NCBI RefSeq assembly: GCF_016463645.1 | Contig: NZ_JAEMQX010000008.1 | Span: 1-64,000 of the forward strand | Direction: 5' to 3' | DNA length: 64,000 nt | Source: Sphingopyxis sp. | GTDB taxonomy: Bacteria; Pseudomonadota; Alphaproteobacteria; Sphingomonadales; Sphingomonadaceae | Part shown: in pieces, positions 1 to 64,000 of the stretch | Layout of the letters: each line of letters starts with the position of its first letter | Numbering within the stretch: the stretch's first letter is position 1 | The notes under the pieces: model-generated | Databases searched by the model: none | What the model was told of the DNA's origin: nothing | What the model saw: the letters and a program-made list of their open reading frames with translations, nothing else | Translations under genes and position numbers: made by a program

Positions 1-392
<392 letters not shown>

Positions 393-438
393 TTAGACCG
401 CTGCGCATAACATAGTTTCGGCGAAGAGGATATTCCGG

Positions 439-1803
439 ATGAACGTGTCCAGCCAGGCGGCAACCCACAGCGGTAGTCGATCGAATGCCATGGCGGCCTT
501 TGCCGCGGTCACCGTGCTGTTCTTCGCTTGGGGTTTCATCACGTCGCTGATCGATCCGCTGGTCGCCGCGGTGAAGGGCATCTTCACGCTGAGCGACGCC
601 GAAGCGCAGTTGTCGGCGTCGGCCTTCTTCATCGCCTATGGCCTGATGTCCTTTCCCGCCGCGGCGCTGATCGCGCGTTTTCATTCGGTGCCGTCGATCC
701 TGACCGCGCTGACGACGATGGTCGCCGGTTGCCTCGTGATGCTCGCTGCGGCAAATCTCGCGGTTTACCCGCTGGTACTCGCGGGCCTGTTCACTCTCGC
801 AAGCGGTATCACCATCCTGCAGGTCGCTGCGAACCCGCTCGCAGCGGCGCTCGGCGATCCGAAGCGCAGCCATTTCCGCCTGACATTCAGCCAGACCTTC
901 AACAGCTTCGGCACCTTCCTCGGACCGCTGATCGGCGCGCACCTGTTCCTCGAGGGTGTCGAGGTCAAGGAAGGCACGGTGGTCACCGAAGCGGTGCGTG
1001 CGCAGGCACTCGGCGGCATCGACGCGGCCTATTTCTGGATTTGCGGGCTGATCATCGCCCTGCTCTTCTTCTTCTGGTTCAGCCGGCGAATCGTCAATGA
1101 CGCCGTCCCCCCCGCCCCGATCGGCCACCGCACCGGAATGGGCGAACTCATTCGCGAGGCCTTTTCATCGCGCTGGGCGCTGCTCGGCGGCCTCGCCATC
1201 TTTCTCTATGTCGGGGCCGAGGTCGCGATCGGAACGCAAATGGCGTTGTTCCTCAACAGCGATGCGATCTGGGGCCAGTCAGACGCGCCCTTCGGCATTT
1301 TCGGCTGGATCATGGGGAACGACGGCGATCCCGGCGTGTCGCTGCAGGAAGCCGGCAAGGCGGTTGCGCTCTATTGGGGCGGCGCGATGATCGGGCGCGC
1401 GATTGGATCGGTGTTACTTGCACGCTTCTCCGCATCGAAGCTTCTCGCGCTGTTCACTGCGATCGCGGCGCTGCTCTGCCTCTATGTCGTGTTCGTCGGC
1501 GGCGTGAACGCGGGCTTCGTCGCGCTATCGATCGGCCTCTTCAATTCGATCATGTTCCCCGTGATCTTCACGCTGACGCTCGAACGCTCGACCGCACGCG
1601 CCGAAGCGACATCGGGGCTGCTCTGTACCGCGATCGTCGGCGGCGCAGTGATCCCATATTTCATCGGCTTGCTGTCGGGTGCGGTCGGCTATGCGGTGGC
1701 GCTGATCCTGCCCGCCGCCTGCTATATCGCGCTGTGCGTCTTTGCCATTGCCGCGGGTCGCGCGCCGGCGCGGCAGGTGAGCGAAGGCGTGACGGTTCAC
1801 TAA
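439..1803 (+). CDS. FucP/GluP-type sugar:proton symporter (MFS)
   Basis: A 454-residue inner-membrane transporter of the fucose/glucose-galactose branch of the major facilitator superfamily, expected to import a monosaccharide or small glucoside with protons. The sequence shows about twelve hydrophobic segments, an opening FFAWGFITSLIDPL typical of this branch, and the family-diagnostic run ILQVAANPLAAALGDP around residue 130, followed by LTFSQTFNSFGTFLGPLIGA. The ATG at 439 has an AGAGGA ribosome-binding site about 8 bases upstream. The ABC ATPase begins 22 bases after the stop, so the two are probably co-transcribed. A LacI-type operator lies 63 bases upstream. Substrate cannot be read from the sequence; glucose released by the neighbouring beta-glucosidases is the simplest guess. 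Confidence 0.88.
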   Translation: MNVSSQAATHSGSRSNAMAAFAAVTVLFFAWGFITSLIDPLVAAVKGIFTLSDAEAQLSASAFFIAYGLMSFPAAALIARFHSVPSILTALTTMVAGCLVMLAAANLAVYPLVLAGLFTLASGITILQVAANPLAAALGDPKRSHFRLTFSQTFNSFGTFLGPLIGAHLFLEGVEVKEGTVVTEAVRAQALGGIDAAYFWICGLIIALLFFFWFSRRIVNDAVPPAPIGHRTGMGELIREAFSSRWALLGGLAIFLYVGAEVAIGTQMALFLNSDAIWGQSDAPFGIFGWIMGNDGDPGVSLQEAGKAVALYWGGAMIGRAIGSVLLARFSASKLLALFTAIAALLCLYVVFVGGVNAGFVALSIGLFNSIMFPVIFTLTLERSTARAEATSGLLCTAIVGGAVIPYFIGLLSGAVGYAVALILPAACYIALCVFAIAAGRAPARQVSEGVTVH

Positions 1804-1825
1804 GGCTCGAGACCGAGGGGAGACG

Positions 1826-2908
1826 ATGGCCGGCTTGTCGATTGAGAATGCGCGCAAGAGCTTCGGAGCGACCGAGGTTCTGAAGGGCGTGTCGATCGAC
1901 ATCGCCGATGGCGAGTTCACGGTGATCGTGGGCCCGTCGGGGTGCGGAAAATCGACGCTGCTACGTGCCGTGGCGGGACTGGAGGAACTGACGAGCGGCC
2001 GCGTCGTCATCGGCGGCCGCGATGTGACCGACCTTGCACCATCCGAGCGCGGGATCGCGATGGTTTTCCAGTCCTACGCACTCTATCCCCACCTCACCGT
2101 CTACGAGAATATGGCATTCGGGCTCAAGATCGCGAAGGCCGACAAAGCAGCGGTCGACGAGGCAGTACGGCGCGCGGCGACGACCCTGAGTATAGAGACG
2201 CTGCTCGACCGCAAGCCTGGGGCATTGTCGGGCGGGCAGCGGCAGCGCGTCGCAATCGGCCGCGCGATCGTTCGCCAGCCGCAGATTTTTCTGTTCGACG
2301 AACCGCTGTCGAACCTCGATGCCGATTTGCGCGTGCGGATGCGCTACGAATTTGCCGAACTCCACCGCAAGCTCGGTACGACGACGCTCTATGTCACGCA
2401 CGACCAGGTAGAGGCGATGACGCTCGCCGACCGGATCGTCGTACTGCGTGACGGGCGGATCGAGCAGGTCGGAACGCCTCGCGAGCTGTATGAACGGCCA
2501 GCTAATATCTTCGTCGCCCAGTTTCTCGGCACGCCGCGAATGAACATCGCCGCCGCGACGGCGGACGGCGCGGGCAAGGCCATTCTGCCGGACGGACGGA
2601 ACATCGTCCTGCCCGCGCTCACGGTTCCGCTTGCGGACGGAACGCCGCTATCGATCGGCATCCGGCCCGAGGACATCGCGATCGGCGACGCGGCGGTGGA
2701 CCTGCCCTTCACGATCCGTTTTATCGAGCGGCTCGGCGGGCTCGCGACGCTTCACCTTGACGGGGGCAATGGCGATGATCTCGTCACCTGCCAGCTACGC
2801 GACGACGGCAGTTTCGACGAAGGCGATGCGGTCGCCGCTTCCTTTCCCGCTAACCGTCTGCACCTGTTCGACGCCGACGGCCAAGCATTGGGAAAGGCAA
2901 GGGAATGA
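1826..2908 (+). CDS. Sugar ABC transporter ATP-binding protein (MalK/UgpC type)
   Basis: A 360-residue ATPase energising the binding-protein-dependent sugar importer completed by the genes at 4059, 5324 and 6247. Walker A GPSGCGKST is at residues 36-44, the Q-loop at VFQSYALYP (about 80-88), signature LSGGQRQR at 134-141, Walker B IFLFDE at 154-159 and the switch histidine in VTHD (192). The C-terminal 110 or so residues form the TOBE/regulatory extension typical of MalK-like subunits, which serve CUT1 oligosaccharide importers. It is separated from its partner subunits by lacI, an unusual arrangement that still leaves all of them on one strand. Substrate is inferred from context as beta-gluco-oligosaccharides. 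Confidence 0.93.
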   Translation: MAGLSIENARKSFGATEVLKGVSIDIADGEFTVIVGPSGCGKSTLLRAVAGLEELTSGRVVIGGRDVTDLAPSERGIAMVFQSYALYPHLTVYENMAFGLKIAKADKAAVDEAVRRAATTLSIETLLDRKPGALSGGQRQRVAIGRAIVRQPQIFLFDEPLSNLDADLRVRMRYEFAELHRKLGTTTLYVTHDQVEAMTLADRIVVLRDGRIEQVGTPRELYERPANIFVAQFLGTPRMNIAAATADGAGKAILPDGRNIVLPALTVPLADGTPLSIGIRPEDIAIGDAAVDLPFTIRFIERLGGLATLHLDGGNGDDLVTCQLRDDGSFDEGDAVAASFPANRLHLFDADGQALGKARE

Positions 2909-2924
2909 CCTTGCATTTCGCCCG

Positions 2925-2938
2925 TGTAACCGGTTACT
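2925..2938. promoter_or_regulatory. LacI-family operator, probable autoregulatory site
   Basis: TGTAACCGGTTACT contains the perfect 12-base palindrome GTAACCGGTTAC (2926-2937). It lies in the 117-base gap between the ABC ATPase and the LacI gene, 87 bases before the preferred lacI start. The central CG with symmetrical arms is the usual form of LacI/GalR-family operators. The position suggests autoregulation plus control of the downstream importer genes. Confidence 0.72.
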
Positions 2939-3025
2939 CTGCGGATGTTTCCGCGCCCGCCGAACGCAGAGGAACGGAGTCGCAACCGTGGCCCGGCGTC
3001 ATATGAGGGAAAGGGGGTCAGCGGC

Positions 3026-4042
3026 ATGGCAACATTGAGGGACGTCGCCCGCGAAGCCGGGGTTTCGGTGGCAACGGCATCACGCGCGATCAACGGGCTG
3101 GGTAATGTCACCGCACCGACAAGGGCGGCCGTGATGGCTGCGGTGAAAAAGCTGAATTTCGTACCCCACAGCGGCGCGCGCAGCCTGACACGGCGCAAGA
3201 CCGACACCGTCGGCGTCATCCTGCCCGACCTGTTCGGCGAATTCTTCTCCGAAATCATCCGCGGTATCGATCTGGTTGCACATGAGGCGGGCATGCACTT
3301 GCTGCTAGGCAACATGCACGGCAGTACGCACGAGACCGCGGCGGCCATCGCATCGATGCGCGGACGCGTCGACGGATTGCTCGTCATGCCGCCCGACCTG
3401 AAGCCCGAACTGCTCGCCGATTATCTCGACCCGGCACTGCCGACGGTACTGCTCAACTATGATGCGGGCTCGCTCGACCTTCCTTTCGTGGCGGTCGACA
3501 ATTATCGCGGCGCCTATGCGATGACCGAGGCGCTGCTCGCGCGCGGCGCGCGACAGGTCGTCCATATCGCCGGCCCGAAGCACAACCGCGACGCGCGCGA
3601 CCGCCAGCGCGGCTTCGTCGATGCGATGACCAAGGTCGGCGGCGTGCGGAATCCGGCGATCCTGCCGGGCGATTTCTCCGAAGAAAGCGGCCTGAAAGCC
3701 GCGCGCCTGCTCCTGGAAGGGCAACTGCCGGCCGACGCCGTGTTCGCCGCGAACGACCAGATGGCGGTCGGACTGATCGCCGGGCTCGCGGAGGCGGGCA
3801 AGGCGGTGCCGGGCAATATGATGGTCGCGGGCTTCGACGATATCCCGCTCGCGCGGCACCTCAATCCCTCACTCTCGACGATGCAGGTCCATATCGACCG
3901 GCTGGGATCGACCGCGATGATGATGTTGCTGCGCATCCTGCGCGGCGAGACGCTCGGCGCGGCAAGCGCGACGATCCTGACCCCCGCGCTCATCGCACGG
4001 GGTACGACGGATGCGATGGCAATAGCTGGCACCCCGGCATGA
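3026..4042 (+). CDS. LacI-family transcriptional regulator of the beta-glucoside locus
   Basis: A 338-residue sugar-responsive repressor. Residues 3-23 are a LacI-type helix-turn-helix (LRDVAREAGVSVATASRAING), followed by a hinge and a periplasmic-binding-protein-like effector domain containing VGVILPDLFGEFF, AVDNYRGAYAM and the late AGFDDIPLARHLNPSLST motif. The frame is open from 2945, but the ATG at 3026 is preferred because it places MATLRDVA exactly at the family N terminus and has an AAAGGGGG ribosome-binding site. Palindromes at 362, 2925 and 14787 are its likely operators. The effector is unknown; a beta-linked disaccharide or glucose is plausible. The binding-protein gene starts 16 bases downstream. 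Confidence 0.92.
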   Translation: MATLRDVAREAGVSVATASRAINGLGNVTAPTRAAVMAAVKKLNFVPHSGARSLTRRKTDTVGVILPDLFGEFFSEIIRGIDLVAHEAGMHLLLGNMHGSTHETAAAIASMRGRVDGLLVMPPDLKPELLADYLDPALPTVLLNYDAGSLDLPFVAVDNYRGAYAMTEALLARGARQVVHIAGPKHNRDARDRQRGFVDAMTKVGGVRNPAILPGDFSEESGLKAARLLLEGQLPADAVFAANDQMAVGLIAGLAEAGKAVPGNMMVAGFDDIPLARHLNPSLSTMQVHIDRLGSTAMMMLLRILRGETLGAASATILTPALIARGTTDAMAIAGTPA

Positions 4043-4058
4043 CTTCCACTGGCGCCCG

Positions 4059-5327
4059 ATGCAGCTGACGCGGCGCCAGTTGACGGGCGCGCTCGCTGCC
4101 CTGCCCCTGCTTCCGACGCTCGGTGCATGCGGCGCGCGCGACAGTGACGTCCTGACCGTCTGGGCGATGGGCAATGAAGCGGCTAGCCTGCCAGCGCTGC
4201 TGCAGGGAATCGACTGGCCCGCGAGCGCGCCGCCGGTCTCGGTCCAGCCGCTGCCGTGGGCCGCCGCGCACGAGAAATTGCTCACCGGCTTTGCCGGCGG
4301 GTCGCTGCCCAGCGTCGGACAGATCGGCAACAGCTGGATCGCCGAACTGGCCGCGATCGGCGCAATCGCGCCGGTACCCGCGTACGCGAGGCGCCTGCTC
4401 GACGATCAGTTCGGTGCGGTGATCGATACTAACCGGATCGGAGGCAAGAGCTGGGGTATCCCGTGGTACGTCGATACGCGGCTGCAATATTACCGCAAGG
4501 ATCTCTTCGAACGGGCCGGATATGTGGAGCCACCGCCCGACTGGACCGGATGGAAAGCCGCGCTCCACAAGGTCAAGAAAGTCGCAGGCGACGGCAATTT
4601 CGCCCTTCTCTATCCGCTCAACGAATATGAGCAGCTGACGACCCTCGCGCTGTCGGCGGGGGCACGGATGCTGCGCGACGACGGCGGACGCGGCGCCTTT
4701 TCGGACGCCGAGTTCAAGGCAGCGCTCGCCTTCTACAAATCGCTGTTCGATGAGGGGCTCGCGCCGCGCGTGTCGATGGCGCAGATTTCGAACGTGTGGA
4801 CCGAGTTCGCGCGCGGCTATTTCAGCCTGTTCCTGTCGGGCCCGTGGACGATAGGCGACATGAGGAGCCGCCTCGCACCAGCGCTTGAAGGAAATTGGGG
4901 TACCGCCGCGAATCCCGGCCCCGGCGGCACCGGATCGGCTGCCCCGGGCGGGTCGAGCCTCGTTGTCTTTGCGGGAAGCCCGCATGGCGAGGCGGCGTGG
5001 GATCTGGTCGCGCGACTGATGGCGCCCGGCGCACAGCTCGCGCTCCACGAGGCGACGGGCGACCTTCCCGCACGCCGCTCGGTCTGGGCCGAAGCCGGGC
5101 TCGCGAACGATCCGGCGGTCGCGCCTTTCCGCATCCAGCTCGAGCGCGCGACCGCGCTGCCGAAGGTGCCCGAATGGGAGCGCATCGTCACCGAGATGCA
5201 GATCGTCGCCGAACGCATGGTTCGTGGCCAGTTCAGTGTCGACGAAGCTGCGAAGGAGATGGACGCACGTGCCGACCGGCTGCTCGAAAAGCGGCGCTGG
5301 ATGCTCGACAAGGGACGAGCATTGTGA
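4059..5327 (+). CDS. Sugar ABC transporter substrate-binding lipoprotein
   Basis: A 422-residue extracellular solute-binding protein of the maltose/oligosaccharide class, expected to capture the sugar in the periplasm and deliver it to the permeases that follow. The N terminus MQLTRRQLTG... leads to LGAC, a lipobox with Cys24 as the probable acylated residue. The twin arginines at 5-6 would also allow Tat export. Conserved features include WAMGNEA near the mature start, WYVDTRLQYYRKDLFE and the late FAGSPHGEAAWDLV. The stop overlaps the GTG start of the first permease, so the genes are translationally coupled. No substrate specificity can be read directly. Confidence 0.88.
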   Translation: MQLTRRQLTGALAALPLLPTLGACGARDSDVLTVWAMGNEAASLPALLQGIDWPASAPPVSVQPLPWAAAHEKLLTGFAGGSLPSVGQIGNSWIAELAAIGAIAPVPAYARRLLDDQFGAVIDTNRIGGKSWGIPWYVDTRLQYYRKDLFERAGYVEPPPDWTGWKAALHKVKKVAGDGNFALLYPLNEYEQLTTLALSAGARMLRDDGGRGAFSDAEFKAALAFYKSLFDEGLAPRVSMAQISNVWTEFARGYFSLFLSGPWTIGDMRSRLAPALEGNWGTAANPGPGGTGSAAPGGSSLVVFAGSPHGEAAWDLVARLMAPGAQLALHEATGDLPARRSVWAEAGLANDPAVAPFRIQLERATALPKVPEWERIVTEMQIVAERMVRGQFSVDEAAKEMDARADRLLEKRRWMLDKGRAL

Positions 5328-6250
5328 ACGCGCAGCCGCGAACCGGCAAAAGCGCGAGTGCGGTCGGCCGGGCAAACAAGACGCGCGCGGGCTGGGCGAT
5401 GTCGTCACCCGCGCTCGCGGCAATCCTGCTCTTCTTCGTCCTGCCGGCGATCGCCTCGCTGTTCCTGAGCTTTACCGATTTCGACATCTATGCGCTCGCC
5501 GATATCGAAAACCTGCGCCTCGTCGGACTGGCGAACTACCAACGCCTGCTCGAAAACCCGCTGTTCTGGAAGGCGATGACGAACACGTTGCTGCTCGTCG
5601 CCTTCGGCACGCCCTTCATCGTTACACTATCCTTGTTCGCAGCGATGCTCGTCAATTCGCGCTGGCTGAAATGGCGGCCGGTGTGGCGCGTTGCGCTGTT
5701 CGCGCCCTATGTGACGACGCTGGTCGCCACCGCGGTCGTGTGGCGCTATCTGCTCCACACGCGCTACGGGCTGCTCAACTATCTGCTCTCCTTTTTCGGC
5801 GTGCCGCCCATCGACTGGCTCGGCAGTCCGACCGCGTCGCTACCCGCGATCCTCCTGTTCGTCGGGTGGAAGACCTTCGGCTACAACATGATCATCTTCC
5901 TCGCCGCGTTGCAGACGGTGCCGCGCGAACTTGACGAGGCGGCGCGCATCGACGGCGCGAACTGGTTAACCCGGCTACGCCACGTCACCCTGCCCGCGAT
6001 CGGCCCCACGCTGCTGCTCGTGTCCGTGCTCACGGTGGCAGCCATGTTCCAGCTGTTCGCCGAACCCTATGTGATGACGCAGGGCGGCCCCGCCCAGTCG
6101 ACCGTCACCATCCTCTATTTCATGTATGAGGAGGGGTTCAAATGGTGGAACCTAGGATCGGGCGCGGCGGTCGCATTCCTGCTCTTCCTCTGCATCATGG
6201 CGGTGACGCTGGTGCAGCTCAGGTTCGCGAAGCGGAGCGGCGCGATATGA
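5324..6250 (+). CDS. Sugar ABC transporter permease (MalF-like)
   Basis: A 308-residue inner-membrane permease of the CUT1 importer. The frame is open far upstream, but the GTG at 5324, which overlaps the TGA of the binding-protein gene, is the sensible start and places a short basic N terminus before the first membrane span (AILLFFVLPAIASLF). About six membrane segments are visible. The cytoplasmic coupling EAA loop is LDEAARIDGANWLTRLRHVTLP, about residues 204-225, which docks with the ATPase. The C-terminal stop overlaps the ATG of the second permease (ATGA). It pairs with the 6247 gene as a heterodimer. Confidence 0.92.
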   Translation: MNAQPRTGKSASAVGRANKTRAGWAMSSPALAAILLFFVLPAIASLFLSFTDFDIYALADIENLRLVGLANYQRLLENPLFWKAMTNTLLLVAFGTPFIVTLSLFAAMLVNSRWLKWRPVWRVALFAPYVTTLVATAVVWRYLLHTRYGLLNYLLSFFGVPPIDWLGSPTASLPAILLFVGWKTFGYNMIIFLAALQTVPRELDEAARIDGANWLTRLRHVTLPAIGPTLLLVSVLTVAAMFQLFAEPYVMTQGGPAQSTVTILYFMYEEGFKWWNLGSGAAVAFLLFLCIMAVTLVQLRFAKRSGAI

Positions 6251-7062
6251 GCCTGCGCCGCTGGTCCGTCACCCTGCTCGCCGCGCTTGTCGCGCTGGTC
6301 ACGATCGCCCCGCTCATCTGGATGGTCTCGGTCAGCTTCATGGCGCGCGGCGAGGCCGCGCAATTCCCGCCGCCGCTGTGGCCCGCGAGCCCGACGCTCG
6401 AAAATTACCACCTGCTCTTCGGCACCTTCGGGGTCGGCCATTTCCTGTTCAACAGTATCCTCGTCTCGACGCTCGCGACCGGCCTCGCGCTGCTCTTCAC
6501 CATCCCGGCGGGCTACGCCTTCGCCAAGCTGCGCTTCAAGGGGCGCGACGCGATTTTCCGCATGCTCGTCGCGGCGCTCGTCGTGCCGGGGCAGATCGGA
6601 ATGCTGCCGCTGTTCCTCGAACTCAAGGCGATGGGGCTGGTCAACAGCTATGCCGGCGCGCTCGTGCCATGGCTCGCGGGGATTTTCGGCATCTTCCTCG
6701 TCCGCCAATATTGCCTGTCGATCCCCGACGAGATGCTCGAGGCGGCGCGCATCGACGGGGCGAGCGAGGGACAGATCCTCCGCTGCATCGTCCTGCCGAT
6801 CCTGACCCCGATCATTGTCACGCTGGCGCTCTATGTGTTCCTGTCGAGCTGGAACGATTTCATGTGGCCGCTGATCGTCCTCGCCGACCAGGGGCTTTAC
6901 ACGCTGCCCGTCGCGCTCGCCGCGAGCAGTCGGCAGAATGTGCAGGATTACGAGATCATGATGGCCGGCGCGGTTGTCACCACCCTTCCCGTCCTCATCC
7001 TCTTCCTCGCGCTCCAGCGCTATTATCTGGACGGGCTCCTCGCCGGGAGCGTGAAGGGATGA
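6247..7062 (+). CDS. Sugar ABC transporter permease (MalG-like)
   Basis: A 271-residue second permease of the CUT1 importer, with about six transmembrane segments, the first at residues 6-28. The EAA coupling loop reads LEAARIDGASEGQILRCIVLP. The ATG at 6247 overlaps the preceding stop as ATGA, and the protein begins MSLRRWSVTLLAALVAL, so longer upstream reading in this frame is not needed. The stop TGA at 7060-7062 overlaps another ATG in the esterase frame. With the ATPase at 1826, binding protein at 4059 and permease at 5324 it completes one importer, likely for short beta-glucans or glucosides made in the periplasm. Confidence 0.92.
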   Translation: MSLRRWSVTLLAALVALVTIAPLIWMVSVSFMARGEAAQFPPPLWPASPTLENYHLLFGTFGVGHFLFNSILVSTLATGLALLFTIPAGYAFAKLRFKGRDAIFRMLVAALVVPGQIGMLPLFLELKAMGLVNSYAGALVPWLAGIFGIFLVRQYCLSIPDEMLEAARIDGASEGQILRCIVLPILTPIIVTLALYVFLSSWNDFMWPLIVLADQGLYTLPVALAASSRQNVQDYEIMMAGAVVTTLPVLILFLALQRYYLDGLLAGSVKG

Positions 7063-7085
7063 GCCGTTCAATCAAGGAATCCCGA

Positions 7086-7841
7086 ATGAGATACTGGACC
7101 GCGGCGCTGCTGGGCCTCGCCCTCGCCGCCTCTCCCGCCGCCGCAAGAACAAAAACGCCGCCGGTGGTCGAAGGCCAGACGCCACAGCAACCGGTCGCGC
7201 CCGGAAATTACCCCTATCAGCTGTTCATCCCGCGGGGATATCTGACCGACACGGCGAAGCAATATCCGCTGCTCATCTTCCTCCATGGCTCGGGCGAGCG
7301 CGGCGGCGATGTCGCGAAAGTCAAGATGCACGGCCCGCCGAAGATCGCCGACCGCGACCCCGCCTTCCCCTTCCTGACCGTCTCACCCCTGCTCGGCACC
7401 GATCAGGACTGGGATATCGGCAAGCTCGATGCCCTCGTCGACCATGTCGCGAAGACCTGGCGCGTCGATCCCGCGCGCATCTACCTCACCGGCCTCAGCC
7501 GCGGCGGCCACGCAAGCTGGCGCTGGGCGATCTCCGAGCCCAAGCGCTTCGCCGCGGTTGCGGCCGTCGCCGGACGCGGCAATCCCGGCGAGGCGTGCCG
7601 GTTGATGGACCTGCCCGTCTGGGCCTTCCACGGCGACCGCGACGACGTGGTCATGCCCGAAGGCAGCTTCAATATGGCGCGAGCAATTCGTGCCTGCGGC
7701 GGGCGCAAGGTCCGCCTGACCATCTATCCCGACCTCGGCCATAACGCATGGGATCCCGCCTATGACGATCCGGCGCTCTATGCCTGGTTGCTCGAACAGA
7801 AACTTTCCTCCCCGACGAACACCGACAAGGACGAGAAATGA
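7086..7841 (+). CDS. Exported alpha/beta-hydrolase (esterase) in the sugar operon
   Basis: A 251-residue protein with a signal peptide (MRYWTAALLGLALAASPAAA) and an alpha/beta-hydrolase fold of the PHB-depolymerase/dienelactone-hydrolase-like kind often labelled phospholipase or carboxylesterase in polysaccharide loci. The oxyanion region is FLHGSGERGG (about 65-74), the nucleophile elbow GLSRGG puts the serine at residue 138, the acid is in HGDRDD (184-187) and the histidine is H219 in LGHNAW. An ATG at 7059 overlaps the previous stop, but 7086 has AAGGA upstream and gives a clean signal peptide. It overlaps GH1 by ATGA. Removal of acyl groups (acetyl, succinyl) from the imported glucan is a plausible role, inferred only from position. 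Confidence 0.75.
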   Translation: MRYWTAALLGLALAASPAAARTKTPPVVEGQTPQQPVAPGNYPYQLFIPRGYLTDTAKQYPLLIFLHGSGERGGDVAKVKMHGPPKIADRDPAFPFLTVSPLLGTDQDWDIGKLDALVDHVAKTWRVDPARIYLTGLSRGGHASWRWAISEPKRFAAVAAVAGRGNPGEACRLMDLPVWAFHGDRDDVVMPEGSFNMARAIRACGGRKVRLTIYPDLGHNAWDPAYDDPALYAWLLEQKLSSPTNTDKDEK

Positions 7842-9184
7842 CGCAGACTGTTTTCCCCGACGATTTCCTGTGGGGGGCCGCGACGGCCGCCTATCAGATC
7901 GAGGGATCGCCGCTCGCCGACGGCGCGGGTGCAAGCATCTGGCAGCGCTTCAGCCACGACCCCAGACTGATGGCGGCGAAGGGTGACACCGGCGACGTCG
8001 CGTGCGACCATTATAATCGCATGCCCGCCGATGTCGCGCTGATGAAGGAACTGGGGCTCAAGGCCTATCGTTTCAGCGTCAACTGGGGCCGCGTGCTGCC
8101 CGAAGGGATCGGGCGCGTGAACGAACCGGGCCTCGACTTCTACGAGCGCCTCGTTGACGAACTGCTCAAGCACGACATCGAGCCGCTGCTGACGCTCCAC
8201 CATTGGGATTTGCCCGTGGCGCTCGACGACAAGGGTGGCTGGCTGAACCGCGACAGCGCCGACTGGTTCGCCGAATATGGATCGGTGATGTACCGCCGCC
8301 TCGACGGGCGCGTGAAGAAGTGGGTGACGCTCAACGAACCATGGGTGATCACCGACGGCGGCTATCTCCACGGCGCGCTCGCCCCCGGCCACCGCAACCT
8401 GTTCGAGACACCGATCGCAAGCCATAATCTGATGCGCGCGCACGGCCGCGCGGTACAGGCCTATCGCGTCGAGGGCGCGCACGAGATCGGCCTCGTCGTC
8501 AATATCGAGCCCAAATATCCGGCGAGCGACAGCGCCGAGGACATCGCCGCGACCGCGCGTGCGCACGCTTATATGAACCGCCAATATCTCGACCCGGCGC
8601 TGAAGGGCAGCTACCCTGACGAACTTGCCGAAGTGTTCGGCGAAGCCTGGCCACGGTGGCCCGTCGAGGATATGGCGGACATCTGCCAGCCGGTCGATTT
8701 CATCGGCATCAACTATTACACGCGCAACGTGGTGAAGGCCGACCCGCACCAATGGCCGGTCGGAGCGTCGCCCGTGCGGCAGAATGCGACGCACACGACG
8801 ACCGACTGGGAAGTCTATCCGCCCGCGCTGACCGACATGCTCGTGTGGTTCCGCGGCACCTATGGCGATATTCCGGTCTACATCACCGAGAATGGCGCCG
8901 CCTTTTACGACCCGCCCAAGGCCGGACCCGACGGAATCGACGATCCGCTGCGCTGCGATTATCTGCGCACGCATATTTCGGCGATCGGCGATGCGATCCG
9001 GCAGGGCGTTGACGTGCGCGGCTATATGGCCTGGTCGCTGCTCGACAATCTCGAATGGTCATTGGGCTTTTCGAAGCGGTTCGGCATCGTCCATGTCGAT
9101 TATGAAACGCAAGTGCGCACGCCGAAACGCAGCGCGCGCTTCTACAGCAGCGTGATCGCCGCCAACGGAGGGAATCTCGGATGA
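7838..9184 (+). CDS. GH1 beta-glucosidase
   Basis: A 448-residue glycoside hydrolase family 1 enzyme hydrolysing terminal beta-D-glucosyl residues from disaccharides and short oligosaccharides with retention. It has no signal peptide (MTQTVFPDDFLWGAATAAYQIEG), so it acts in the cytoplasm on imported sugar. The family N-terminal signature FLWGAATAAYQIEG is at 10-23, the acid/base Glu167 lies in TLNEP and the nucleophile Glu351 in ITENG. YRFSVNWGRVLPEG near 77-90 and SLLDNLEW near the C terminus, a subsite-forming segment, are also typical. The start overlaps the esterase stop (ATGA) and the end overlaps the EEP gene (ATGA), so the three are tightly coupled. Linkage preference cannot be deduced. 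Confidence 0.95.
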   Translation: MTQTVFPDDFLWGAATAAYQIEGSPLADGAGASIWQRFSHDPRLMAAKGDTGDVACDHYNRMPADVALMKELGLKAYRFSVNWGRVLPEGIGRVNEPGLDFYERLVDELLKHDIEPLLTLHHWDLPVALDDKGGWLNRDSADWFAEYGSVMYRRLDGRVKKWVTLNEPWVITDGGYLHGALAPGHRNLFETPIASHNLMRAHGRAVQAYRVEGAHEIGLVVNIEPKYPASDSAEDIAATARAHAYMNRQYLDPALKGSYPDELAEVFGEAWPRWPVEDMADICQPVDFIGINYYTRNVVKADPHQWPVGASPVRQNATHTTTDWEVYPPALTDMLVWFRGTYGDIPVYITENGAAFYDPPKAGPDGIDDPLRCDYLRTHISAIGDAIRQGVDVRGYMAWSLLDNLEWSLGFSKRFGIVHVDYETQVRTPKRSARFYSSVIAANGGNLG

Positions 9185-10047
9185 CCCGCAAAGCCCTGTT
9201 TCTCGTCGCGGCACTGCTCGCGCTCCCCGCTGCGGCGAAAGAACGCGCCGATCGTTATGAAGTGATGACCTATAATATCCGGCTCGACGTCGCATCGGAC
9301 GGTGGCAACGCGTGGCCGCACCGGCGAAGTGCCCTGACCGCGCTCGTTGCCTATCAGGCGCCCGACTTCGTCGGCATGCAGGAGGTCTTGCTGCATCAAA
9401 AGCAGGCCGTCGAAACCGACTTGCCCGCCTATCAGTTTGTCGGCGTCGCGCGCGACGACGGCAAGGAAAAGGGCGAATATTCGATGCTGGGTTTCAGCCG
9501 CGACCGCTTCACCTTGACCGGGTCGGGCACTTTCTGGCTATCGCCCACCCCGCCTGTTCCGAGCAAGGGCTGGGACGCCGCGCTGCCGCGGATCGCAACC
9601 TGGGCGCGGCTGCAGGACCGCACGGCGAAACGCACGCTGCTCGTCGTCAACACCCATTTCGATCATATCGGCGAGGTCGCGCGGCAGGAAAGCGCGCGCC
9701 TGATCCGCCACTGGATCGACGGCCAGCGGAGGTCGGGCGAAAGTGTCGTACTGATGGGCGATTTCAACAGTCCGGCAACGAGCAATCCCTATGCGGCGAT
9801 CGTCGAGCCCGGCAAAGGGGCGCTCCGCGACAGCGCCACGATCAGCCGTACGCCACATTATGGCCCGCCCGGCACCTTCACCGGCTTCGACATCGCGCGG
9901 ATGGACGCAAGCCCGATCGACCATATTTTCGTCAGCGACGACGTGGCGGTACTGCGCCACGCGACGCTGACCGACCAGAATGGCGGCAAGCTGCCATCGG
10001 ATCATTATCCAGTGGTGGCGGACCTCTGTATCGGGAAGGGCTGCTGA
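9181..10047 (+). CDS. Exported endonuclease/exonuclease/phosphatase (EEP) family hydrolase
   Basis: A 288-residue protein with an N-terminal signal peptide (MTRKALFLVAALLALPAAAKE) and the metal-dependent EEP fold shared by DNase I, sphingomyelinase and inositol phosphatases. Visible motifs, in order, are MTYNIRLD, the metal-binding glutamate in GMQEVL, NTHFDHIG, GDFNSPATS, IDHIFVS and SDHYPV. Exported EEP proteins are common in carbohydrate loci but their substrates are mostly unknown. Start and GH1 stop overlap as ATGA, making it the last gene of the plus-strand run; the converging GH144-like gene ends 3 bases away. Phosphodiester substituents on the glucan are a candidate substrate, by inference. 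Confidence 0.85.
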   Translation: MTRKALFLVAALLALPAAAKERADRYEVMTYNIRLDVASDGGNAWPHRRSALTALVAYQAPDFVGMQEVLLHQKQAVETDLPAYQFVGVARDDGKEKGEYSMLGFSRDRFTLTGSGTFWLSPTPPVPSKGWDAALPRIATWARLQDRTAKRTLLVVNTHFDHIGEVARQESARLIRHWIDGQRRSGESVVLMGDFNSPATSNPYAAIVEPGKGALRDSATISRTPHYGPPGTFTGFDIARMDASPIDHIFVSDDVAVLRHATLTDQNGGKLPSDHYPVVADLCIGKGC

Positions 10048-10050
10048 GGC

Positions 10051-11541
10051 CTATTCGGACTTTGCTCCATCGAGCCAGCCGCCAGTGAAACCGATGCGCT
10101 TGAGCCCGCGCACGATATGCGGATTCTTGCGCATCACTTTCCACACGAACCCGCTGCGATGATTTTCCATCATCGCGAGGATCGGCCCCTGGTCAATGCC
10201 TAGATAGTCGTTCGCAACCCAGCCGTGGACCGGATCGACCTCACCCGACCGCGACCCAGCGGCGGTGAAGGTGAAGCTGGGGTTGAACGCGTCCTTGAAG
10301 CCGTAATGCGTGTAAAGGCGTGCACCATATTTGTTGCGCATGGCCATCAGGGACGGGATCGTCACTTCGGGCGCAAAGGCGACCGAGCCGCCCGCCGCGG
10401 TCGGGGCAACCGTTCCGTCATCCACGACTCGGATCGCGCTGACGCCGCGCGCCATATATGTGTTGAAGTTCCGCGGAAAGCCGTTCACGATCAGCTCGCC
10501 TTCGGAATAGGCCGGCCCGTCGGACGCGGTCCAGCCCCAGACGTCGGCGCTATAGCCGACCCATTTGTTCGGATTGTCGGCACCATAGGCACGCTGCGCC
10601 AACGTCGCGCGGCGGCTGTTCTCGAAATAGTCGATGCCCTTTCCGCGCATATATTCGTCGCGGATCCCGCGGAAATCGACCCACACATGGCTGTACTGGT
10701 GCCCGAACATCGGCTCGAACTGCAGATGCTGTTGCCCGTAGAAACTGCCCCAATCCTTTTCGAGATCGGCGGCCCAGCCCTTGTCCCACGCGTCCTTGCC
10801 GACGGGGTGCGTCGGCGAGCCGAGCGCGAGAATATAGACGAGCATGCCCTCATTATAGCCGACCCAGTCGTGCGTCTCGAAACCCTTCTCGGGTTTCCAG
10901 CCCATGGTGATGCCGTGCGAGCCCGGATGATTGACGGCGTCGGTGCCTGTATTGGTACGCTGGACGAAGGTCCAGTCGACGCGGGTGTAGATTTTCTCGG
11001 CCAGATCGCGGATCTCGTCCTCGACCGGATCGTCGCGGTCATAATAGCTTTGCGCGAACAACGCGCCGCCGAGGAACAGGCTGGTGTCGACGGTCGACAG
11101 TTCGTTCGCCTTGTAGCGCGTGCCGTCGTCGTTCCGCAGGAAATGATAAAAGAAGCCCTTGTAGCCGGTGGCGCCCGCCGCTCCCGGCCCCTGCGGTGCA
11201 TTCCAGTAGAAACGGAGACAGTCGCGCGTGCGGAGCGCGGCTTCGGCGCGGGTCACATAACCGCGCTCGGCGCCGATACCGTATGCGGTCAATGCAAAGC
11301 CGGTCGCGGCGATCGACGAGAAGGGATTGCTCGGCCAGCGATCGGGCGCGAGGCATCGCTGCGTGTCGGTGGTATCCCAGAAATAGCGGAAGGTCCGCTC
11401 GGTCAGCTCTTCGGAAAAGGCCGCTTCGGTCAGCGGTGGCAATTTCGCAGCCGGGGCTGCGGTCGACGGCGCCGGAACGCCCGTGCACGCCGCAGTCAGC
11501 GCGAGCAGGGGCAGGAGCGATGCCCCGATACGAAGCGACAT
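10051..11541 (-). CDS. Glycoamylase-like / GH144-type endo-beta-1,2-glucanase lipoprotein
   Basis: A 496-residue exported enzyme related to the glycoamylase-like domain family that contains GH144 endo-beta-1,2-glucanases (sophorose-releasing enzymes of Bacteroidetes). The signal peptide ends in a lipobox TAAC with Cys19, so membrane anchoring is expected. The (alpha/alpha)6-like body begins ELTERTFRYFWDTTD and contains SSIAATGFALTAYGIGAERGY, FFYHFL, DTSLFLGGALFAQSYYD, the acidic YNEGMLVYILALGSPTHP and FEPMFGHQYSHVWVDFRGIRD, all characteristic of this family. The start ATG has TTGGAG just upstream. It follows the TonB receptor gene by 70 bases, across a terminator-like hairpin. GH144 assignment is recognition by memory; activity on beta-1,2-glucan is inferred. 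Confidence 0.75.
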   Translation of the reverse strand: MSLRIGASLLPLLALTAACTGVPAPSTAAPAAKLPPLTEAAFSEELTERTFRYFWDTTDTQRCLAPDRWPSNPFSSIAATGFALTAYGIGAERGYVTRAEAALRTRDCLRFYWNAPQGPGAAGATGYKGFFYHFLRNDDGTRYKANELSTVDTSLFLGGALFAQSYYDRDDPVEDEIRDLAEKIYTRVDWTFVQRTNTGTDAVNHPGSHGITMGWKPEKGFETHDWVGYNEGMLVYILALGSPTHPVGKDAWDKGWAADLEKDWGSFYGQQHLQFEPMFGHQYSHVWVDFRGIRDEYMRGKGIDYFENSRRATLAQRAYGADNPNKWVGYSADVWGWTASDGPAYSEGELIVNGFPRNFNTYMARGVSAIRVVDDGTVAPTAAGGSVAFAPEVTIPSLMAMRNKYGARLYTHYGFKDAFNPSFTFTAAGSRSGEVDPVHGWVANDYLGIDQGPILAMMENHRSGFVWKVMRKNPHIVRGLKRIGFTGGWLDGAKSE

Positions 11542-11560
11542 TCGATACTCCAAAAATTGA

Positions 11561-11600
11561 GGCGCCCGGCCTGCGGGGAGGGGGTTGCGGGCCGGGCGCC
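11561..11600 (-). terminator. Intrinsic terminator/attenuator between receptor and GH144-like gene
   Basis: GGCGCCCGGC (11561-11570) and GCCGGGCGCC (11591-11600) form a perfect 10-base-pair stem. On the minus strand the stem is followed within a few bases by a run of five T residues (complement of 11552-11556). It lies just after the receptor stop and just before the GH144-like ribosome-binding site, so it would reduce read-through and give unequal expression of the two genes. Confidence 0.6.
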
Positions 11601-11611
11601 TTGTCAGCCGG

Positions 11612-14600
11612 TCAGAATTGGAAGCCGGCCGATAGCTTGATGGTCCGCGGCGGCCCGTCAAGAGCCAGGTCGTTCTGGTTGCGCAATCCGGTGAGTGCGT
11701 CGAACCCGCCGAAGTTGCGATCATTGAACAGGTTGATGATGTCGAGACGGAAACGCAAGCGCGCTTCGTCGTTGATGAAACCGATCGGCACATATTTGGT
11801 GATCGAAAGGTCCATCTGACGATAGCCCCAGCGATCGCCGTTGCCCTCGGCCTCCGTCGAAATCGCGCCACGCGACGGCGGCGTACCGCCCGTTCCGACG
11901 GTATTGACGATCGCGCCGAGATATTTGGGCGAGGCGATCTGGAATTTTCCCGACAGGGTCAGCCCCCACGGAATATCGACCGTCCCGGCCATGACGAGGC
12001 GATGTTTCCGCACGCCCGTCGCGGTGATGTAGCCATAATCGTCCATATTCGGGAAATCGAGGCTGAACACCTCACCGAATTGGCGGTTTTCCTTCGCATC
12101 AGTGTAGGTGTAGGTCGCATCGAGGCTCCACGGCGACGCCTGAGTGTAGCGCTTCGTCAGCTTGAGATAGGCCGTATGTGCCTTCGTCTTCAGCCCATTG
12201 TCGCCGAGAATGATCGATCCGAACGGCGCCGGCGGCGAGCCAAAGGGTGAATCGGGGCTGCCCGTCGGCGGGAAGAAACTGCCGTCGGACCGCCGGTTGC
12301 CGAGCAGGTAGACGAAGCCGTCTTTGCTGGTGACATAGCTGTAGCCGACTTCGGCTTCGAGCAGATTGAAGCGTCCGCGCACGCCCAGGCTGAACTGGTC
12401 CGAATAGGGCATCTTCAGGTCGTTCTTGATAAAGCGCAGTTCGCGCCCGGCCCCCGGCGGCAGGCCCGCGATCAGGTCGGCACGCCCCTCGGGCGTCAGA
12501 TAGACGGGATCCCATGCGATACAGGTCGGGCTGGGATCGCAGACATTGGTCGTATCGCCCGGATTGTTGAAATTGAAAATACGGTTAGCGAACAGCCCCT
12601 GCCGAAGCTCCTGCTGGATGAAATCGAACTGGGTCCGGTCGTAGGAGCGACCATATCCGCCAAAGATCGCGAAACGGCCTTCGTCATCGAGTTCGTAGGT
12701 GAAGCCGATGCGCGGTTGCCACGCGCCCTTGAACGCCTTCCGTTCGGAGCCGGTCGAGATATAGTCGTTGATATCGTAATCGGCGTTGAGCAAGTTGGCA
12801 TAAGGCGGCGTCACCGTCCCGTTGGGTGCGGTATAGGGCGCCTGCCCGCTCACGAACGCCGCGATCGCCGGATCGTGCACATAGTCGAGGAAGGCCGGCG
12901 TCCGCTCATAATCCCAGCGAAGTCCGACATTGACTGTAAGCCGGTCGGTGACTTCCCAGTCGTCCTGCGCATAAAGGCCGAGTTGGAAATTGTTCGAGCG
13001 GATATTGGGATCGCCGTCGGTTACCGGCGCGCTGAATTCCATCCGATAGGGGATGCTGTCGTTGAACGCGCCGCCCGCAGGATAGAGCGCATTGTAGATG
13101 AAGAGCGGATTGACGCCACCCTGCTCATTGGTGTTCAGCTTGACCCACTTCACCTTCACGCCGAACTTGAACGTATGGCTTTCGAGGCCCGTGTAGGTGA
13201 AGTCGTTCGAGACCTGCCAGCCGGTCTGGCCCTTGTCCTGGAAATTGCGCCCCGCGCCGATGCGCAGGATATCGCCGCGCTGCGTCGTTCCCGGCTCCGC
13301 GCCGGGAACCGTGGCGTTGAACAGGGTGACGTTGCCGAACACGGCCGGCCGGGGGCCCCAGGTTACGTCCTCATAGGCGACCTTGAAGTCGTTGACCCAA
13401 GTGTCCGCTGTATGCTCCCAGCGGGCGAGGCCGCGCCATTCCTTGACCTTCGCGAGCGTTCGCGTGTCGAATGCCTCGATCCCGTTGTTGATCTGAACGC
13501 CCGTTTCGTCACGATATTTTGCCGAAAATTCGAACAGGTCGTTCGCGGTCGGAGTGAAATTGATTTTTCCGAAATAGAGATTCTCGTCAAACGTCTCGCT
13601 GGTCGAGCCGAAATAGGATTGATATTCGCTCGGGAAGAAATCGGGCGAGAGGTTGAGACCCGGTCTGATCGTGCGGGGTTCGGTGCGGCGCTTGCCTTCA
13701 TAGGTTACGAAGAAGTGCAGCATATCCTTGACGATCGGACCACCGAGCGCGCCGCCGAACTGAATATCGCGGGTCTTGATCTTGGGAATATAGGAAGGGA
13801 AATTCTCGGCCGGCGTCCGATCACGCAAGCTCTGGTTGGTGAAGTCGATGAAGCCCTCACCGTGGAATTCATTGGTCCCCGATTTGGTCACCGCGGTGAT
13901 CGCCACCGAACTGACCTGATCATATTCGGCTTTATAGTTGGAACCGATCACGCGATATTCGCCGATGGCAAGCTGCGGGAACGGGTTGCCCTGCGTGGAA
14001 TCCTGCCCGGTGATCCCGTTCTTCAGCACATAGTCCTTCTGCCCGACGCCATCGATGAAGATATTGACCGAATTGCTGCCCTGCGCGCCACCCTGCAAGC
14101 GCGACTGACCGCTCGCATTGGTGATGAACTGCACACCCGGCGCCAGATCGGCGAAGGCGAGAAAGTTGCGGTTGTTCTGTGGCAACTGCTCAATCAGCCG
14201 CTGCGAGATGTTGGTGCCGACCTCCCCGCCTTCCATCGAACGGATGCGGCTGCCCGTCACGATGATCGCATCGTCACCACCCTCGGCAATGTCGGGCTGT
14301 GAGAAGTCGAAATCGAGCACCGCATTTTGCGCGACGTTGAGCGAGAATTCGTCGGTCTGGCGCTTGCCCTGCGGCGTCGTCAGTTCGAGACGGTAGGTGC
14401 CGACCGGCAGGGAGGAGAAGCTGTACCCGCCGCTTGCGGTGACCGTCGAGGTGCGTGTCAGGCCGGTATTTACGTTGACCGCGGTCACTTCGGAAACCCC
14501 GCCCTCGGCCTTGACCGTGCCGCGCAGCGACGCACCGGCGACCTGGGCATAGGCGGGCGCAGCGACCGAAACCGCAAGCGCACCGGCACTGCTCCATGCC

Positions 14601-14671
14601 AGCGCAGCGGCAAGCCGGCGGACACGCGACTGGCGTACGGAAACGGTCTGAAAATCGTGTAAAAACTTCAC
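11612..14671 (-). CDS. TonB-dependent receptor with N-terminal carboxypeptidase-regulatory-like domain (Oar-like)
   Basis: A 1019-residue outer-membrane active transporter. After a basic signal peptide ending AYA at residue 42 comes a carboxypeptidase-regulatory-like beta domain (about 44-125; LRGTVKAEGG, YSFSSLPVGTYRLEL). A TonB-box/plug start follows (DDAIIVTGSRIR, about 134-145), then the plug (FLAFADLAPGVQF, VNIFIDGVGQKDYVL) and a long beta-barrel ending in GFQF with terminal phenylalanine. The extra domain is usual for Oar-like polysaccharide receptors. It is divergent from the GH3 gene with a LacI-type operator between them, and is followed by the GH144-like lipoprotein. It probably brings beta-gluco-oligosaccharides across the outer membrane. 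Confidence 0.92.
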   Translation of the reverse strand: MKFLHDFQTVSVRQSRVRRLAAALAWSSAGALAVSVAAPAYAQVAGASLRGTVKAEGGVSEVTAVNVNTGLTRTSTVTASGGYSFSSLPVGTYRLELTTPQGKRQTDEFSLNVAQNAVLDFDFSQPDIAEGGDDAIIVTGSRIRSMEGGEVGTNISQRLIEQLPQNNRNFLAFADLAPGVQFITNASGQSRLQGGAQGSNSVNIFIDGVGQKDYVLKNGITGQDSTQGNPFPQLAIGEYRVIGSNYKAEYDQVSSVAITAVTKSGTNEFHGEGFIDFTNQSLRDRTPAENFPSYIPKIKTRDIQFGGALGGPIVKDMLHFFVTYEGKRRTEPRTIRPGLNLSPDFFPSEYQSYFGSTSETFDENLYFGKINFTPTANDLFEFSAKYRDETGVQINNGIEAFDTRTLAKVKEWRGLARWEHTADTWVNDFKVAYEDVTWGPRPAVFGNVTLFNATVPGAEPGTTQRGDILRIGAGRNFQDKGQTGWQVSNDFTYTGLESHTFKFGVKVKWVKLNTNEQGGVNPLFIYNALYPAGGAFNDSIPYRMEFSAPVTDGDPNIRSNNFQLGLYAQDDWEVTDRLTVNVGLRWDYERTPAFLDYVHDPAIAAFVSGQAPYTAPNGTVTPPYANLLNADYDINDYISTGSERKAFKGAWQPRIGFTYELDDEGRFAIFGGYGRSYDRTQFDFIQQELRQGLFANRIFNFNNPGDTTNVCDPSPTCIAWDPVYLTPEGRADLIAGLPPGAGRELRFIKNDLKMPYSDQFSLGVRGRFNLLEAEVGYSYVTSKDGFVYLLGNRRSDGSFFPPTGSPDSPFGSPPAPFGSIILGDNGLKTKAHTAYLKLTKRYTQASPWSLDATYTYTDAKENRQFGEVFSLDFPNMDDYGYITATGVRKHRLVMAGTVDIPWGLTLSGKFQIASPKYLGAIVNTVGTGGTPPSRGAISTEAEGNGDRWGYRQMDLSITKYVPIGFINDEARLRFRLDIINLFNDRNFGGFDALTGLRNQNDLALDGPPRTIKLSAGFQF

Positions 14672-14786
14672 GGCATCCTCCCTGATTGCGAACCCCGACC
14701 TTCACCGCGCTCGCCTCATTCTCCGACCGGCCTTGCCTCCGGTGCAGCGACGAGTCGCGGGAAACCGCGTCGTTGTTTTTTTGATT

Positions 14787-14800
14787 TGTAACCGGTTTCA
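14787..14800. promoter_or_regulatory. LacI-family operator in the receptor/GH3 divergent region
   Basis: TGTAACCGGTTTCA is one mismatch from TGTAACCGGTTACA. It lies 116 bases upstream of the receptor start and 122 bases upstream of the GH3 start, so one site could control both divergent transcripts. It is the third copy of the same palindrome in the locus. The rest of the 250-base intergenic region shows nothing else recognisable. Confidence 0.7.
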
Positions 14801-14921
14801 CGATGACTGTATAGGGGGAAGCGACACAGACGGATGCAATCGGGGGCCAGCCCGTTTTTGGCCGAAATTCAGCCAATCCGCGTGACAATGTATAAGCAAA
14901 CCCGACCGGGAAGGACGAATC

Positions 14922-17240
14922 ATGCCGCCGATGACGCGCAACCTCACATGCCTGACGCTGGCCACCCTGATGATGGCGGGACAGCTTGCCCCCGCCCCGC
15001 TGTTCGCGAAGCCCGCGGCGAGCGCGGCGGAAAAGGCGCCGGCGGATTCCGCGGGCTGGACACGCCCCGATCCGAAGATGGACCGATTTATCGCTGACCT
15101 GATGGCCAGGATGACGCTCGACGAGAAGATCGGGCAATTGTCGCTACTGACGAGCGACTGGGATTCGACCGGTCCGACGATCCGCCAAGGCTATCAGGAC
15201 GATATCCGCAAGGGACGGATCGGGTCGATCTTCAACGCCTTCACCGCCAAATATACCCGCGAGTTGCAGCGGCTCGCAGTCGAGGAAACGCGCCTGAAAA
15301 TCCCGCTGCTCTTCGGCTATGACGTCGTCCACGGGCATCGTACGATATTCCCGATCTCGTTGGGAGAATCGGCGAGCTGGGATTTGAAGGCCATTGAAAA
15401 GGCTGCACGAATATCGGCAACCGAGGCCTCGGCCGAGGGCATTCACTGGACCTTCGCGCCGATGGTCGACGTCGCCCGCGACCCGCGCTGGGGGCGCATG
15501 TCCGAAGGCGCGGGCGAAGATGTCTACCTCGGCAGCAAGATCGCTGTGGCGCGCGTGCGCGGCTTTCAGGGCGACGACCTGAAACGCGTCGACACCGTAC
15601 TCGCGACCGCCAAGCATTTCGCGGCTTATGGTGCCGCACAGGCGGGCCGCGACTATCATACGGTCGACATTTCCGAACGGACGCTGCGCGATGTCTATCT
15701 GCCGCCGTTCAAGGCAGCGGCCGACGCGGGCGCCGCGACCTTCATGACCTCATTCAATGAATATGACGGCGTGCCGGCATCGGGCAGCCATTATCTGCTG
15801 ACCGAAGTGCTCCGCGAAAAATGGGGTTTCAAGGGCTTCGTCGTAACCGATTACACGTCGATCAACGAAATGGTTCCGCACGGCTATTCGAAGGATCTGA
15901 AACAGGCGGGCGAGCAGGCGATCAACGCAGGGGTCGACATGGATTTGCAGGGTGCGGTGTTCATGGACCACCTTGCCAGGTCGGTCGCCGAGGGCAAGGT
16001 CGACGTAAAGCGCGTCGACGCTGCGGTGAAGGCGATCCTCGAGATGAAGTACCGCCTCGGCCTGTTCGAAGATCCCTATCGTTATTCGGACGAGGCGCGC
16101 GAAAAGGCGACCATCTATCGCCCCGACTTCCTCGAAGCCGCACGCGACGTCGCGCGCAAGTCGATCGTGTTGCTCAAAAACAAGGACAATGCCCTGCCCC
16201 TCGCGGCGAGCGCAAAGTCGATCGCGGTGATCGGCCCGCTCGGCAACAGCAAGGAAGACATGATCGGCAGCTGGTCCGCCGCGGGCGATCGCAAGACCCG
16301 GCCGGTCACCCTGCTCGAGGGGATGCAGGCGCGCGCGCCGAAAAGCACGTCAGTCGGCTATGCCCAAGGCGCAAGCTATCAGTTCGCCGACGCCGGCAAG
16401 AGCGACGGATTCGCCGAGGCGATCGCGCTGGCGCAGAAATCGGATGTCATCATCGCGGCGATGGGCGAAAATTGGAACATGACGGGCGAGGCGGCAAGCC
16501 GCACCTCACTCGACCTGCCCGGCAACCAGCAGGCGTTACTCGAAGAACTGAAGAAGACCGGCAAACCGATCATCCTCGTGCTGATGAGCGGACGGCCGAA
16601 CAGCATCGGGTGGGCCGACGCCAATGTCGATGCGATCCTCGAGGCCTGGTATCCGGGCACGATGGGCGGCCATGCGATCGCCGACATACTCTACGGCGAT
16701 TACAATCCGTCGGGCAAATTGCCGGTTACCTTCCCCCGCAACGTCGGACAGGTGCCGATCCATTACGACATGAAGAACACCGGGCGACCGATCAATCCGG
16801 CGGACCCCAATGCCAAATATGTCTCGCGCTACCTCGATACGCCGAACACCCCACTCTATCCCTTCGGATACGGCCTCAGCTACACGAGCTTCACCTATTC
16901 GCCGGTGACGCTCGACAAGGCGAAAATCCGGCCGGGAGAGAAACTGACCGCTAGCGTGACGGTGACCAACAGCGGCGCGCGGGATGGCGAGGAGGTCGTG
17001 CAGCTCTATGTCCGCGATCTCGTCGGGTCGGTGACGCGACCGGTGAAGGAGCTGAAGGGTTTCGAGAAGATCAGCCTCAAGAAGGGCGAGAAACGGACGA
17101 TCCGCTTCACGCTGAGCGACGCCGACCTTGCCTTCACGCGGCAGGACATGAGTTGGGGCAGCGAACCCGGCGGGTTCAGGCTGTGGGTCGGGCCGTCGTC
17201 GGCGGAAGGATCGGAAGCGTCGTTCGAGCTGACCGAATAG
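14922..17240 (+). CDS. bglX: GH3 beta-glucosidase (BglX-like), exported
   Basis: A 772-residue retaining glycoside hydrolase family 3 enzyme, acting on terminal beta-D-glucosyl residues in the periplasm. A signal peptide spans about residues 1-30. The N-terminal TIM-barrel domain contains KHFAAYG (231-237) and the catalytic nucleophile Asp310 in GFVVTDY. The alpha/beta sandwich domain follows with VLLKNKDNALPL and the acid/base region near GENWNMTGEAASR. A C-terminal fibronectin-III-like domain (about 670-765) contains NSGARDGEEVVQLYV. GGGAAGGACGA precedes the start. Its divergence from the receptor under a shared operator places it in the LacI regulon. GH3 enzymes cut beta-1,2, 1,3, 1,4 or 1,6 links, so linkage is not fixed by sequence alone. 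Confidence 0.93.
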   Translation: MPPMTRNLTCLTLATLMMAGQLAPAPLFAKPAASAAEKAPADSAGWTRPDPKMDRFIADLMARMTLDEKIGQLSLLTSDWDSTGPTIRQGYQDDIRKGRIGSIFNAFTAKYTRELQRLAVEETRLKIPLLFGYDVVHGHRTIFPISLGESASWDLKAIEKAARISATEASAEGIHWTFAPMVDVARDPRWGRMSEGAGEDVYLGSKIAVARVRGFQGDDLKRVDTVLATAKHFAAYGAAQAGRDYHTVDISERTLRDVYLPPFKAAADAGAATFMTSFNEYDGVPASGSHYLLTEVLREKWGFKGFVVTDYTSINEMVPHGYSKDLKQAGEQAINAGVDMDLQGAVFMDHLARSVAEGKVDVKRVDAAVKAILEMKYRLGLFEDPYRYSDEAREKATIYRPDFLEAARDVARKSIVLLKNKDNALPLAASAKSIAVIGPLGNSKEDMIGSWSAAGDRKTRPVTLLEGMQARAPKSTSVGYAQGASYQFADAGKSDGFAEAIALAQKSDVIIAAMGENWNMTGEAASRTSLDLPGNQQALLEELKKTGKPIILVLMSGRPNSIGWADANVDAILEAWYPGTMGGHAIADILYGDYNPSGKLPVTFPRNVGQVPIHYDMKNTGRPINPADPNAKYVSRYLDTPNTPLYPFGYGLSYTSFTYSPVTLDKAKIRPGEKLTASVTVTNSGARDGEEVVQLYVRDLVGSVTRPVKELKGFEKISLKKGEKRTIRFTLSDADLAFTRQDMSWGSEPGGFRLWVGPSSAEGSEASFELTE

Positions 17241-17259
17241 CATCGGGAACAAACTCGCG

Positions 17260-17284
17260 CCGCCGGTCTTGCCGCGACCGGCGG
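17260..17284 (+). terminator. Hairpin after the GH3 gene
   Basis: CCGCCGGTC (17260-17268) and GACCGGCGG (17276-17284) form a perfect 9-base-pair stem with a 7-base loop, 20 bases after the GH3 stop. There is no clear T tract. A possible TTG start for the following MFS gene at 17269 lies in the loop, which favours the later GTG start. Confidence 0.45.
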
Positions 17285-17304
17285 GCGGGTCTACCCGAAA
17301 GCAA

Positions 17305-18543
17305 GTGAATCCCGACGCCCCTGCCCCGCCCTCCGCGCTCGCGCCCTTTCGCTACCCGGCCTTCCGCGCGATCTGGATTGCGAACCTCGCGTCGAACATG
17401 GGATCGATGATCCAGTCGGTCGCCGCGGCGTGGCTGATGACCGAACTCACGAATTCGCATCTTCTGATCGCACTCGTGCAGGCTGGTGCGACCATTCCGA
17501 TCCTGTTGCTCGGCATCTTCGCGGGCGCGATCGCGGACAATTTCGACCGGCGGCGTGTCATGCTTGCGGCGCAAACGGGAATGCTGATCGTTTCGGCGGC
17601 ACTGACACTGACCACGTATCTCGATGCGATCACGCCGCTGAGCCTGCTGTTCTTCACGCTCGCGGTCGGATGCGGTACCGCGCTCAACGGCCCGGCGTGG
17701 CAAGCGTCGGTGCGACTGCAGGTCGGACCAAGGGATCTGCCGCAAGCGATCGCGCTCAATACAATCGCCTATAATCTTGCACGCAGCGTCGGTCCGGCGC
17801 TTGGTGGATTGCTGATTTCGATTGTCGGAACGGCAGCGGCCTTCGGCCTCAACGCGATCAGCTATATAGTGTTGATCGCCGTGCTGCTGCGCTGGCACCC
17901 TGAAACCGTGCCGCCGCGCCGGACCTCAATGTTGACCGCGATCGCCGCAGGCATCCGCTTCTGTGCGCATTCGGACCCGGTACGCCGCGTGCTGATCCGC
18001 GGTTTCGCCTTCGGCTTTGGCGCGACGGGTTTCCAGGCGCTGCTGCCGTCGCTCGTCCGCGACCGGTTGCACGGAACCGAAGTCATCTATGGGCTATGCC
18101 TCGCCGCCTTCGGTGCGGGGTCGATCTTCGGCGCGCTGTGGGTAAGCGCGGCGCGGCGGCGCTGGGGCAGCGATCGGGTGGTGACCGCCGCCTCGCTCGT
18201 CTTCGCCGCCGCGATGCTTCCCGTCGCCCTCACCGCCAGCCTGCCCGCGACGCTGTTGGCCGCCTTCGTCGCAGGTGGGGCGTGGGTGTCGACGCTGACG
18301 ACGCTCAACGTCGCGATGCAGCTTCGCTCGCCCGAGGAAATCCTCGGGCGCTGCCTGTCGATCTATCAGGCGGTAACCTTTGGCGCGATGGCTCTGGGCG
18401 CCTATGTACTGGGGTTGATCGCCGACCTCGGCTCGCTGCCCGCTGCGATCCTCGGCTCGGCAGGCTGGCTACTGCTCTCGGCCCTCGCACTGCGCTTCGT
18501 CGCGCCGATGCCGCGGCGCGACGAAGGCAGATTGCTGCCTTAG
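17305..18543 (+). CDS. MFS exporter of the EntS/MFS_3 type
   Basis: A 412-residue inner-membrane transporter with about twelve spans. The start region reads LAPFRYPAFRAIWIANLASNMG, characteristic of the enterobactin-exporter-like MFS_3 family. Later segments such as AGAIADNFDRRRVMLAAQTGM (loop 2-3) and NTIAYNLARSVGPALGGLLIS fit. The GTG at 17305 is preferred; an in-frame TTG at 17269 lies inside a hairpin. Family members export siderophores, drugs or other small molecules. The gene has no functional partner beside it, and its stop overlaps the converging czcA-type stop by four bases. Substrate is unknown. Confidence 0.82.
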   Translation: MNPDAPAPPSALAPFRYPAFRAIWIANLASNMGSMIQSVAAAWLMTELTNSHLLIALVQAGATIPILLLGIFAGAIADNFDRRRVMLAAQTGMLIVSAALTLTTYLDAITPLSLLFFTLAVGCGTALNGPAWQASVRLQVGPRDLPQAIALNTIAYNLARSVGPALGGLLISIVGTAAAFGLNAISYIVLIAVLLRWHPETVPPRRTSMLTAIAAGIRFCAHSDPVRRVLIRGFAFGFGATGFQALLPSLVRDRLHGTEVIYGLCLAAFGAGSIFGALWVSAARRRWGSDRVVTAASLVFAAAMLPVALTASLPATLLAAFVAGGAWVSTLTTLNVAMQLRSPEEILGRCLSIYQAVTFGAMALGAYVLGLIADLGSLPAAILGSAGWLLLSALALRFVAPMPRRDEGRLLP

Positions 18544-21500
18544 GCGCGCGGTCTTCCGTAGCGTGCATAGAGTGCCGGCAGCACGAACAGCGTCAACAGT
18601 GTCGCCGAGATCAGCCCGCCGATGACGACCGTGGCCAGCGGTTTCTGCACCTCCGCCCCCGCCCCTGTCGCGAGCGCCATCGGCACGAAGCCAAGCGACG
18701 CGACCAGCGCGGTCATCACGACGGGACGGAGTCTCGCGAGCGCGCCGGCTTTTGCCGCTTCAGCGCGCGCTCTGCCTTCGGCGATCAGTTGCTGGACCGA
18801 CGTCACCATCACCAGCCCGTTGAGCACCGCGATTCCCGAGAGCGCGATGAAGCCCACCGCCGCCGAGATCGAGAAGGGCATCCCGCGCAGCGCCAGCGCG
18901 AGCATCCCGCCGACGAGCGCGAGCGGGACGCCGGTGAAGACGATCGCCGCATCGCGTACGCTGCCGAGCGCGCCGTAAAGGAGCAACAGGATCAGCGCGA
19001 AGCACGCCGGAACGACGAGCGCCAGGCGATCGCGCGCCGAAGCGAGATTTTCGAACTGTCCGCCCCATTCGACATATTGCCCCGCAGGCAGGCGCACCTG
19101 TTCGCGGATCGCGCCCTGCGCGTCTTCGACGACGCTCGCAACATCGCGGCCGCGAACATTCGCCTGAACGACGATCCGCCTTTTGCCATTCTCGCGGCTG
19201 ATCTGGTTCGGACCGTCGACGACAGCCAGTTCGGCGACGCTTTCGAGCGGCACGAAACTGCCCCCCGGGGTCGGCACCGGCACCTGTCCCAGCGCCGCGA
19301 AATCGGCGCGCGCGGCGTCGGGCAGGCGGATGGTGACCGCAAAACGCCGGTCACCCTCGAAGATCACCCCGGCATCGCGCCCGCCGACCGCCGCCGCGAC
19401 CGTTTCCTGCAGCGCTGCGGCGGTGATGCCAAGCCCGGCCATCGCATCGTGCTTTGGCCGGATATCGAGCATCGGAAGGCCCTCCGTCTGTTCGACACGA
19501 ACGTCGGTGGCGCCCTCCGTCTTCCGCAACACCGCCGCGATCCGGTTCGCGGTCGCCACCATCGCATTGCTGTCGTCGCCGAAGACCTTGACCGCAACAT
19601 CGCCGCGGACCCCGGCGATCAGTTCGTTGAAGCGCATCTGGATCGGCTGGCTGATCTCGAAAGCATTGCCGGGAAGCCCGGCGAGCGTCTTTTCGACCTT
19701 GGCGGTCAGGTCGGCCTTCGACAGGCGCGGGTCGGGCCAGTCCTTGCGGTTCTTCATGATGATGAAGGTGTCGGAGATGTTCGGCGGCATCGGATCCGAT
19801 GCGAGTTCGGCGGTGCCGGTCTTCGAAAAGACGAACTTCACCTCGGGCAGCGCCGCAAGCGCGCGTTCGGCGCGGAGCTGCATCGACTGGCTCTGGTCGA
19901 CCGACGTCCCCGGAACGCGCAGCAACTGCGCAGTGAGGTCGCCTTCGTCGAGTTGCGGCAGGAACTCCTGCCCCAGCGTGACATAGGCCCCCGCCCCGAC
20001 GACGAGCGCAGCAACCGCCGCGAGCATCGTCTTTCGCGGCTGCCCCATCGCACGGTCGAGCCCGGGTTCGTAGCGCGCGCCGAGCCAGCGCATGATCCGC
20101 CCCTCCTTTTCCTCGACCGGCTTCGACAGCCAGATCGCGAGCATTGCGGGAACGAAGGTCAGCGAAAGGACAAAAGCAGCGGCGAGCGCGACGATGACGG
20201 TCATCGCCATCGGCGTGAAGGTCTTTCCTTCGACCCCGGTCAGCGTCAGCAACGGCACATAGACGAGGATGATGATCGCCTGCCCATAGACCGACGGACG
20301 AATCATCTCGCGCGCCGCCGCGGCGACCACACCCAGCCGCTCGTCGCGATCGAGGGTGCGTCCGAGTTGATGCTGCCGCTCGCCGATACGCCGCAGCGCA
20401 TTCTCGACGATGATGACAGCGCCATCGACGATCAGCCCGAAGTCGAGCGCGCCGAGGCTCATCAAATTCGCCGACACCCCTCCCTTGAGCATGCCGAAGC
20501 TCGTCAGCAGCATCGTGATCGGGATGACGAGCGCCGCGATCAGCGCCGCGCGGAAATTGCCGAGCAGCAGGAAGAGGATGACGATGACGAGCAATGCACC
20601 TTCGGTCAGGTTCTTCGCGACCGTCCTGACCGTCGCCTCGACGAGCCCGGTGCGGTCGAGCACCGGCTGGATGACGATATCGGTCGGCAGCGACGCGTTG
20701 ATTTCGTCCAGCCGCCCGGCCACGCGGCTCGCGACGTCGCGGCTGTTCTCGCCGATGCGCATGATCGCGGTACCGACAACGACCTCGCGGCCGTTTTCGG
20801 ACGCCGAGCCCATGCGGATCGCCTGCCCCGTGCGCACGCTCGCGACCTGATCGAGGCGGATCGGAACCCCGCCGCGCGTCGCGATTACCGTCTGCGCCAA
20901 TTGTTCGGCTCCGCTGATACGCGCATCCGAACGCACCGCGAGTCCTTCACCATTACGGTCGACCACACCCGCACCGATCGCGCGGTTGTTCGCCTCGAGC
21001 GCGGTGGCGAGATCGCCGAGACTAAGGCCGAGCGCCGCGAGCCGCTGCGTATCGGGCACGACCTGATATTGCTTCACATAGCCGCCGATCGTGTCGACGC
21101 CCGCGAGGCCCGGGATCGGCTTGAGCAGCGGCGTGACGATCCAGTCCTGCGCGGTACGCAGATAGGTCGCCTTTTCGGCATCGGTGACCAAGCGGTCGCC
21201 CTCAGGCGTGATATAGCTGCCGTCGGGCTGCATCCCCGGTTCGCCCAGCTTGTGCCTGTCGTCCTTGCGATGCTCCATATGGACCGTCCACATGAAGACC
21301 TCACCGAGCCCGGTCGCGATCGGCCCCATTTCGGGATCGACGCCCTCGGGCAACGCCTGCTCGGCGGCGCGCAGCCGCTCGGCGACCTGGGCGCGTGCGA
21401 AATAGATGTCGGTCGCGTCGGTGAACACCGCGGTGACCTGTGCAAAGCCGTTGCGGCTCAGCGAGCGCGTATTTTCGAGCCCCGGGATGCCGGCGAGCGC

Positions 21501-21713
21501 GGTTTCGATCGGAAAGGCGACCTGCCGTTCGACCTGTTCGGGCGAGAGCGCGGGCGCGCGCGCGCTGATCTGCACCTGGTTGTTGGTGATGTCGGGAACG
21601 GCATCGATCGGCAGGCGGCTCAGCGCCCAGGCGCCGATCAGCGTCGCGATCGCGGTGAGAAGCAGGATGAACCAGCGCCGTGCGACGGCGAAATTGACGA
21701 TGGAGGCGATCAT
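18540..21713 (-). CDS. czcA: Heavy-metal efflux RND pump (CzcA-like)
   Basis: A 1057-residue resistance-nodulation-division inner-membrane pump of the heavy-metal-efflux branch, driving periplasmic or cytoplasmic divalent metals out through the tripartite complex by proton antiport. It has the usual layout of a first span near residues 12-30, a large periplasmic loop, a central membrane bundle, a second loop and final spans. The proton-relay signature DFGLIVDGAVIIVEN in the fourth span carries the acidic residues typical of CzcA/CusA. VVILFLLLGNFRAALI and LPQLDEGDL are also family features. Gene order on the minus strand is outer-membrane factor, adaptor, pump, with one base between adaptor stop and this ATG. 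Metal specificity (Co/Zn/Cd or Cu/Ag) cannot be fixed here. Confidence 0.93.
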   Translation of the reverse strand: MIASIVNFAVARRWFILLLTAIATLIGAWALSRLPIDAVPDITNNQVQISARAPALSPEQVERQVAFPIETALAGIPGLENTRSLSRNGFAQVTAVFTDATDIYFARAQVAERLRAAEQALPEGVDPEMGPIATGLGEVFMWTVHMEHRKDDRHKLGEPGMQPDGSYITPEGDRLVTDAEKATYLRTAQDWIVTPLLKPIPGLAGVDTIGGYVKQYQVVPDTQRLAALGLSLGDLATALEANNRAIGAGVVDRNGEGLAVRSDARISGAEQLAQTVIATRGGVPIRLDQVASVRTGQAIRMGSASENGREVVVGTAIMRIGENSRDVASRVAGRLDEINASLPTDIVIQPVLDRTGLVEATVRTVAKNLTEGALLVIVILFLLLGNFRAALIAALVIPITMLLTSFGMLKGGVSANLMSLGALDFGLIVDGAVIIVENALRRIGERQHQLGRTLDRDERLGVVAAAAREMIRPSVYGQAIIILVYVPLLTLTGVEGKTFTPMAMTVIVALAAAFVLSLTFVPAMLAIWLSKPVEEKEGRIMRWLGARYEPGLDRAMGQPRKTMLAAVAALVVGAGAYVTLGQEFLPQLDEGDLTAQLLRVPGTSVDQSQSMQLRAERALAALPEVKFVFSKTGTAELASDPMPPNISDTFIIMKNRKDWPDPRLSKADLTAKVEKTLAGLPGNAFEISQPIQMRFNELIAGVRGDVAVKVFGDDSNAMVATANRIAAVLRKTEGATDVRVEQTEGLPMLDIRPKHDAMAGLGITAAALQETVAAAVGGRDAGVIFEGDRRFAVTIRLPDAARADFAALGQVPVPTPGGSFVPLESVAELAVVDGPNQISRENGKRRIVVQANVRGRDVASVVEDAQGAIREQVRLPAGQYVEWGGQFENLASARDRLALVVPACFALILLLLYGALGSVRDAAIVFTGVPLALVGGMLALALRGMPFSISAAVGFIALSGIAVLNGLVMVTSVQQLIAEGRARAEAAKAGALARLRPVVMTALVASLGFVPMALATGAGAEVQKPLATVVIGGLISATLLTLFVLPALYARYGRPRA

Positions 21714-21714
21714 G

Positions 21715-22839
21715 TCAGTGCCCCCCGTGCTCGGCTTCGCCCTTGGCGAGTTCCGCCTTCAGGGTGAAACTGCCCTCGCCGGCGAGGCTCTCGCGGCCCG
21801 ACAGGCCGGTGACGGTGGCCACGCCGCCGACGCGCGAGCTCACGGTCACGGGGACGGCGCGGAACCCCTCCTTCGTCCGGACAAAAACGCTCGTCCGACC
21901 CTCGACGGTCTGGATCGCGCCGTCTGGCACGCTCACCGCATCGCCCGATGCGCCGGTCTGCAGCAGCGCGGTGACCGGCTCGCCGGGCCGCCAGACGCCG
22001 CCGCCGTTGTCGAGCAAGGCGACCGCAGGCACGAGGCGCGTCGCGGCGTCGAGGACCGGCGACACGAAATGGATACGCGCGGTGGCCGTACGCGCACCCG
22101 ACCGGACCTCGACCGGGGTGCCGACGCGGATGCGCCCCGCATCGGCGGGGGTCAGCGACAGGTTGATCGCGACGCGGCCGAGATTGGCGACCCGGAACAA
22201 TTCGGCGTCAGGCGCCACGGTCTGGCCCAGCACGACGCTGCGCGCCGTCACCTGCCCGCCGATCGGCGCAACGACGCCGATGCGGTTGAGCGCGCCGCCG
22301 CCGACGCCCGCTGCCGACACTTGCTGTCCGGCAAGGCGAAGTGCGATATTCGCCTCGGTCATCGCAGTGCGCGCGGCGATCAGGTCGCGTTCGGGCGAGA
22401 CCTTGAGCGCAAACAGCCTTTCCTCGCGCGCAAGGTTCGAGCGCGCGAGATTGGCGCGCGCCTGCGCAGCCTCGACTTCGGCGCGCAATCCGGCGGCGTC
22501 GCGGCTCTCGATCACCGCAACGACCTCGCCACGCCGGACGCCCTCACCCAGATTGCGGTTGAGTGCGACCACGCGGCCGCCGATCGCGGCCGAGACAACC
22601 TGCGTTGCCTGCGGATCGCTTTCGATCGTCGCCGGCAGGCTGAGCACCCCCGTGCCACCGGTCGACGGGCGAACGAGCGATATTCCCGCCGCCGCGATCT
22701 GTTTGGCGGTCAGATGGATTTCCCCTTCGGCTTTCCGCTCTTCGGCCTTTTCGGCGGGTGCCTCAGCCTGCTGGCCGCAGCCGGCGAACAGGAATGCAAG
22801 TGCGAGCGGCAGCGCCGCCCGATATTTCGATATCGTCAT
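21715..22839 (-). CDS. czcB: RND efflux periplasmic adaptor (CzcB-like lipoprotein)
   Basis: A 374-residue membrane-fusion protein joining the CzcA-like pump to the outer-membrane channel. The N terminus has a lipobox FAGC (Cys21), so it is probably lipid anchored. The body has a lipoyl/hairpin arrangement: a first beta-barrel half VVSAAIGGRVVALNRNLGEGVRRGEVVAVIES, a coiled-coil hairpin about residues 115-175, then VVAPIGGQVTARSVVLGQTVAPDAELFRVANL. The C terminus EHGGH is short and His-rich, perhaps for metal handling. The start overlaps the end of the TolC-family gene by four bases (ATGA). It is a standard component; only its metal preference is open. Confidence 0.92.
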   Translation of the reverse strand: MTISKYRAALPLALAFLFAGCGQQAEAPAEKAEERKAEGEIHLTAKQIAAAGISLVRPSTGGTGVLSLPATIESDPQATQVVSAAIGGRVVALNRNLGEGVRRGEVVAVIESRDAAGLRAEVEAAQARANLARSNLAREERLFALKVSPERDLIAARTAMTEANIALRLAGQQVSAAGVGGGALNRIGVVAPIGGQVTARSVVLGQTVAPDAELFRVANLGRVAINLSLTPADAGRIRVGTPVEVRSGARTATARIHFVSPVLDAATRLVPAVALLDNGGGVWRPGEPVTALLQTGASGDAVSVPDGAIQTVEGRTSVFVRTKEGFRAVPVTVSSRVGGVATVTGLSGRESLAGEGSFTLKAELAKGEAEHGGH

Positions 22840-24101
22840 TGGATTTCCCCTTCGGCGGGCAATCTGACCGTCAGCCGCTCGAGGCGAGCGACGGCATCGT
22901 GATAGGCGGCGCGCGCGTCGATGCCGGCGCGGCGCGTGTCGAGCAGCGTACGTTCGGCGTCGAGCAGGATGAGCTGGTCGAACTTGCCCTCGGCATAGCC
23001 GATACGCGCGATGCGCGCGGCCTCGGCCGCGGCGGCCAGCGCCGGTTCCGACGCCCGCACCGCCGTCGCCGCGCGGTCGCGCTCCGCCTCGGCGGCGGTG
23101 ATCGCCCGCTCGGCTTCGAACAGCGCGATACGGCCTTGCGCGTCGGCGCGGTCGCGCTCGCGCGCAGCCTGCGTCACCGCCGCCTTGCCGCCGTTGAACA
23201 GCGGCAGCGGCAGCGAGACTCCGAACACCATCGCCTGATCATTGCTCGCCTCGAGCCGCCGCGTGCCCGCGGTCAGCGTGAGATCGGGTGCGCGCTGGCT
23301 GCGCGCCAGCCGCAGCTCCGCCTCGGCCGTCGCGGCATCGGCGGACGCGGCGGCGAGCGCGAGCGTTCCGCGGACGTCGACCGGCGTAGCCGGTCCCTGC
23401 CCCGTCGCCGCAGCAACGTCGAACCAGCGCTGATCGAGCGCCGAGCGGGCACCCTCGCCGACATATTGCGTCAGCGCGACGCGCGCCGCGATCGCGGTCC
23501 GCAGCGCGGTCGCGGCGTCGGTGGTCGCACGGACCTGTTCGAGCGCCGCGCGCTGTTCGTCGATCGGCGAATTGGCCCCGACCATCACCCGGTCGCGCGC
23601 GATGCGCAGGTTTTCGGTCGTGATCGCAACCTGCGCCTCGGCGATGGCGGCGCGGCGTTCCGACGCGATCGTCGCGACATAGGCCTCGGTCACCGCCAAG
23701 CGCCGGTCGGCTTCGGCGACCGCAAGGTCGACATGGGCACGCCGGATCCTCGCGTCGGCGACCGCAATGCGTGCCGATCGCTTCCCGCCGAGTTCGACGG
23801 GCATGGCGAACGCGACTGTGGTGTCCGATTCGTCGAGTCCGCGATAGGGTCCGGTGCCGAGCGCATTTTCGGTGTCGACGCTGACCGACGGATTGGGGCG
23901 GAGCCGGGCGACCCCGCGCCCGGCCTGCGCGGCCGAGACGCCGGCTTCGGCCGCCTGCGTCAGCGGGGTGGTCTCGCCGGCGTCGGCGAGCGCTTGATCG
24001 AGCGTCAGCACCTCGCCGTCCGCAGGCGGGGGCGAAGTTTGCGCCTGCGCCGAAACGGCACAGAGCGGAACGGCCAGAACGGCCGCAAGATATGCTTTCA
24101 T
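22836..24101 (-). CDS. czcC: RND efflux outer-membrane factor (TolC family, CzcC-like)
   Basis: A 421-residue outer-membrane channel of the heavy-metal tripartite pump. The signal peptide ends near SAQAQ (residue 21). The two repeated TolC-type halves are visible, with long alpha-helical coiled coils rich in Ala, Glu and Arg (LTQAAEAGVSAAQAGRGVAR near 55-75 and AQAARERDRADAQGRIALFE in the second half) and a short PNPSVSVDTENALG strand segment. It is the first structural gene of the czcCBA run, with an ATGA overlap into czcB. It starts 60 bases after the small His-rich protein gene, so the four probably form one transcript. Confidence 0.9.
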   Translation of the reverse strand: MKAYLAAVLAVPLCAVSAQAQTSPPPADGEVLTLDQALADAGETTPLTQAAEAGVSAAQAGRGVARLRPNPSVSVDTENALGTGPYRGLDESDTTVAFAMPVELGGKRSARIAVADARIRRAHVDLAVAEADRRLAVTEAYVATIASERRAAIAEAQVAITTENLRIARDRVMVGANSPIDEQRAALEQVRATTDAATALRTAIAARVALTQYVGEGARSALDQRWFDVAAATGQGPATPVDVRGTLALAAASADAATAEAELRLARSQRAPDLTLTAGTRRLEASNDQAMVFGVSLPLPLFNGGKAAVTQAARERDRADAQGRIALFEAERAITAAEAERDRAATAVRASEPALAAAAEAARIARIGYAEGKFDQLILLDAERTLLDTRRAGIDARAAYHDAVARLERLTVRLPAEGEIQ

Positions 24102-24161
24102 TGGGGATTATCCTGAACAAGCCAAAATCAGCCGCCGGGCGGACCGGCGGCGCGGGCTGGT

Positions 24162-24512
24162 TCAGGCGATCGGCGGCCTCAGATCCGCATGCGGAATCAG
24201 CTGGGGTACGAAATCATGGCCTGCGGCGAAATTGACGCCGTGAAGCGGCAGGCGTGCCGCCATATGGTCGTCGGCGACACTGCCGACCTGATGATGCCCG
24301 TGGCAGCCGCCGTGATTGTGGAGTCCCATCTTGTCGGGATCGTTCGCGGGTTCGCCCTGCGTATGCCCGGCGTCTTCGGCGCAGGATTCGGCCGCGACCG
24401 GTACCGGCGCCTCGGCGGCATGCACGACGCTTCCCAGCCCGATGGACAGGGAAATGAGCAAGCCGGTCAGGAAGCGCATGAGCGTCCGCATGCCGGGCCT
24501 ATAGGGCGGCAT
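24162..24512 (-). CDS. Small exported His/Cys-rich protein upstream of czcCBA (CzcI-like)
   Basis: A protein of about 116 residues with an N-terminal hydrophobic signal segment (FLTGLLISLSIGLGSVVHAAEA) and a mature part rich in His and Cys, including LHNHGGCHGHHQ. It suits binding of Zn, Co, Cd or Cu in the periplasm. Small CzcI-like proteins sit at this position in several czc loci and modulate induction, but sequence conservation is weak, so the link is positional. The start is uncertain: ATGs at 24542, 24512, 24491 and 24479 are in frame and none has a strong ribosome-binding site. It begins only 10 bases after the stop of the tandem HxlR gene, which suggests co-transcription with it. Confidence 0.65.
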   Translation of the reverse strand: MPPYRPGMRTLMRFLTGLLISLSIGLGSVVHAAEAPVPVAAESCAEDAGHTQGEPANDPDKMGLHNHGGCHGHHQVGSVADDHMAARLPLHGVNFAAGHDFVPQLIPHADLRPPIA

Positions 24513-24522
24513 GCCGACAAAG

Positions 24523-25473
24523 TCACGCGATGCTGTGGTCATCTTCCGCCGTTTCAATGGTGAAGCGGCTATTGGAAAGCTGCAATTCGGCACTGCAATG
24601 ATTGCATGCCGCTACCATTTGAAGGTCATGGCCGCACGGACGGTGGGTCAGAAGCAGCGGCGGACCACGCTCGTCAGCGAACCATTTGTCGCCCCATTGC
24701 AGCAGCGCGAGCAGCACGGGGTAGAGATCGCGTCCCTTCGCGGTCAGGCGATATTCGACGCGGTCGGCGTGCGTCGAATAGGGCACGGTTTTCAATATGC
24801 CTTGTCGAACCAGCCGCTCGAGACGGCCGGTCAGGATATTGGTCGCCATCAGCGTATCGCGCTGAATGTCGTCGAAGCGGTTGATACTGGTGAACATCGC
24901 GCGGATGACGAGCGTCGCCCAACGGTCGCCGAAAAGCTCGATCATCGTGTCGACGAGCGGACGGCCGCCGGGGCGCCGCGCCCCGACCTCGCCGTTGAAG
25001 CGGCGGCGCTCATAGTGCGGGACGACCTGCGCCAGCCCCGGTCCTTCGCGCCAGTCAACGTCGCGCGGATCGATTTCGGCACGGCAATGCGCGCACGCCG
25101 GGACCGGCTCGGTCGCGTGGCCACAGGCCGCATGGTGCAGGCGGACCTGGAAATCGCGGCTGCCTGCTTCCCATCTATGCTGCCAGCGAAGCATCATAAG
25201 GCCGTTGGGGAACTGGTCGCGGCCTTTTGGGGTCAGGACGTAGTGAAAGCCGCGTCCGCCCTTCTTGGGTACCTTGGCGAGGCAATCCTCATCGACGAGC
25301 TTCTTGAGCCGGCCATTGACCACCGAGCGCGCGAGGCCCGTACGCGCAACGAACTCGTCGAAGCTGTGAATGCCGAGGAACGTCTGTTCCATGATGAGCA
25401 GGACCGGCACGTCGCCCACGACATCGAGCGCGCGCCAGATTGAACAGGCCCTGATCGTGCGGTCGTGTTTCAA
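24523..25473 (-). CDS. Tandem (double-domain) HxlR-family transcriptional regulator
   Basis: A 316-residue cytoplasmic DNA-binding protein made of two consecutive HxlR winged-helix units. Unit one (about 1-140) has CSIWRALDVVGDVPVLLIM and GLARSVVNGRLKKLVDEDCLAK. Unit two (about 165-310) has MIELFGDRWATLVIRAMFT and MATNILTGRLERLVRQGIL. Each is followed by the same Cys/His cluster, CGH...ACAHC and CGH...ACNHC, which could bind a metal. Ordinary HxlR proteins have one unit of about 110-150 residues and dimerise, so this may be a built-in dimer. The TTG start at 25473 (LKHDRT) has AAGGA upstream and is preferred over the longer frame to 25557. Target genes are uncertain: czc downstream or the receptor upstream. 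Confidence 0.85.
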   Translation of the reverse strand: MKHDRTIRACSIWRALDVVGDVPVLLIMEQTFLGIHSFDEFVARTGLARSVVNGRLKKLVDEDCLAKVPKKGGRGFHYVLTPKGRDQFPNGLMMLRWQHRWEAGSRDFQVRLHHAACGHATEPVPACAHCRAEIDPRDVDWREGPGLAQVVPHYERRRFNGEVGARRPGGRPLVDTMIELFGDRWATLVIRAMFTSINRFDDIQRDTLMATNILTGRLERLVRQGILKTVPYSTHADRVEYRLTAKGRDLYPVLLALLQWGDKWFADERGPPLLLTHRPCGHDLQMVAACNHCSAELQLSNSRFTIETAEDDHSIA

Positions 25474-25545
25474 ATCAGCCGTCCTTGTCTCTCCTCGCCC
25501 TAGACCACAGGGAATATATCGACAAGGCTGGGCACCTCCGCGATA

Positions 25546-25567
25546 GAGGACGGCCAAAACCGTCCTC
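25546..25567 (-). terminator. Hairpin after the TonB receptor gene
   Basis: GAGGACGG (25546-25553) and CCGTCCTC (25560-25567) form a perfect 8-base-pair stem with a 6-base loop, 10 bases downstream of the receptor stop on the minus strand. No T tract follows, so termination is only likely. It would separate receptor and HxlR transcription. Confidence 0.45.
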
Positions 25568-25576
25568 CCCGCGACA

Positions 25577-27865
25577 TCAGAAGCGCCCGGTCAATTGTAC
25601 CGCGATCGTCCGCGGACGATCGACGATGCCGTTGTAGGCATTGCCGGCATTGCGGGTGATCGTGGTCGCGAGCGGCATCGAGCTCGCAGTCTGCAGTATG
25701 CGCTGGTTGGTAAGGTTGCGGCCGATCAGCGCGACTTCCCAACGGTCGTCGACCTGCGCCAGCGCGAACCGCGCCCCCAACTTCACATAACCGTCCTGAT
25801 GCGTGCGCGGGTCGAGGTTCGCCGACGCGATATAGGAGGAAGAGAAGTCGGCGTTGACGTTGAACGCGACCTTCATGTCGCTCGTCACCGGCGTCGTATA
25901 ATCGACGTTCAGATTGCCCGACCATTTGGGGCTGAGCGCGTTGCGCTTGCCCGAATAGTCGCAGAAGCCGTTCGCGCCCGGCGTCTGCAGATAATAGCAT
26001 TGGCCGTCGGTAAAGTTCGAGAATTTGAAGTCGAGATAGGCGACCGCACCGCTGATCGTCAGACCGTCAGCGACTGCCGCACGGAAATCGGCCTCGACGC
26101 CCTGCGTGCGCGCTTCTGCGGCATTGCGGACGTTGAAGTTCAGCGTGCCGTCGAAGATGTTGACCTGAAGATCCTTATAGTCGGTCCGATAGACCGAGAG
26201 GTTGAAAGCGACGTTGCGGCCCTTGTATTTGAGGCCCGCCTCGAAATTGTCGGCGCTTTCGTCCTCGAACTCGAACGCCCCGGGCTTCGCGACGGTGGTC
26301 GATGTCGGCAGCGAGTTCGAACGGATGTCGAAGCCGCCCGCCTTGGTGCCCTTGGCATAGGAGGCGTAGAGCATCAGATCGTCGGTCGCGTCGAACTGGA
26401 CATTGACCATCGGGTTGAAGCTGTCCTCGCTGATCTTGCCCGAAATGCTATGCGCCTCGATGTTGAGCGCACGGAACACCGCCGCGACGACCGCGGCCGG
26501 CGCGGTGCTGAGCGGTCCCTGCACCACGGCGAGCGTGCGGCTCCCGCTCTTCTTCTCATGGTTGAAACGCGCGCCGGCTGTGATGCGAAGCTGGTCGGTG
26601 ACCGAAAGCTCGCCTTGCGCAAAGCCCGAAATCAGGTCCGATTTCTGCGCATAATCGCGGTCGTTGCGCGTGTCGCCGAGCGCGTTGAATGGCGCACCGA
26701 GCGCGAGGAAAGTCGGGTTGAACAGGGTGAAGTCCTGCACGTCGAGCTTGGCGTGCTGATAATAGACGCCCGCTATATAGTTGAACGCCTCGCCGCCCGG
26801 TGAAGTCAGCCGCAGTTCCTGTGAAAACTGGCGATAATCTTCACGCAGGTTGGTGCCATCGAGGAAGCTGATTCCCGAAAAATCGACGTCGACGATTTCG
26901 CGCGTCTTGTAGTCGAGCAGCGACGAAACCGAGGTCAGCGTGTGCTCGCCTAGTTCAAGATCGGCATTAAGCGTCGCACCGAACACCTTGTTCTTGCTCT
27001 CATAACCATTGTCCTCGCGGACATAGTCGGGATCGGTGCTTACGAAGAAGGGGCCTTGGAAGACGGTGTTGTAATTGCCGACCGCACCGAACACGTCGCG
27101 CGGCTGCCCCTTCATTTCAAAGTCGGCATATTCGAGCTTCAGTTCCGCGGCGAACGGTCCGCCGCGATCGAGCTCCAATTTGCCGCGGAAATAATATTCA
27201 TCGACGTTCGGTTCGTCGCGGTCGAGTTTCTGGTTGTAGAAATAACCGTCCATCGAGCGGTGATAACCGACGACGCGCGCCTCTACGCCTTCGGAGAGCG
27301 GCCCCGAGAGAACCCCGGTGAGCTGGAACTCCTTGTGGTTGAATTCATAGAGGCCGCTGACCGAGCCTTCGAATTCGTCGGTGGGACTGCGCGTCGTGAT
27401 GTTGACCGCGCCGGCGATGGCATTCTTGCCAAAAAGAGTCGGCTGCGGCCCGCGCAGCACCTCGACGCGCTCCATGTCGACGAGCGGCAGGCGCGAGAGC
27501 TGGTCGCGGCCGTAATAGACACCGTCGACGAACATCGCGACCGACTGTTCGAAACCCTTGTTGTCGCCCGACGCGATGCCGCGGATCGCGATGCGGTTGG
27601 CGATGGCGGTCTGGGTGATCTTGAGGTTCGGAACCGACGAGCTGATCTGCTCGAGGTTGGTCTGGCCATAGGCCTCGACCTGCTTGCCGCTCACCGCCGA
27701 GATCGAGATCGGCACGTCCGACAGCCCCTCGGCGCGCTTTTGCGCGGTGACGATGATCTCCTCAAGCCCGCCCTGATCCTGCGGCGCGGCGGCGTCCTGC
27801 GCGAATGCGAGCCCCGGCGCGGTGAGCGCGGTCGCGGCGAACAGCATGGCAAAGCCGGTCTTCAT
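25577..27865 (-). CDS. TonB-dependent receptor of the oxygenase/CoA-ligase locus
   Basis: A 762-residue outer-membrane TonB-dependent transporter. It has a signal peptide MKTGFAMLFAATALTAPGLAFA, a TonB box region LEEIIVTAQKRAEGLSDVPISI, a plug with IAIRGIASGDNKGFEQSVAMFVDGVYYGRDQLS and PQPTLFGKNAIAGAVNITTR, then a beta-barrel closing with terminal phenylalanine (AVQLTGRF). The FGKNAIAGAVNI type is common in sphingomonads for hydrophobic or aromatic substrates. The ATG at 27865 is preferred over an upstream GTG because it begins the signal peptide directly. It is divergent from the flavoprotein at 27981 across 115 bases and presumably imports the substrate cleaved by the neighbouring oxygenase. 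Confidence 0.9.
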   Translation of the reverse strand: MKTGFAMLFAATALTAPGLAFAQDAAAPQDQGGLEEIIVTAQKRAEGLSDVPISISAVSGKQVEAYGQTNLEQISSSVPNLKITQTAIANRIAIRGIASGDNKGFEQSVAMFVDGVYYGRDQLSRLPLVDMERVEVLRGPQPTLFGKNAIAGAVNITTRSPTDEFEGSVSGLYEFNHKEFQLTGVLSGPLSEGVEARVVGYHRSMDGYFYNQKLDRDEPNVDEYYFRGKLELDRGGPFAAELKLEYADFEMKGQPRDVFGAVGNYNTVFQGPFFVSTDPDYVREDNGYESKNKVFGATLNADLELGEHTLTSVSSLLDYKTREIVDVDFSGISFLDGTNLREDYRQFSQELRLTSPGGEAFNYIAGVYYQHAKLDVQDFTLFNPTFLALGAPFNALGDTRNDRDYAQKSDLISGFAQGELSVTDQLRITAGARFNHEKKSGSRTLAVVQGPLSTAPAAVVAAVFRALNIEAHSISGKISEDSFNPMVNVQFDATDDLMLYASYAKGTKAGGFDIRSNSLPTSTTVAKPGAFEFEDESADNFEAGLKYKGRNVAFNLSVYRTDYKDLQVNIFDGTLNFNVRNAAEARTQGVEADFRAAVADGLTISGAVAYLDFKFSNFTDGQCYYLQTPGANGFCDYSGKRNALSPKWSGNLNVDYTTPVTSDMKVAFNVNADFSSSYIASANLDPRTHQDGYVKLGARFALAQVDDRWEVALIGRNLTNQRILQTASSMPLATTITRNAGNAYNGIVDRPRTIAVQLTGRF

Positions 27866-27980
27866 AATCTCTCTCCCTCCCACCATCGTCGAGTTCACCC
27901 CGCGATGTTTTTCTGGCCTTGCGACTCTTATCGTCTTTAAGTATCGTTATGCAAGTCAGATAATTCGGGAGAGCAGAACA

Positions 27981-28949
27981 GTGCCGAAAATCGGCCTTCC
28001 ACCAGCGCTGACGCGCAATTTGCGGCTGCCTGCGATCGCCGCGCCGATGTTCCTCGTGTCGGGGCCGGAGATGGTGATCGCGGCATCGCGCGCCGGCGTG
28101 ATCGGCAGCTTTCCCGCCCCCAATGCGCGTACGTCGGCCGATCTCGAGAATTGGGTCAGCCGGATCGACGCGGCGTTGTCGAACGAGCCCGAAGCGGCCG
28201 CATGGGCGGTCAATCTGGTCGTCCATCCGTCGAACAGTCGCCTGCCCGAAGATCTCGCCTGCGTCGTGCGCCACAAGGTACCGCTCGTGATCACCGCACT
28301 CGGTAGCCCGGCGCGGGTGGTCGAGGAAATCCACAGCTACGGCGGGCTCGTCTTCGCCGACGTCAACTCGGTCGGCTTTGCCCGCAAGGCCGCCGCAGCC
28401 GGGGTCGACGGACTCGTGCTCGTCGCCGCGGGCGCGGGCGGCCACACCGGTGCGACCGCGGGTTTCGCCTTCGTCGAGGAGGTGCGGCAGTTCTGGGACG
28501 GGCCGCTCGTCCTCGGCGGCGCAATCTCGACCGGGCACGCCGTCCGCGCGGCGGAGATACTCGGCGCCGATTTCGCCTATCTCGGCACCTCGCTGATCGC
28601 CTGCGCCGAGAGCATGGCGGTGCAGCCATACAAGGACATGGTGGTCGCGGCGGGCGCCGAGGACATCGTTCCTTCGAAGGGTATCACCGGTGTGACCGCC
28701 AACTGGCTGAAATCGAGCCTGATCGCCGCGGGCTACGACCCCGCCAATATGCCCGAAGACAAACGTCCCAATTTCTCGGACGCACAGGACGACGCGAAGG
28801 CGTGGAAGAATGTCTGGTCCGCCGGGCAAGGCGTCGGCGCCGTCCGCGCAGTCGAACCTGTCGCGGAGATCGTCGACCGCCTCGTCAGGGAATATGATGC
28901 CGCCGCCGCAAGGCCGCGCTTTGCCGCCGCCGAAGGAGTCCTCGCATGA
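27981..28949 (+). CDS. Nitronate monooxygenase-like FMN flavoprotein
   Basis: A 322-residue TIM-barrel flavoprotein of the 2-nitropropane dioxygenase/nitronate monooxygenase family. Family members oxidise alkyl nitronates, or act as FMN enoyl reductase-like enzymes. Conserved features are the start LRLPAIAAPMFLVSGPEMVIAASRAGVIG, the FMN-phosphate motif GAGGHTGATAGFAFVEEV, and LGGAISTGHAVRAAEILGADFAYLGTSLIA. The GTG at 27981 (VPKIG) with GGGAGAG upstream is chosen because it fits the family N terminus. It overlaps the oxygenase gene by ATGA, so it probably belongs to the same pathway. An actual nitro substrate is not implied; many homologues in CoA-pathway clusters have unknown chemistry. Confidence 0.82.
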   Translation: MPKIGLPPALTRNLRLPAIAAPMFLVSGPEMVIAASRAGVIGSFPAPNARTSADLENWVSRIDAALSNEPEAAAWAVNLVVHPSNSRLPEDLACVVRHKVPLVITALGSPARVVEEIHSYGGLVFADVNSVGFARKAAAAGVDGLVLVAAGAGGHTGATAGFAFVEEVRQFWDGPLVLGGAISTGHAVRAAEILGADFAYLGTSLIACAESMAVQPYKDMVVAAGAEDIVPSKGITGVTANWLKSSLIAAGYDPANMPEDKRPNFSDAQDDAKAWKNVWSAGQGVGAVRAVEPVAEIVDRLVREYDAAAARPRFAAAEGVLA

Positions 28950-30442
28950 CCGCACAGCTCGTCGACACGATCCGGACCACGATCCAGCCGAACGACCATC
29001 CCTATATGAAAGACGCCTGGCGCCCGACCTATAATGAATGGAACGCGATCTTCGCGAACGGCGATGCCGAGGTGATCGGCAATATCCCGACCGACATCGA
29101 CGGGGTTTACGTCCGCACCGGCGAGAACCAGATTCACGAGCCGATCGGCCGCTATCACCCCTTCGACGGCGACGGCTTTATCCACGCGATCTCATTCAAG
29201 GGCGGCCGCGCGAGCTATCGCAGCCGGTTCGTGCGCACCAAGGGGTTCGAAGCCGAAAAGGAAGCCGGCCGCTCGCTGTGGGCGGGGCTGATGGAGCCGC
29301 CGCACAAGTCGACGCGCCACGGCTGGGGGGCGCAGGAGTGGTTGAAGGATAGTAGCTCAACCGACGTTGCGATCCATGCCGGCAAGATCATCTCGACCTT
29401 CTACCAGTGCGGCGAAGCCTATCGGCTCGACCCCTTCACGCTCGAACAGTTCGGTACCGAGAGCTGGGTGCCACTCGACGGGATTTCGGCGCATTGCAAG
29501 GTCGACCTCGCGACCGGCGAGCTTATGTTCTTCAATTACTCGAAGCACGCACCTTACATGCATTATGGCGTCGTCGGCGCGGACAACAAGCTGAAGCACT
29601 ATATCCCGGTGCCGCTCGCGGGGCCGCGGCTGCCGCACGACATGGCGTTCACCGAGAATTACACGATCCTCAACGACATGCCGCTCTATTGGAACGAGGA
29701 ATTGCTCGAGCGGAACCTGCACGTCGTCCAGTTCCATCCCGACGAAAAGACGCGCTTCGCGATCATCCCCCGCCACGGGAGTCCCGAGGATATCAGATGG
29801 TTCGAGGCCGAGCCGACCTACACGCTCCACTGGCTCAACGCGTGGGAGGAAGGCGACGAGATCATTCTCGACGGCTATTATCAGGAAGAGCCGATGCCCA
29901 AATCCTATCCGAACGCGCCCGAGGGGCTCGAACGGATGATGGCCTATCTCGACCAGGGATTGCTGAAGCCGCGCCTTCATCGCTGGCGCTTCAACCTCAA
30001 GACCGGCGAAACGACCGAACAGCGGCTCGACCACCGCGACCTCGAATTCGGCATGTTCAACCATCGCTATGCCGGCAAGCCCTATCGCTATGCCTATAGC
30101 GCGATCCCCGAGCCGGGCTGGTTCCTGTTCCGCGGGCTGGTCAAGCACGACCTCGATGCCGGAACGAGCGAGGAATATGAGTTCGGGCCGGGCCGCTTCG
30201 GCAGCGAAGCGCCCTTCGCCCCGCGCACCGATGCGAAGGACGAGGATGACGGCTATCTCGTGTCCTTCATCGCCGACCTCGAAACCGACACATCCGAATG
30301 CGTGCTGATCGACGCGAAAAATGTCGCGGCAGGGCCGGTGTGCCGGATCATCCTGCCCGAACGCATCTGCTCGGGCACCCACACCGTGTGGGCGAGCGGC
30401 GACGATATCGGCATGGGTCCGAACAGCGTGCTGGCCGCCTGA
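28946..30442 (+). CDS. Carotenoid-cleavage / lignostilbene-type dioxygenase
   Basis: A 498-residue non-haem iron oxygenase of the carotenoid cleavage family, which splits C=C bonds in carotenoids, apocarotenoids or stilbenes with O2 to give two carbonyl products. The seven-bladed propeller's four iron-binding histidines are apparent: H144 (VAIHAGKI), H183 (SAHCKVD), H231 (HDMAFTENY) and H479 (SGTHTVWA). RYHPFDGDGFIHAI near 69-82 is a family motif. It has no signal peptide. The start overlaps the flavoprotein stop by four bases and the acyl-CoA ligase starts one base after its stop. Bacterial relatives include lignostilbene dioxygenases, but the CoA-ligase and thiolase context would also suit terpenoid fragments. 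Substrate is unproven. Confidence 0.88.
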   Translation: MTAQLVDTIRTTIQPNDHPYMKDAWRPTYNEWNAIFANGDAEVIGNIPTDIDGVYVRTGENQIHEPIGRYHPFDGDGFIHAISFKGGRASYRSRFVRTKGFEAEKEAGRSLWAGLMEPPHKSTRHGWGAQEWLKDSSSTDVAIHAGKIISTFYQCGEAYRLDPFTLEQFGTESWVPLDGISAHCKVDLATGELMFFNYSKHAPYMHYGVVGADNKLKHYIPVPLAGPRLPHDMAFTENYTILNDMPLYWNEELLERNLHVVQFHPDEKTRFAIIPRHGSPEDIRWFEAEPTYTLHWLNAWEEGDEIILDGYYQEEPMPKSYPNAPEGLERMMAYLDQGLLKPRLHRWRFNLKTGETTEQRLDHRDLEFGMFNHRYAGKPYRYAYSAIPEPGWFLFRGLVKHDLDAGTSEEYEFGPGRFGSEAPFAPRTDAKDEDDGYLVSFIADLETDTSECVLIDAKNVAAGPVCRIILPERICSGTHTVWASGDDIGMGPNSVLAA

Positions 30443-30443
30443 G

Positions 30444-32135
30444 ATGATCGTTGCGGGAGAGGAAAAAAGGCGGCGGCATCGGGATAGCGGCTGGTGGGGC
30501 GACAAGAATTTCGCTGACCTGTTCTTCGCCAACGCGGCGGCGCATCCCGACCGGCTGGCGCTGGTCGATGCACCGAACCGCGCGGACTTTGCGTTCGGCG
30601 CGGCGCGACGGCTAACCTATGCAGAGCTTGAGGCCGAGATCGATCGGCTCGCGGGAGCACTGGTAGTCGCAGGGACCGGCAAGGACGATGTGCTGCTCGT
30701 CCAGCTTCCGAACATCAGCGAGTTCGTCGCGCTCTATTTCGCGGCGGCGAAGATCGGCGCGATCGTCAGCCCGGCGGCGGTGCAATATCGCAGCCATGAG
30801 CTGAAGGGCATGATCGGCGTCGCTGAGCCGAAAGCCTTCGTCTGCTCGACGCAGGTCAAAGGTTGCGACCATGTCGGCGTCGCAGCGCCGTTGCTCGATG
30901 GCATCCAGTTGATGACCTTCGGGCCCGATGCCCCGGCGGATGCGCTCGACCTGTCGACCGCCACCGGCGACGCCGAAACCCTCGCCGCGCATGTCGCCGC
31001 GAACCCGGTCGATGCCGACGATATCTTCACCATCTGCTGGACCTCGGGCACCACCGGCGTTCCCAAGGGCGTGCCGCGCAGCCACAATCACTGGATTGCG
31101 GTCGCGGGCGCGGGTTACGAGGCGATGAAGGTCGGGCCGGGCGATGTCCTGCTCAACCCCTTCCCGCTGATCAACATGGCGAGCATCGGCGGCATCACCA
31201 TGTGCTGGCTGACCAGCGCCGGCACGATGGTGCTGCACCATCCCTTCGATCCCGGCGTCTACCTCAAGCAGATCGCGACCGAGCGGCCGAGCCTGACGAT
31301 CGCGCCGCCCGCGGTGCTCAACATGCTGCTGCAGAACGAGGCTTTGCTGGCGAGCGTCGACCTGTCGAGCCTGCGCGTCATCGCCTCGGGCTCGGCCCCG
31401 CTCGCGCCCGCGATGGTGCGCGGCTTTCAGGAAAAGCTCGGCATCATCATCGTCAATGTGTTCGGGTCGAACGAGGGGATGAGCTTCATCACCGGCGAAG
31501 GCGACATGCCCGATCCCGACAAGCGCGCGAGCCTGTTTCCGCGCCGCGGCACCTATCAGCGCCCCTATGGCGAAGGCCGCGCGCCCAATATCGAGAGCCG
31601 GCTCGTCCCGCCCGGCGGCGGCGATCCGATCGAGGCCGACGGCGTATCGGGCGAATTGCAGATCCGGGGGCCGACGCTGTTCGAGGGCTATCACAACGCC
31701 CCTGACCGCTCCGCCGAGGCCTTTACCGACGACGGCTGGTTCCGCACCGGCGACCTGTTCGAGATCGCCGAGGGCGGCGACTTCTACCGCTTCGTCGGGC
31801 GTTGCAAGGATCTGATCATCCGCGGCGGGGTGAATATCTCGCCCGAGGAGATCGACCAGCTTCTGGGCGGCCATCCGCTACTCGCCGAGGCCTGCACCTT
31901 TTCGCTCCCCGACCCGACGATGGGCGAGCGTATCGGCCTCGCCTATGTCCCGCGCGGCGCCGACGATGTCGGGATCGGCGAAGTCGCCGACTATCTGCGC
32001 GGCCACGACCTCGCGGTGTTCAAACTGCCCGAGCGCCTGTTCCGCTTCGACGCTTTGCCGCGCAACGTCACCAACAAGGTGATGCGCAGCGAAGTCCGCG
32101 ACATGGCGCTCGCAAAGCTCGAAAAGGAAGCCTGA
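30444..32135 (+). CDS. Acyl-CoA ligase (AMP-forming, class I adenylate-forming enzyme)
   Basis: A 563-residue ATP-dependent carboxylate:CoA ligase expected to activate an acid released after oxidative cleavage. The P-loop-like A3 motif TSGTTGVPKG is near residue 200, GSNEG near 335, GELQIRGPTLFEGYH near 405, the ribose-binding aspartate in DGWFRTGDLFE, the hinge region GRCKDLIIRGG and the catalytic lysine in NVTNKVMRSE near the C terminus. The frame is open upstream but the ATG at 30444, one base after the oxygenase stop, has GATGATC context and is the coupled start. Sequence does not separate fatty acid from aromatic or terpenoid acid ligases; operon position suggests the oxygenase product. 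Confidence 0.9.
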   Translation: MIVAGEEKRRRHRDSGWWGDKNFADLFFANAAAHPDRLALVDAPNRADFAFGAARRLTYAELEAEIDRLAGALVVAGTGKDDVLLVQLPNISEFVALYFAAAKIGAIVSPAAVQYRSHELKGMIGVAEPKAFVCSTQVKGCDHVGVAAPLLDGIQLMTFGPDAPADALDLSTATGDAETLAAHVAANPVDADDIFTICWTSGTTGVPKGVPRSHNHWIAVAGAGYEAMKVGPGDVLLNPFPLINMASIGGITMCWLTSAGTMVLHHPFDPGVYLKQIATERPSLTIAPPAVLNMLLQNEALLASVDLSSLRVIASGSAPLAPAMVRGFQEKLGIIIVNVFGSNEGMSFITGEGDMPDPDKRASLFPRRGTYQRPYGEGRAPNIESRLVPPGGGDPIEADGVSGELQIRGPTLFEGYHNAPDRSAEAFTDDGWFRTGDLFEIAEGGDFYRFVGRCKDLIIRGGVNISPEEIDQLLGGHPLLAEACTFSLPDPTMGERIGLAYVPRGADDVGIGEVADYLRGHDLAVFKLPERLFRFDALPRNVTNKVMRSEVRDMALAKLEKEA

Positions 32136-32136
32136 C

Positions 32137-33366
32137 ATGGCGAAAGACGTCTTCATACTCGGCGGCGCGCAGACCGACTTCTCGCGCAACCTCGAACGCG
32201 AGGGCGGCGGCCTGTTCGAACTGTTCCGCGACGTCGCCGAAGCGGCCTTCGTCGCGACGGGGATCGAACCTAGGGAAGTCGAGACCGCGCATGTCGGCAA
32301 TTTCGTCGGCGAACTGTTCGCGGGGCAAGGCCAGCTCGGGGGCTTCTTCGGCCACGTCCATCCCGATCTCGCCGGCATCCCCGCATCGCGGCACGAGGCC
32401 GCCTGCGCCTCGGGCAGCATCGCGATCCTCGCCGCCGCGGCCGAGATCGAGGCCGAGCGCTATGGCCTCGCGCTCGTGCTCGGCATCGAGCTGATGCGCA
32501 ACGTCCCCGGCCAGCGCGCCGCCGAATATCTCGGCGCCGCTGCATGGGCGGGGCGCGAGGCGCAGGAGGCGCGTTACCTGTGGCCGTACATGTTCGCGCG
32601 CGTCGCCGAGGAATATGAGGAACGCTTCGGGCTCGACCGCGCGCATCTGCGCGGCATCTCGGCCAATAATTTCGCCAATGCCAAGAGGAACCCGAACTCG
32701 CAAACGCGCGGCTGGGCGGTCACCGACGATCATCTCGGCGAGAATGACGAAGTCAATCCGCTGATCGAAGGGAGCCTGCGCAAGTCCGATTGCGGGCAGG
32801 TTACCGACGGCGCCGCCGCGATCTTCCTCGCCTCGCGCGAGGTTGCCGAAGCCTATGCCAAACGCCGCGGAATCCCGCTCGCCGGCATTCCGCGTATCAA
32901 AGGCTGGGGCCATGCTACCGCGCCCCTGCTCTATTCGACCAAGGTCGCGGACAGCCGCGGCGGAGATTATGTCTTCCCCAGCGTACGCAAGGCGATGATG
33001 GACGCGCTGCGCCGCGCCGAAATGCCCGACATCTATGCCTGCGACGGGGTGGAGGTGCACGACTGTTTCTCGATCACCGAATATATGGCGATCGATCATT
33101 TCGGGATTACCAAACCGGGCGAAAGCTGGCGCGCCGTCGAGGACGGCACCATTGCGCTCGGCGGGAAATTGCCGGTCAATCCGTCGGGCGGGCTGATCGG
33201 CCTTGGACACCCTGTAGGTGCCACGGGCGTGCGGATGTTGCTCGACAGCTGGCGGCAGGTCACCGGCAACGCCGGCGACTATCAGGTCGAGAGCGCTCGT
33301 AACTTCGCAACCTTCAACGTCGGCGGCAGCGCAACCACGGCCGTCAGCTTCGTCGTCGGCACCTGA
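32137..33366 (+). CDS. SCP-x-type thiolase / acetyl-CoA acyltransferase
   Basis: A 409-residue thiolase-superfamily enzyme of the SCP-x (sterol-carrier-protein thiolase) kind, which cleaves beta-ketoacyl-CoA with CoA. The nucleophilic cysteine lies in HEAACASGSIA (about residue 89). The family-specific second cysteine motif is VEVHDCFSITEYM, and the histidine motif is GGLIGLGHPVGATG. The C terminus FNVGGSATTAVSFVV is of the SCP-x form rather than CIGGG. All expected catalytic residues are present. It starts one base after the ligase stop and the next thiolase begins one base after its own. SCP-x thiolases often act on branched or sterol-derived chains, which fits an isoprenoid-like substrate. 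Confidence 0.88.
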   Translation: MAKDVFILGGAQTDFSRNLEREGGGLFELFRDVAEAAFVATGIEPREVETAHVGNFVGELFAGQGQLGGFFGHVHPDLAGIPASRHEAACASGSIAILAAAAEIEAERYGLALVLGIELMRNVPGQRAAEYLGAAAWAGREAQEARYLWPYMFARVAEEYEERFGLDRAHLRGISANNFANAKRNPNSQTRGWAVTDDHLGENDEVNPLIEGSLRKSDCGQVTDGAAAIFLASREVAEAYAKRRGIPLAGIPRIKGWGHATAPLLYSTKVADSRGGDYVFPSVRKAMMDALRRAEMPDIYACDGVEVHDCFSITEYMAIDHFGITKPGESWRAVEDGTIALGGKLPVNPSGGLIGLGHPVGATGVRMLLDSWRQVTGNAGDYQVESARNFATFNVGGSATTAVSFVVGT

Positions 33367-33367
33367 T

Positions 33368-34519
33368 TTGACCGAAGTCTATATTTATGACGCGGTGCGC
33401 ACACCGCGCGGCAAGGCGCGGCCTGATGGCGGGCTCGCCGGCCTGGGCCCGCAGGAGCTGGTACGCGGCCAAATGGCGGCGCTCAGCGCCCGCTGCGGCG
33501 ACTTCACGCCCGAGGCGTTGATCCTCGGCTGCGTTACGCAGAGCGGTACACAGGGCGGGCATATCGCGATGCTGGCAAAGTTGCACGCGGGCCTGCCCGA
33601 CGCCTGCGCCGCGCACAGCCTCAACAATTATTGCGCATCGGGGCTGTCGGCGATCGGCCAAGCGGTCGCGAAGGTCGCTAGCGGCGAGATCGGAGTCGCA
33701 CTCGCGGGCGGGGTCGAATCGATGAGTTCGGCGCCCTTTCTGAGCGACCGTGCGGGCTTCTATACCAACGAAGAACTGCCGCCGCGCGCGCGCTTCGTGC
33801 CGCCAGTGCTCGGCGCCGACCGGCTGGCACACGCCGAAGGCATCACCCGCCCCGAACTCGATGCGGTTGCCCTCACCTCGCAGCGGAAGGCGGCGGCGGC
33901 GGAAGCCGATCGGTGTCTGCAGGCCTCGCGCATCGCAACCGGTGCGCTCGCGGGTGAGGAATGCATTCGTCCGCAAACGAGCGCGGAGTCACTCGCCGCT
34001 GTGCCCGCCGCATTTGGCGAACTGCAGGCGCAATATGCCGGCGCGCTCGAAGGCGCGACCTTCGAACCGCTCCACAGCATCGCGCATGCGCCACCGATCT
34101 GCGACGGTGCCGGGCTTGCGTTGGTCGGCGGCGAAGGACTGGGCATCGCCCCCCGCGCCCGAGTGGTCGCTTTTGCCGAGATCGGCGGCGATCCCGCGGC
34201 GTCGCTGACCGCGGGGTTTGCGGCGATGGACAAGGTGCTGACGCGCGCCGGGCTGACGCTGAACGACATGGACCGGATCGAATTCATGGAGGCTTTTGCC
34301 GTTACAATGGCGAAATTCCGGCGCGACCGGGGCGTCGACCCGGCGCGCGTCAACGTGTCGGGAGGGCACCTCGCCAAGGGGCATCCGATGGGCGCCAGCG
34401 GCGCCATCCTGACCTCTACCTTGCTCGATGCACTCGACGCGTGCGACGGGCGGCATGGGTTGGTCGTGCTGACCGGCGCGATGGGCGTCGGCGCGGCGAT
34501 GATCGTCGAGCGGCAATAG
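33368..34519 (+). CDS. Thiolase-family protein with altered active site
   Basis: A 383-residue thiolase-fold protein of the FadA/PhaA type. The nucleophile cysteine is kept (LNNYCASGLSAI, about residue 88), as is the histidine motif KGHPMGASGA. However, the usual NEAFA motif reads MEAFA and the C-terminal CxGGG motif reads TGAMG, so the catalytic proton-shuttling cysteine and the water-binding asparagine are missing. The TTG at 33368 (LTEVYIYDAVRTPRG) directly follows the previous stop and matches the family N terminus, so it is preferred over longer readings. It may be a specialised or non-thiolytic acyltransferase or a partner of the upstream thiolase. It ends the plus-strand run before the B12 leader. 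Confidence 0.85.
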   Translation: MTEVYIYDAVRTPRGKARPDGGLAGLGPQELVRGQMAALSARCGDFTPEALILGCVTQSGTQGGHIAMLAKLHAGLPDACAAHSLNNYCASGLSAIGQAVAKVASGEIGVALAGGVESMSSAPFLSDRAGFYTNEELPPRARFVPPVLGADRLAHAEGITRPELDAVALTSQRKAAAAEADRCLQASRIATGALAGEECIRPQTSAESLAAVPAAFGELQAQYAGALEGATFEPLHSIAHAPPICDGAGLALVGGEGLGIAPRARVVAFAEIGGDPAASLTAGFAAMDKVLTRAGLTLNDMDRIEFMEAFAVTMAKFRRDRGVDPARVNVSGGHLAKGHPMGASGAILTSTLLDALDACDGRHGLVVLTGAMGVGAAMIVERQ

Positions 34520-34582
34520 TCGTTGCGAAATAGCGCGCCTGCGTTATGGCCGACCCGCGCGGGGTTTCCCCGCGCATGATCG

Positions 34583-34772
34583 CGCCGGTGCCCGAAAGGG
34601 TTTAATAGGGAACGCGGTAAGGGGCGATATATCGCACCGAAACCGAGGCTGTCCCTGCAACTGTAAGCGGCGAGCGCGATGCACCGTCCGGGTTTCGACG
34701 CGGACAGCCACTGGGGTCACCTGGGAAGGCGTGCATCGAGCCCTGACCCGCAAGCCAGGAGACCTGCCGGCG
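34583..34772 (+). ncRNA. Cobalamin riboswitch
   Basis: The segment contains the aptamer core: GCCCGAAAGGGTTTAATAGGGAA, then CTGTCCCTGCAACTGTAAGCGG, CACTGG..CCTGGGAAGG and the B12 box GCCAGGAGACCTGCC (about 34754-34768). The P1 ends pair perfectly (CGCCGG 34583-34588 with CCGGCG 34767-34772). AdoCbl binding would repress the B12 operon starting at 34963. A further 190 bases lie between aptamer and cobO and contain a perfect GGCGGC-TGGG-GCCGCC hairpin at 34839-34854, a possible part of the expression platform. Confidence 0.93.
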
Positions 34773-34962
34773 TGGGTCGCTCAATGCCAAGGCCCAGGGA
34801 AAGGCCACGGCACGGAGATTTCCGTCGAGCGACGAACAGGCGGCTGGGGCCGCCTCGGTGCCGGGGTTGCAGGCCATTACGCCACTTGCGACTCCAGCAT
34901 CGGTCGATTGCGTCCGCGCGTCGGCAGGCTCCGCCCTCGTTGCCGGCGTGCGGGGGTTTCCA

Positions 34963-35571
34963 ATGAAGACGCGAACCGACGCCGAACACACGGCGAAAAT
35001 GAAGAAGATCCAGGCAGCGCAGGCGAAGAAGGTCGCGGCCAAGACGGTCGAAAAGGGGCTGGTCATCGTCCACACCGGTCCCGGCAAGGGCAAGACCTCG
35101 GCCGCGCTGGGCATGGCGGTGCGTGCGATCGGGCACGACATGAAGGTCGGCGTCGTTCAGTTCGTGAAGGGCGCGATGACAACGGGAGAAAAAGCGGTGT
35201 TCGACCGCTTCCCCGACCTCATCGAATTCAAGCCGATGGGCGAGGGTTTCACCTGGGACACGCAGGACCGGACGCGCGATATCGCCGTCGCCCGCACCGC
35301 ATGGGAAGAGGTCAAGCGCATGATCGCCGATCCGGGCTATGCGATGGTGATCGCCGACGAACTCAACATCATTCTCCGTTACGACTATCTGCCGGTGAAT
35401 GAAGTGCTCGAAGCGCTCGGCACGAAGCCGCACATGACGCATGTGATCATCACCGGCCGCAACGCGCCCGAGGCGTTGATCGACGCCGCCGACCTCGTCA
35501 CCGAGATGGCGCAGGTGAAGCATCCGTTCCGCGAGCAGAATGTGAAGGCGCAGAAAGGGATCGAGTTCTGA
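34963..35571 (+). CDS. cobO: Cob(I)yrinic acid a,c-diamide adenosyltransferase
   Basis: A 202-residue CobO/BtuR-family corrinoid adenosyltransferase that transfers the adenosyl group of ATP to Co(I) of corrinoids. The P-loop-like ATP site is HTGPGKGKTSAALGMAVRAIG (about 38-58), with the later conserved VQFVKGAMTTGE, FTWDTQDRTRD and VIADELNIILRYDYL. The ATG at 34963 is preferred over a longer open frame because MKTRTDAEHTAKMKK starts the family N-terminal helix. First gene of the riboswitch-controlled operon; its stop overlaps the btuF start (TGATG). Placed ahead of transport genes, it would adenosylate imported cobinamide or cobalamin. Confidence 0.94.
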   Translation: MKTRTDAEHTAKMKKIQAAQAKKVAAKTVEKGLVIVHTGPGKGKTSAALGMAVRAIGHDMKVGVVQFVKGAMTTGEKAVFDRFPDLIEFKPMGEGFTWDTQDRTRDIAVARTAWEEVKRMIADPGYAMVIADELNIILRYDYLPVNEVLEALGTKPHMTHVIITGRNAPEALIDAADLVTEMAQVKHPFREQNVKAQKGIEF

Positions 35572-36425
35572 TGCGGCGGCGCGGCCTTGTGGCGGCGGCC
35601 GCCCTGCTCGGCGGCACGAGCCTCTTGTCGGCTGCCTCCCCCGCTCCGCACGCGAAGGCGCCGGGAGTCCCGCAGCGCATCGTGTCGATCAACCTGTGTG
35701 CCGACCAGCTGGTGCTCGCGCTCGCCGACCGGCAGCAGATCGCCGGGCTGACGAAGAACGCGGCCGACACCGCCATGTCAGGTGAAGCCGCCAAAGCGCG
35801 CGGCATTCCGCTGCTCAGCAATTCGGCCGAACAGATCCTTGCGATCGAACCCGACCTGATCATCGGCATGCCGGCGAGCCGTAGCGCGGCGCTCGCGGCG
35901 CTGCCGAAGCAGGATTATCCGCTGCTCGACCTTTCCACTGCCAACACACTCGACGATATCCACACCTCGATCCGCGAGACGGCGACCGCGGTCGGCCATC
36001 CCGAGCGCGGCACCGCGCTGATCGCGCGGATGCAGCGCGAGCTTGCGGGTCTGGCCAGACCCGGCAAGGGCCGCGTCGCCGCCTATTACCAGCGGCGCGG
36101 CTATATGACAGGCACGGGCACGCTGATCGACGAGCTGATGCGGCGCGTCGGGCTGGTGAACCTCGCGGGCAAGCTCGGCAAGCCGCCGCTGTCGCAACTG
36201 AGTCTCGAGGAAATGGTCGCAGCGAGGCCCGACTTCCTGATCGTCGAGAGCGCAACCGACCTGGTGACCGACCAGGGGAGCGAAATGCTGCATCATCCCG
36301 CGATCAGGGATATTCCGCGCATCAGCGTTCCGCAGGCGTGGACCGTGTGCGGCAGCCCTGCCTACACGCAGGCGGCGCGCAGCATGGCGGCGCAGATCGC
36401 ACGGATCGACAGGAGTCGCTCATGA
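35571..36425 (+). CDS. btuF: Cobalamin/corrinoid ABC transporter periplasmic binding protein
   Basis: A 284-residue class III periplasmic binding protein of the BtuF/FhuD fold, delivering corrinoid to the BtuCD-like complex. Signal peptide MRRRGLVAAAALLGGTSLLSAA is followed by RIVSINLCADQLVLALADRQQIAGLT, the BtuF-type first domain motif, and ILAIEPDLIIGMPASR. The second domain contains VAAYYQRRGYMTGTGTLIDELMRRVGL. The start overlaps the cobO stop and the stop overlaps btuC (ATGA). The riboswitch upstream and the cobO neighbour make cobalamin much more likely than iron-siderophore as ligand, which the same fold can also bind. Confidence 0.88.
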   Translation: MRRRGLVAAAALLGGTSLLSAASPAPHAKAPGVPQRIVSINLCADQLVLALADRQQIAGLTKNAADTAMSGEAAKARGIPLLSNSAEQILAIEPDLIIGMPASRSAALAALPKQDYPLLDLSTANTLDDIHTSIRETATAVGHPERGTALIARMQRELAGLARPGKGRVAAYYQRRGYMTGTGTLIDELMRRVGLVNLAGKLGKPPLSQLSLEEMVAARPDFLIVESATDLVTDQGSEMLHHPAIRDIPRISVPQAWTVCGSPAYTQAARSMAAQIARIDRSRS

Positions 36426-37423
36426 GCCGCTTCGCCCTTCCCCGCTGGTTGCTGATCGCGGCGCTGGCGGCGCTCACGCTGGTCGCGGCCGCCGGATCGC
36501 TGCTGTTCGGCGCGGTTGACCTGTCGGTGGCGCGGCTGCTCGCCGCCGCGAGCGGCGACGGCGACCGGGTCGCGTCGATCATCCTCTTCGACCTGCGCCT
36601 GCCGCGCACCATGCTGGCGCTCGGCGTCGGCGCGATGCTCGGGCTCGCGGGTGCGGCGCTGCAGGGCTATCTGCGCAACCCGCTCGCCGAGCCGTCGGTG
36701 CTCGGCACGTCGAACGCCGCGGCACTGGGCGGGGTCGCGGCGCTCTATTTCGGGATCGCCGAGCTGCACCCGGTGATGCTGCCGCTGCTCGCCACGGGCG
36801 GTGCGCTGCTGTCGCTTGCGCTGCTGTTCATCCTGTCGGGCCGGGCCGAAAGCCCGCTGACCCTGATCCTCGCCGGAATCGCGGTTGGCACGTTGGCAGT
36901 GGCGGGAACGAGCCTCGCGCTCAACCTGTCGCCCAATCCGTTCGCGGCGATGGAGATCATGACCTGGCTGCTCGGCAGCCTTGAGAACCGGTCGTTCGAC
37001 CATGTGTGGATCGCGCTGCCGTGCATCGCGATCGGCGGCGCGATGCTGCTGTGGAACGGACGCGCGCTCGATGCGCTGACGCTCGGCGAGGATGCCGCGC
37101 AGGCGCTCGGTACGGATCTTCGGCGGACGCGGCTCCGGCTGCTGATCGGCACCGCGATCGGAGTCGGCGGCGCGGTCGCGGTGTCGGGGGCGATCGGTTT
37201 CGTCGGGTTGATCGTGCCGCACCTGATCCGTCCGCTCACCGACCGCAGCCCGTCGGCGATCCTGCTTCCCTCGGCGATCGGCGGCGCCGCGCTGCTGACG
37301 CTCGCCGACCTGGGCGTCCGGATCATTCCGACGACGAACGAACTGAAACTCGGCGTGGTTACGGCCTTTCTGGGAGTTCCGGTCTTCCTCCTCCACCTGA
37401 TGCGGGAGCGGCGGCTATGGTGA
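36422..37423 (+). CDS. btuC: Cobalamin ABC transporter permease (FecCD/BtuC family)
   Basis: A 333-residue inner-membrane permease with about ten transmembrane helices, working as a homodimer with the ATPase at 37417. Features of the FecCD/BtuC family are FDLRLPRTMLALGVGAMLGLAGAALQGYLRNPLAEPSVLG near residues 60-100, WLLGSLENRSF, and the coupling region ALGTDLRRTRLRLL ahead of FVGLIVPHLIRPL. The ATG at 36422 overlaps the btuF TGA. Its end overlaps the ATPase start by seven bases. Specificity for corrinoids is inherited from riboswitch and operon context. Confidence 0.92.
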   Translation: MSRFALPRWLLIAALAALTLVAAAGSLLFGAVDLSVARLLAAASGDGDRVASIILFDLRLPRTMLALGVGAMLGLAGAALQGYLRNPLAEPSVLGTSNAAALGGVAALYFGIAELHPVMLPLLATGGALLSLALLFILSGRAESPLTLILAGIAVGTLAVAGTSLALNLSPNPFAAMEIMTWLLGSLENRSFDHVWIALPCIAIGGAMLLWNGRALDALTLGEDAAQALGTDLRRTRLRLLIGTAIGVGGAVAVSGAIGFVGLIVPHLIRPLTDRSPSAILLPSAIGGAALLTLADLGVRIIPTTNELKLGVVTAFLGVPVFLLHLMRERRLW

Positions 37424-38187
37424 GCATCGCCCTGAACCATGTCGGCGTGACGCTCGGCCGCCGCGCCGTCGTGCATGACGTCAGCGCCGCCTTCGGCCCC
37501 GGCACGCTGACCGGGATCGTCGGCCCGAATGGCGCGGGCAAATCGACGCTGGCGCGCGCGATGCTTGCGCTGGTGCCTGCCAGCGGCAGGACAGAGATCG
37601 ACGACATCGACGTGACGGCGATGCCGCGCGGCGAGCTGGCGCGGCGGATTGCCTATGTCCCGCAGGGGCAGACTTTGCACTGGCCGCTGACCGTCGAGCG
37701 ACTCGTCGGGCTTGGGCGCCTGCCGCACCTCGCGCCGATGTCGCGGATCACCGATACCGACACGGCGGCGATCGAGCGCGCGATGGCGCGCGCCGACGTG
37801 CTCGATTTGCGCAACCGGATCGCGACCGAACTGTCGGGCGGCGAACGCGCACGCGTGCTGTTCGCGCGCGCACTCGCGGTCGAGGCGCCGGCGCTGATCG
37901 CCGACGAACCACTCGCAAGCCTCGATCCCGGGCACCAGATCGACGTGATGGAGCTGCTCCACGCCGAAGCGAGAGGCGGCGGGCTGGTGATCGCTGTGCT
38001 GCACGACCTGACGCTCGCGGCGCGCTATTGCGATCGGCTCCTATTGATCAACGGTGGACGCATCATTGCCGACGGCACGCCTGGCGAGGTACTGACCGCC
38101 GAGAGGCTGCGCACGGTTTATGGCATCGACGCAGAGGTAGAGACGGGCGGCGAGTGGCCGACAATCACGCTGTTCGGTCGCGCGTAA
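37417..38187 (+). CDS. btuD: Cobalamin ABC transporter ATP-binding protein
   Basis: A 256-residue ATPase of the BtuD/FecE type. Walker A GPNGAGKST is near residues 35-43, the Q-loop region YVPQGQTLHWPLTVERLV near 80-97, signature LSGGERARV near 137-145, Walker B ALIADEPLASLDPGHQ near 158-173 and the switch histidine in VLHDLTLAARYCD. Start overlaps the btuC 3' end by seven bases. Its TAA stop shares its last A with the ATG of the PhyH-type gene, so that gene is translationally coupled to a transport subunit. Confidence 0.92.
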   Translation: MVSIALNHVGVTLGRRAVVHDVSAAFGPGTLTGIVGPNGAGKSTLARAMLALVPASGRTEIDDIDVTAMPRGELARRIAYVPQGQTLHWPLTVERLVGLGRLPHLAPMSRITDTDTAAIERAMARADVLDLRNRIATELSGGERARVLFARALAVEAPALIADEPLASLDPGHQIDVMELLHAEARGGGLVIAVLHDLTLAARYCDRLLLINGGRIIADGTPGEVLTAERLRTVYGIDAEVETGGEWPTITLFGRA

Positions 38188-38879
38188 TGAGCGCCGAAAC
38201 ACTGTTCGCCGAACAGGGATATGTGGCGGTGCCGCTGTTCGATGCGGCGCAGGTCCGCGCGGCAGCCGATGATATCGCCGAACATATCGATCGCGTGTCG
38301 CGCGCGCTCTATCTGCCCTTCGACCGAAGCTGCCCCGATACGCCGCTGGCCGAGCGGATCGACCGGGTGTTCGCGCACGAACGCAGCGTCGCAAACCTGC
38401 TGCGCGTCGCGATCTGCACCGATGCGCATCGCGGGGCGCGACTGCAGGCGCTCGTCAATGATCCACGATTGATCGAAACCGCCGGGCGGATCGGCGGCCG
38501 CGCCTTGTCGGGAAAGATGGCGCGCGTTCGCGCGAGCATCGCCTGCTTTCCCGAGCATCGCCACGCCTGGCACAGCGACGTCGCACGCGACGACGGCACC
38601 GGATGCGGCAAGGTCGCGGTGACCGCGTGGATCCCGCTGAGCGATGCCGGGCCCGAAAGCGGCGGGCTGGAGATTGCGGCGGGGCGCCAGCCCGCGCCGC
38701 TCGCGAGCGAGGGCGACGATGGTTTCGAAATCCCCGAATGGCGGCTCGCCGGCCTGCCGCGCGTGCAGCCCATATGTCCGGCAGGGACGGTGCTGTTCCT
38801 CGATCGCTTCACCCCGCACCGCACCCTGCCCGCGCGCGCGACACGCTTCGCGCTCGTGGTGTGGATGAAGGCGGCCTAG
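38187..38879 (+). CDS. PhyH-type Fe(II)/2-oxoglutarate dioxygenase at the end of the B12 operon
   Basis: A 230-residue protein of the phytanoyl-CoA dioxygenase-like family, non-haem iron enzymes that hydroxylate small molecules using 2-oxoglutarate and O2. The facial triad is visible: H129 and D131 in AWHSDV and H211 in FTPHRT, with an arginine at 217 or 220 for 2-oxoglutarate. The double-stranded beta-helix core reads VTAWIPLSDAGPESGGLEIAAG and VLFLDRF. No signal peptide. It overlaps btuD by one base and is the last gene under the cobalamin riboswitch; its TAG overlaps the converging cupin-gene stop. Family recognition is good, but substrate and any role in corrinoid metabolism are unknown. 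Confidence 0.78.
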   Translation: MSAETLFAEQGYVAVPLFDAAQVRAAADDIAEHIDRVSRALYLPFDRSCPDTPLAERIDRVFAHERSVANLLRVAICTDAHRGARLQALVNDPRLIETAGRIGGRALSGKMARVRASIACFPEHRHAWHSDVARDDGTGCGKVAVTAWIPLSDAGPESGGLEIAAGRQPAPLASEGDDGFEIPEWRLAGLPRVQPICPAGTVLFLDRFTPHRTLPARATRFALVVWMKAA

Positions 38880-39886
38880 CCGCTCCCGCCGCTGCGGCAA
38901 AAGCCGACGACATAGTCGATGATCATCCGGTCGCGCTGCGGCGACGGCGGGCCGAGCACCCCCTGCGCATGGGGCGGCAGATGGTCGACCGCATGGGTCG
39001 CGCCCTCGCCGAAGACATAATGGTCGAACCAGGTGCGCCATGCCTCGCGTTCGCTGTCGGGAAGCTCGCGGATCGAGTGCATCGCGAGCATCAGCGCGGC
39101 GAAGGGAAAGCGGTCCTGCCGCTGTCCGAACCAATAGTTGACGAGGACATTGAGCGCGCCCTCGCTGCGCACATGGTGCCACCACATCGGCGGCATGTAG
39201 ATCGCATCGCCCGGTACGAGCTCGGCGACCATCTTGTGCCGCTCGGCCTCGGCATAGAGCGGGTAGCGCGCATGGTCGGGATGGTCGGGATCGACCATGC
39301 TCGTCGGCTGGCCCGCGATCGTGCGCTCGACGGGGCCGACATAGAGGTTCGATATCTGCCCGGGCGGAAAGAGCGTGAAGCGGCGGCACCCCGCGACGAC
39401 GACGGCGATGTTCGCCGCCATGTCGTAATGCGGCGCGATGCGGCTGGCGTTGCCGACCCAGATGCGCGGATCGACGCCGGTGTCGACCGGCAGCGGATTT
39501 TCGGCGGCGAAGTTCGCGACGCTTTCGGGGGTCGGGGTCGATCCGGCATAGAGGCTCGGCGCATCGGCGGTGCCGCGCAGCGCAAGCAGCCGCTCGACGA
39601 GCGCTGTCATCGGCATCTTTTCGCTGCGGAAATTCACACTGCGCATGTCGTCGGTGTAGAAATGGCGCCCGCCGGTTTCGGGCGGGCCGACCAGCACGGT
39701 AAGCGGCTTGCCGTTGTCGCGCGCCGCGAGATAGCCGGCGATCGCCTCGTCTCCCGCACCCGCTGCGGCGACCGCGGGCCAGTTCGCCGCGATGCCGCGG
39801 ACAATGACGGGACGGTCGGCCGCCGCGATCGCGCGCGCGATCGCGGCACGGTCGCTGCCCGATATCTCTTCCAGCGTGTCCGTCAC
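38876..39886 (-). CDS. Cupin-8 / JmjC-like dioxygenase-family protein
   Basis: A 336-residue cytoplasmic protein of the cupin_8 (JmjC-like, factor-inhibiting-HIF) family. It has a double-stranded beta-helix with HxD at H153/D155 (APHYDMAANIAVV) and a distal histidine at 237 or 238 (MWWHHVRSEG), consistent with Fe(II)/2-oxoglutarate use. The central YVGPVERTIAGQPTSMVDPDHPDHARYPLY loop is frequent in members found beside TonB receptors and halogenases in sphingomonads and Caulobacter. Here it lies just downstream of GH20 on the same strand (17-base gap), so it is probably part of the chitin/GlcNAc locus. Its biochemical role is not established. Confidence 0.8.
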   Translation of the reverse strand: MTDTLEEISGSDRAAIARAIAAADRPVIVRGIAANWPAVAAAGAGDEAIAGYLAARDNGKPLTVLVGPPETGGRHFYTDDMRSVNFRSEKMPMTALVERLLALRGTADAPSLYAGSTPTPESVANFAAENPLPVDTGVDPRIWVGNASRIAPHYDMAANIAVVVAGCRRFTLFPPGQISNLYVGPVERTIAGQPTSMVDPDHPDHARYPLYAEAERHKMVAELVPGDAIYMPPMWWHHVRSEGALNVLVNYWFGQRQDRFPFAALMLAMHSIRELPDSEREAWRTWFDHYVFGEGATHAVDHLPPHAQGVLGPPSPQRDRMIIDYVVGFCRSGGSG

Positions 39887-39903
39887 TCCGTCTCCCCCTG
39901 CCC

Positions 39904-42462
39904 TCAGCGGGCGGGTTCGACCCGCACCGTCCGGCTGGCGCGCTTGCCGTCGGCCGAGCGGCTGCGCAGATCGACCGCGCCGTCGACCGCGACCGGCCCG
40001 GCATAACGCGTCCAGGCGCCATCACCGATACGATATTCGATCGCGGTGCCGGGGAACATGCTGTTCGCCTCCAGCTTGCCGCCGACTATGCACGCGCCCG
40101 GCGGCGCGACGCGGTAGGCGACGCCGATCCTTTCCAGCATCGGGAATTGCGCGGCGACGCGGCCGGCGAAATCCTGCCAGCCCGTCTTGAGCTTTGCGGC
40201 GTCGACGCGGCTGTCGCCCCATTCGTATGTCGCGCCGGCCTGATAGGCGGGAGTCCATGGCGCCGGAGCCCACGCCCGCTCGGCGAGTGCGAGCAGGCGC
40301 GGGAAGAGCATATAATCGACCTGCGCGTCGGTGCGGATCGTCTCGCTCCAGAGCTGGGCCTGCAGTCCGGCGACGCGGTGACCGGGCTGGAGAGCGGGCT
40401 TGTCCTCGATCGACTTGCCCTCGGCGTGGATGTTGCGGATCGTCGCCGCGTTGGCGGGCAGATTGCCCGGCATGAAGCCATAGACCTGATACGGATCGAC
40501 GCCGCGCGAAGCCCAGTCGTAGCCGCCTTCGTCGGGGTGCGGCGCATAGGGCATGTCGAAATAGCCGAGGTCGGGGATCGACAGCACGGCGTCCCAGCCG
40601 CGGTTCATCTGGTCGTGCGCCTCGCGGATCGCCCCGGTGTGGAGCACGCCCCAGATATTGGTCTGCACCATATGCGGCTCCTTCGGCATTGCGGCCGTTT
40701 CGGTGTGACCCATGCCGTCGCTCCAGCCGCCTGCGCGCAGTCCCTTGGCGGCGAGGCTGGCGGTCACGCGTTCGATGAAACGCGGGGTCAGCTTGCCCGC
40801 ATCGCCGCCATTCCCGGCAATCATCGTCTTGCACGCGGGCGACTTGACCCACGCGCCCGCGGTCTCGTCGGCGCCGAGGTGGAAGGTTCTGAGCGGAACC
40901 CCGGCCTGCCGGTGCATCGCGGCCAGCGCGTCGACGACGGTATCGACGAAGCGGTAGGTCGCGGGCAAGCAGACGTTGAGCGTATTGTCGCTGTAATTCT
41001 GGATGCTGCGATATTCGGTCGTGTCGGCGGGGTCGATCAGCCGATATTCGTCGGCCTCAGCCTTCTTGCCCGCGGCGGACAGCCGCGCATGACGGAGCTC
41101 CATCGCCTTGATCGCCGCGCGGCTGTGGCCCGGCATGTCGATCGACGGGATCACCTCGATCTGCCGCGCCGCCGCTGCCCGGACGATCGCGACATAGTCG
41201 GCGGTGGAGAGATAGCCGTTGACGCCGCCGACGCCGTCGGGCCCCGCGCCGAGCTGCGGCAGGATGCAGGTCTGCTCGGACGGGTCATGGCAGCGTTTCG
41301 AGCCGATCTCGGCGAGTTCGGGGAGCGCCGGAATCTCGATACGCCAGCCTTCATCCTCGGCGAGGTGGAGATGGAGCTTGTTGAGCTTGTAGCTCGCCAT
41401 CGCCTCGATGAGCTTCAGAATCTCGTCGCGGCCGTGGAAGTTTCGGCCGAGGTCGATGTGGAGACCGCGGAAGCCATATTCTGGGGCGTCCTCGACGCGG
41501 AGCGGGGTGAGCTTGCCCTTCTCGAAGGCCGCCTGCTGCGCGAGCGAGCGCAGCGCGTGGCTGGCCCCCGCAGCGTCGTGTGCGACAATCGCTATGCCCG
41601 AAGGCTTGGCATCGAGGATATAGGATTCGGGCTTCGCCGAAGCAACGGGATCGATACGGATCGTCAGCGGAAGCGCGCCTTCGGGAACACCCAGCGCGGC
41701 AAGCGCGGGGGCGACCGCACTACGTTCGACACCATTCAGGGTGAGCGCAACGCCGCGAGTCAGGTCGATCGCCTTGCCCTCGCCCTGCACCGCCTTTGCC
41801 GGCTTCGGCAGGATGACGACACCCTTCGCTTCGGGCGCGAGCCGCGCGGCCTGCACATCGAAAGCGCGTTCGGCGGTGAGCCAGCGCGTCTTGTCGGCGT
41901 CGCTCTTGGTCGCGAGCTTCGCCTCGTCGGTCATCGGCGCCACGAAGGGCAAGATTTCGAGGCCGGTTTCAGGGTCGATCACGGGGCGCGTCGCGGCAAT
42001 CGTGCGCGGTTTGAGCCCGTCGGCCACGAGATAGGCATTGGGCATGCCGAACGCCTTCGAGAAGTTCGAGCCGATGCCCCAAAGCCTGATCTCATGCCTG
42101 GCGCCGGGACGCAGCGTTGCGCCGGGCTTGAGCGTCAGTTGCTGGACGTCGCCATTGATCAGCCGGTGCACGAAGATGTCGCTTTCGACGAGCGGTAGCC
42201 GGTTCACGAAGCTGAAATAGAGCGCGAACCCCTTGGTCGGCACGTGCGCGGGAAGCGTTTCGGGCACGGTGAGCGTGATCGTCGTGAGGAAACAGCCGTC
42301 GATCCCCGCGGGGCAGGTCGGGCCGTTGTCGACCATCGTGAGGCGGTAGCCGAGCGTGTCGGCGAGGCGGTCGAGCGACGCTTGCGGTCCCGTTTCGGCC
42401 GCCGGCGCCTGCGGCGCGGCGAGCGCCGCCATCGCCATCGTGATCCACCCCGCAGCCCGCAT
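39904..42462 (-). CDS. GH20 beta-N-acetylhexosaminidase (chitobiase type), exported
   Basis: An 852-residue enzyme removing terminal GlcNAc from chitooligosaccharides by substrate-assisted catalysis. Signal peptide MRAAGWITMAMAALAAPQAPAAE, an N-terminal carbohydrate-binding CHB/GH20b region, then the TIM barrel from about residue 325 with FRGLHIDLGRNFHG, KLNKLHLHLAEDEGWRIEIPALPEL, EVIPSIDMPGHSRAAI, and the catalytic Asp-Glu pair in FHLGADETAGAW. A C-terminal beta domain (IEYRIGDGAWTRYAG) fits the chitobiase group. The ATG at 42462 has GGGAGA upstream and is preferred over a TTG at 42483. Divergent from the GH18 gene across 99 bases containing a TGGTAT element. Probably periplasmic or outer-membrane. 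Confidence 0.92.
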   Translation of the reverse strand: MRAAGWITMAMAALAAPQAPAAETGPQASLDRLADTLGYRLTMVDNGPTCPAGIDGCFLTTITLTVPETLPAHVPTKGFALYFSFVNRLPLVESDIFVHRLINGDVQQLTLKPGATLRPGARHEIRLWGIGSNFSKAFGMPNAYLVADGLKPRTIAATRPVIDPETGLEILPFVAPMTDEAKLATKSDADKTRWLTAERAFDVQAARLAPEAKGVVILPKPAKAVQGEGKAIDLTRGVALTLNGVERSAVAPALAALGVPEGALPLTIRIDPVASAKPESYILDAKPSGIAIVAHDAAGASHALRSLAQQAAFEKGKLTPLRVEDAPEYGFRGLHIDLGRNFHGRDEILKLIEAMASYKLNKLHLHLAEDEGWRIEIPALPELAEIGSKRCHDPSEQTCILPQLGAGPDGVGGVNGYLSTADYVAIVRAAAARQIEVIPSIDMPGHSRAAIKAMELRHARLSAAGKKAEADEYRLIDPADTTEYRSIQNYSDNTLNVCLPATYRFVDTVVDALAAMHRQAGVPLRTFHLGADETAGAWVKSPACKTMIAGNGGDAGKLTPRFIERVTASLAAKGLRAGGWSDGMGHTETAAMPKEPHMVQTNIWGVLHTGAIREAHDQMNRGWDAVLSIPDLGYFDMPYAPHPDEGGYDWASRGVDPYQVYGFMPGNLPANAATIRNIHAEGKSIEDKPALQPGHRVAGLQAQLWSETIRTDAQVDYMLFPRLLALAERAWAPAPWTPAYQAGATYEWGDSRVDAAKLKTGWQDFAGRVAAQFPMLERIGVAYRVAPPGACIVGGKLEANSMFPGTAIEYRIGDGAWTRYAGPVAVDGAVDLRSRSADGKRASRTVRVEPAR

Positions 42463-42501
42463 CAAATTTCTCCCGCTCGACAATTTGTATCTGATTTGTC
42501 A

Positions 42502-42520
42502 TGTGGTATCGGGTAGGTCA
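42502..42520. promoter_or_regulatory. Candidate GntR-type (NagR/DasR-like) element in the GH20/GH18 divergent region
   Basis: TGTGGTATCGGGTAGGTCA carries the TGGTAT half-site that resembles dre-type sites of NagR/DasR regulators (ATTGGTATAGACC-like). It sits between the two divergent chitin-degrading genes. The other half is not clear, so confidence is low. Confidence 0.3.
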
Positions 42521-42561
42521 ACGCCTTTCGGCTTGGCCGGAATTGAGGGAAAAACTGAGAA

Positions 42562-43605
42562 ATGACGGATATTCGCGCTTTTCGCCTCATCGCGTCAATT
42601 CTGATTGGTTTTACATTAGTATTGTCTCTTTCCGCCCGGGCGGACGAGCGGCGTCCCGTTGTGGTCGGCTATCTCGCCGCGTTCAAGGGGCTCGACCTGT
42701 CGATCGCGCGCACCGACCTTTCGGCCTTCACCCATTACAACCTGTCCTTCGCCAACCCCGACGCGGACGGGCGCTTCACCCGCGAGGGACGAATGACGTG
42801 CATGGGTGACGAGACTGGCGCCAACCTGTCAGTCGAGGCGCTGCGAAAGACGGTGACGCGATTGCGGGCGAACGGCGCGAAGGTGCTGATTTCGACCGCG
42901 GGCGGAGTGATTCCAGGCTGCTCGGGCGACTGGAGGGCGCTGCTAACGCCCCAGCGACGCGCGGCGACGGTCGCGGCGCTCGTCGAAATGGCCGACACGC
43001 TCGGACTCGACGGGGTCGATATCGACATCGAGGGGCAGTTGCTGACCGAGATCGACCGCGCGGGCGACTATACGCCGTTCATCGCGGCGCTGTCCGAAGC
43101 GATGAAGGCACGCGGCAAGCTGCTGACCTGCTCCACCGCATCCTATGACGGCGGGATGATCCCGGTGGACTCGATCGCCTGGTTCGACTTGGTCAACGTG
43201 ATGTCCTATGACGCGATCGGGCCGAGTTGGGGTCAGGCAGGCACCGAGCACAGCAGCTATGCGATGGCGGCACGCGATCTGGACCTGTGGCTTGCACGCG
43301 GCGTCGCGCGCGAGCGACTCATACTCGGCGTACCCTTTTATGGATATGGATTCGGCGGCGAGAAGGAAAATTGGTCCTATCGCGACCTTGCGAGCGCACA
43401 GGGCATAAATGCGACCAAAGCCGATGTGATCGGCGAACTGTGCGGCGGGTGTCGCTACATCACGCACAACAGCCCCGCGACGATCGAGAAAAAATCGCGG
43501 TTGGCCGCAGAAAAGGCAGGCGGCGTGATGGTATGGGAATTGTCGCAGGACAGTCCCGATCACGCGCTGACCAAGGCAATCCGGCGGGGGCTTTCGCGCG
43601 AATAA
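42562..43605 (+). CDS. GH18 chitinase-like enzyme, exported
   Basis: A 347-residue family 18 glycosidase, small for a chitinase and without a chitin-binding domain. A signal peptide ends near LSARA (residue 27). The TIM-barrel begins VVVGYLAAFKG, has KVLISTAGG in the second strand motif (SxGG region) and the catalytic DxxDxDxE motif DGVDIDIE at 150-157, with Glu157 as proton donor. Strand six VNVMSYD and late VMVWELSQD are also typical. All catalytic residues are intact. It is divergent from GH20 and upstream of a GntR-type regulator. Likely substrate is chitin or chitooligosaccharide, although some GH18 relatives act on other GlcNAc polymers. Confidence 0.9.
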   Translation: MTDIRAFRLIASILIGFTLVLSLSARADERRPVVVGYLAAFKGLDLSIARTDLSAFTHYNLSFANPDADGRFTREGRMTCMGDETGANLSVEALRKTVTRLRANGAKVLISTAGGVIPGCSGDWRALLTPQRRAATVAALVEMADTLGLDGVDIDIEGQLLTEIDRAGDYTPFIAALSEAMKARGKLLTCSTASYDGGMIPVDSIAWFDLVNVMSYDAIGPSWGQAGTEHSSYAMAARDLDLWLARGVARERLILGVPFYGYGFGGEKENWSYRDLASAQGINATKADVIGELCGGCRYITHNSPATIEKKSRLAAEKAGGVMVWELSQDSPDHALTKAIRRGLSRE

Positions 43606-43627
43606 GTCGCAACAAGGTTGACGCGAG

Positions 43628-43640
43628 GATACCAATGCAA
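43628..43640. promoter_or_regulatory. TACCAATGCA element upstream of the GntR gene
   Basis: GATACCAATGCAA shares TACCAATGCA with the element before the deaminase gene at 53543-53552. The shared ten bases in two leaders of the same locus suggest a regulator half-site. It is read here as a NagR/DasR-like motif. Confidence 0.35.
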
Positions 43641-43653
43641 CACATGCTGCGCT

Positions 43654-43678
43654 AAGGCTGGTCTTATCGACCGGCCTT
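43654..43678 (+). repeat. Inverted repeat between GH18 and the GntR regulator (terminator or operator)
   Basis: AAGGCTGGTC (43654-43663) and GACCGGCCTT (43669-43678) pair over ten positions with one G-T pair and a 5-base loop. The core GGTC..GACC recalls the dre sites of NagR/DasR-family regulators, so it may be an autoregulatory operator; it could also terminate GH18 transcription. It lies 28 bases before the likely regulator start. Confidence 0.5.
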
Positions 43679-43706
43679 GCCGGGGAAATCGTGTGGAGCA
43701 TCATCC

Positions 43707-44444
43707 TTGTCACTGATCGAACGCGTGGGTCCGCTCCAGAAGGACGATCCGACACCGCTTTACCTGCAGCTGCAGAAAATCCTGCGCGACGCGATCGAAG
43801 GGCAGATCGTGAAGGCCGAGGAGGCCATCCCGACCGAGCGCGACCTGGCCGAGGAATTCGACGTCTCGCGTATCACGGTGCGCAAGGCGATCGACGGGCT
43901 GGTCGGCGACGGGATCGTCACGCGGCGTCGCGGCGCCGGAACCTTCGTCACGCGGCCGCGGGTCGAGAAGAGCTTTTCGAAACTCACCTCCTTTTCCGAA
44001 GACATGGTGTCGCGCGGGCGCAAGCCGCACAGCAAATGGGTGAGCAGGACCACGGGTGCCGTGACGCCGGAGGAAGCGCTGTCGCTCGGCCTGTCGCCGG
44101 GCTCGCTGGTCTACCGTTTCCACCGCATCCGCTACGCCGACGACACCTCGATGGCGCTCGAGATTGCCACGATCCCCGCATATTGCCTCCCCTCGGTCGA
44201 CGCCGTGGGCGCGTCGCTCTATGAGGCGCTGGAAGCCGCCGGGCATTTGCCCGTGCGCGCCCTGCAGCGGCTTCGGGCGATCGCGGCAACAGCCGAGCAG
44301 GCCGAGATGCTGGAGATCGAGCCGGGCACGCCCGGCCTTTTCATCGAGCGGCGGGGCTTTCTGGCCGACGGGCGCACCGCCGAATTCACGCAGAGCTTCT
44401 ATCGCGGCGACGCCTATGACGTGGTGGCGGAGCTGAACAGCTAA
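43707..44444 (+). CDS. GntR/HutC-family regulator, probably of GlcNAc catabolism
   Basis: A 245-residue transcription factor with an N-terminal GntR winged helix (PLYLQLQKILRDAIEGQIVKAEEAIPTERDLAEEFDVSRITVRKAI, about 18-63, then GDGIVTRRRGAGTFV) and a C-terminal UTRA effector domain typical of HutC/NagR proteins, which bind glucosamine- or GlcNAc-6-phosphate in known members. The TTG at 43707 is chosen because the upstream stretch of the frame overlaps an inverted repeat and this codon gives LSLIERVGPLQ with GGAG nearby. Location between chitinase and GlcNAc genes makes it the best candidate regulator of the locus. Its stop overlaps the converging halogenase stop. Confidence 0.88.
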   Translation: MSLIERVGPLQKDDPTPLYLQLQKILRDAIEGQIVKAEEAIPTERDLAEEFDVSRITVRKAIDGLVGDGIVTRRRGAGTFVTRPRVEKSFSKLTSFSEDMVSRGRKPHSKWVSRTTGAVTPEEALSLGLSPGSLVYRFHRIRYADDTSMALEIATIPAYCLPSVDAVGASLYEALEAAGHLPVRALQRLRAIAATAEQAEMLEIEPGTPGLFIERRGFLADGRTAEFTQSFYRGDAYDVVAELNS

Positions 44445-45928
44445 GCTAGCCGGCGCAGAAATTCCACATGCGGGGGCAGTTCGGCGAGCTGCTCCGCGAC
44501 CCGGCCGCGCAACGCCGCCAAGCGCGAAGCGAGGTCGGCGCCGGACAGGCCGTCGGCGATCGGATGCCAGCTCTGCGGCCACACCCCCTGCCCGGTCAGC
44601 ACCGCATACCAGTTCGTCGGCCCGAACAGGTCGCCGGGTTCGAAGAGGATATTGCCGGTGGCGCGGAACGCTTCGATCCGTTCGGCGAGCGTATCGGGCA
44701 TGCCCGCCGCGGCGACGTCGCGCCAGAAGCGCGTATCCTCGCGATTCGCGAGCGCATAATGTGCGATCACGAAATCGCGGACCGTACGATATTCGTGCAG
44801 GGCATCACGGTTGAAGCGCGCAACGATACGGGGATCGATCGTGTCGCGCGGCAGCAGTGCCAGTAACCGGATGATCGTTGTCTGGATGAGATGGATCGAG
44901 GTCGATTCCAAGGGTTCAAGAAAGCCGCCCGCGAGCCCGATCGCGACACAGTTACGATTCCAGATCGCTTTGCGATGCCCCGCGACGAAGCGGAGCCGGT
45001 TGGGATCGGCGAGCGGCGCGTCGGGAAGGCGTGAACGGAGCAGCGCCTCAGCCTTGTCGTGCTCCAGATGCGCGCTCGAATAGACATAGCCATTGCCCTC
45101 GCGGTGCTGGAGCGGGATGCGCCATTGCCAGCCGGCCTCGCGTGCGGTCGAGCGGGTGAAGGGTGCGGGTTCGGCCGCGCCATGCGAGGGCATCGCCACC
45201 GCGCTGTCGCACGGCAGCCAGTGACTCCATTCGCTATAACCCGTCCGGAGCGCGCCTTCGATGAGCAGCCCGCGAAAGCCCGAGCAATCGACGAAGAGAT
45301 CGCCCTCCATCGTGCGGCCATCATCCATCCCAAGCCCGGTGATGAAGCCGTCCTCAGGATCGAGACGGACGTCGGCGACCTTGCCCTCGATCCGCGCGAC
45401 GCCCTTGTCCTCAGCATAGTTGCGCAGGAAGCGAGCGTAGGCGGCAGCATCGAAATGGACCGCGTGATGCACGGGGCCGTGGCGCGTCGCGGGGGCAAAC
45501 CGGCCGGCCCGCGCGGCCATCGTTTCGAGATTATAGGGGCCGTGATCGGCGTCGCCGCCCGTGGCCAGATGGCGGAGCCAATGATGGTGAAAATGGATGC
45601 CCGACATTTCGATGCCGAGATAGCCGAACGGGTGGAAATAGCGGTGCCCCGCCCCGCCCCAGCCCGCGAACTCGATACCGAGCTTGATCGTCCCGTGCGT
45701 CGCCCGCAGGAACTCGGCCTGATCGAGGCGGAGATAGCGGTTGAATTCGTGGATCGGGGGCACCGTCGCCTCGCCGACGCCGACGGTTTCGATCGCCTCG
45801 GATTCGACGAGAGTGATGCGGTGCGGTTGCCCCGCAAGCGCGCGTCCAAGCGCCGCAGCGGTCATCCAGCCCGCGCTGCCGCCGCCGACGATGACGATGC
45901 GCCGGACGGCGCGCGCGCGTGCGCTCAT
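44441..45928 (-). CDS. Flavin-dependent tryptophan halogenase-family protein (third of three)
   Basis: A 495-residue protein of the tryptophan halogenase family. The FAD-binding GGGSAGW is at residues 15-21 (IVIVGGGSAGWMTAAALG), followed by VESEAIETVGVGEAT, the catalytic lysine in GTIKLGIEFAGWG, the WxWxIP signature in GWQWRIPLQHR and the EPLEST motif (FLEPLESTSIHLIQ). All classical halogenase residues are present. The ATG at 45928 overlaps the stop of the middle paralogue (ATGA). Such proteins accompany TonB receptors in sphingomonads, Caulobacter and Xanthomonas carbohydrate loci; their natural substrate is unclear. Halogenation is family knowledge, not demonstrated here. Its stop overlaps the converging GntR gene. 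Confidence 0.9.
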   Translation of the reverse strand: MSARARAVRRIVIVGGGSAGWMTAAALGRALAGQPHRITLVESEAIETVGVGEATVPPIHEFNRYLRLDQAEFLRATHGTIKLGIEFAGWGGAGHRYFHPFGYLGIEMSGIHFHHHWLRHLATGGDADHGPYNLETMAARAGRFAPATRHGPVHHAVHFDAAAYARFLRNYAEDKGVARIEGKVADVRLDPEDGFITGLGMDDGRTMEGDLFVDCSGFRGLLIEGALRTGYSEWSHWLPCDSAVAMPSHGAAEPAPFTRSTAREAGWQWRIPLQHREGNGYVYSSAHLEHDKAEALLRSRLPDAPLADPNRLRFVAGHRKAIWNRNCVAIGLAGGFLEPLESTSIHLIQTTIIRLLALLPRDTIDPRIVARFNRDALHEYRTVRDFVIAHYALANREDTRFWRDVAAAGMPDTLAERIEAFRATGNILFEPGDLFGPTNWYAVLTGQGVWPQSWHPIADGLSGADLASRLAALRGRVAEQLAELPPHVEFLRRLA

Positions 45929-47388
45929 CCGCGCATCCGCCCGAGCGCTTCGGCGTGCGTCTCCATCGCGTGGACATCGCCCGCGATGGCGCGGAGCTGG
46001 CGCTGGAATTCGGTCATCAGCACCCGATCCTCGACCAGCAGCGCCTGCGGGTCGAAGCTGCGCGGGATCACGCCATGCCCCGCCATCACGAGCGCCCAAC
46101 TATCCTCGACGTGCGCCTCGTGATTGAAATGCGCGAACATGCCGCGCGCGGCAAAAAGGTCTATCTTGGCAGTGAGCTCGGTCGAGACCGGCGCGGCGCG
46201 CGCGGCATCCCAGAAGGGCTCGGTGCGGGTATTGAGGCGGAAATGCTGCGCGGTAAAGTCGATCACGCGCGCCCGGGTGCCCGCCATTTCCTCACTGTAG
46301 ATATCAGCCTCCGGCATCGCAGCGCGATCGATCGGCCACAAGAGGACGAGCTGCGCTATGCCAAGCTGGAGCAGCAGCAGCTCGGCACCATCGAGCGGTG
46401 GCGCGGTACCCGATGCCGGGCCCAGAGCGACGACATTGCCGACCCACGCGCGCGCGCGCGCGGTGGCGGCGAGCGACGCTGGCGGTGCGGCGTCGACAGG
46501 GCGTCCAAGGGCGGCGGCCAATGCGACGGGGGCGTCAGCGTCGGGCAACAACCGGCCGTCATAGGCGAATTCGATTGCGGTCCGGTTCGCGAGCGGGATC
46601 ATCGTCAGCCAGCCGGCGGGGTGCGCGGCAACGCGGCTGTAGAGCGGCAGCGGATCGAAGGCAGACGTCGAGGCGCGGATGATGCGGTCGCAAAAGCCGG
46701 CGCGCACGGCGCGGTCGTCAGGATCGACGCGGGCGATCAGCGCGCCGTGGACATCGACGAACAAGTCGGCATCCAGCACTTCACCGTAGGCGAGTTCGAT
46801 CCGATCGAGGCCCGATCCGCCGACATGGGGAATAGCTTCCGCCCCGGCAAGGATGCGGACATCGGCCTGCTCGCACGCCGCGCGCAGCAGCCCGGTATAG
46901 CCGGCTGCGTCGAGGTGCCAGCCCGCCTTGACCGCCTGCCGCGTCGCGGTCTCGTGCGGCACGCCGGTGCGGCCCTGCTTGGCGGCGACGGCAGCGAGGC
47001 AGAAATCCTCAAGCCCGACGCGCAGCCCCGCTTGTCGCGCACGTGTCCAGTGCTGAACGAAGGGCAGGTCGGCGAAGGCGCTGCCCGCGTCGCCATAAGC
47101 ATGGAGAAAGGCGTCGTCGCCGCCTGACCAGCCGGCGAACTGTTGGCCCATGGCGATTGTCGCGGCGGCATGGCGGACCAGCTCGGTTCCTTCGATGCCG
47201 AGCAGACGGTGAAAGGTCGCAAGGTCGGGCGGCGCGATCAGCGCGGCGTGCGGTACGGGCACCTCGCCGGTGTCGACCCAGACGATATCGGTACCCAGCC
47301 GCGAATAGGCGCGGCAAACCGCGAGCGCAGCCATCGCCGCTGCAATTCCGCCGCCATAGACGACGACGCGCTGCACCGAATTGCTCAT
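45925..47388 (-). CDS. Degenerate halogenase paralogue lacking catalytic residues
   Basis: A 487-residue protein aligning along its whole length with the flanking halogenases but with the signatures changed. The FAD motif is GGGIAAA rather than GGGSAGW, the GVGEAT segment is replaced by GEVPVPHAAL, the catalytic lysine position in TIKLGIEFAGW is alanine (TIAMGQQFAGW), the second Trp of WxWxIP is Thr (GWLTMIP) and the EPLEST glutamate region reads PPLDGA. The gene is intact and overlaps both neighbours by ATGA, so it is translated. It may be a non-catalytic partner, a flavin-less scaffold, or an enzyme with another chemistry. Confidence 0.8.
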   Translation of the reverse strand: MSNSVQRVVVYGGGIAAAMAALAVCRAYSRLGTDIVWVDTGEVPVPHAALIAPPDLATFHRLLGIEGTELVRHAAATIAMGQQFAGWSGGDDAFLHAYGDAGSAFADLPFVQHWTRARQAGLRVGLEDFCLAAVAAKQGRTGVPHETATRQAVKAGWHLDAAGYTGLLRAACEQADVRILAGAEAIPHVGGSGLDRIELAYGEVLDADLFVDVHGALIARVDPDDRAVRAGFCDRIIRASTSAFDPLPLYSRVAAHPAGWLTMIPLANRTAIEFAYDGRLLPDADAPVALAAALGRPVDAAPPASLAATARARAWVGNVVALGPASGTAPPLDGAELLLLQLGIAQLVLLWPIDRAAMPEADIYSEEMAGTRARVIDFTAQHFRLNTRTEPFWDAARAAPVSTELTAKIDLFAARGMFAHFNHEAHVEDSWALVMAGHGVIPRSFDPQALLVEDRVLMTEFQRQLRAIAGDVHAMETHAEALGRMRG

Positions 47389-48890
47389 GGCGCGGGCGCC
47401 GGGCAATAGCATGCGATGAAATCGGCGTGCGAGGGCACCATCGCCGCGGCGTCGGCAATGGCCGCGGCAAAGCTCGACAGCCGCTCGTCCACGGTCGCCG
47501 CGGGCAGCACATCGGCGAGCCGATCGGCGGCGCGCGGTTCGATCCCCTGCCCGATGAACACCGCCTGCCAGCTCGGTGGACCGAACAGCCCGTCGCGATA
47601 AGCCTCGATATAGCCGCGATGGCGGAAACGTTCGATCTTGCCCGCGAGCGTATCGGGCATGTCGATCGCCGTCACGCGCTGCCACAGAGGGGCGTCGGGT
47701 TCGTTCCCGACATAATGGAGGATCAGGAAATCCCGGATGCGGTCATATTCGACCTCCATCACGCGGTTGAATTCGGCGGGTAAGGCAGGATCGATCGCGC
47801 GCCCCGCGGGCATCAGCGTCAGCGTGTGCATGATCGCCATCTGAACGAGGTAGATGCTGGTCGATTCGAGCGGTTCGAGGAAGCCGCCCGCGAGCCCCAT
47901 GCCAATGCAATTCCTCGCCCATGCCCGTTCGCGTTTGCCCGCACTGAAGCGCAGCAAGCGCGGGTCGGCGAGCGCCTCGCCGTCGAGATTGGCGAGCAGG
48001 GTGGTCGCGGCCTCGTCGTCCGAGATATCCGCGCTCGAATAAACGTAGCCGTTGCCGGTGCGGTGCTGGAGCGGGATGCGCCATTGCCAGCCCGCCTTGC
48101 GCCGCGTCGAGCGGGTGTAGGGCGTGAAGTCGGCCGAGCGGACCGACGGCACCGCCTGCGCGCTGTCGCAGGGCAGCCAGTGCGACCAGTCCTCGAGACC
48201 GACGCCGAGCGTCTGTCCGAGAAGCAGCGAGCGAAAACCCGAGCAGTCGACGAACATGTCGCCCGCGATGCGCACGCCCGAGGCGAGCTTGACCGCGGCG
48301 ATGTCGCCGCTTTCGTTGTCCTGCTCAACCTCGACGACCCGCCCCTCGACGCGCTCGGTCCCGCGAGCCTCGGCCCAGCCGCGCAGATAGCGGGCATAGA
48401 GAAAAGCATCGAGATGATAGGCGTAGGCGAAGGCGTTGCAGACGTCGCCCGCGTCACCGTTCGGCAGCATGAAGCGGTTCTGCCGCGCTGTGACGATAGG
48501 GAAGCAATAGTCGAACAGCGGTGCCGCGGTGCCGGCGCGGTGCGCCCGGATCCAGTAGCTGAAGAAATCGGCTTCGCCGATCGGACGACCGAAGGTGCCG
48601 AACGGGTGAATGTAGCGGTCACCCTCGCGCCCCCAGTTAACGAATTCGATGCCGAGCTTGAAGCTCGCCTGCGTCGCCTTCATGAATTCAGCTTCGTCGA
48701 GGCCGAGGAAGTCGTTGAAATCCTTCATCTGTGGCAGCGTCGCTTCGCCGACGCCGACGGTGCCGATTTCCTCGGATTCGACGAGGCGGACGCGGAAATG
48801 CACGGGATCGAGTTTGGCCGCGCACGCCGCAGCGCACATCCACCCTGCGGTCCCGCCGCCGACAATCACCAGTTCGAACCGATCCCCCAT
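47385..48890 (-). CDS. Flavin-dependent tryptophan halogenase-family protein (first of three)
   Basis: A 501-residue canonical member: GGGTAGW at residues 11-17, VESEEIGTVGVGEATLP, the catalytic lysine in ASFKLGIEFVNWG, GWQWRIPLQHRTGNGYVY and FLEPLESTSIYLVQ. It is the first gene after the TonB receptor (67-base gap) and overlaps the degenerate paralogue by ATGA, so receptor and three halogenase-family genes look like one operon. Local sequence is close to the third member at 44441 in all motifs but the two are not identical, consistent with an older duplication. Role in GlcNAc or chitin use is unknown. Confidence 0.9.
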   Translation of the reverse strand: MGDRFELVIVGGGTAGWMCAAACAAKLDPVHFRVRLVESEEIGTVGVGEATLPQMKDFNDFLGLDEAEFMKATQASFKLGIEFVNWGREGDRYIHPFGTFGRPIGEADFFSYWIRAHRAGTAAPLFDYCFPIVTARQNRFMLPNGDAGDVCNAFAYAYHLDAFLYARYLRGWAEARGTERVEGRVVEVEQDNESGDIAAVKLASGVRIAGDMFVDCSGFRSLLLGQTLGVGLEDWSHWLPCDSAQAVPSVRSADFTPYTRSTRRKAGWQWRIPLQHRTGNGYVYSSADISDDEAATTLLANLDGEALADPRLLRFSAGKRERAWARNCIGMGLAGGFLEPLESTSIYLVQMAIMHTLTLMPAGRAIDPALPAEFNRVMEVEYDRIRDFLILHYVGNEPDAPLWQRVTAIDMPDTLAGKIERFRHRGYIEAYRDGLFGPPSWQAVFIGQGIEPRAADRLADVLPAATVDERLSSFAAAIADAAAMVPSHADFIACYCPAPAP

Positions 48891-48957
48891 GGCGACCTAG
48901 CTTAGCGCAACAGAAAGCAGGCGCCAGCCCCGTGACAGGGCCGACACCGCTCCCCCT

Positions 48958-51900
48958 TTAGAAGTTGAGCCGCACGCCGAACTGGTAGCGCCGGTCGTTC
49001 TTGAACCAGGCATTCGGTTTGAGCAGGCCATCCGAATCCACCTGCTGCATCAGGACCGTGTCGGTACCGAGCAGGTTGGTGCCTTCGAGGACGAATTCGA
49101 GGCGATCGGTCGCGCGGAGGCGAAGCGATGCGTCGAGATAGCCCGTACTCTTCTGCCAGATCGGGAAACCCACGCAGCAATCGATCGCGGTCACCAGATA
49201 TTTCGAGCGCCAGTTGTAGGCGACGCGCGCCGATACCGGGCCCTTTTCAAACATGCCGACGAGGTTGTAGCTGTGCTTCGAAATACCTTCGAGCGCATCG
49301 GGTTTTACCGTGCTGTTTTCGTAGGTGATGCCACCGCCCGCCGTCCCGCCGGCGGTCTCGTTGGTCAGATTGACCGTCTCGATCCCGCTGTTCTTCACAT
49401 AAGTGTAGTTGGTCTGGATTCCGAAGCCGTCAAACGGCGCCGGGAGGAAGTCGAAGAAGGTCTGGAAGGCTGCTTCGAAACCGTAGATTTTGGCGCCGTC
49501 GCCATTGACCGGTCGGTTGAGGCGAACATCCTCGGTCACGCCATTGTTGGTGATCGACAGATTGAACTGCCCCGCCTGAATATAGTCGTAGAACTTCTTG
49601 TAAAAGCCGGTGACCGTCACCGATGCAGCCGGCGCGATGTAATATTCCATGGTCAGGTCGAACTGGTCGGCCGTCATCGGCTTGAGTCCGGGATTGCCCG
49701 ACGTGCCGGTATATTGCCAATCGTAAGCGATCGCCTCGCCCGCCGCGTTGCGTGTGACATTGGGGTCGGACGGATCGTTCAGATTGGGCGACAGGCGATT
49801 GATCGTCAGATAGTTCCGCAACAACCCGAAGTCGGGCCGCGACATCGCGCGCGAGTAGGCGAAGCGCGACACCAGCTTGTCGGTCAGGTCGAACTTGACG
49901 TTGAAGCTGGGCAGCGCGTGGAAATGGTTATCGTTGGACGTGTCCGCGACGATCCCGCCGTCGTTGAACGCGATCTCCGCCGCCGTGATGACGCAACCGG
50001 CCGTCGCGGTTGGCGTAGCGGGCGGTGGCGGCGTCGAACGGTCGCAGACCAGTTGATCTGGGGTGAACGGGTTGGCGAAAGTCGTCGCGCCCTGCGTCTT
50101 GTCCCGGGTCCATACAAGCCGGACGCCAAGGTTGCCCGAAATGCCGATACCACCGATCGCAAGGCCGTCCCCGCCGAACTTCGCCATCGCGTAGGCCGCG
50201 ACAGTGCGCTCGCTTACCTTGTGCACCTCGCTCGGCAGATAGCAGCCGTAGTCGCCTTCGATCGTTTCGCCGGCGCGATATCCAGCGCCCGAGCAAACCG
50301 GATAATATTCGCCGACACCGATCGTCGGCCGTCCCAGCGTGCTGGCGAGATCCTCGCGGTTCACCAGCTTGTCCATGTTGAAAAAGACGAACGAATGCTG
50401 GTTGGTCTGGCTCCCCGCGAAGAAGCTTCGATCGAACGTGTGGGTCTGGTAGCCGTTCACGCCGTAAACCGGCTTATCGACGTTGAAATAGGATGCCTGG
50501 GTATTCGTCCAGTTATTGGAGATGTTCGCCCAGTTATACGCACCCCACCGCACCGTCTGGTCGCGGTCGGCATAGCGCGCGCCAACCTTGATCGCGTCGA
50601 GCCACCCCGAATCGACATCATATTCAACATCGGCGCGGAGCGCGACTTCCTTGCCGTCGCTGTCCTCGGTGTGATCGGTGACCGCGTAATAGTGGTAATT
50701 GTTCGCGTTGTTGAGGCCGCCCAAAGACAGGTTGATATTGTTCGCAACCGTCGGAATGAACTCGAGCCGCGGATATTCGCCGGTCAGATCGACGAAGGTG
50801 TTCGCATAGCTGCGCGTCGTCACCGATGCGTTGTAGTTGCTGACGCTGGCGTCCACATATTGCCCGTCGAGCGTCACGCGCAGCCGGTCGTTCACGTCCC
50901 AGCGGAGATTGAGGCCGAAATCCTGTGTGATCTGCTTGTTGCGCAAGGCGTTGGCTGCCGTATCAACGTGCGGCGCCTTGCGCGGGCTGGCGCAGGACGC
51001 CTCCCACGAATAGCATTGGGCGAAGAACGGCTCGCCATCCTCGTTGAGGCCATAGCCCGCATTGTCACCCGGGAAATCGCCGTGATAGCCCGTCGGCTGC
51101 GTCCACCAACCCGACAGGAAATTGCCGTCGTCATCGAAAGTGAAACGGTCACGGACCGCGCCCGTGGCATAGGGATTGGCGACCCCCGCCAGCGGGCTGA
51201 CCTGCAGCGCATCGCCATAGACGAAATCGCTGGGCTTGCCGTAGAGATCGGGGATAAGCGCCGCGGACAGCACCGAGTATTCGCGCCAGCTGTTGTTATA
51301 TTGCGACCGGTTGTATTGTCCGGTCAGTTCCATCGATCCATCGGTCGACCGCCACTGGAACGCCGCCGCAACGCCATAGCGTTTCCGGTCATATTCATTT
51401 TCGCGCAGATAGATGCCGCCGGGAACGTAGGTCTTGCCCGCATTCAGCGCGCCGTCTCCATCGGTGTCGAACGCCCCGTCGAAGATGCCCATGCGGTCGA
51501 ACTGGACGCCTTGGCTCGCGGTGATGGCATGCGAATAGGCGCCGTTGAGCATCAGGCCAATCTCGCCGATGCCCGTTTCCCAACGGTTTGAAATGATGCC
51601 GGAGATTTCGGGCGTCGATTTCTTGGCGATATCGCCATAGGTGTTCTTGATCGAAATCGAGATCAGGCGGCCATCCTGATCGAAGGGCAAGCGGGTACGC
51701 AGGTTGACGGTGCCGGCGATCCCGCCCTCGATCAGGTCGGCGGTCTGGTTCTTGTAGGTATCGATGCCGCCGAGCAATTCGGGCGAGATGTCCTGCCACG
51801 ACAGGCCGCGCGACGAGTTCGCGCTGAAGGTATCACGACCGTTGAATTCGGAGCGGACCTGATTGAGACCGCGGATGATGACGCCGGACGGCTCGGCCGA

Positions 51901-52242
51901 GAAGTGCGACGTGTCATCGGTACCGGCGAAACGGATCACGGTGATGCCGGGCACGCGCTGGAGCGCCTCGGCGACCGACTTGTCGGGGAAGGACCCGATG
52001 TCCTCGGCGGTGATCGAATCGACGACCGTGTCGGCGTTACGTTTCCGGTTCTGCGCTGATTCGAGATTGGCGCGAATACCGGTAACGACGATGTCGTCCG
52101 CATTTTCCTCGTCGGCCGATGCCGGCGCAGGGCTTTCCTGCGCCGCGGCGGGAAGGATCATCGCGCTCGAAAGCGCCGCTCCGCAGATGCTGTGAAGCAG
52201 ACCTCGGCGAATCCCGTTTGTCTTGGCAGGCCCCTTAACCAT
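48958..52242 (-). CDS. TonB-dependent receptor of the chitin/GlcNAc locus
   Basis: A 1094-residue outer-membrane transporter. A signal peptide (MVKGPAKTNGIRRGLLHSIC... ending AAAQ) is followed by the TonB box DDIVVTGIRANLESAQNRKRNADTVVDSITAEDIGSFPDKSVAEALQRVPG, the form typical of sphingomonad/Xanthomonas sugar receptors. The large barrel then ends GVRLNF with terminal phenylalanine. The ATG at 52242 is preferred over the longer frame because it has GGGGGGAA upstream and begins the signal peptide. It is divergent from NagX-like gene 52417 with a regulatory palindrome between them. Expected role is uptake of chitooligosaccharides or GlcNAc, as in Xanthomonas and Caulobacter. Confidence 0.92.
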   Translation of the reverse strand: MVKGPAKTNGIRRGLLHSICGAALSSAMILPAAAQESPAPASADEENADDIVVTGIRANLESAQNRKRNADTVVDSITAEDIGSFPDKSVAEALQRVPGITVIRFAGTDDTSHFSAEPSGVIIRGLNQVRSEFNGRDTFSANSSRGLSWQDISPELLGGIDTYKNQTADLIEGGIAGTVNLRTRLPFDQDGRLISISIKNTYGDIAKKSTPEISGIISNRWETGIGEIGLMLNGAYSHAITASQGVQFDRMGIFDGAFDTDGDGALNAGKTYVPGGIYLRENEYDRKRYGVAAAFQWRSTDGSMELTGQYNRSQYNNSWREYSVLSAALIPDLYGKPSDFVYGDALQVSPLAGVANPYATGAVRDRFTFDDDGNFLSGWWTQPTGYHGDFPGDNAGYGLNEDGEPFFAQCYSWEASCASPRKAPHVDTAANALRNKQITQDFGLNLRWDVNDRLRVTLDGQYVDASVSNYNASVTTRSYANTFVDLTGEYPRLEFIPTVANNINLSLGGLNNANNYHYYAVTDHTEDSDGKEVALRADVEYDVDSGWLDAIKVGARYADRDQTVRWGAYNWANISNNWTNTQASYFNVDKPVYGVNGYQTHTFDRSFFAGSQTNQHSFVFFNMDKLVNREDLASTLGRPTIGVGEYYPVCSGAGYRAGETIEGDYGCYLPSEVHKVSERTVAAYAMAKFGGDGLAIGGIGISGNLGVRLVWTRDKTQGATTFANPFTPDQLVCDRSTPPPPATPTATAGCVITAAEIAFNDGGIVADTSNDNHFHALPSFNVKFDLTDKLVSRFAYSRAMSRPDFGLLRNYLTINRLSPNLNDPSDPNVTRNAAGEAIAYDWQYTGTSGNPGLKPMTADQFDLTMEYYIAPAASVTVTGFYKKFYDYIQAGQFNLSITNNGVTEDVRLNRPVNGDGAKIYGFEAAFQTFFDFLPAPFDGFGIQTNYTYVKNSGIETVNLTNETAGGTAGGGITYENSTVKPDALEGISKHSYNLVGMFEKGPVSARVAYNWRSKYLVTAIDCCVGFPIWQKSTGYLDASLRLRATDRLEFVLEGTNLLGTDTVLMQQVDSDGLLKPNAWFKNDRRYQFGVRLNF

Positions 52243-52294
52243 TATGATTTCCCCCCATCCCGTCCGGTCCAGATTGCCTTCCCACAATCCATAT

Positions 52295-52325
52295 AAGACC
52301 AATTGCGTCTTTGGAATATTACCAA
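52295..52325. promoter_or_regulatory. Candidate NagR/DasR-like operator region between receptor and NagX
   Basis: AAGACCAATT (52295-52304) is followed by TTGGAATATTACCAA (52311-52325), an inverted repeat TTGG-N7-CCAA. Both elements carry ACCAA/TTGG halves, as do the elements before the GntR gene and the deaminase gene. It lies in the divergent promoter between the receptor (start 52242) and NagX-like gene (52417). Assignment to the GntR protein is inferred from sequence resemblance to dre sites. Confidence 0.4.
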
Positions 52326-52416
52326 TAGACTACAAATCCAAGGCGCTGTCCATTGCAAATTTATGGCAGAGCCAAGAGGACGCGCCGGGGACGGCGACAA
52401 CGGGAGAGACAAAGCC

Positions 52417-53499
52417 ATGCGATTGATTTCACTCGATGTGCTCCGGGGGCTGACCGTCGCCGGAATGATTCTGGTGAATTCCGCTGCGGCGATGAAATAT
52501 GGCGCGGAAGCGAATGTTGCGCCGATCCTTCTCCATGTCAGCTGGGATGGCCTCACGCTCGCCGACCTTGTTTTTCCAGGCTTTTTGACGATGGTGGGCA
52601 TCGCGATCCCCTTTTCGATGCGTGAGGCGAAGCTCGATTCGGCGCAGCGGCGCCATATCCTCGGCCGCACTGCCCGCCTGCTGCTTCTGGGTTTCATCCT
52701 CAGCAATCTGTACTGGTTCACCAGCTTTGCCTCGGGCGACTGGCGCCTGTTCGGGGTGCTGCAACGAATCGGGCTCATCTATTGCGCCTGCGCCTTTCTG
52801 TTCCTGCTGATCGGGCCGCGCGCGCGGATGATCGCGATCACCGCCATGCTCGCCGTCTATTGGCCTTTGGCCCTGCTCCCCTCGCTCGACGGCGTCGGGA
52901 CCGATATCTGGGTCCGCGGGCATAATTTCGTCGCGTCGGTCGACCGGCTTCTGCTCGACAACCACCTCTATGTAAAAGGACCCCAAGGCTATGACCCCGA
53001 GGGTATATTGGGCACCCTGCCCGCGATCGCGCAGGGGCTGATCGGGGTCGCGATCGGCGAAATGCTGATCCGCCGCGAGGGCACGGCGGCGCGCGAGCTG
53101 GCAATGATCGGCGCGGCGATGCTCGTCGTGGGCGGCGCATGGAGTCTCGCGTTCCCGATCGTCAAGGATATCTGGTCGAGCAGCTTCGTACTCGTCACCA
53201 GCGGGATCACCGTGCTCGCGCTCGCGCTGCTCCACCAGGGGCTTGACCGCGAGGGCCGCGCTCCGGGAATCGGAGCGACTGCCATGCTCGCCTTCGGCAC
53301 CAACGCCATTGCCGCCTATACGCTGCACCAGATCACAGCCGGAGTCGTGACGTGGGATCTGTTGCTGCTGCCCTTCCGCGCGCTGCGCGAGACGCTGGGC
53401 GATCCAGTTGCGTCGCTGCTCCCGATCCTCATCTACATGCTGCTGATCTGGGGTGTGATGGAATGGCTGCACAGCAAGGGTTGGATCATCAAAATCTGA
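52417..53499 (+). CDS. nagX: NagX-like membrane protein (DUF5009/heparan-alpha-glucosaminide acetyltransferase-like)
   Basis: A 360-residue integral membrane protein with about ten spans, related to the heparan-alpha-glucosaminide N-acetyltransferase/YeiB group and frequent in bacterial GlcNAc operons under the name NagX. The first segment RLISLDVLRGLTVAGMILVNSA is diagnostic. Also present are PILLHVSWDGLTLADLVFPGFLTMVG, GRTARLLLLGFILSN and GVLQRIGLIYCACAF. The ATG at 52417 has GGGAGAG upstream; an earlier ATG at 52363 is possible. Its precise function (transport or acetylation of glucosamine) is not settled. Divergent from the receptor and 91 bases ahead of the deaminase gene. Confidence 0.85.
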   Translation: MRLISLDVLRGLTVAGMILVNSAAAMKYGAEANVAPILLHVSWDGLTLADLVFPGFLTMVGIAIPFSMREAKLDSAQRRHILGRTARLLLLGFILSNLYWFTSFASGDWRLFGVLQRIGLIYCACAFLFLLIGPRARMIAITAMLAVYWPLALLPSLDGVGTDIWVRGHNFVASVDRLLLDNHLYVKGPQGYDPEGILGTLPAIAQGLIGVAIGEMLIRREGTAARELAMIGAAMLVVGGAWSLAFPIVKDIWSSSFVLVTSGITVLALALLHQGLDREGRAPGIGATAMLAFGTNAIAAYTLHQITAGVVTWDLLLLPFRALRETLGDPVASLLPILIYMLLIWGVMEWLHSKGWIIKI

Positions 53500-53542
53500 T
53501 CGCCGAACATACCCCTTGATGAGACATATATAACCTATATAG

Positions 53543-53552
53543 TACCAATGCA
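53543..53552. promoter_or_regulatory. TACCAATGCA element upstream of the deaminase/nagA/PTS operon
   Basis: TACCAATGCA, identical to bases 43630-43639 before the GntR gene. It lies 38 bases before the deaminase start, at a position suited to repression. It is proposed as part of a GntR-regulator site. Confidence 0.35.
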
Positions 53553-53590
53553 TCGGATGCCGCTACGTCATCCGATCCGGAGACAGATGA

Positions 53591-54628
53591 ATGACACCGA
53601 GCGCCGCAGTAGACGGACGACAGACGCTGATGGAGCGGGAAGCCGGGGAGGCGGCGGCGGCAGTTGCCACGATGCTGACCGCGAATCGTGACGCCTTCAC
53701 GCAGATCGGCCAGCGCCTTCGCGCCTCGCCGCCCGCGGCGGTCGTGACATGCGCGCGCGGATCCTCGGACCATGCTGCCACTTACGCCAAATATCTGATC
53801 GAGACGAAGGCGGGTACGCCTACAGCGTCGGCCGCGCTGTCGATCGCGTCGCTCTATGACGCACCCGCGGTCGTCGGAAACCGGCTGTGCCTCGCAGTGT
53901 CGCAGTCGGGCAAAAGCCCCGACCTGCTTGCCGCCGTCGAACAGCAGCGCGACGCCGGCGCCTTTGTCGTCGCGCTTGTCAACGCCGGAGTGTCGCCGCT
54001 CGCGGGCCTCGCCGACATCGTGATTCCGCTATCGGCGGGAGTCGAACGTTCCGTCGCGGCGACAAAATCCTATATCGCCTCGCTGGCAGCTATCGCCGCG
54101 CTGGTCGCGGCGTGGGCCGAGGACGATGCGCTTGAAAGCGCGCTCACCACTCTTCCCGAACAGCTCGCGCAAGCATTCGCGCTCGACTGGTCGCCCGCGG
54201 TCACGTCGTTTCAGGGCGCGACAAATTTGTTCGTGCTAGGCCGCGGCTATGGCCTCGGCGTCGCGCAGGAAGCCGCGCTCAAGTTCAAGGAAACATCGGC
54301 GCTCCATGCCGAAAGCTTCAGCGCCGCCGAAGTGCGCCATGGCCCGATGGCGATCGTCGACGACGCATTTCACGTGTTGGCGTTCGGCGGCAGCGACCGC
54401 GCCGCGGCGAGCGTGCGCAGCACCGCAGACGAATTCCGCGGCCGCGGCGCAACCGTGTTGCTCGCCGATCCGGCTGGCGGCGACCTGCCCGCAATCGCGG
54501 CGCATCCCGCGATCGAGCCGATCCTGACGATCCAGAGCTTCTACCGCATGGCGAGCGCGCTCGGGCTCGCGCGCGGCTGCGACCCCGACTCGCCTCCGCA
54601 CCTCAACAAGGTTACCGAGACTTTATGA
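53591..54628 (+). CDS. nagB-II: Glucosamine-6-phosphate deaminase, SIS type (NagB-II)
   Basis: A 345-residue cytoplasmic enzyme with two sugar-isomerase (SIS) domains, converting glucosamine-6-phosphate to fructose-6-phosphate and ammonia. It corresponds to the isomerase half of GlmS without the glutaminase, the NagB-II form used by many alphaproteobacteria. SIS-1 contains VVTCARGSSDHAATYAKYLIE and CLAVSQSGKSPDLLAA; SIS-2 has LFVLGRGYGLGVAQEAALKFKETSALHAESFSAAEVRHGPMA. Start ATG follows a GGAGACAG site. It overlaps nagA by ATGA and heads the catabolic run, fed by NagA and the GlcNAc PTS. Confidence 0.9.
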   Translation: MTPSAAVDGRQTLMEREAGEAAAAVATMLTANRDAFTQIGQRLRASPPAAVVTCARGSSDHAATYAKYLIETKAGTPTASAALSIASLYDAPAVVGNRLCLAVSQSGKSPDLLAAVEQQRDAGAFVVALVNAGVSPLAGLADIVIPLSAGVERSVAATKSYIASLAAIAALVAAWAEDDALESALTTLPEQLAQAFALDWSPAVTSFQGATNLFVLGRGYGLGVAQEAALKFKETSALHAESFSAAEVRHGPMAIVDDAFHVLAFGGSDRAAASVRSTADEFRGRGATVLLADPAGGDLPAIAAHPAIEPILTIQSFYRMASALGLARGCDPDSPPHLNKVTETL

Positions 54629-55791
54629 TCTTTCGTTTCCACAACGGCCGGGTCGCACTGCCGGGCGGCGCCGTCAACGCGGCGGATATCGCGATCGCCG
54701 ATGGCGCCGTCGCCACGGTGTCGGCGCCTGGCACCGGTCGTGCCGATTTCGAGATCGACCTTGGCGGCGGCTGGCTCTTGCCGGGCTTCGTCGACACGCA
54801 GGTCAATGGCGGCGGCGGGGTGCTGTTCAACGACCAGGTCGATGTCGAGGCGATCGCCGCGATCGGCGCCGCGCATGCGCGTTTCGGCACCACCGCCTTC
54901 CTGCCGACGCTGATCAGCGACACGCCGGCGCAGATCGCGTCGGCGCTCGCTGCGGTCGATGCGGCGATCGCGCAAGGTGTGCCTGGCGTCGTCGGCATCC
55001 ATATCGAAGGCCCGTTTATCAACGAGGTAAAACGCGGCATTCACGAGGCGCATCGCATCCGTCGCCTTGACGCTGATATATTGGCGACACTCACCGCGCC
55101 GCATCGCGGGCGCGTGATGCTGACGCTCGCCCCCGAGCTGTGCGACGAGAAGGATATTCGCACGCTGGTTCGCCACGGCGTGATCGTCAGCGCAGGGCAT
55201 AGTGATGCGACCTATGACGAGGCGCAGCGCGCGATCGCCGCCGGACTGTCGGGCTTCACCCATTTGTTCAATGCGATGTCGCCGCTGCACCACCGCAATC
55301 CCGGCGCGGTCGGCGCGGCGTTCGATTCCGACACTTGGTGCGGGCTGATCGTCGACGACGTTCACCTGCACCCCGCGGTCGTCCGGCTCGCTATTCACGC
55401 CAAGGGCAGGGATCGCATCATGCTGGTTACCGATGCGATGCCGAGCGTCGGCACCGATGTCGGCGAATTCACGCTGCAGGGCAAGCGCATCGCAGTGAAG
55501 GACGGTGTCTGCATCTTCGAGGACGGGACGCTTGCGGGCACGCACCTCGACATGGCGTCAGCGTTGCGCAAAACGGTCGAGGTCACCGGCCTGCCCGTCC
55601 CCGAGGTGTCGGCGATGGCGACCGCGACACCGGCGGCCTTCCTGTCGCTACAGGATCGTATCGGGGCGATCGCGCCGGGGCAGCGGGCAGATTGGGTATG
55701 GCTCGATCCCAGGCTTGCGCTGCGCGCGACTTGGATCGGCGGGCGGATCATTTCGGAATCGGCACCGGACCTTGCTCAAGCCGCACAATGA
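54625..55791 (+). CDS. nagA: N-acetylglucosamine-6-phosphate deacetylase
   Basis: A 388-residue amidohydrolase releasing acetate from GlcNAc-6-phosphate. Hallmarks are PGFVDTQVNGGGGVLFN at about 53-69, the metal-binding glutamate in GIHIEGPFIN (about 127-136), histidines in SAGHSDATYDE and HLFNAMSPLHHRNPG, and the catalytic aspartate in LVTDAMP. The ATG at 54625 overlaps the deaminase stop (ATGA). Product goes to the SIS deaminase encoded just before. Residues and length match the family throughout. About 50 bases separate it from the PTS fusion gene. Confidence 0.95.
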   Translation: MIFRFHNGRVALPGGAVNAADIAIADGAVATVSAPGTGRADFEIDLGGGWLLPGFVDTQVNGGGGVLFNDQVDVEAIAAIGAAHARFGTTAFLPTLISDTPAQIASALAAVDAAIAQGVPGVVGIHIEGPFINEVKRGIHEAHRIRRLDADILATLTAPHRGRVMLTLAPELCDEKDIRTLVRHGVIVSAGHSDATYDEAQRAIAAGLSGFTHLFNAMSPLHHRNPGAVGAAFDSDTWCGLIVDDVHLHPAVVRLAIHAKGRDRIMLVTDAMPSVGTDVGEFTLQGKRIAVKDGVCIFEDGTLAGTHLDMASALRKTVEVTGLPVPEVSAMATATPAAFLSLQDRIGAIAPGQRADWVWLDPRLALRATWIGGRIISESAPDLAQAAQ

Positions 55792-55840
55792 TACACAAGC
55801 CGCACGACAAGAAGCGGCGGAAGTTTTGGGGATTATACCG

Positions 55841-58336
55841 ATGAGCCTGATTATCACCTCTCCGCTCAGAGGGTGGGCGACGACACTGGACGATGTCCCC
55901 GATCCGGTCTTTGCCCAGCGGATGATGGGCGATGGGGTCGCGATCCAGCCGCTCGGCGATACCGTCGTCGCGCCGTTCGATGGTGAGGTGGCGACGCTGC
56001 ACGAGGCGGGCCATGCGGTGTCGCTGAGGAGCGCCGAAGGCGCCGAGATATTGATCCACATCGGGCTCGATACGGTGATGCTGAAGGGCGAAGGCTTCAT
56101 CCCGCTCGTCGCAGTCGGCGACAGGGTGTCGCGCGGCGACCCGCTGATCCGCTTCGACCTCGACGCCGTAGCGCTCGCTGCGACCAGCCTGATCACGCCG
56201 GTAATCGTGACCAATGCCGAGGCCTTTGTCATCAGCCGCCGCACGACAGAGGCAGCCGTGGGCGCGTGCGAGACGCTGATGACGCTTGTGCCGGTGCAGG
56301 CCGAGGCGCGCCGCCGGTCGGATGACGGAACGCTGGTCGAGCAGACGGTAACGCTGTCTCTGCCGCATGGCATACATGCGCGGCCCGCCGCGCGGATCGG
56401 CGAGGCGGCGCGCGGCTTCGAGGCCGATGTGCATCTGGTGAAGGGCGACAGGCGTGGCGACGCGCGGAGCACGGTCGCGCTGCTCGCGCTCGACACTGCG
56501 TTCGGCGACGAGGTGGTCGTGCGGGCGCGCGGCGACGATGCCGAGGCGGCACTGGCCGCGGTCGTCGCGCTGCTTGCAACCGACATGGGCGAAGGAGCGA
56601 CGGTCGCGCCGCGTTCTGTGCCGAAGGTTGCGACGGAGCCGCTGCGCGCCGGCCAAATCGGCGGCGTGATCGCGTCGCCCGGGCTGGCGATGGGACCGGC
56701 AGCGCGGCTGCGGCAGACCGAAATCGTGGTCGCGCGCGAAGGCGTCGGTGCCGCCGGGGAACGCGCCGCCTTACTTGAAGCGCGAAGCGAGGTTCGCGCC
56801 GGGATCGCAGCGCGTGCGGATGCAGCGAGCGGCAGCATCGCCGCGGTAATGCAGGCGCACCTCGCGCTGATAGACGATCCCGAACTGGTCGCGGCCGCTG
56901 AAAGCCGGATCGTGGCAGGAAACAGCGCCGGCTTTGCCTGGCGCGGCGCAATCCACGACCAGATCGACGCGATCCGCGCGACGGGCAACGCGCATTTGAT
57001 CGAACGGATCGACGACCTCGTCGACATCGAACGGCAAATGCTCGGGGCACTGACCGGAACCTTGATCGATGGCGCCGAGATACCCGCCGGCGCGATCGTC
57101 GTCGCCGAAGATCTGTTTCCGTCGCAACTCGTCGCGCTGGCGGCAGCGAAGCCCGCGGGTCTCTGCCTCATCCGCGGCGGGCCCACGTCGCACATCGCAA
57201 TCCTGTGTGCCGGCATGGGCCTGCCCGCGCTTGTCGCGATGGGACACGGGCTCGACGACGCCATTCAGGACGGGACGATGCTGCTGCTCGACGCCGAGAC
57301 GGGGCATGTCACAGCCGCGCCCTCGCCCGCCGAGGCCGAACCGTTCGCGGCGCGTCTCGCCGCACGCGACGCCCGGCGCGAGGCGGCGCTGCAAGCCGCA
57401 AGGGAGGCCTGCCATAGCGCCGACGGTGTTCGCATCGAACTCTTCGCCAATATCGGCAGCGTCGACGAAGCACAGTTGGCGGCGGCACAGGGCGCCGAAG
57501 GATCGGGGCTCGTCCGCAGCGAGTTTCTCTTTCTCGATCGCGAGACCGCTCCCTCGGAGGACGAACAGCACACCGCCTATCAGGAGATCGCCGATGCGCT
57601 AGCGGAGAAGCCGGTCATCGTCCGCCTGCTCGACATCGGCGGCGACAAGCCCGCCGCCTATATCCCGATCGACGCCGAGGAAAATCCTGCGCTCGGCCAG
57701 CGCGGCATCCGCGTTGCGCTCGCACGACCCGACCTGCTCGATACGCAGCTCCGCGCGATCCTGCGCACCCGTCCCGCCGGCCAGTGCAGGATCATGATCC
57801 CGATGGTCGCGAGCGTCGATGAACTCAGGCAGGTGCGCGCGCACGTCGACCGGCTGCGTGGCGAGATGGGCATCGCGGAGCCTGTGGAAGTCGGCGTGAT
57901 GGTCGAAACCCCCGCTGCGGCGATGACCGCCGACCTGCTCGCCGCCGAGGCCGATTTCCTGTCAATCGGTACCAACGATCTCACCCAATATGTACTCGCG
58001 ATGGACCGCGGCAACCCGGCGGTCGCCGCCGGGGTCGACGCGATGCACCCCGCGGTGCTGCGCATGATCGGCGAAACCTGCCGCCTAGCTGCGGTCCATG
58101 GCCGCTGGGTCGGTGTGTGCGGCGGTCTCGCCTCCGATCCCGCAGCGCTACCGATCCTGGTCGGGCTAGGCGTCACCGAATTGTCGGCGGTTCCCGGCTT
58201 CGTCGCCGAAGCGAAGCAGATCGTCCGGGCCCTGACCCTTCCCGAAATGCGCGCGCATGCCGAGCTTGCGCTGCAATGCAAGTCGGCGGCCGAGGTTCGC
58301 GCGCTCGCCCGCGCATTCGAGGAGACACGAGGATGA
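55841..58336 (+). CDS. nagF: PTS fusion protein: EIIA(Glc)-HPr-EI
   Basis: An 831-residue cytoplasmic multi-domain phosphocarrier providing all general and IIA steps for the GlcNAc PTS. EIIA of the Glc type occupies about 1-150, with the phosphorylated histidine in ILIHIGLDTVMLKGEGF. HPr follows at about 165-255 (LPHGIHARPAARI, active His in GIHARP). Enzyme I is from about 270 to the end, with IGGVIASPGLAMGPAARL, the phosphohistidine segment GGPTSHIAILCAGMGLPALV and PEP-binding motifs SIGTNDLTQYVLAMDRGN. The frame extends upstream within nagA, but ATG 55841 fits the IIA N terminus. It overlaps the IIC-IIB gene by ATGA. Known alphaproteobacterial and Xanthomonas Nag systems use the same fusion order. 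Confidence 0.93.
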   Translation: MSLIITSPLRGWATTLDDVPDPVFAQRMMGDGVAIQPLGDTVVAPFDGEVATLHEAGHAVSLRSAEGAEILIHIGLDTVMLKGEGFIPLVAVGDRVSRGDPLIRFDLDAVALAATSLITPVIVTNAEAFVISRRTTEAAVGACETLMTLVPVQAEARRRSDDGTLVEQTVTLSLPHGIHARPAARIGEAARGFEADVHLVKGDRRGDARSTVALLALDTAFGDEVVVRARGDDAEAALAAVVALLATDMGEGATVAPRSVPKVATEPLRAGQIGGVIASPGLAMGPAARLRQTEIVVAREGVGAAGERAALLEARSEVRAGIAARADAASGSIAAVMQAHLALIDDPELVAAAESRIVAGNSAGFAWRGAIHDQIDAIRATGNAHLIERIDDLVDIERQMLGALTGTLIDGAEIPAGAIVVAEDLFPSQLVALAAAKPAGLCLIRGGPTSHIAILCAGMGLPALVAMGHGLDDAIQDGTMLLLDAETGHVTAAPSPAEAEPFAARLAARDARREAALQAAREACHSADGVRIELFANIGSVDEAQLAAAQGAEGSGLVRSEFLFLDRETAPSEDEQHTAYQEIADALAEKPVIVRLLDIGGDKPAAYIPIDAEENPALGQRGIRVALARPDLLDTQLRAILRTRPAGQCRIMIPMVASVDELRQVRAHVDRLRGEMGIAEPVEVGVMVETPAAAMTADLLAAEADFLSIGTNDLTQYVLAMDRGNPAVAAGVDAMHPAVLRMIGETCRLAAVHGRWVGVCGGLASDPAALPILVGLGVTELSAVPGFVAEAKQIVRALTLPEMRAHAELALQCKSAAEVRALARAFEETRG

Positions 58337-60009
58337 GGAAGGTACTCGAAACGCTCCAGCCACTGGGTCGCGCGCTGATGCTGCCTATCGCGGTGCTGCC
58401 GATTGCGGGTCTGCTCCTGCGCATCGGTCAGCCCGACCTGCTCGACATCGCTTTCATCTCGGCTGCGGGCGCCGCGATCTTCGAAAATCTCGGCATTCTC
58501 TTCGCGATCGGCGTTGCGGTCGGCTTCGCGCGCGACGGCAATGGTGCCGCGGCGCTCGCCGGAGTGGTCTGCTATTTCGTCACCACGACCGGCGCGCAGA
58601 CCTTCATGGTCGCACCGCCCGACGTTGGCGCGGGGCTTCCCGAAGCGGCGGCGACATTGACCGCAAAGCAATGGGCGGTAGGGCTCATCGACCGGCTTGA
58701 GGTGCCCGTCGGCATCATATCGGGGCTGATCGGCGGCCATTTCTACAATCGCTTCGCGACGATCGCGCTCCCCGAATATCTCGCTTTCTTTGGTGGCCGC
58801 CGCTTCGTGCCGATCGCCAGCGGAGTCGCAGGGCTGCTGCTCGCGGCACTGGTCGGCTACAGCTATGCGCATATCAGCGGCGCGATCGATGCCGCGAGCC
58901 GTGCGGTCGTGGCCTCGGGCGAGATCGGCCTCTTTGTCTATGGCGCGCTCAACCGGCTGCTGATCGTCACCGGGCTGCACCACATTATCAACAATGCCGC
59001 TTGGTTCGTCGTCGGCGATTTCGAAGGGGCGACGGGCGACCTGCGCCGCTTCTTCGTCGGCGATCCGACCGCCGGCGCCTTCATGAGCGGTTTTTTTCCG
59101 GTGATGATGTTCGGCCTGCCCGCCGCCTGCCTCGCCATGTATCACGAGGCGCGGCCCGAGCGGAAGAAGGCCGTCGGGGGCATGCTCTTCTCCCTCGCCT
59201 TCACCAGCTTTCTGACCGGAGTGACCGAACCTATCGAGTTCACGTTCATGTTCGTCGCGCCCTTGCTCTATGCGATCCATGCGGTGTTGACCGGGGTGTC
59301 GATGGCGCTGATGAACGCGCTGGACATCAAGCTCGGCTTCGGCTTTTCGGCGGGGCTGTTCGACTATGTCCTGAACTTCAGCCTCGCGACGCGACCGTGG
59401 TTGCTGCTGCCGATCGGCGCGGTCTATGCCCTACTTTATTACGGCCTGTTCCGCTTCTTCATCCGCCGTTTCGACCTGATGACTCCGGGGCGCGAGCGCG
59501 GCGCAGTCGTCGAGACCGCGACCGCATCGGCAGGCAGCTCACGCGGCGAGGCGTTCGTCGCGGCGCTCGGCGGTGCAGCCAATCTCGTCAGCGTCGACGC
59601 CTGCACCACCCGCCTGCGCCTGATCGTCGCCGATCAGGCCGCAGTCGACGATGCCGCGCTGTCGGTGCTGGGCGCGCGCGGCATCGTCCGCCCGTCCGAA
59701 AAGGCGGCGCAGGTCGTGCTCGGCCCCGTCGCCGATCTGGTCGCCGAGGAAATCCGCGGCGCGATGGCTGGAGGCGGCGTGGGAATTGCGCCGACCCGGG
59801 TACCGAAGAATGCCGCGTCTGACGCTAAGCTGCCTTCCAACATCCTCCTCGCACTGGGTGGCGACGGCAATGTACGAAGCGTCAGCGCACTTCATGGCCG
59901 GTTTCGCGTCGAGATCGTCGATCCGGAAGAGATCGTAGAAGGCCGGCTCGCACAATTGACACGCGGGATCGCCTATCCGCACCCAGACGTCTGTCACATC
60001 CTGATCTGA
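58333..60009 (+). CDS. nagE: GlcNAc PTS permease EIIC-EIIB with extra degenerate IIB-like tail
   Basis: A 558-residue inner-membrane PTS transporter that imports and phosphorylates GlcNAc. The IIC domain (about 1-380) has LQPLGRALMLPIAVLPIAGLLLRIG, the GITEP-like loop FLTGVTEPIEFTFMFVAPLLYAIHAV and about ten spans. A standard IIB domain (about 400-475) carries the phosphorylatable cysteine in VDACTTRLRL. A second IIB-like stretch (about 498-555) reads LLALGGDGNVRSVSALHGRFRVEIVD, where the cysteine segment is replaced by ALHGR. Length exceeds the IIC-IIB size by this domain. ATG 58333 overlaps the previous stop. Specificity for GlcNAc comes from the operon. Confidence 0.9.
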   Translation: MRKVLETLQPLGRALMLPIAVLPIAGLLLRIGQPDLLDIAFISAAGAAIFENLGILFAIGVAVGFARDGNGAAALAGVVCYFVTTTGAQTFMVAPPDVGAGLPEAAATLTAKQWAVGLIDRLEVPVGIISGLIGGHFYNRFATIALPEYLAFFGGRRFVPIASGVAGLLLAALVGYSYAHISGAIDAASRAVVASGEIGLFVYGALNRLLIVTGLHHIINNAAWFVVGDFEGATGDLRRFFVGDPTAGAFMSGFFPVMMFGLPAACLAMYHEARPERKKAVGGMLFSLAFTSFLTGVTEPIEFTFMFVAPLLYAIHAVLTGVSMALMNALDIKLGFGFSAGLFDYVLNFSLATRPWLLLPIGAVYALLYYGLFRFFIRRFDLMTPGRERGAVVETATASAGSSRGEAFVAALGGAANLVSVDACTTRLRLIVADQAAVDDAALSVLGARGIVRPSEKAAQVVLGPVADLVAEEIRGAMAGGGVGIAPTRVPKNAASDAKLPSNILLALGGDGNVRSVSALHGRFRVEIVDPEEIVEGRLAQLTRGIAYPHPDVCHILI

Positions 60010-60041
60010 ACAGGGCGATGGTCTTCCCGCCGTTTGCCCTT

Positions 60042-60079
60042 GGCGCTCGCCGTAGTTCTTCCGGAACCCGGCGGGCGCC
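60042..60079. terminator. Bidirectional hairpin between converging PTS and GH16 genes
   Basis: GGCGCTCGCC (60042-60051) pairs with GGCGGGCGCC (60070-60079) over ten positions with one T-G pair; the 18-base loop includes TTCCGGAA. It lies in the 79-base gap between the converging genes. No T tract is present, so function as a terminator for both strands is likely but not certain. Confidence 0.45.
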
Positions 60080-60088
60080 GCTCCCGCG

Positions 60089-60922
60089 CTATTCGGCGGG
60101 CTGAGCCGCGCCGCGCGGCTGTTGCCGGTAAACGCGGACATGATCGATCTCGAACCGCGCGGGAAAGATCGCATCGTCGACCTCGCCGCCCATCGCGCCG
60201 CCGATGGCGAGGTTGAGCAGCAGATATTGCGGCTGATCGAACGGCCATTGCGCCGCACCCGTGCCGGCATTGACATAGCGGTGATAGGGTTTGCCATCGA
60301 CCGCGATGCGGATTTCGCGCGTGGTCCACAGCATCTGATAATCATGGAAGGCATCGCACGCGTCGTCGACGCGCGTCTTGCCGCCATTGCCGAACGTGCC
60401 CGCGGTCGAGCGGTTGTGGATCGTCCCGAAGACGTCGCCCGGCATCTTGCCCACATGTTCCATGATGTCGATCTCGCCACCGTCGGGCCATGGAGCGTTC
60501 GCGCCCAATGTCCAGATCGCGGGCCATGACCCTTTGCCGCACGGCAGCCTCGCACGGACCTCGATCAGGCCATAGGTGAATTCCGCCTTGCCCTTGGTGA
60601 TCAGCCGCGCCGACGTATAGCGTTGTCCACTGTGGTCGGCGCGGTCCGCGAGCGTCTCCTTGCGCGCAGTGATGATCAGCCGGCCGCCTTCGACGCGGGC
60701 GTTTTCGGGACGGTCGGCGGCGTAATATTGCAACTCGTCATTGTACCAACCCGCCTTGTTGGCGTGGGTGTCCCAGCTCCACCTGGCGGGATCGGGCGGG
60801 CCGTCGGTGTCGAATTCGTCGGCCCAGACGAGTTGGAAGCTGCCCTTCGCCGGTTCGTCGGCGGAAGTTGGCGAAGGTGCCGCGCAGAGAAGCAGGGTCA
60901 GGGATCCAGTCGCCAGCCGCAT
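60089..60922 (-). CDS. GH16 beta-glucanase (laminarinase-like), exported
   Basis: A 277-residue glycoside hydrolase family 16 enzyme, expected to cut beta-1,3- or mixed beta-1,3/1,4-glucan in the periplasm or outside. A signal peptide spans about residues 1-21. The jelly-roll contains LVWADEFDTDG, WYNDELQYY, FTYGLIEVRARLPCGKGSWPAIWTLG and the catalytic ExDxxE motif in GGEIDIMEHVG, with both glutamates and the aspartate present (the beta-bulged laminarinase form). Later PQYLLLNLAIGG and FEIDHVRVYR are typical. It is divergent from a small exported protein at 61010. The organism's GlcNAc operon converges on it, so it is probably a separate unit. Confidence 0.93.
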   Translation of the reverse strand: MRLATGSLTLLLCAAPSPTSADEPAKGSFQLVWADEFDTDGPPDPARWSWDTHANKAGWYNDELQYYAADRPENARVEGGRLIITARKETLADRADHSGQRYTSARLITKGKAEFTYGLIEVRARLPCGKGSWPAIWTLGANAPWPDGGEIDIMEHVGKMPGDVFGTIHNRSTAGTFGNGGKTRVDDACDAFHDYQMLWTTREIRIAVDGKPYHRYVNAGTGAAQWPFDQPQYLLLNLAIGGAMGGEVDDAIFPARFEIDHVRVYRQQPRGAAQPAE

Positions 60923-60967
60923 CGTCGCTCCTCCTCGGTAAACTGGTATTAGATTGATATCTTATTT

Positions 60968-60978
60968 GTTATTATAAC
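60968..60978. promoter_or_regulatory. AT-rich divergent promoter with GTTAT-T-ATAAC inverted repeat
   Basis: The 87-base region between GH16 and the small exported protein is strikingly AT-rich (about 60944-60985) in a GC-rich window. It contains the perfect inverted repeat GTTATTATAAC. This is a plausible regulator or promoter site for the divergent pair; the binding protein is unknown. Confidence 0.4.
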
Positions 60979-61009
60979 ATCATGCAATCGAGTCGTTTGG
61001 GGGAGACGC

Positions 61010-61549
61010 ATGATGATCGGATTCCGCGCCGCTTTTCCGGCTGTCGCCGTCGCCATGGCCGTCGCGCCGGTAGCTGCCGAGGAGGAAGCCGGCGCGCCGC
61101 ATATGCTCAACGAACCCACGGCGGGCTGGAACGTCCATGGCGCGGGGCAGACGCACAAGGCGCGCAAGGATGCCGCGGTGCAGGGCGGCAGCGCGATGCG
61201 CGTGACGATCCCCGCCAAACCCGCGAACCCGTGGGACATCGGCGCGTCGGTGCCGATCAAGGGCGGCATCGCGAAGGGCGACAGGCTGATCCTCGCCCTT
61301 TGGGTGCGGCTGGCCGAAGGCGGCGCCGACGGTCCCGCCGACCTTGGCGCCGCGATCCAGCAGAGCAGTCCCCCCTATGCGCCGATCGTGTCGGGACGCA
61401 TCGCGATCACCGGCGAATGGAAGCTCGTCCACATAAAGGGCATCGCCGCCGAGGCGCATCCCGCGGGTCGGGCCAATGTCGCGCTGACGCTGGGCGACGC
61501 CGCGCGCACGATCGACCTGGGCCCGGCGTTCGTGATGAAAGCCGACTGA
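61010..61549 (+). CDS. Small exported protein with CBM4/9-like jelly-roll
   Basis: A 179-residue protein with a signal peptide (FPAVAVAMAVAPVAAEEE) and a single beta-sandwich resembling the carbohydrate-binding CBM_4_9 modules usually fused to glycanases. Typical features are ALWVRLAEGG followed by IVSGRIAITGEWKLVHIKGI, the pattern of strands near the sugar groove (xVxLxxxWkxxxI). No catalytic domain is attached. Adjacent ATGs at 61010 and 61013 are both possible starts. It is divergent from the GH16 gene across 87 bases, so a role in binding glucan for that enzyme is plausible. Recognition is by strand pattern and moderate. Confidence 0.6.
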   Translation: MMIGFRAAFPAVAVAMAVAPVAAEEEAGAPHMLNEPTAGWNVHGAGQTHKARKDAAVQGGSAMRVTIPAKPANPWDIGASVPIKGGIAKGDRLILALWVRLAEGGADGPADLGAAIQQSSPPYAPIVSGRIAITGEWKLVHIKGIAAEAHPAGRANVALTLGDAARTIDLGPAFVMKAD

Positions 61550-61554
61550 GCCGA

Positions 61555-61875
61555 TCAGGCGGGCGACGACAGCTTCATCAGCACGAGCCCGCTGACGATC
61601 AGCAGCGCCGCGACGATACGCATCGCATTCGCCTGTTCGCCGAGGACCATGACACCGACGAGAAAGGCCCCCACCGCGCCGATCCCGGTCCAGATCGTGT
61701 AAGCGGTGCCGAGCGGCAGCGACTTCATCGACAGCGAGAGCAAGGCGAAGCTGACGATCATCGCGACGATGGTGATGGCCGTCGGCACCGGCCGCGTGAA
61801 GCCGTCCGACTGCTTCATGGCAAAGGCCCACACGACTTCGAAAATTCCGGCGATCGTCAGATAAATCCAGGCCAT
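61555..61875 (-). CDS. sugE: Small multidrug resistance (SMR) exporter, SugE/Gdx type
   Basis: A 106-residue four-span inner-membrane antiporter. It starts MAWIYLTIAGIFEVVWAFAMKQSDGF, with the essential Glu13-type residue in GIFEVVWA and the WAF/KQSDGF pattern of the SugE/Gdx subgroup (guanidinium exporters) rather than EmrE. The third span GTAYTIWTGIGAVGAF and fourth span RIVAALLIVSGLVLMKL are standard. The frame is open further upstream, but ATG 61875 with AGGAGG is the only sensible start. The leader carries two hairpins (61878-61911). It has no link to the sugar genes around it. Confidence 0.92.
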   Translation of the reverse strand: MAWIYLTIAGIFEVVWAFAMKQSDGFTRPVPTAITIVAMIVSFALLSLSMKSLPLGTAYTIWTGIGAVGAFLVGVMVLGEQANAMRIVAALLIVSGLVLMKLSSPA

Positions 61876-61877
61876 GA

Positions 61878-61911
61878 CAGCCTCCTGCAAAAGGCTGCCG
61901 GGCCGTCCCGG
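61878..61911 (-). promoter_or_regulatory. Structured leader of the SMR gene (possible guanidine-II-like hairpin)
   Basis: On the minus strand the leader reads CCGGG-ACGG-CCCGG (complement of 61898-61911), a perfect hairpin with an ACGG loop, the loop form of guanidine-II (mini-ykkC) riboswitch hairpins. It is followed by CAGCC...GGCTG (complement of 61878-61897), which folds over the AGGAGG ribosome-binding site. A second ACGR-looped hairpin, needed for a full riboswitch, was not found, so this is a candidate only. Confidence 0.35.
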
Positions 61912-61973
61912 ACTTGGAAACCCGCAAGCTTGCGCGGGCGAGGACGTGGCCTCCTTTGGACGGCGGAGCTTTA

Positions 61974-62022
61974 GCAGCGGCGCGGCGCGGCAACAAGCGG
62001 GTGCAAAGCACGCCGCCGCTGC
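61974..62022 (-). terminator. Inverted repeat after the GH97 gene
   Basis: GCAGCGGCG (61974-61982) and CGCCGCTGC (62014-62022) pair perfectly over 9 bases with a 31-base spacer, starting 10 bases after the GH97 stop on the minus strand. It may end GH97 transcription ahead of the SMR leader. There is no T run. Confidence 0.35.
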
Positions 62023-62032
62023 CGCCGCGAAC

Positions 62033-64000
62033 TCACCTGCCGGGCGCGAGCCGCATCGCCGCGCCCCCGCCGGGCGCGAGCCACAGCCTGTAGGTGTCGC
62101 CCTTTTCCACCTTGACCGTGTCATAGGCGATCCGGTGACGCGCGTCGGTCAGATAGGTGGCCCCCTCGCCGTCCTTCCAGACCGTCGCGGTGTAGGTCTT
62201 GCCCGGTTCGAGGAAATCGAAGGTCAGCGTCAGCGTGCGTTCGGTCGCATCGTTGACGCCGCCGACATACCAGTCGGCGCTGGCGCGGTCCTTGCGTGCG
62301 AAGATCGCATAGTCGCCGACCTCGCCGGCAATCAGCCTGCTCTCCGCCCAGTCGGCCGGAACCTGCTTGATGAATTCCAGCTCGCGCGGATGCGCTTCCA
62401 GACTTTCGATGAAGTCGGCTGCCATCTGGATCGGCGAATAGATGGCGAGATAGAGACCGAGCTGCTTCGCGAGCGTCGAGGCGAAGGGCGCCTTGTTCGA
62501 TCCCTCGAGGCTGAGCACGCCCGGGGTGTAGTCCATGGGTCCCGACAGCATGCGCGTATAGACGAGGGTCGGTTCATGGTCGGGGCCGCTGCCGAAATCG
62601 CTCCACGCATTATATTCCATGCCGCGCGCGCCCTCGCGCGCGACCCAGTTCGGATAAGTGCGGCGAAGCCCGGTATCCTTGATCGGTTCGTGAGGGTTGA
62701 CCGCGATATGATATTTGGCTGCGGTTTCGACGACTTTCAGATGATGCTGCACCTGTCGCTGGCCGTCATGCCATTCCATGCGCGTCGTCCCGGGCATGTC
62801 GCCGGGCGCGATGATCCCGCCGGCGTCGGCGACATAGCCCGTCTTCACGGCCTTGACGCCAAGCTGGCCATACAGCTTCATCGCATCGTCGAGCTGCGCC
62901 TCGTAGACCGCAATATTGCCGCCGGTTTCATGATGGCCGATCAGCGTCACGCCCTTCTTTCGCGCGTAATCGGTGACCGCCTTGAGGTCGAAATCGGGAT
63001 ACGCCTCGGTGAAGCTGAATTCGTCGCCATGCCCGAACCAGTTGCCGTTCCAGCCCTTGTTCCAGCCCTCGACGAGCACGCCGCCGAAGCCGTGCTTCGC
63101 CGCGAAGTCGATATATTGCTTCGTCCGCCCGGTCGTCGCGCCATGCTGCGGCCCCTCGGCCCAGCTCCACGGACCGCGGATCATGCCCCACCAGATGCCG
63201 ATATATTTCATCGGCTTCACCCAGCTCACATCGCCCAGCCTGTTCGGTTCGTTGAGGTTGAGTTCGAGGTCGCTTTCGACGAGCCCCGCGGCATTGTCGG
63301 CAATGCGCATGGTGCGCCAAGGCGTGTTGAACGGCAGATCGCGGATCACGCGCGGCCCCTGCGACGAGGGCGAAAGCGTCGCGCGGAACTTGCGCCCCTC
63401 GACGCGCTTGAACCACATGCCGGCATAGTCGACGAGCGCCGCCTCGTGGAACGCCAGATGCGTCCCGTCGTCGAGCCTCATCGTGATCGGGGTGTGCGCG
63501 GTCGCGACGCCCTCGATCGGCGTCTTTTGATAGATCTGCTCGTAGCGGTTCCACTCGCCGCCGGTGATCCACCAAGCCGTGCCTTCGGGGGCGATGTCGA
63601 ATTCGGTGAACTCGTCGCCGATCTTCGCGGTCTTGAGCCCCGCCTGTTCGGGCAGTTCGTAGCGGAAGCCGATGCCGTCGTCGAACAGGCGAAAGCGGAC
63701 GTTCATCGCGTGCCCGCCCCAGCTTTCATTCTGGCGGAAGCGCACGAGCAGTTCGTTATGCCGGTCGCGGACGAAGCGGCGTTCGCCCCACGGCTGTTCC
63801 CAGCGCGTGTCGCCGCTCGCGCGCTCCGAGCCCGCGATGGCGAAGCCGCGTTGCAGGCCGATCCCGTCGGTCAGCGTGAAGCCGAGCTTCGACGGGGCGA
63901 TCAGGAGCTTGCCCTTGCGCGACAGCGACCAGGTCGGACGCTGGTCGCTGTCAGTCGCGACGGTGAGGACGATGCTGCCGTCGGGCGAGGTCGCGGTCAG
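62033..64000 (-). CDS. GH97 alpha-glucosidase/alpha-galactosidase family (partial, N terminus beyond right edge)
   Basis: At least 655 residues of a glycoside hydrolase family 97 enzyme. The frame is open to the last base of the window, so the signal peptide and start are missing. The N-terminal beta-sandwich (WSLSRKGKLLIAPSKLGF, VRFRQNES, FRLFDDGIGFRYELP) is followed by the TIM barrel with KYIGIWWGMI, HGFGGVLVEGWNKGW, a VNPHEPIKDTGLRRTYPN segment and LGLYLAIYSPIQMAAD. The C-terminal beta domain ends WLAPGGGAA. The HEP motif recalls the inverting SusB-type alpha-glucosidase branch, but the retaining galactosidase branch is not excluded. It lies upstream of the SMR gene on the same strand. Confidence 0.92.
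   Translation of the reverse strand: MTATSPDGSIVLTVATDSDQRPTWSLSRKGKLLIAPSKLGFTLTDGIGLQRGFAIAGSERASGDTRWEQPWGERRFVRDRHNELLVRFRQNESWGGHAMNVRFRLFDDGIGFRYELPEQAGLKTAKIGDEFTEFDIAPEGTAWWITGGEWNRYEQIYQKTPIEGVATAHTPITMRLDDGTHLAFHEAALVDYAGMWFKRVEGRKFRATLSPSSQGPRVIRDLPFNTPWRTMRIADNAAGLVESDLELNLNEPNRLGDVSWVKPMKYIGIWWGMIRGPWSWAEGPQHGATTGRTKQYIDFAAKHGFGGVLVEGWNKGWNGNWFGHGDEFSFTEAYPDFDLKAVTDYARKKGVTLIGHHETGGNIAVYEAQLDDAMKLYGQLGVKAVKTGYVADAGGIIAPGDMPGTTRMEWHDGQRQVQHHLKVVETAAKYHIAVNPHEPIKDTGLRRTYPNWVAREGARGMEYNAWSDFGSGPDHEPTLVYTRMLSGPMDYTPGVLSLEGSNKAPFASTLAKQLGLYLAIYSPIQMAADFIESLEAHPRELEFIKQVPADWAESRLIAGEVGDYAIFARKDRASADWYVGGVNDATERTLTLTFDFLEPGKTYTATVWKDGEGATYLTDARHRIAYDTVKVEKGDTYRLWLAPGGGAAMRLAPGR

Follow-up and report, generated by a model that had tools for sequence, protein, structure and literature searches.

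A PhyH-type oxygenase gene behind a cobalamin riboswitch in Sphingopyxis and its possible part in B12 salvage

Why does a cobalamin-riboswitch uptake operon end in a gene for a PhyH-type Fe(II)/2-oxoglutarate (2OG) oxygenase? B12 trading shapes microbial communities, and the topic bears on how scavengers render foreign corrinoids usable. To our knowledge, no B12 pathway needs an Fe- and O2-using enzyme of this type. A preliminary description of the locus had held that no known B12 salvage step involves such an enzyme and, indeed, a full-text literature search found no description linking a PhyH-type oxygenase with B12 uptake. A conserved oxygenase within an uptake-salvage unit would amount either to a new chemical step or to a new response to B12 deficiency, and its presence in the B12 operons of several genera hints at an unrecognised step in the use of scavenged B12, as well as providing a handle on the function of a clade of orphan PhyH proteins. 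Here, we address this question for a window of 64,000 nucleotides, i.e. the whole stretch of Sphingopyxis sp. DNA that was analysed.

The operon and its last gene

The features of the operon are collected in Table 1. The Pfam matches of its four uptake genes (CobA_CobO_BtuR, Peripla_BP_2, FecCD and ABC_tran) all exceed their cut-offs, and cobO exceeds the TIGR00708 and NF004637 cut-offs as well, so that a corrinoid enzyme is present in the riboswitch unit. The NCBIfam equivalog models for BtuF and BtuC match btuF and btuC below their cut-offs, and the best NCBIfam description of btuD, "corrinoid ABC transporter ATPase", also scores below cut-off. Since the B12 equivalog of btuF is reached only in this sub-cut-off range, the B12 specificity assigned to btuF rests on the riboswitch and on cobO.

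Table 1. Positions in the window of the riboswitch, leader and genes, with the evidence for each
Feature	Position	Strand	Evidence
Cobalamin riboswitch aptamer RF00174	34570-34785	+	cmscan 96.3 bits, cut-off 31.5, E 9.6e-23
Leader between riboswitch and cobO	34786-34962	+	blastn vs relatives
cobO, cob(I)yrinic acid a,c-diamide adenosyltransferase	34963-35571	+	PF02572 (CobA_CobO_BtuR) 226 bits; TIGR00708 236 bits
btuF, periplasmic binding protein of presumed B12 ABC importer	35571-36425	+	PF01497 (Peripla_BP_2) 68 bits
btuC, FecCD-type permease	36422-37423	+	PF01032 277 bits
btuD, ABC ATPase	37417-38187	+	PF00005 (ABC_tran) 95 bits
phyH, putative PhyH-type Fe(II)/2-oxoglutarate oxygenase gene, 230 aa	38187-38879	+	PF05721, fold, conserved residues

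The btuD stop codon (TAA, 38185-38187) and the phyH start codon (ATG, 38187-38189) have A38187 in common (TAATG); the first base of phyH is thus the last base of the btuD stop, as previously described, and this overlap suggests that the two genes are translationally coupled. The gene 3' of phyH is convergent, so that the apparent unit ends with phyH; with the aptamer upstream on the same strand, this bears out its earlier placing at the end of a B12-riboswitch operon. Neither sigma-70-promoter-like nor + strand terminator-like sites were found within 34400-39000, which is a weak test (shuffle means 0.5 and 2.0), and phyH probably lies on one message with the riboswitch operon. By blastn, the window's leader matches several relatives (L118, L037, L095 and others) on both flanks of their TonB-dependent receptor gene, which in many relatives occupies the position between riboswitch and cobO; apparently, this gene was deleted from the leader in the window's lineage.

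Residues and predicted fold of the PhyH protein

Against the PhyH family (PF05721), the window protein scores 21.1 bits (E 4e-4), just below the cut-off of 22, while its orthologues at L042, L063 and L065 (75%, 68% and 58% identity) reach 26.8-29.6 bits. Two distant copies, L066 and L067, gave no PF05721 match at E 0.01, and the phyH of L064 is frameshifted. In the 18 aligned sequences from the window's genus, H129, D131, H211 and R220 are invariant (18/18), and the H129-x-D131...H211 triad is intact, as the preliminary description had stated. Among 19 wider sequences, the first metal His (H129) is replaced by R in L066 and the distal His (H211) by Q in L067; R220, which lies downstream of the distal His and which we take to be the Arg that binds 2OG, is unchanged in 19/19.

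An AlphaFold2 model of the protein is of moderate quality (mean pLDDT 71.4, with residues 127-135 and 137-140 below 50). As modelled, the chain would adopt the PhyH-type double-stranded beta-helix fold, matching 494 of 1000 re-aligned PDB chains at a Z of at least 8; the top predicted match is SnoN (Z 13.5, rmsd 3.6, 176 aligned), and further ones are GriE, H11, PtlH and human PHYH (2a1x, Z 11.9). We would expect PhyH to carry out Fe/2OG catalysis.

Could its substrate be a protein? The best sequence match among solved structures is the prolyl hydroxylase EGLN2 (phmmer E 3.6e-4), as would suit a protein hydroxylase, or an oxygen or iron sensor, that modifies the transporter or a protein of the regulon. 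That said, this match covers mainly residues 190-227, and the top fold matches of the model are small-molecule enzymes, and we consider such a role highly improbable.

Occurrence and inheritance of the btuD-phyH pair

The btuD-phyH adjacency was sought in other B12 operons, with open reading frames in the relatives' loci called by a simple codon-score gene caller. Of the 80 genomes of the window's genus that were searched, 22 clearly carry phyH, and in all of them (22/22) it adjoins btuD. The same holds for 21 of 22 loci from named genomes, a set that overlaps the former one and includes 8 Sphingomonas (two near-identical), the 22nd locus being the second half of a phyH split between contigs, and for 3 of 5 clear homologues in other genera of the family (G328, G166 and G139). 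This recurrence throughout the window's genus and in other genera is more than chance, and it excludes a quirk of a single strain, which the preliminary description had named as an outcome that would refute its idea. What is more, the stop/start overlap is present at every one of the 28 junctions inspected, which came from 18 of the 22 window-genus genomes, 7 Sphingomonas loci and 3 others, and the btuD-phyH order is kept across genera with both flanks rearranged. In G328, G166 and G139, btuF runs against btuCD, so that phyH does not simply lie behind a riboswitch there. A 58% identical relative, G291, has phyH outside its otherwise present B12 cluster, next to leuCD, an HMG-CoA-lyase-like gene and a CaiB-type gene, and G087 likewise has it away from the B12 cluster. 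A downstream cupin_8 gene was rejected as a partner, being missing beside phyH in many loci and standing elsewhere beside btuD without phyH.

Median dN/dS is 0.259 for phyH, 0.253 for btuD and 0.267 for btuF and, judging by these ratios, phyH is under purifying selection similar to that on btuD. A Mantel test over 26 loci shows its distances to track those of btuC and btuD (r 0.93, 0/2000 permutations). On the btuCD tree, built by a "quick" method and midpoint-rooted for drawing, parsimony requires 12 changes in phyH, at least 5 of them forced by supported branches. The gene thus appears patchy and repeatedly lost while btuCD was retained, where we speak of loss rather than gain because the phyH-bearing branches are deep in this midpoint-rooted tree; such losses would make phyH an accessory and not a part of the importer. 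All these results, as well as the junction count and the sign test on cobT given below, leave out L043 (a near copy of L042) and L116, L117, L120, L121 and L122 (duplicates of regions already included); the dN/dS values also leave out L050 and L052 (cut genes), L065 and L067, and the Mantel test L050 and L052.

Is phyH, then, a hitchhiker, namely a general small-molecule hydroxylase that by chance became fixed next to btuD in some ancestor and has no role in B12 metabolism? Its patchy presence, the replaced metal ligands in the distant copies L066 and L067 and its off-cluster location in G291 and G087 would all suit this view, as would the commonness of such genes in the window's genome, from which 7 further PhyH-family matches were obtained (E 0.001, the window PhyH not being among them). 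However, the overlap kept at every junction, the apparent purifying selection on a par with btuD and an order that is constant across genera despite rearranged flanks speak against it, and we regard it as unlikely. It should be noted that the patchiness, the off-cluster copy in G291 and the other PhyH-family matches also count against a role on corrinoids, and so do the replaced ligands in L066 and L067, the frameshift in L064 and the reversed btuF in G328, G166 and G139.

Matches to phyH were found in 21 of 385 genomes of the class (E 0.001) and in 6 of 398 of the phylum (E 1e-6), the window's own genome being counted in both, although relatives can be missed in these searches and in that of the family, which use an even genome sample with at most 7 candidates scored per genome. 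Beyond the family, matches are only weak, the best (E 1.6e-12) being in G624, where it adjoins an apparent sugar ABC transporter. None of 12 regions fetched around class-search matches holds a cobalamin riboswitch, and a plasmid search for phyH gave no match.

Salvage genes and the possible substrate

A scan of 9 loci showed that, in 6 of them, another cobalamin riboswitch starts at most 60 bases after the phyH stop. The unit behind it mostly comprises a receptor, an unknown protein, DUF1636, cobT, cobC, cobS and cobD, to which longer layouts add cbiB, cobQ and cobP; a B12-salvage unit of this kind is present on another contig of the window's genome. Presence/absence profiling covered btuC, cobT, BluB, CbiZ and metE. 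Within the window's genus, phyH occurs only together with cobT, which is present in 22/22 genomes with phyH vs 23/58 without, although the changes in cobT behind this link come down to just 3 that are independent (p 0.25 in a sign test, L066 excluded). Moreover, 16 of 33 genomes that lack phyH and have a btuC at least 70% identical still have cobT, which means that salvage genes persist without phyH.

Our tentative preference, and one that may well be wrong, is that the phyH product serves B12 salvage as an accessory oxygenase, acting on an imported corrinoid or on its lower-ligand part. Namely, low B12 would permit expression of the operon through the riboswitch, BtuFCD would import corrinoids and CobO would adenosylate them. 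PhyH, made from the btuD message directly after BtuD, would then hydroxylate, demethylate or oxidatively cleave one of these corrinoids or the lower-ligand portion of it, and the oxidised product would suit the cell's cobT-cobS nucleotide-loop assembly or its enzymes. As for the preliminary description, its 2OG-oxygenase-type gene in a B12 uptake operon stands as a real gene, inherited with btuCD and located behind a riboswitch, and its idea that PhyH modifies imported corrinoids or their side groups is plausible, the corrinoid-side substrate being what we infer.

A serious rival, albeit a rather doubtful one, is that PhyH is an enzyme of B12 deficiency, bypassing or relieving a B12-dependent step by way of a non-corrinoid metabolite. 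In a passage of PMC3766115, cobalamin riboswitch regulons are described as comprising synthesis, transport and "isozymes of B12-dependent enzymes", and a bypass enzyme could belong to the last group. The closest predicted folds (SnoN, GriE, H11 and PtlH) are small-molecule PhyH enzymes, the neighbours of phyH in G291 fit as well, and patchiness suits an accessory bypass. On the other hand, such an enzyme would be expected to have its own riboswitch unit more often, while phyH stays behind btuD, next to genes of uptake and salvage, in several genera, and a link with metE, the classic bypass, was sought and rejected (metE in 8/22 genomes with phyH vs 20/58 without). Nor is any 2OG oxygenase known to us to substitute for a B12-dependent step.

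How does the corrinoid-side reading compare with known systems? BluB, a nitroreductase-like flavin destructase, is a lower-ligand synthase that uses oxygen, as PhyH would, and stands beside cobO/cobT in apparent de novo clusters of the window's genus. The window PhyH had no NCBIfam match to TIGR02476 (BluB) at E 0.1. Weaker BluB matches (E 0.001) occur in 80/80 genomes and 14/14 controls, and therefore the cut-off alone was used; 5 of the 80 window-genus genomes exceed it, 1 of them with phyH. The 40 genomes with cobT and without BluB divide into 21 with phyH and 19 without, which leaves PhyH unsupported as a BluB substitute, and the making of dimethylbenzimidazole by a 2OG oxygenase is chemically unobvious. 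With the cobamide remodelling of CbiZ and CbiR, which are not oxygenases, PhyH would share its role if our preferred reading holds; the CbiZ domain (PF01955) is absent from the Pfam matches of the window PhyH at E 0.5 and from all 80 window-genus genomes. A bolder version, which we find distinctly improbable, would make PhyH the first O2/2OG-dependent cobamide-remodelling enzyme, by which the lower ligand of imported cobamides, or else one of the corrin side groups, would be oxidatively altered or removed; it would thus have a CbiZ/CbiR-like role in aerobic sphingomonads without CbiZ and feed CobT/CobS where BluB is missing. The B12 unit of Sphingomonas haloaromaticamans, as outlined in part of PMC6970198, has a riboswitch, btuC, btuD, cobO and a second riboswitch upstream of btuB, but differs in that its btuC is preceded by bluB and a hypothetical gene, with no phyH mentioned in that part. 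Finally, the window protein has the fold (as modelled), the HxD...H triad and the C-terminal Arg in common with the PhyH family, from which it stands apart in being small (230 aa) and divergent (21.1 bits, below the cut-off), in having 10-22% identity with the solved structures listed and in its B12-uptake context.

The riboswitch-led operon and its neighbours

In the window, the cobalamin riboswitch is followed by cobO, btuF, btuC, btuD and then a gene for a 230-aa PhyH-type protein (phyH), all on one strand. The preliminary description had phyH share its first base with the btuD stop, and this is indeed so, namely, base 38187 lies in both the ATG and the TAA. Stop and start overlap at all 28 btuD-phyH junctions examined, in the form NTGA at 27 of them and TAATG in the window. 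The phyH gene of genome G166 has an ATGA junction, followed by a frameshift in a C run about 20 codons in, which is either a true mutation or a sequencing error.

Features of the phyH operon, its relatives and its surroundings
Feature	Location	Strand or remark
Cobalamin riboswitch	window 34570-34785	same strand as cobO to phyH
Receptor gene, seemingly deleted cleanly in window lineage	window 34786-34962	between riboswitch and cobO
phyH	window 38187-38879	+
Downstream region	window 38876-52161
Second riboswitch of window genome	contig C221	heads receptor, unknown protein, DUF1636, cobT, cobC, cobS, cobD
phyH of G166	L064:7350-7976	frameshifted
Distant phyH copy	L066:7394-8071	HSD to RSD
Distant phyH copy	L067:7315-7992	distal His to Gln
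181-aa protein gene	L141:7991-8533	second riboswitch unit

Many relatives have the receptor gene missing from the window; L033-L036, L039 and L051 also lack it in their layouts. The window genome carries two cobalamin riboswitches; in four related loci where both were scanned (L042, L045, L046, L047), a riboswitch is followed by a TonB receptor, cobO, btuF, btuC, btuD and phyH, after which come a second riboswitch, another TonB receptor, an unknown protein of 180-183 aa, DUF1636, cobT, cobC, cobS and cobD, with cbiB, cobQ and cobP continuing in longer stretches (L114-L117, L120). At L099, the salvage unit is intact and phyH is absent beside it. In L141, the 181-aa protein encoded between the TonB receptor and DUF1636-cobT is membrane-like by eye, has no Pfam match at E 1e-5 and has homologues forming a cluster of 19; its gene is another uncharacterised B12-linked one.

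Downstream of phyH, the window holds convergent cupin_8 and GH20 hexosaminidase genes, as well as (named by eye) chitinase-like, GntR-like, three tryptophan-halogenase-like and one large TonB-receptor-like gene. This looks like a region for chitin/GlcNAc use, bearing no relation to phyH.

Occurrence and evolution of phyH

At E 1e-60 or better, phyH is present in 22 of the 80 Sphingopyxis genomes; the automatic tally at E 0.001 was 23, and the count of 22 leaves aside a weak match in G012 and an additional weak one in G070. The search for adjacency in other genomes, suggested in the preliminary description, bore the arrangement out, with phyH directly after btuC-btuD in 22/22 of these genomes, including G068, where phyH is split across two contigs, and G066, where it reaches the contig end and an internal stop is seen. 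Scanning named genomes yielded 22 loci, which include ones from Sphingopyxis, Sphingomonas leidyi and S. kyeonggiensis; btuD adjoins phyH in 21, the remaining one being the second half of the split gene. Across the family, 9 of 397 genomes matched (two in the genus, five clear outside it and two weak, G297 and G172). Among the five, adjacency is found in G328, G166 and G139, with a cobW-like gene preceding a large cobN-like one (both named by eye) and cobO upstream and btuF in opposite orientation, and is absent in G291 and in G087, whose copy is surrounded by TonB-receptor genes (named by eye). Beyond the family there were weak matches only, and the 12 regions inspected there all lack a riboswitch. 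The phyH-btuD arrangement is real and conserved in one family.

Median pairwise dN/dS over 26 phyH-carrying loci for each gene was 0.259 for phyH, 0.253 for btuD, 0.267 for btuF, 0.192 for btuC and 0.123 for cobO, and phyH distances track those of btuC (r 0.927) and btuD (r 0.933). When mapped by parsimony on a tree built from btuC and btuD of 48 loci, phyH changes 12 times, with at least 5 of the changes forced by supported branches. Because the deepest branches carry phyH, the gene is probably ancient and was probably lost repeatedly thereafter.

Gene content and proposed role

Within the genus, all 22 genomes with phyH have cobT, versus 23/58 without it (Fisher 2.7e-7, kinship ignored). Only 3 independent tree pairs differ in cobT, and phyH tracks it in 2 or 3 of these, never in the opposite direction (p 0.25). 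For metE, the counts are 8/22 versus 20/58, and for BluB over the cut-off 1/22 versus 4/58; CbiZ is absent from 80/80 genus genomes, with control genomes matching in 5/14. In the window genome, which is 94.8% complete, no metE match reaches E 1e-50, and the organism therefore probably relies on B12 for methionine.

G032, which also carries the phyH operon, has on contig C12 (L173, L174) a region that resembles a cluster for de novo B12 synthesis. The region has riboswitches of its own and btuCD-like, cobN-like and bluB genes, ends near an integrase-like gene (names by eye) and was perhaps recently acquired; G029 and G031 show equal BluB and cobT scores.

On genetic evidence, phyH belongs to the uptake-salvage unit. 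Its enzyme would most likely act in the cytosol just after import, and its target would be a salvaged corrinoid or the lower-ligand side thereof. The main rival, a serious one that we rate as somewhat less probable, is that of a B12-deficiency enzyme with a different metabolite as target. The best lead towards such a non-corrinoid role is G291, where a phyH 58% identical lies beside leuCD and HMG-CoA-lyase-like and CaiB-type genes, and the B12 cluster lacks phyH.

The protein and known enzymes

Among the main texts of open-access papers, none combines phytanoyl-CoA dioxygenase with a cobalamin riboswitch, or with vitamin B12, an ABC transporter and an operon, and none combines PhyH with cobalamin and btuC. 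PMC2864759, the single paper with dioxygenase, cobalamin riboswitch and btuD, is a genome paper, and the retrieved passages of PMC6970198, PMC3766115 and PMC9600662 mention no enzyme of this kind.

As a PhyH, the window protein is divergent: it scores 21.1 bits, the Pfam cut-off being 22, and its orthologues in L042, L063 and L065 exceed that cut-off; the window genome has 7 PhyH-family matches elsewhere. The H129, D131 and H211 triad described as intact is kept; these three residues and R220 are invariant in 18/18 aligned genus sequences. Two distant copies each have a substituted metal ligand (the HSD His in L066, still adjoining btuD, and the distal His in L067) and, judging by these residues, are possibly non-catalytic descendants.

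Oxygenase chemistry is what we infer from the fold of an AlphaFold2 model (mean pLDDT 71.4), which matches SnoN (Z 13.5), GriE (13.2), proline hydroxylase H11 (12.9), PtlH (12.4) and human PHYH (11.9).
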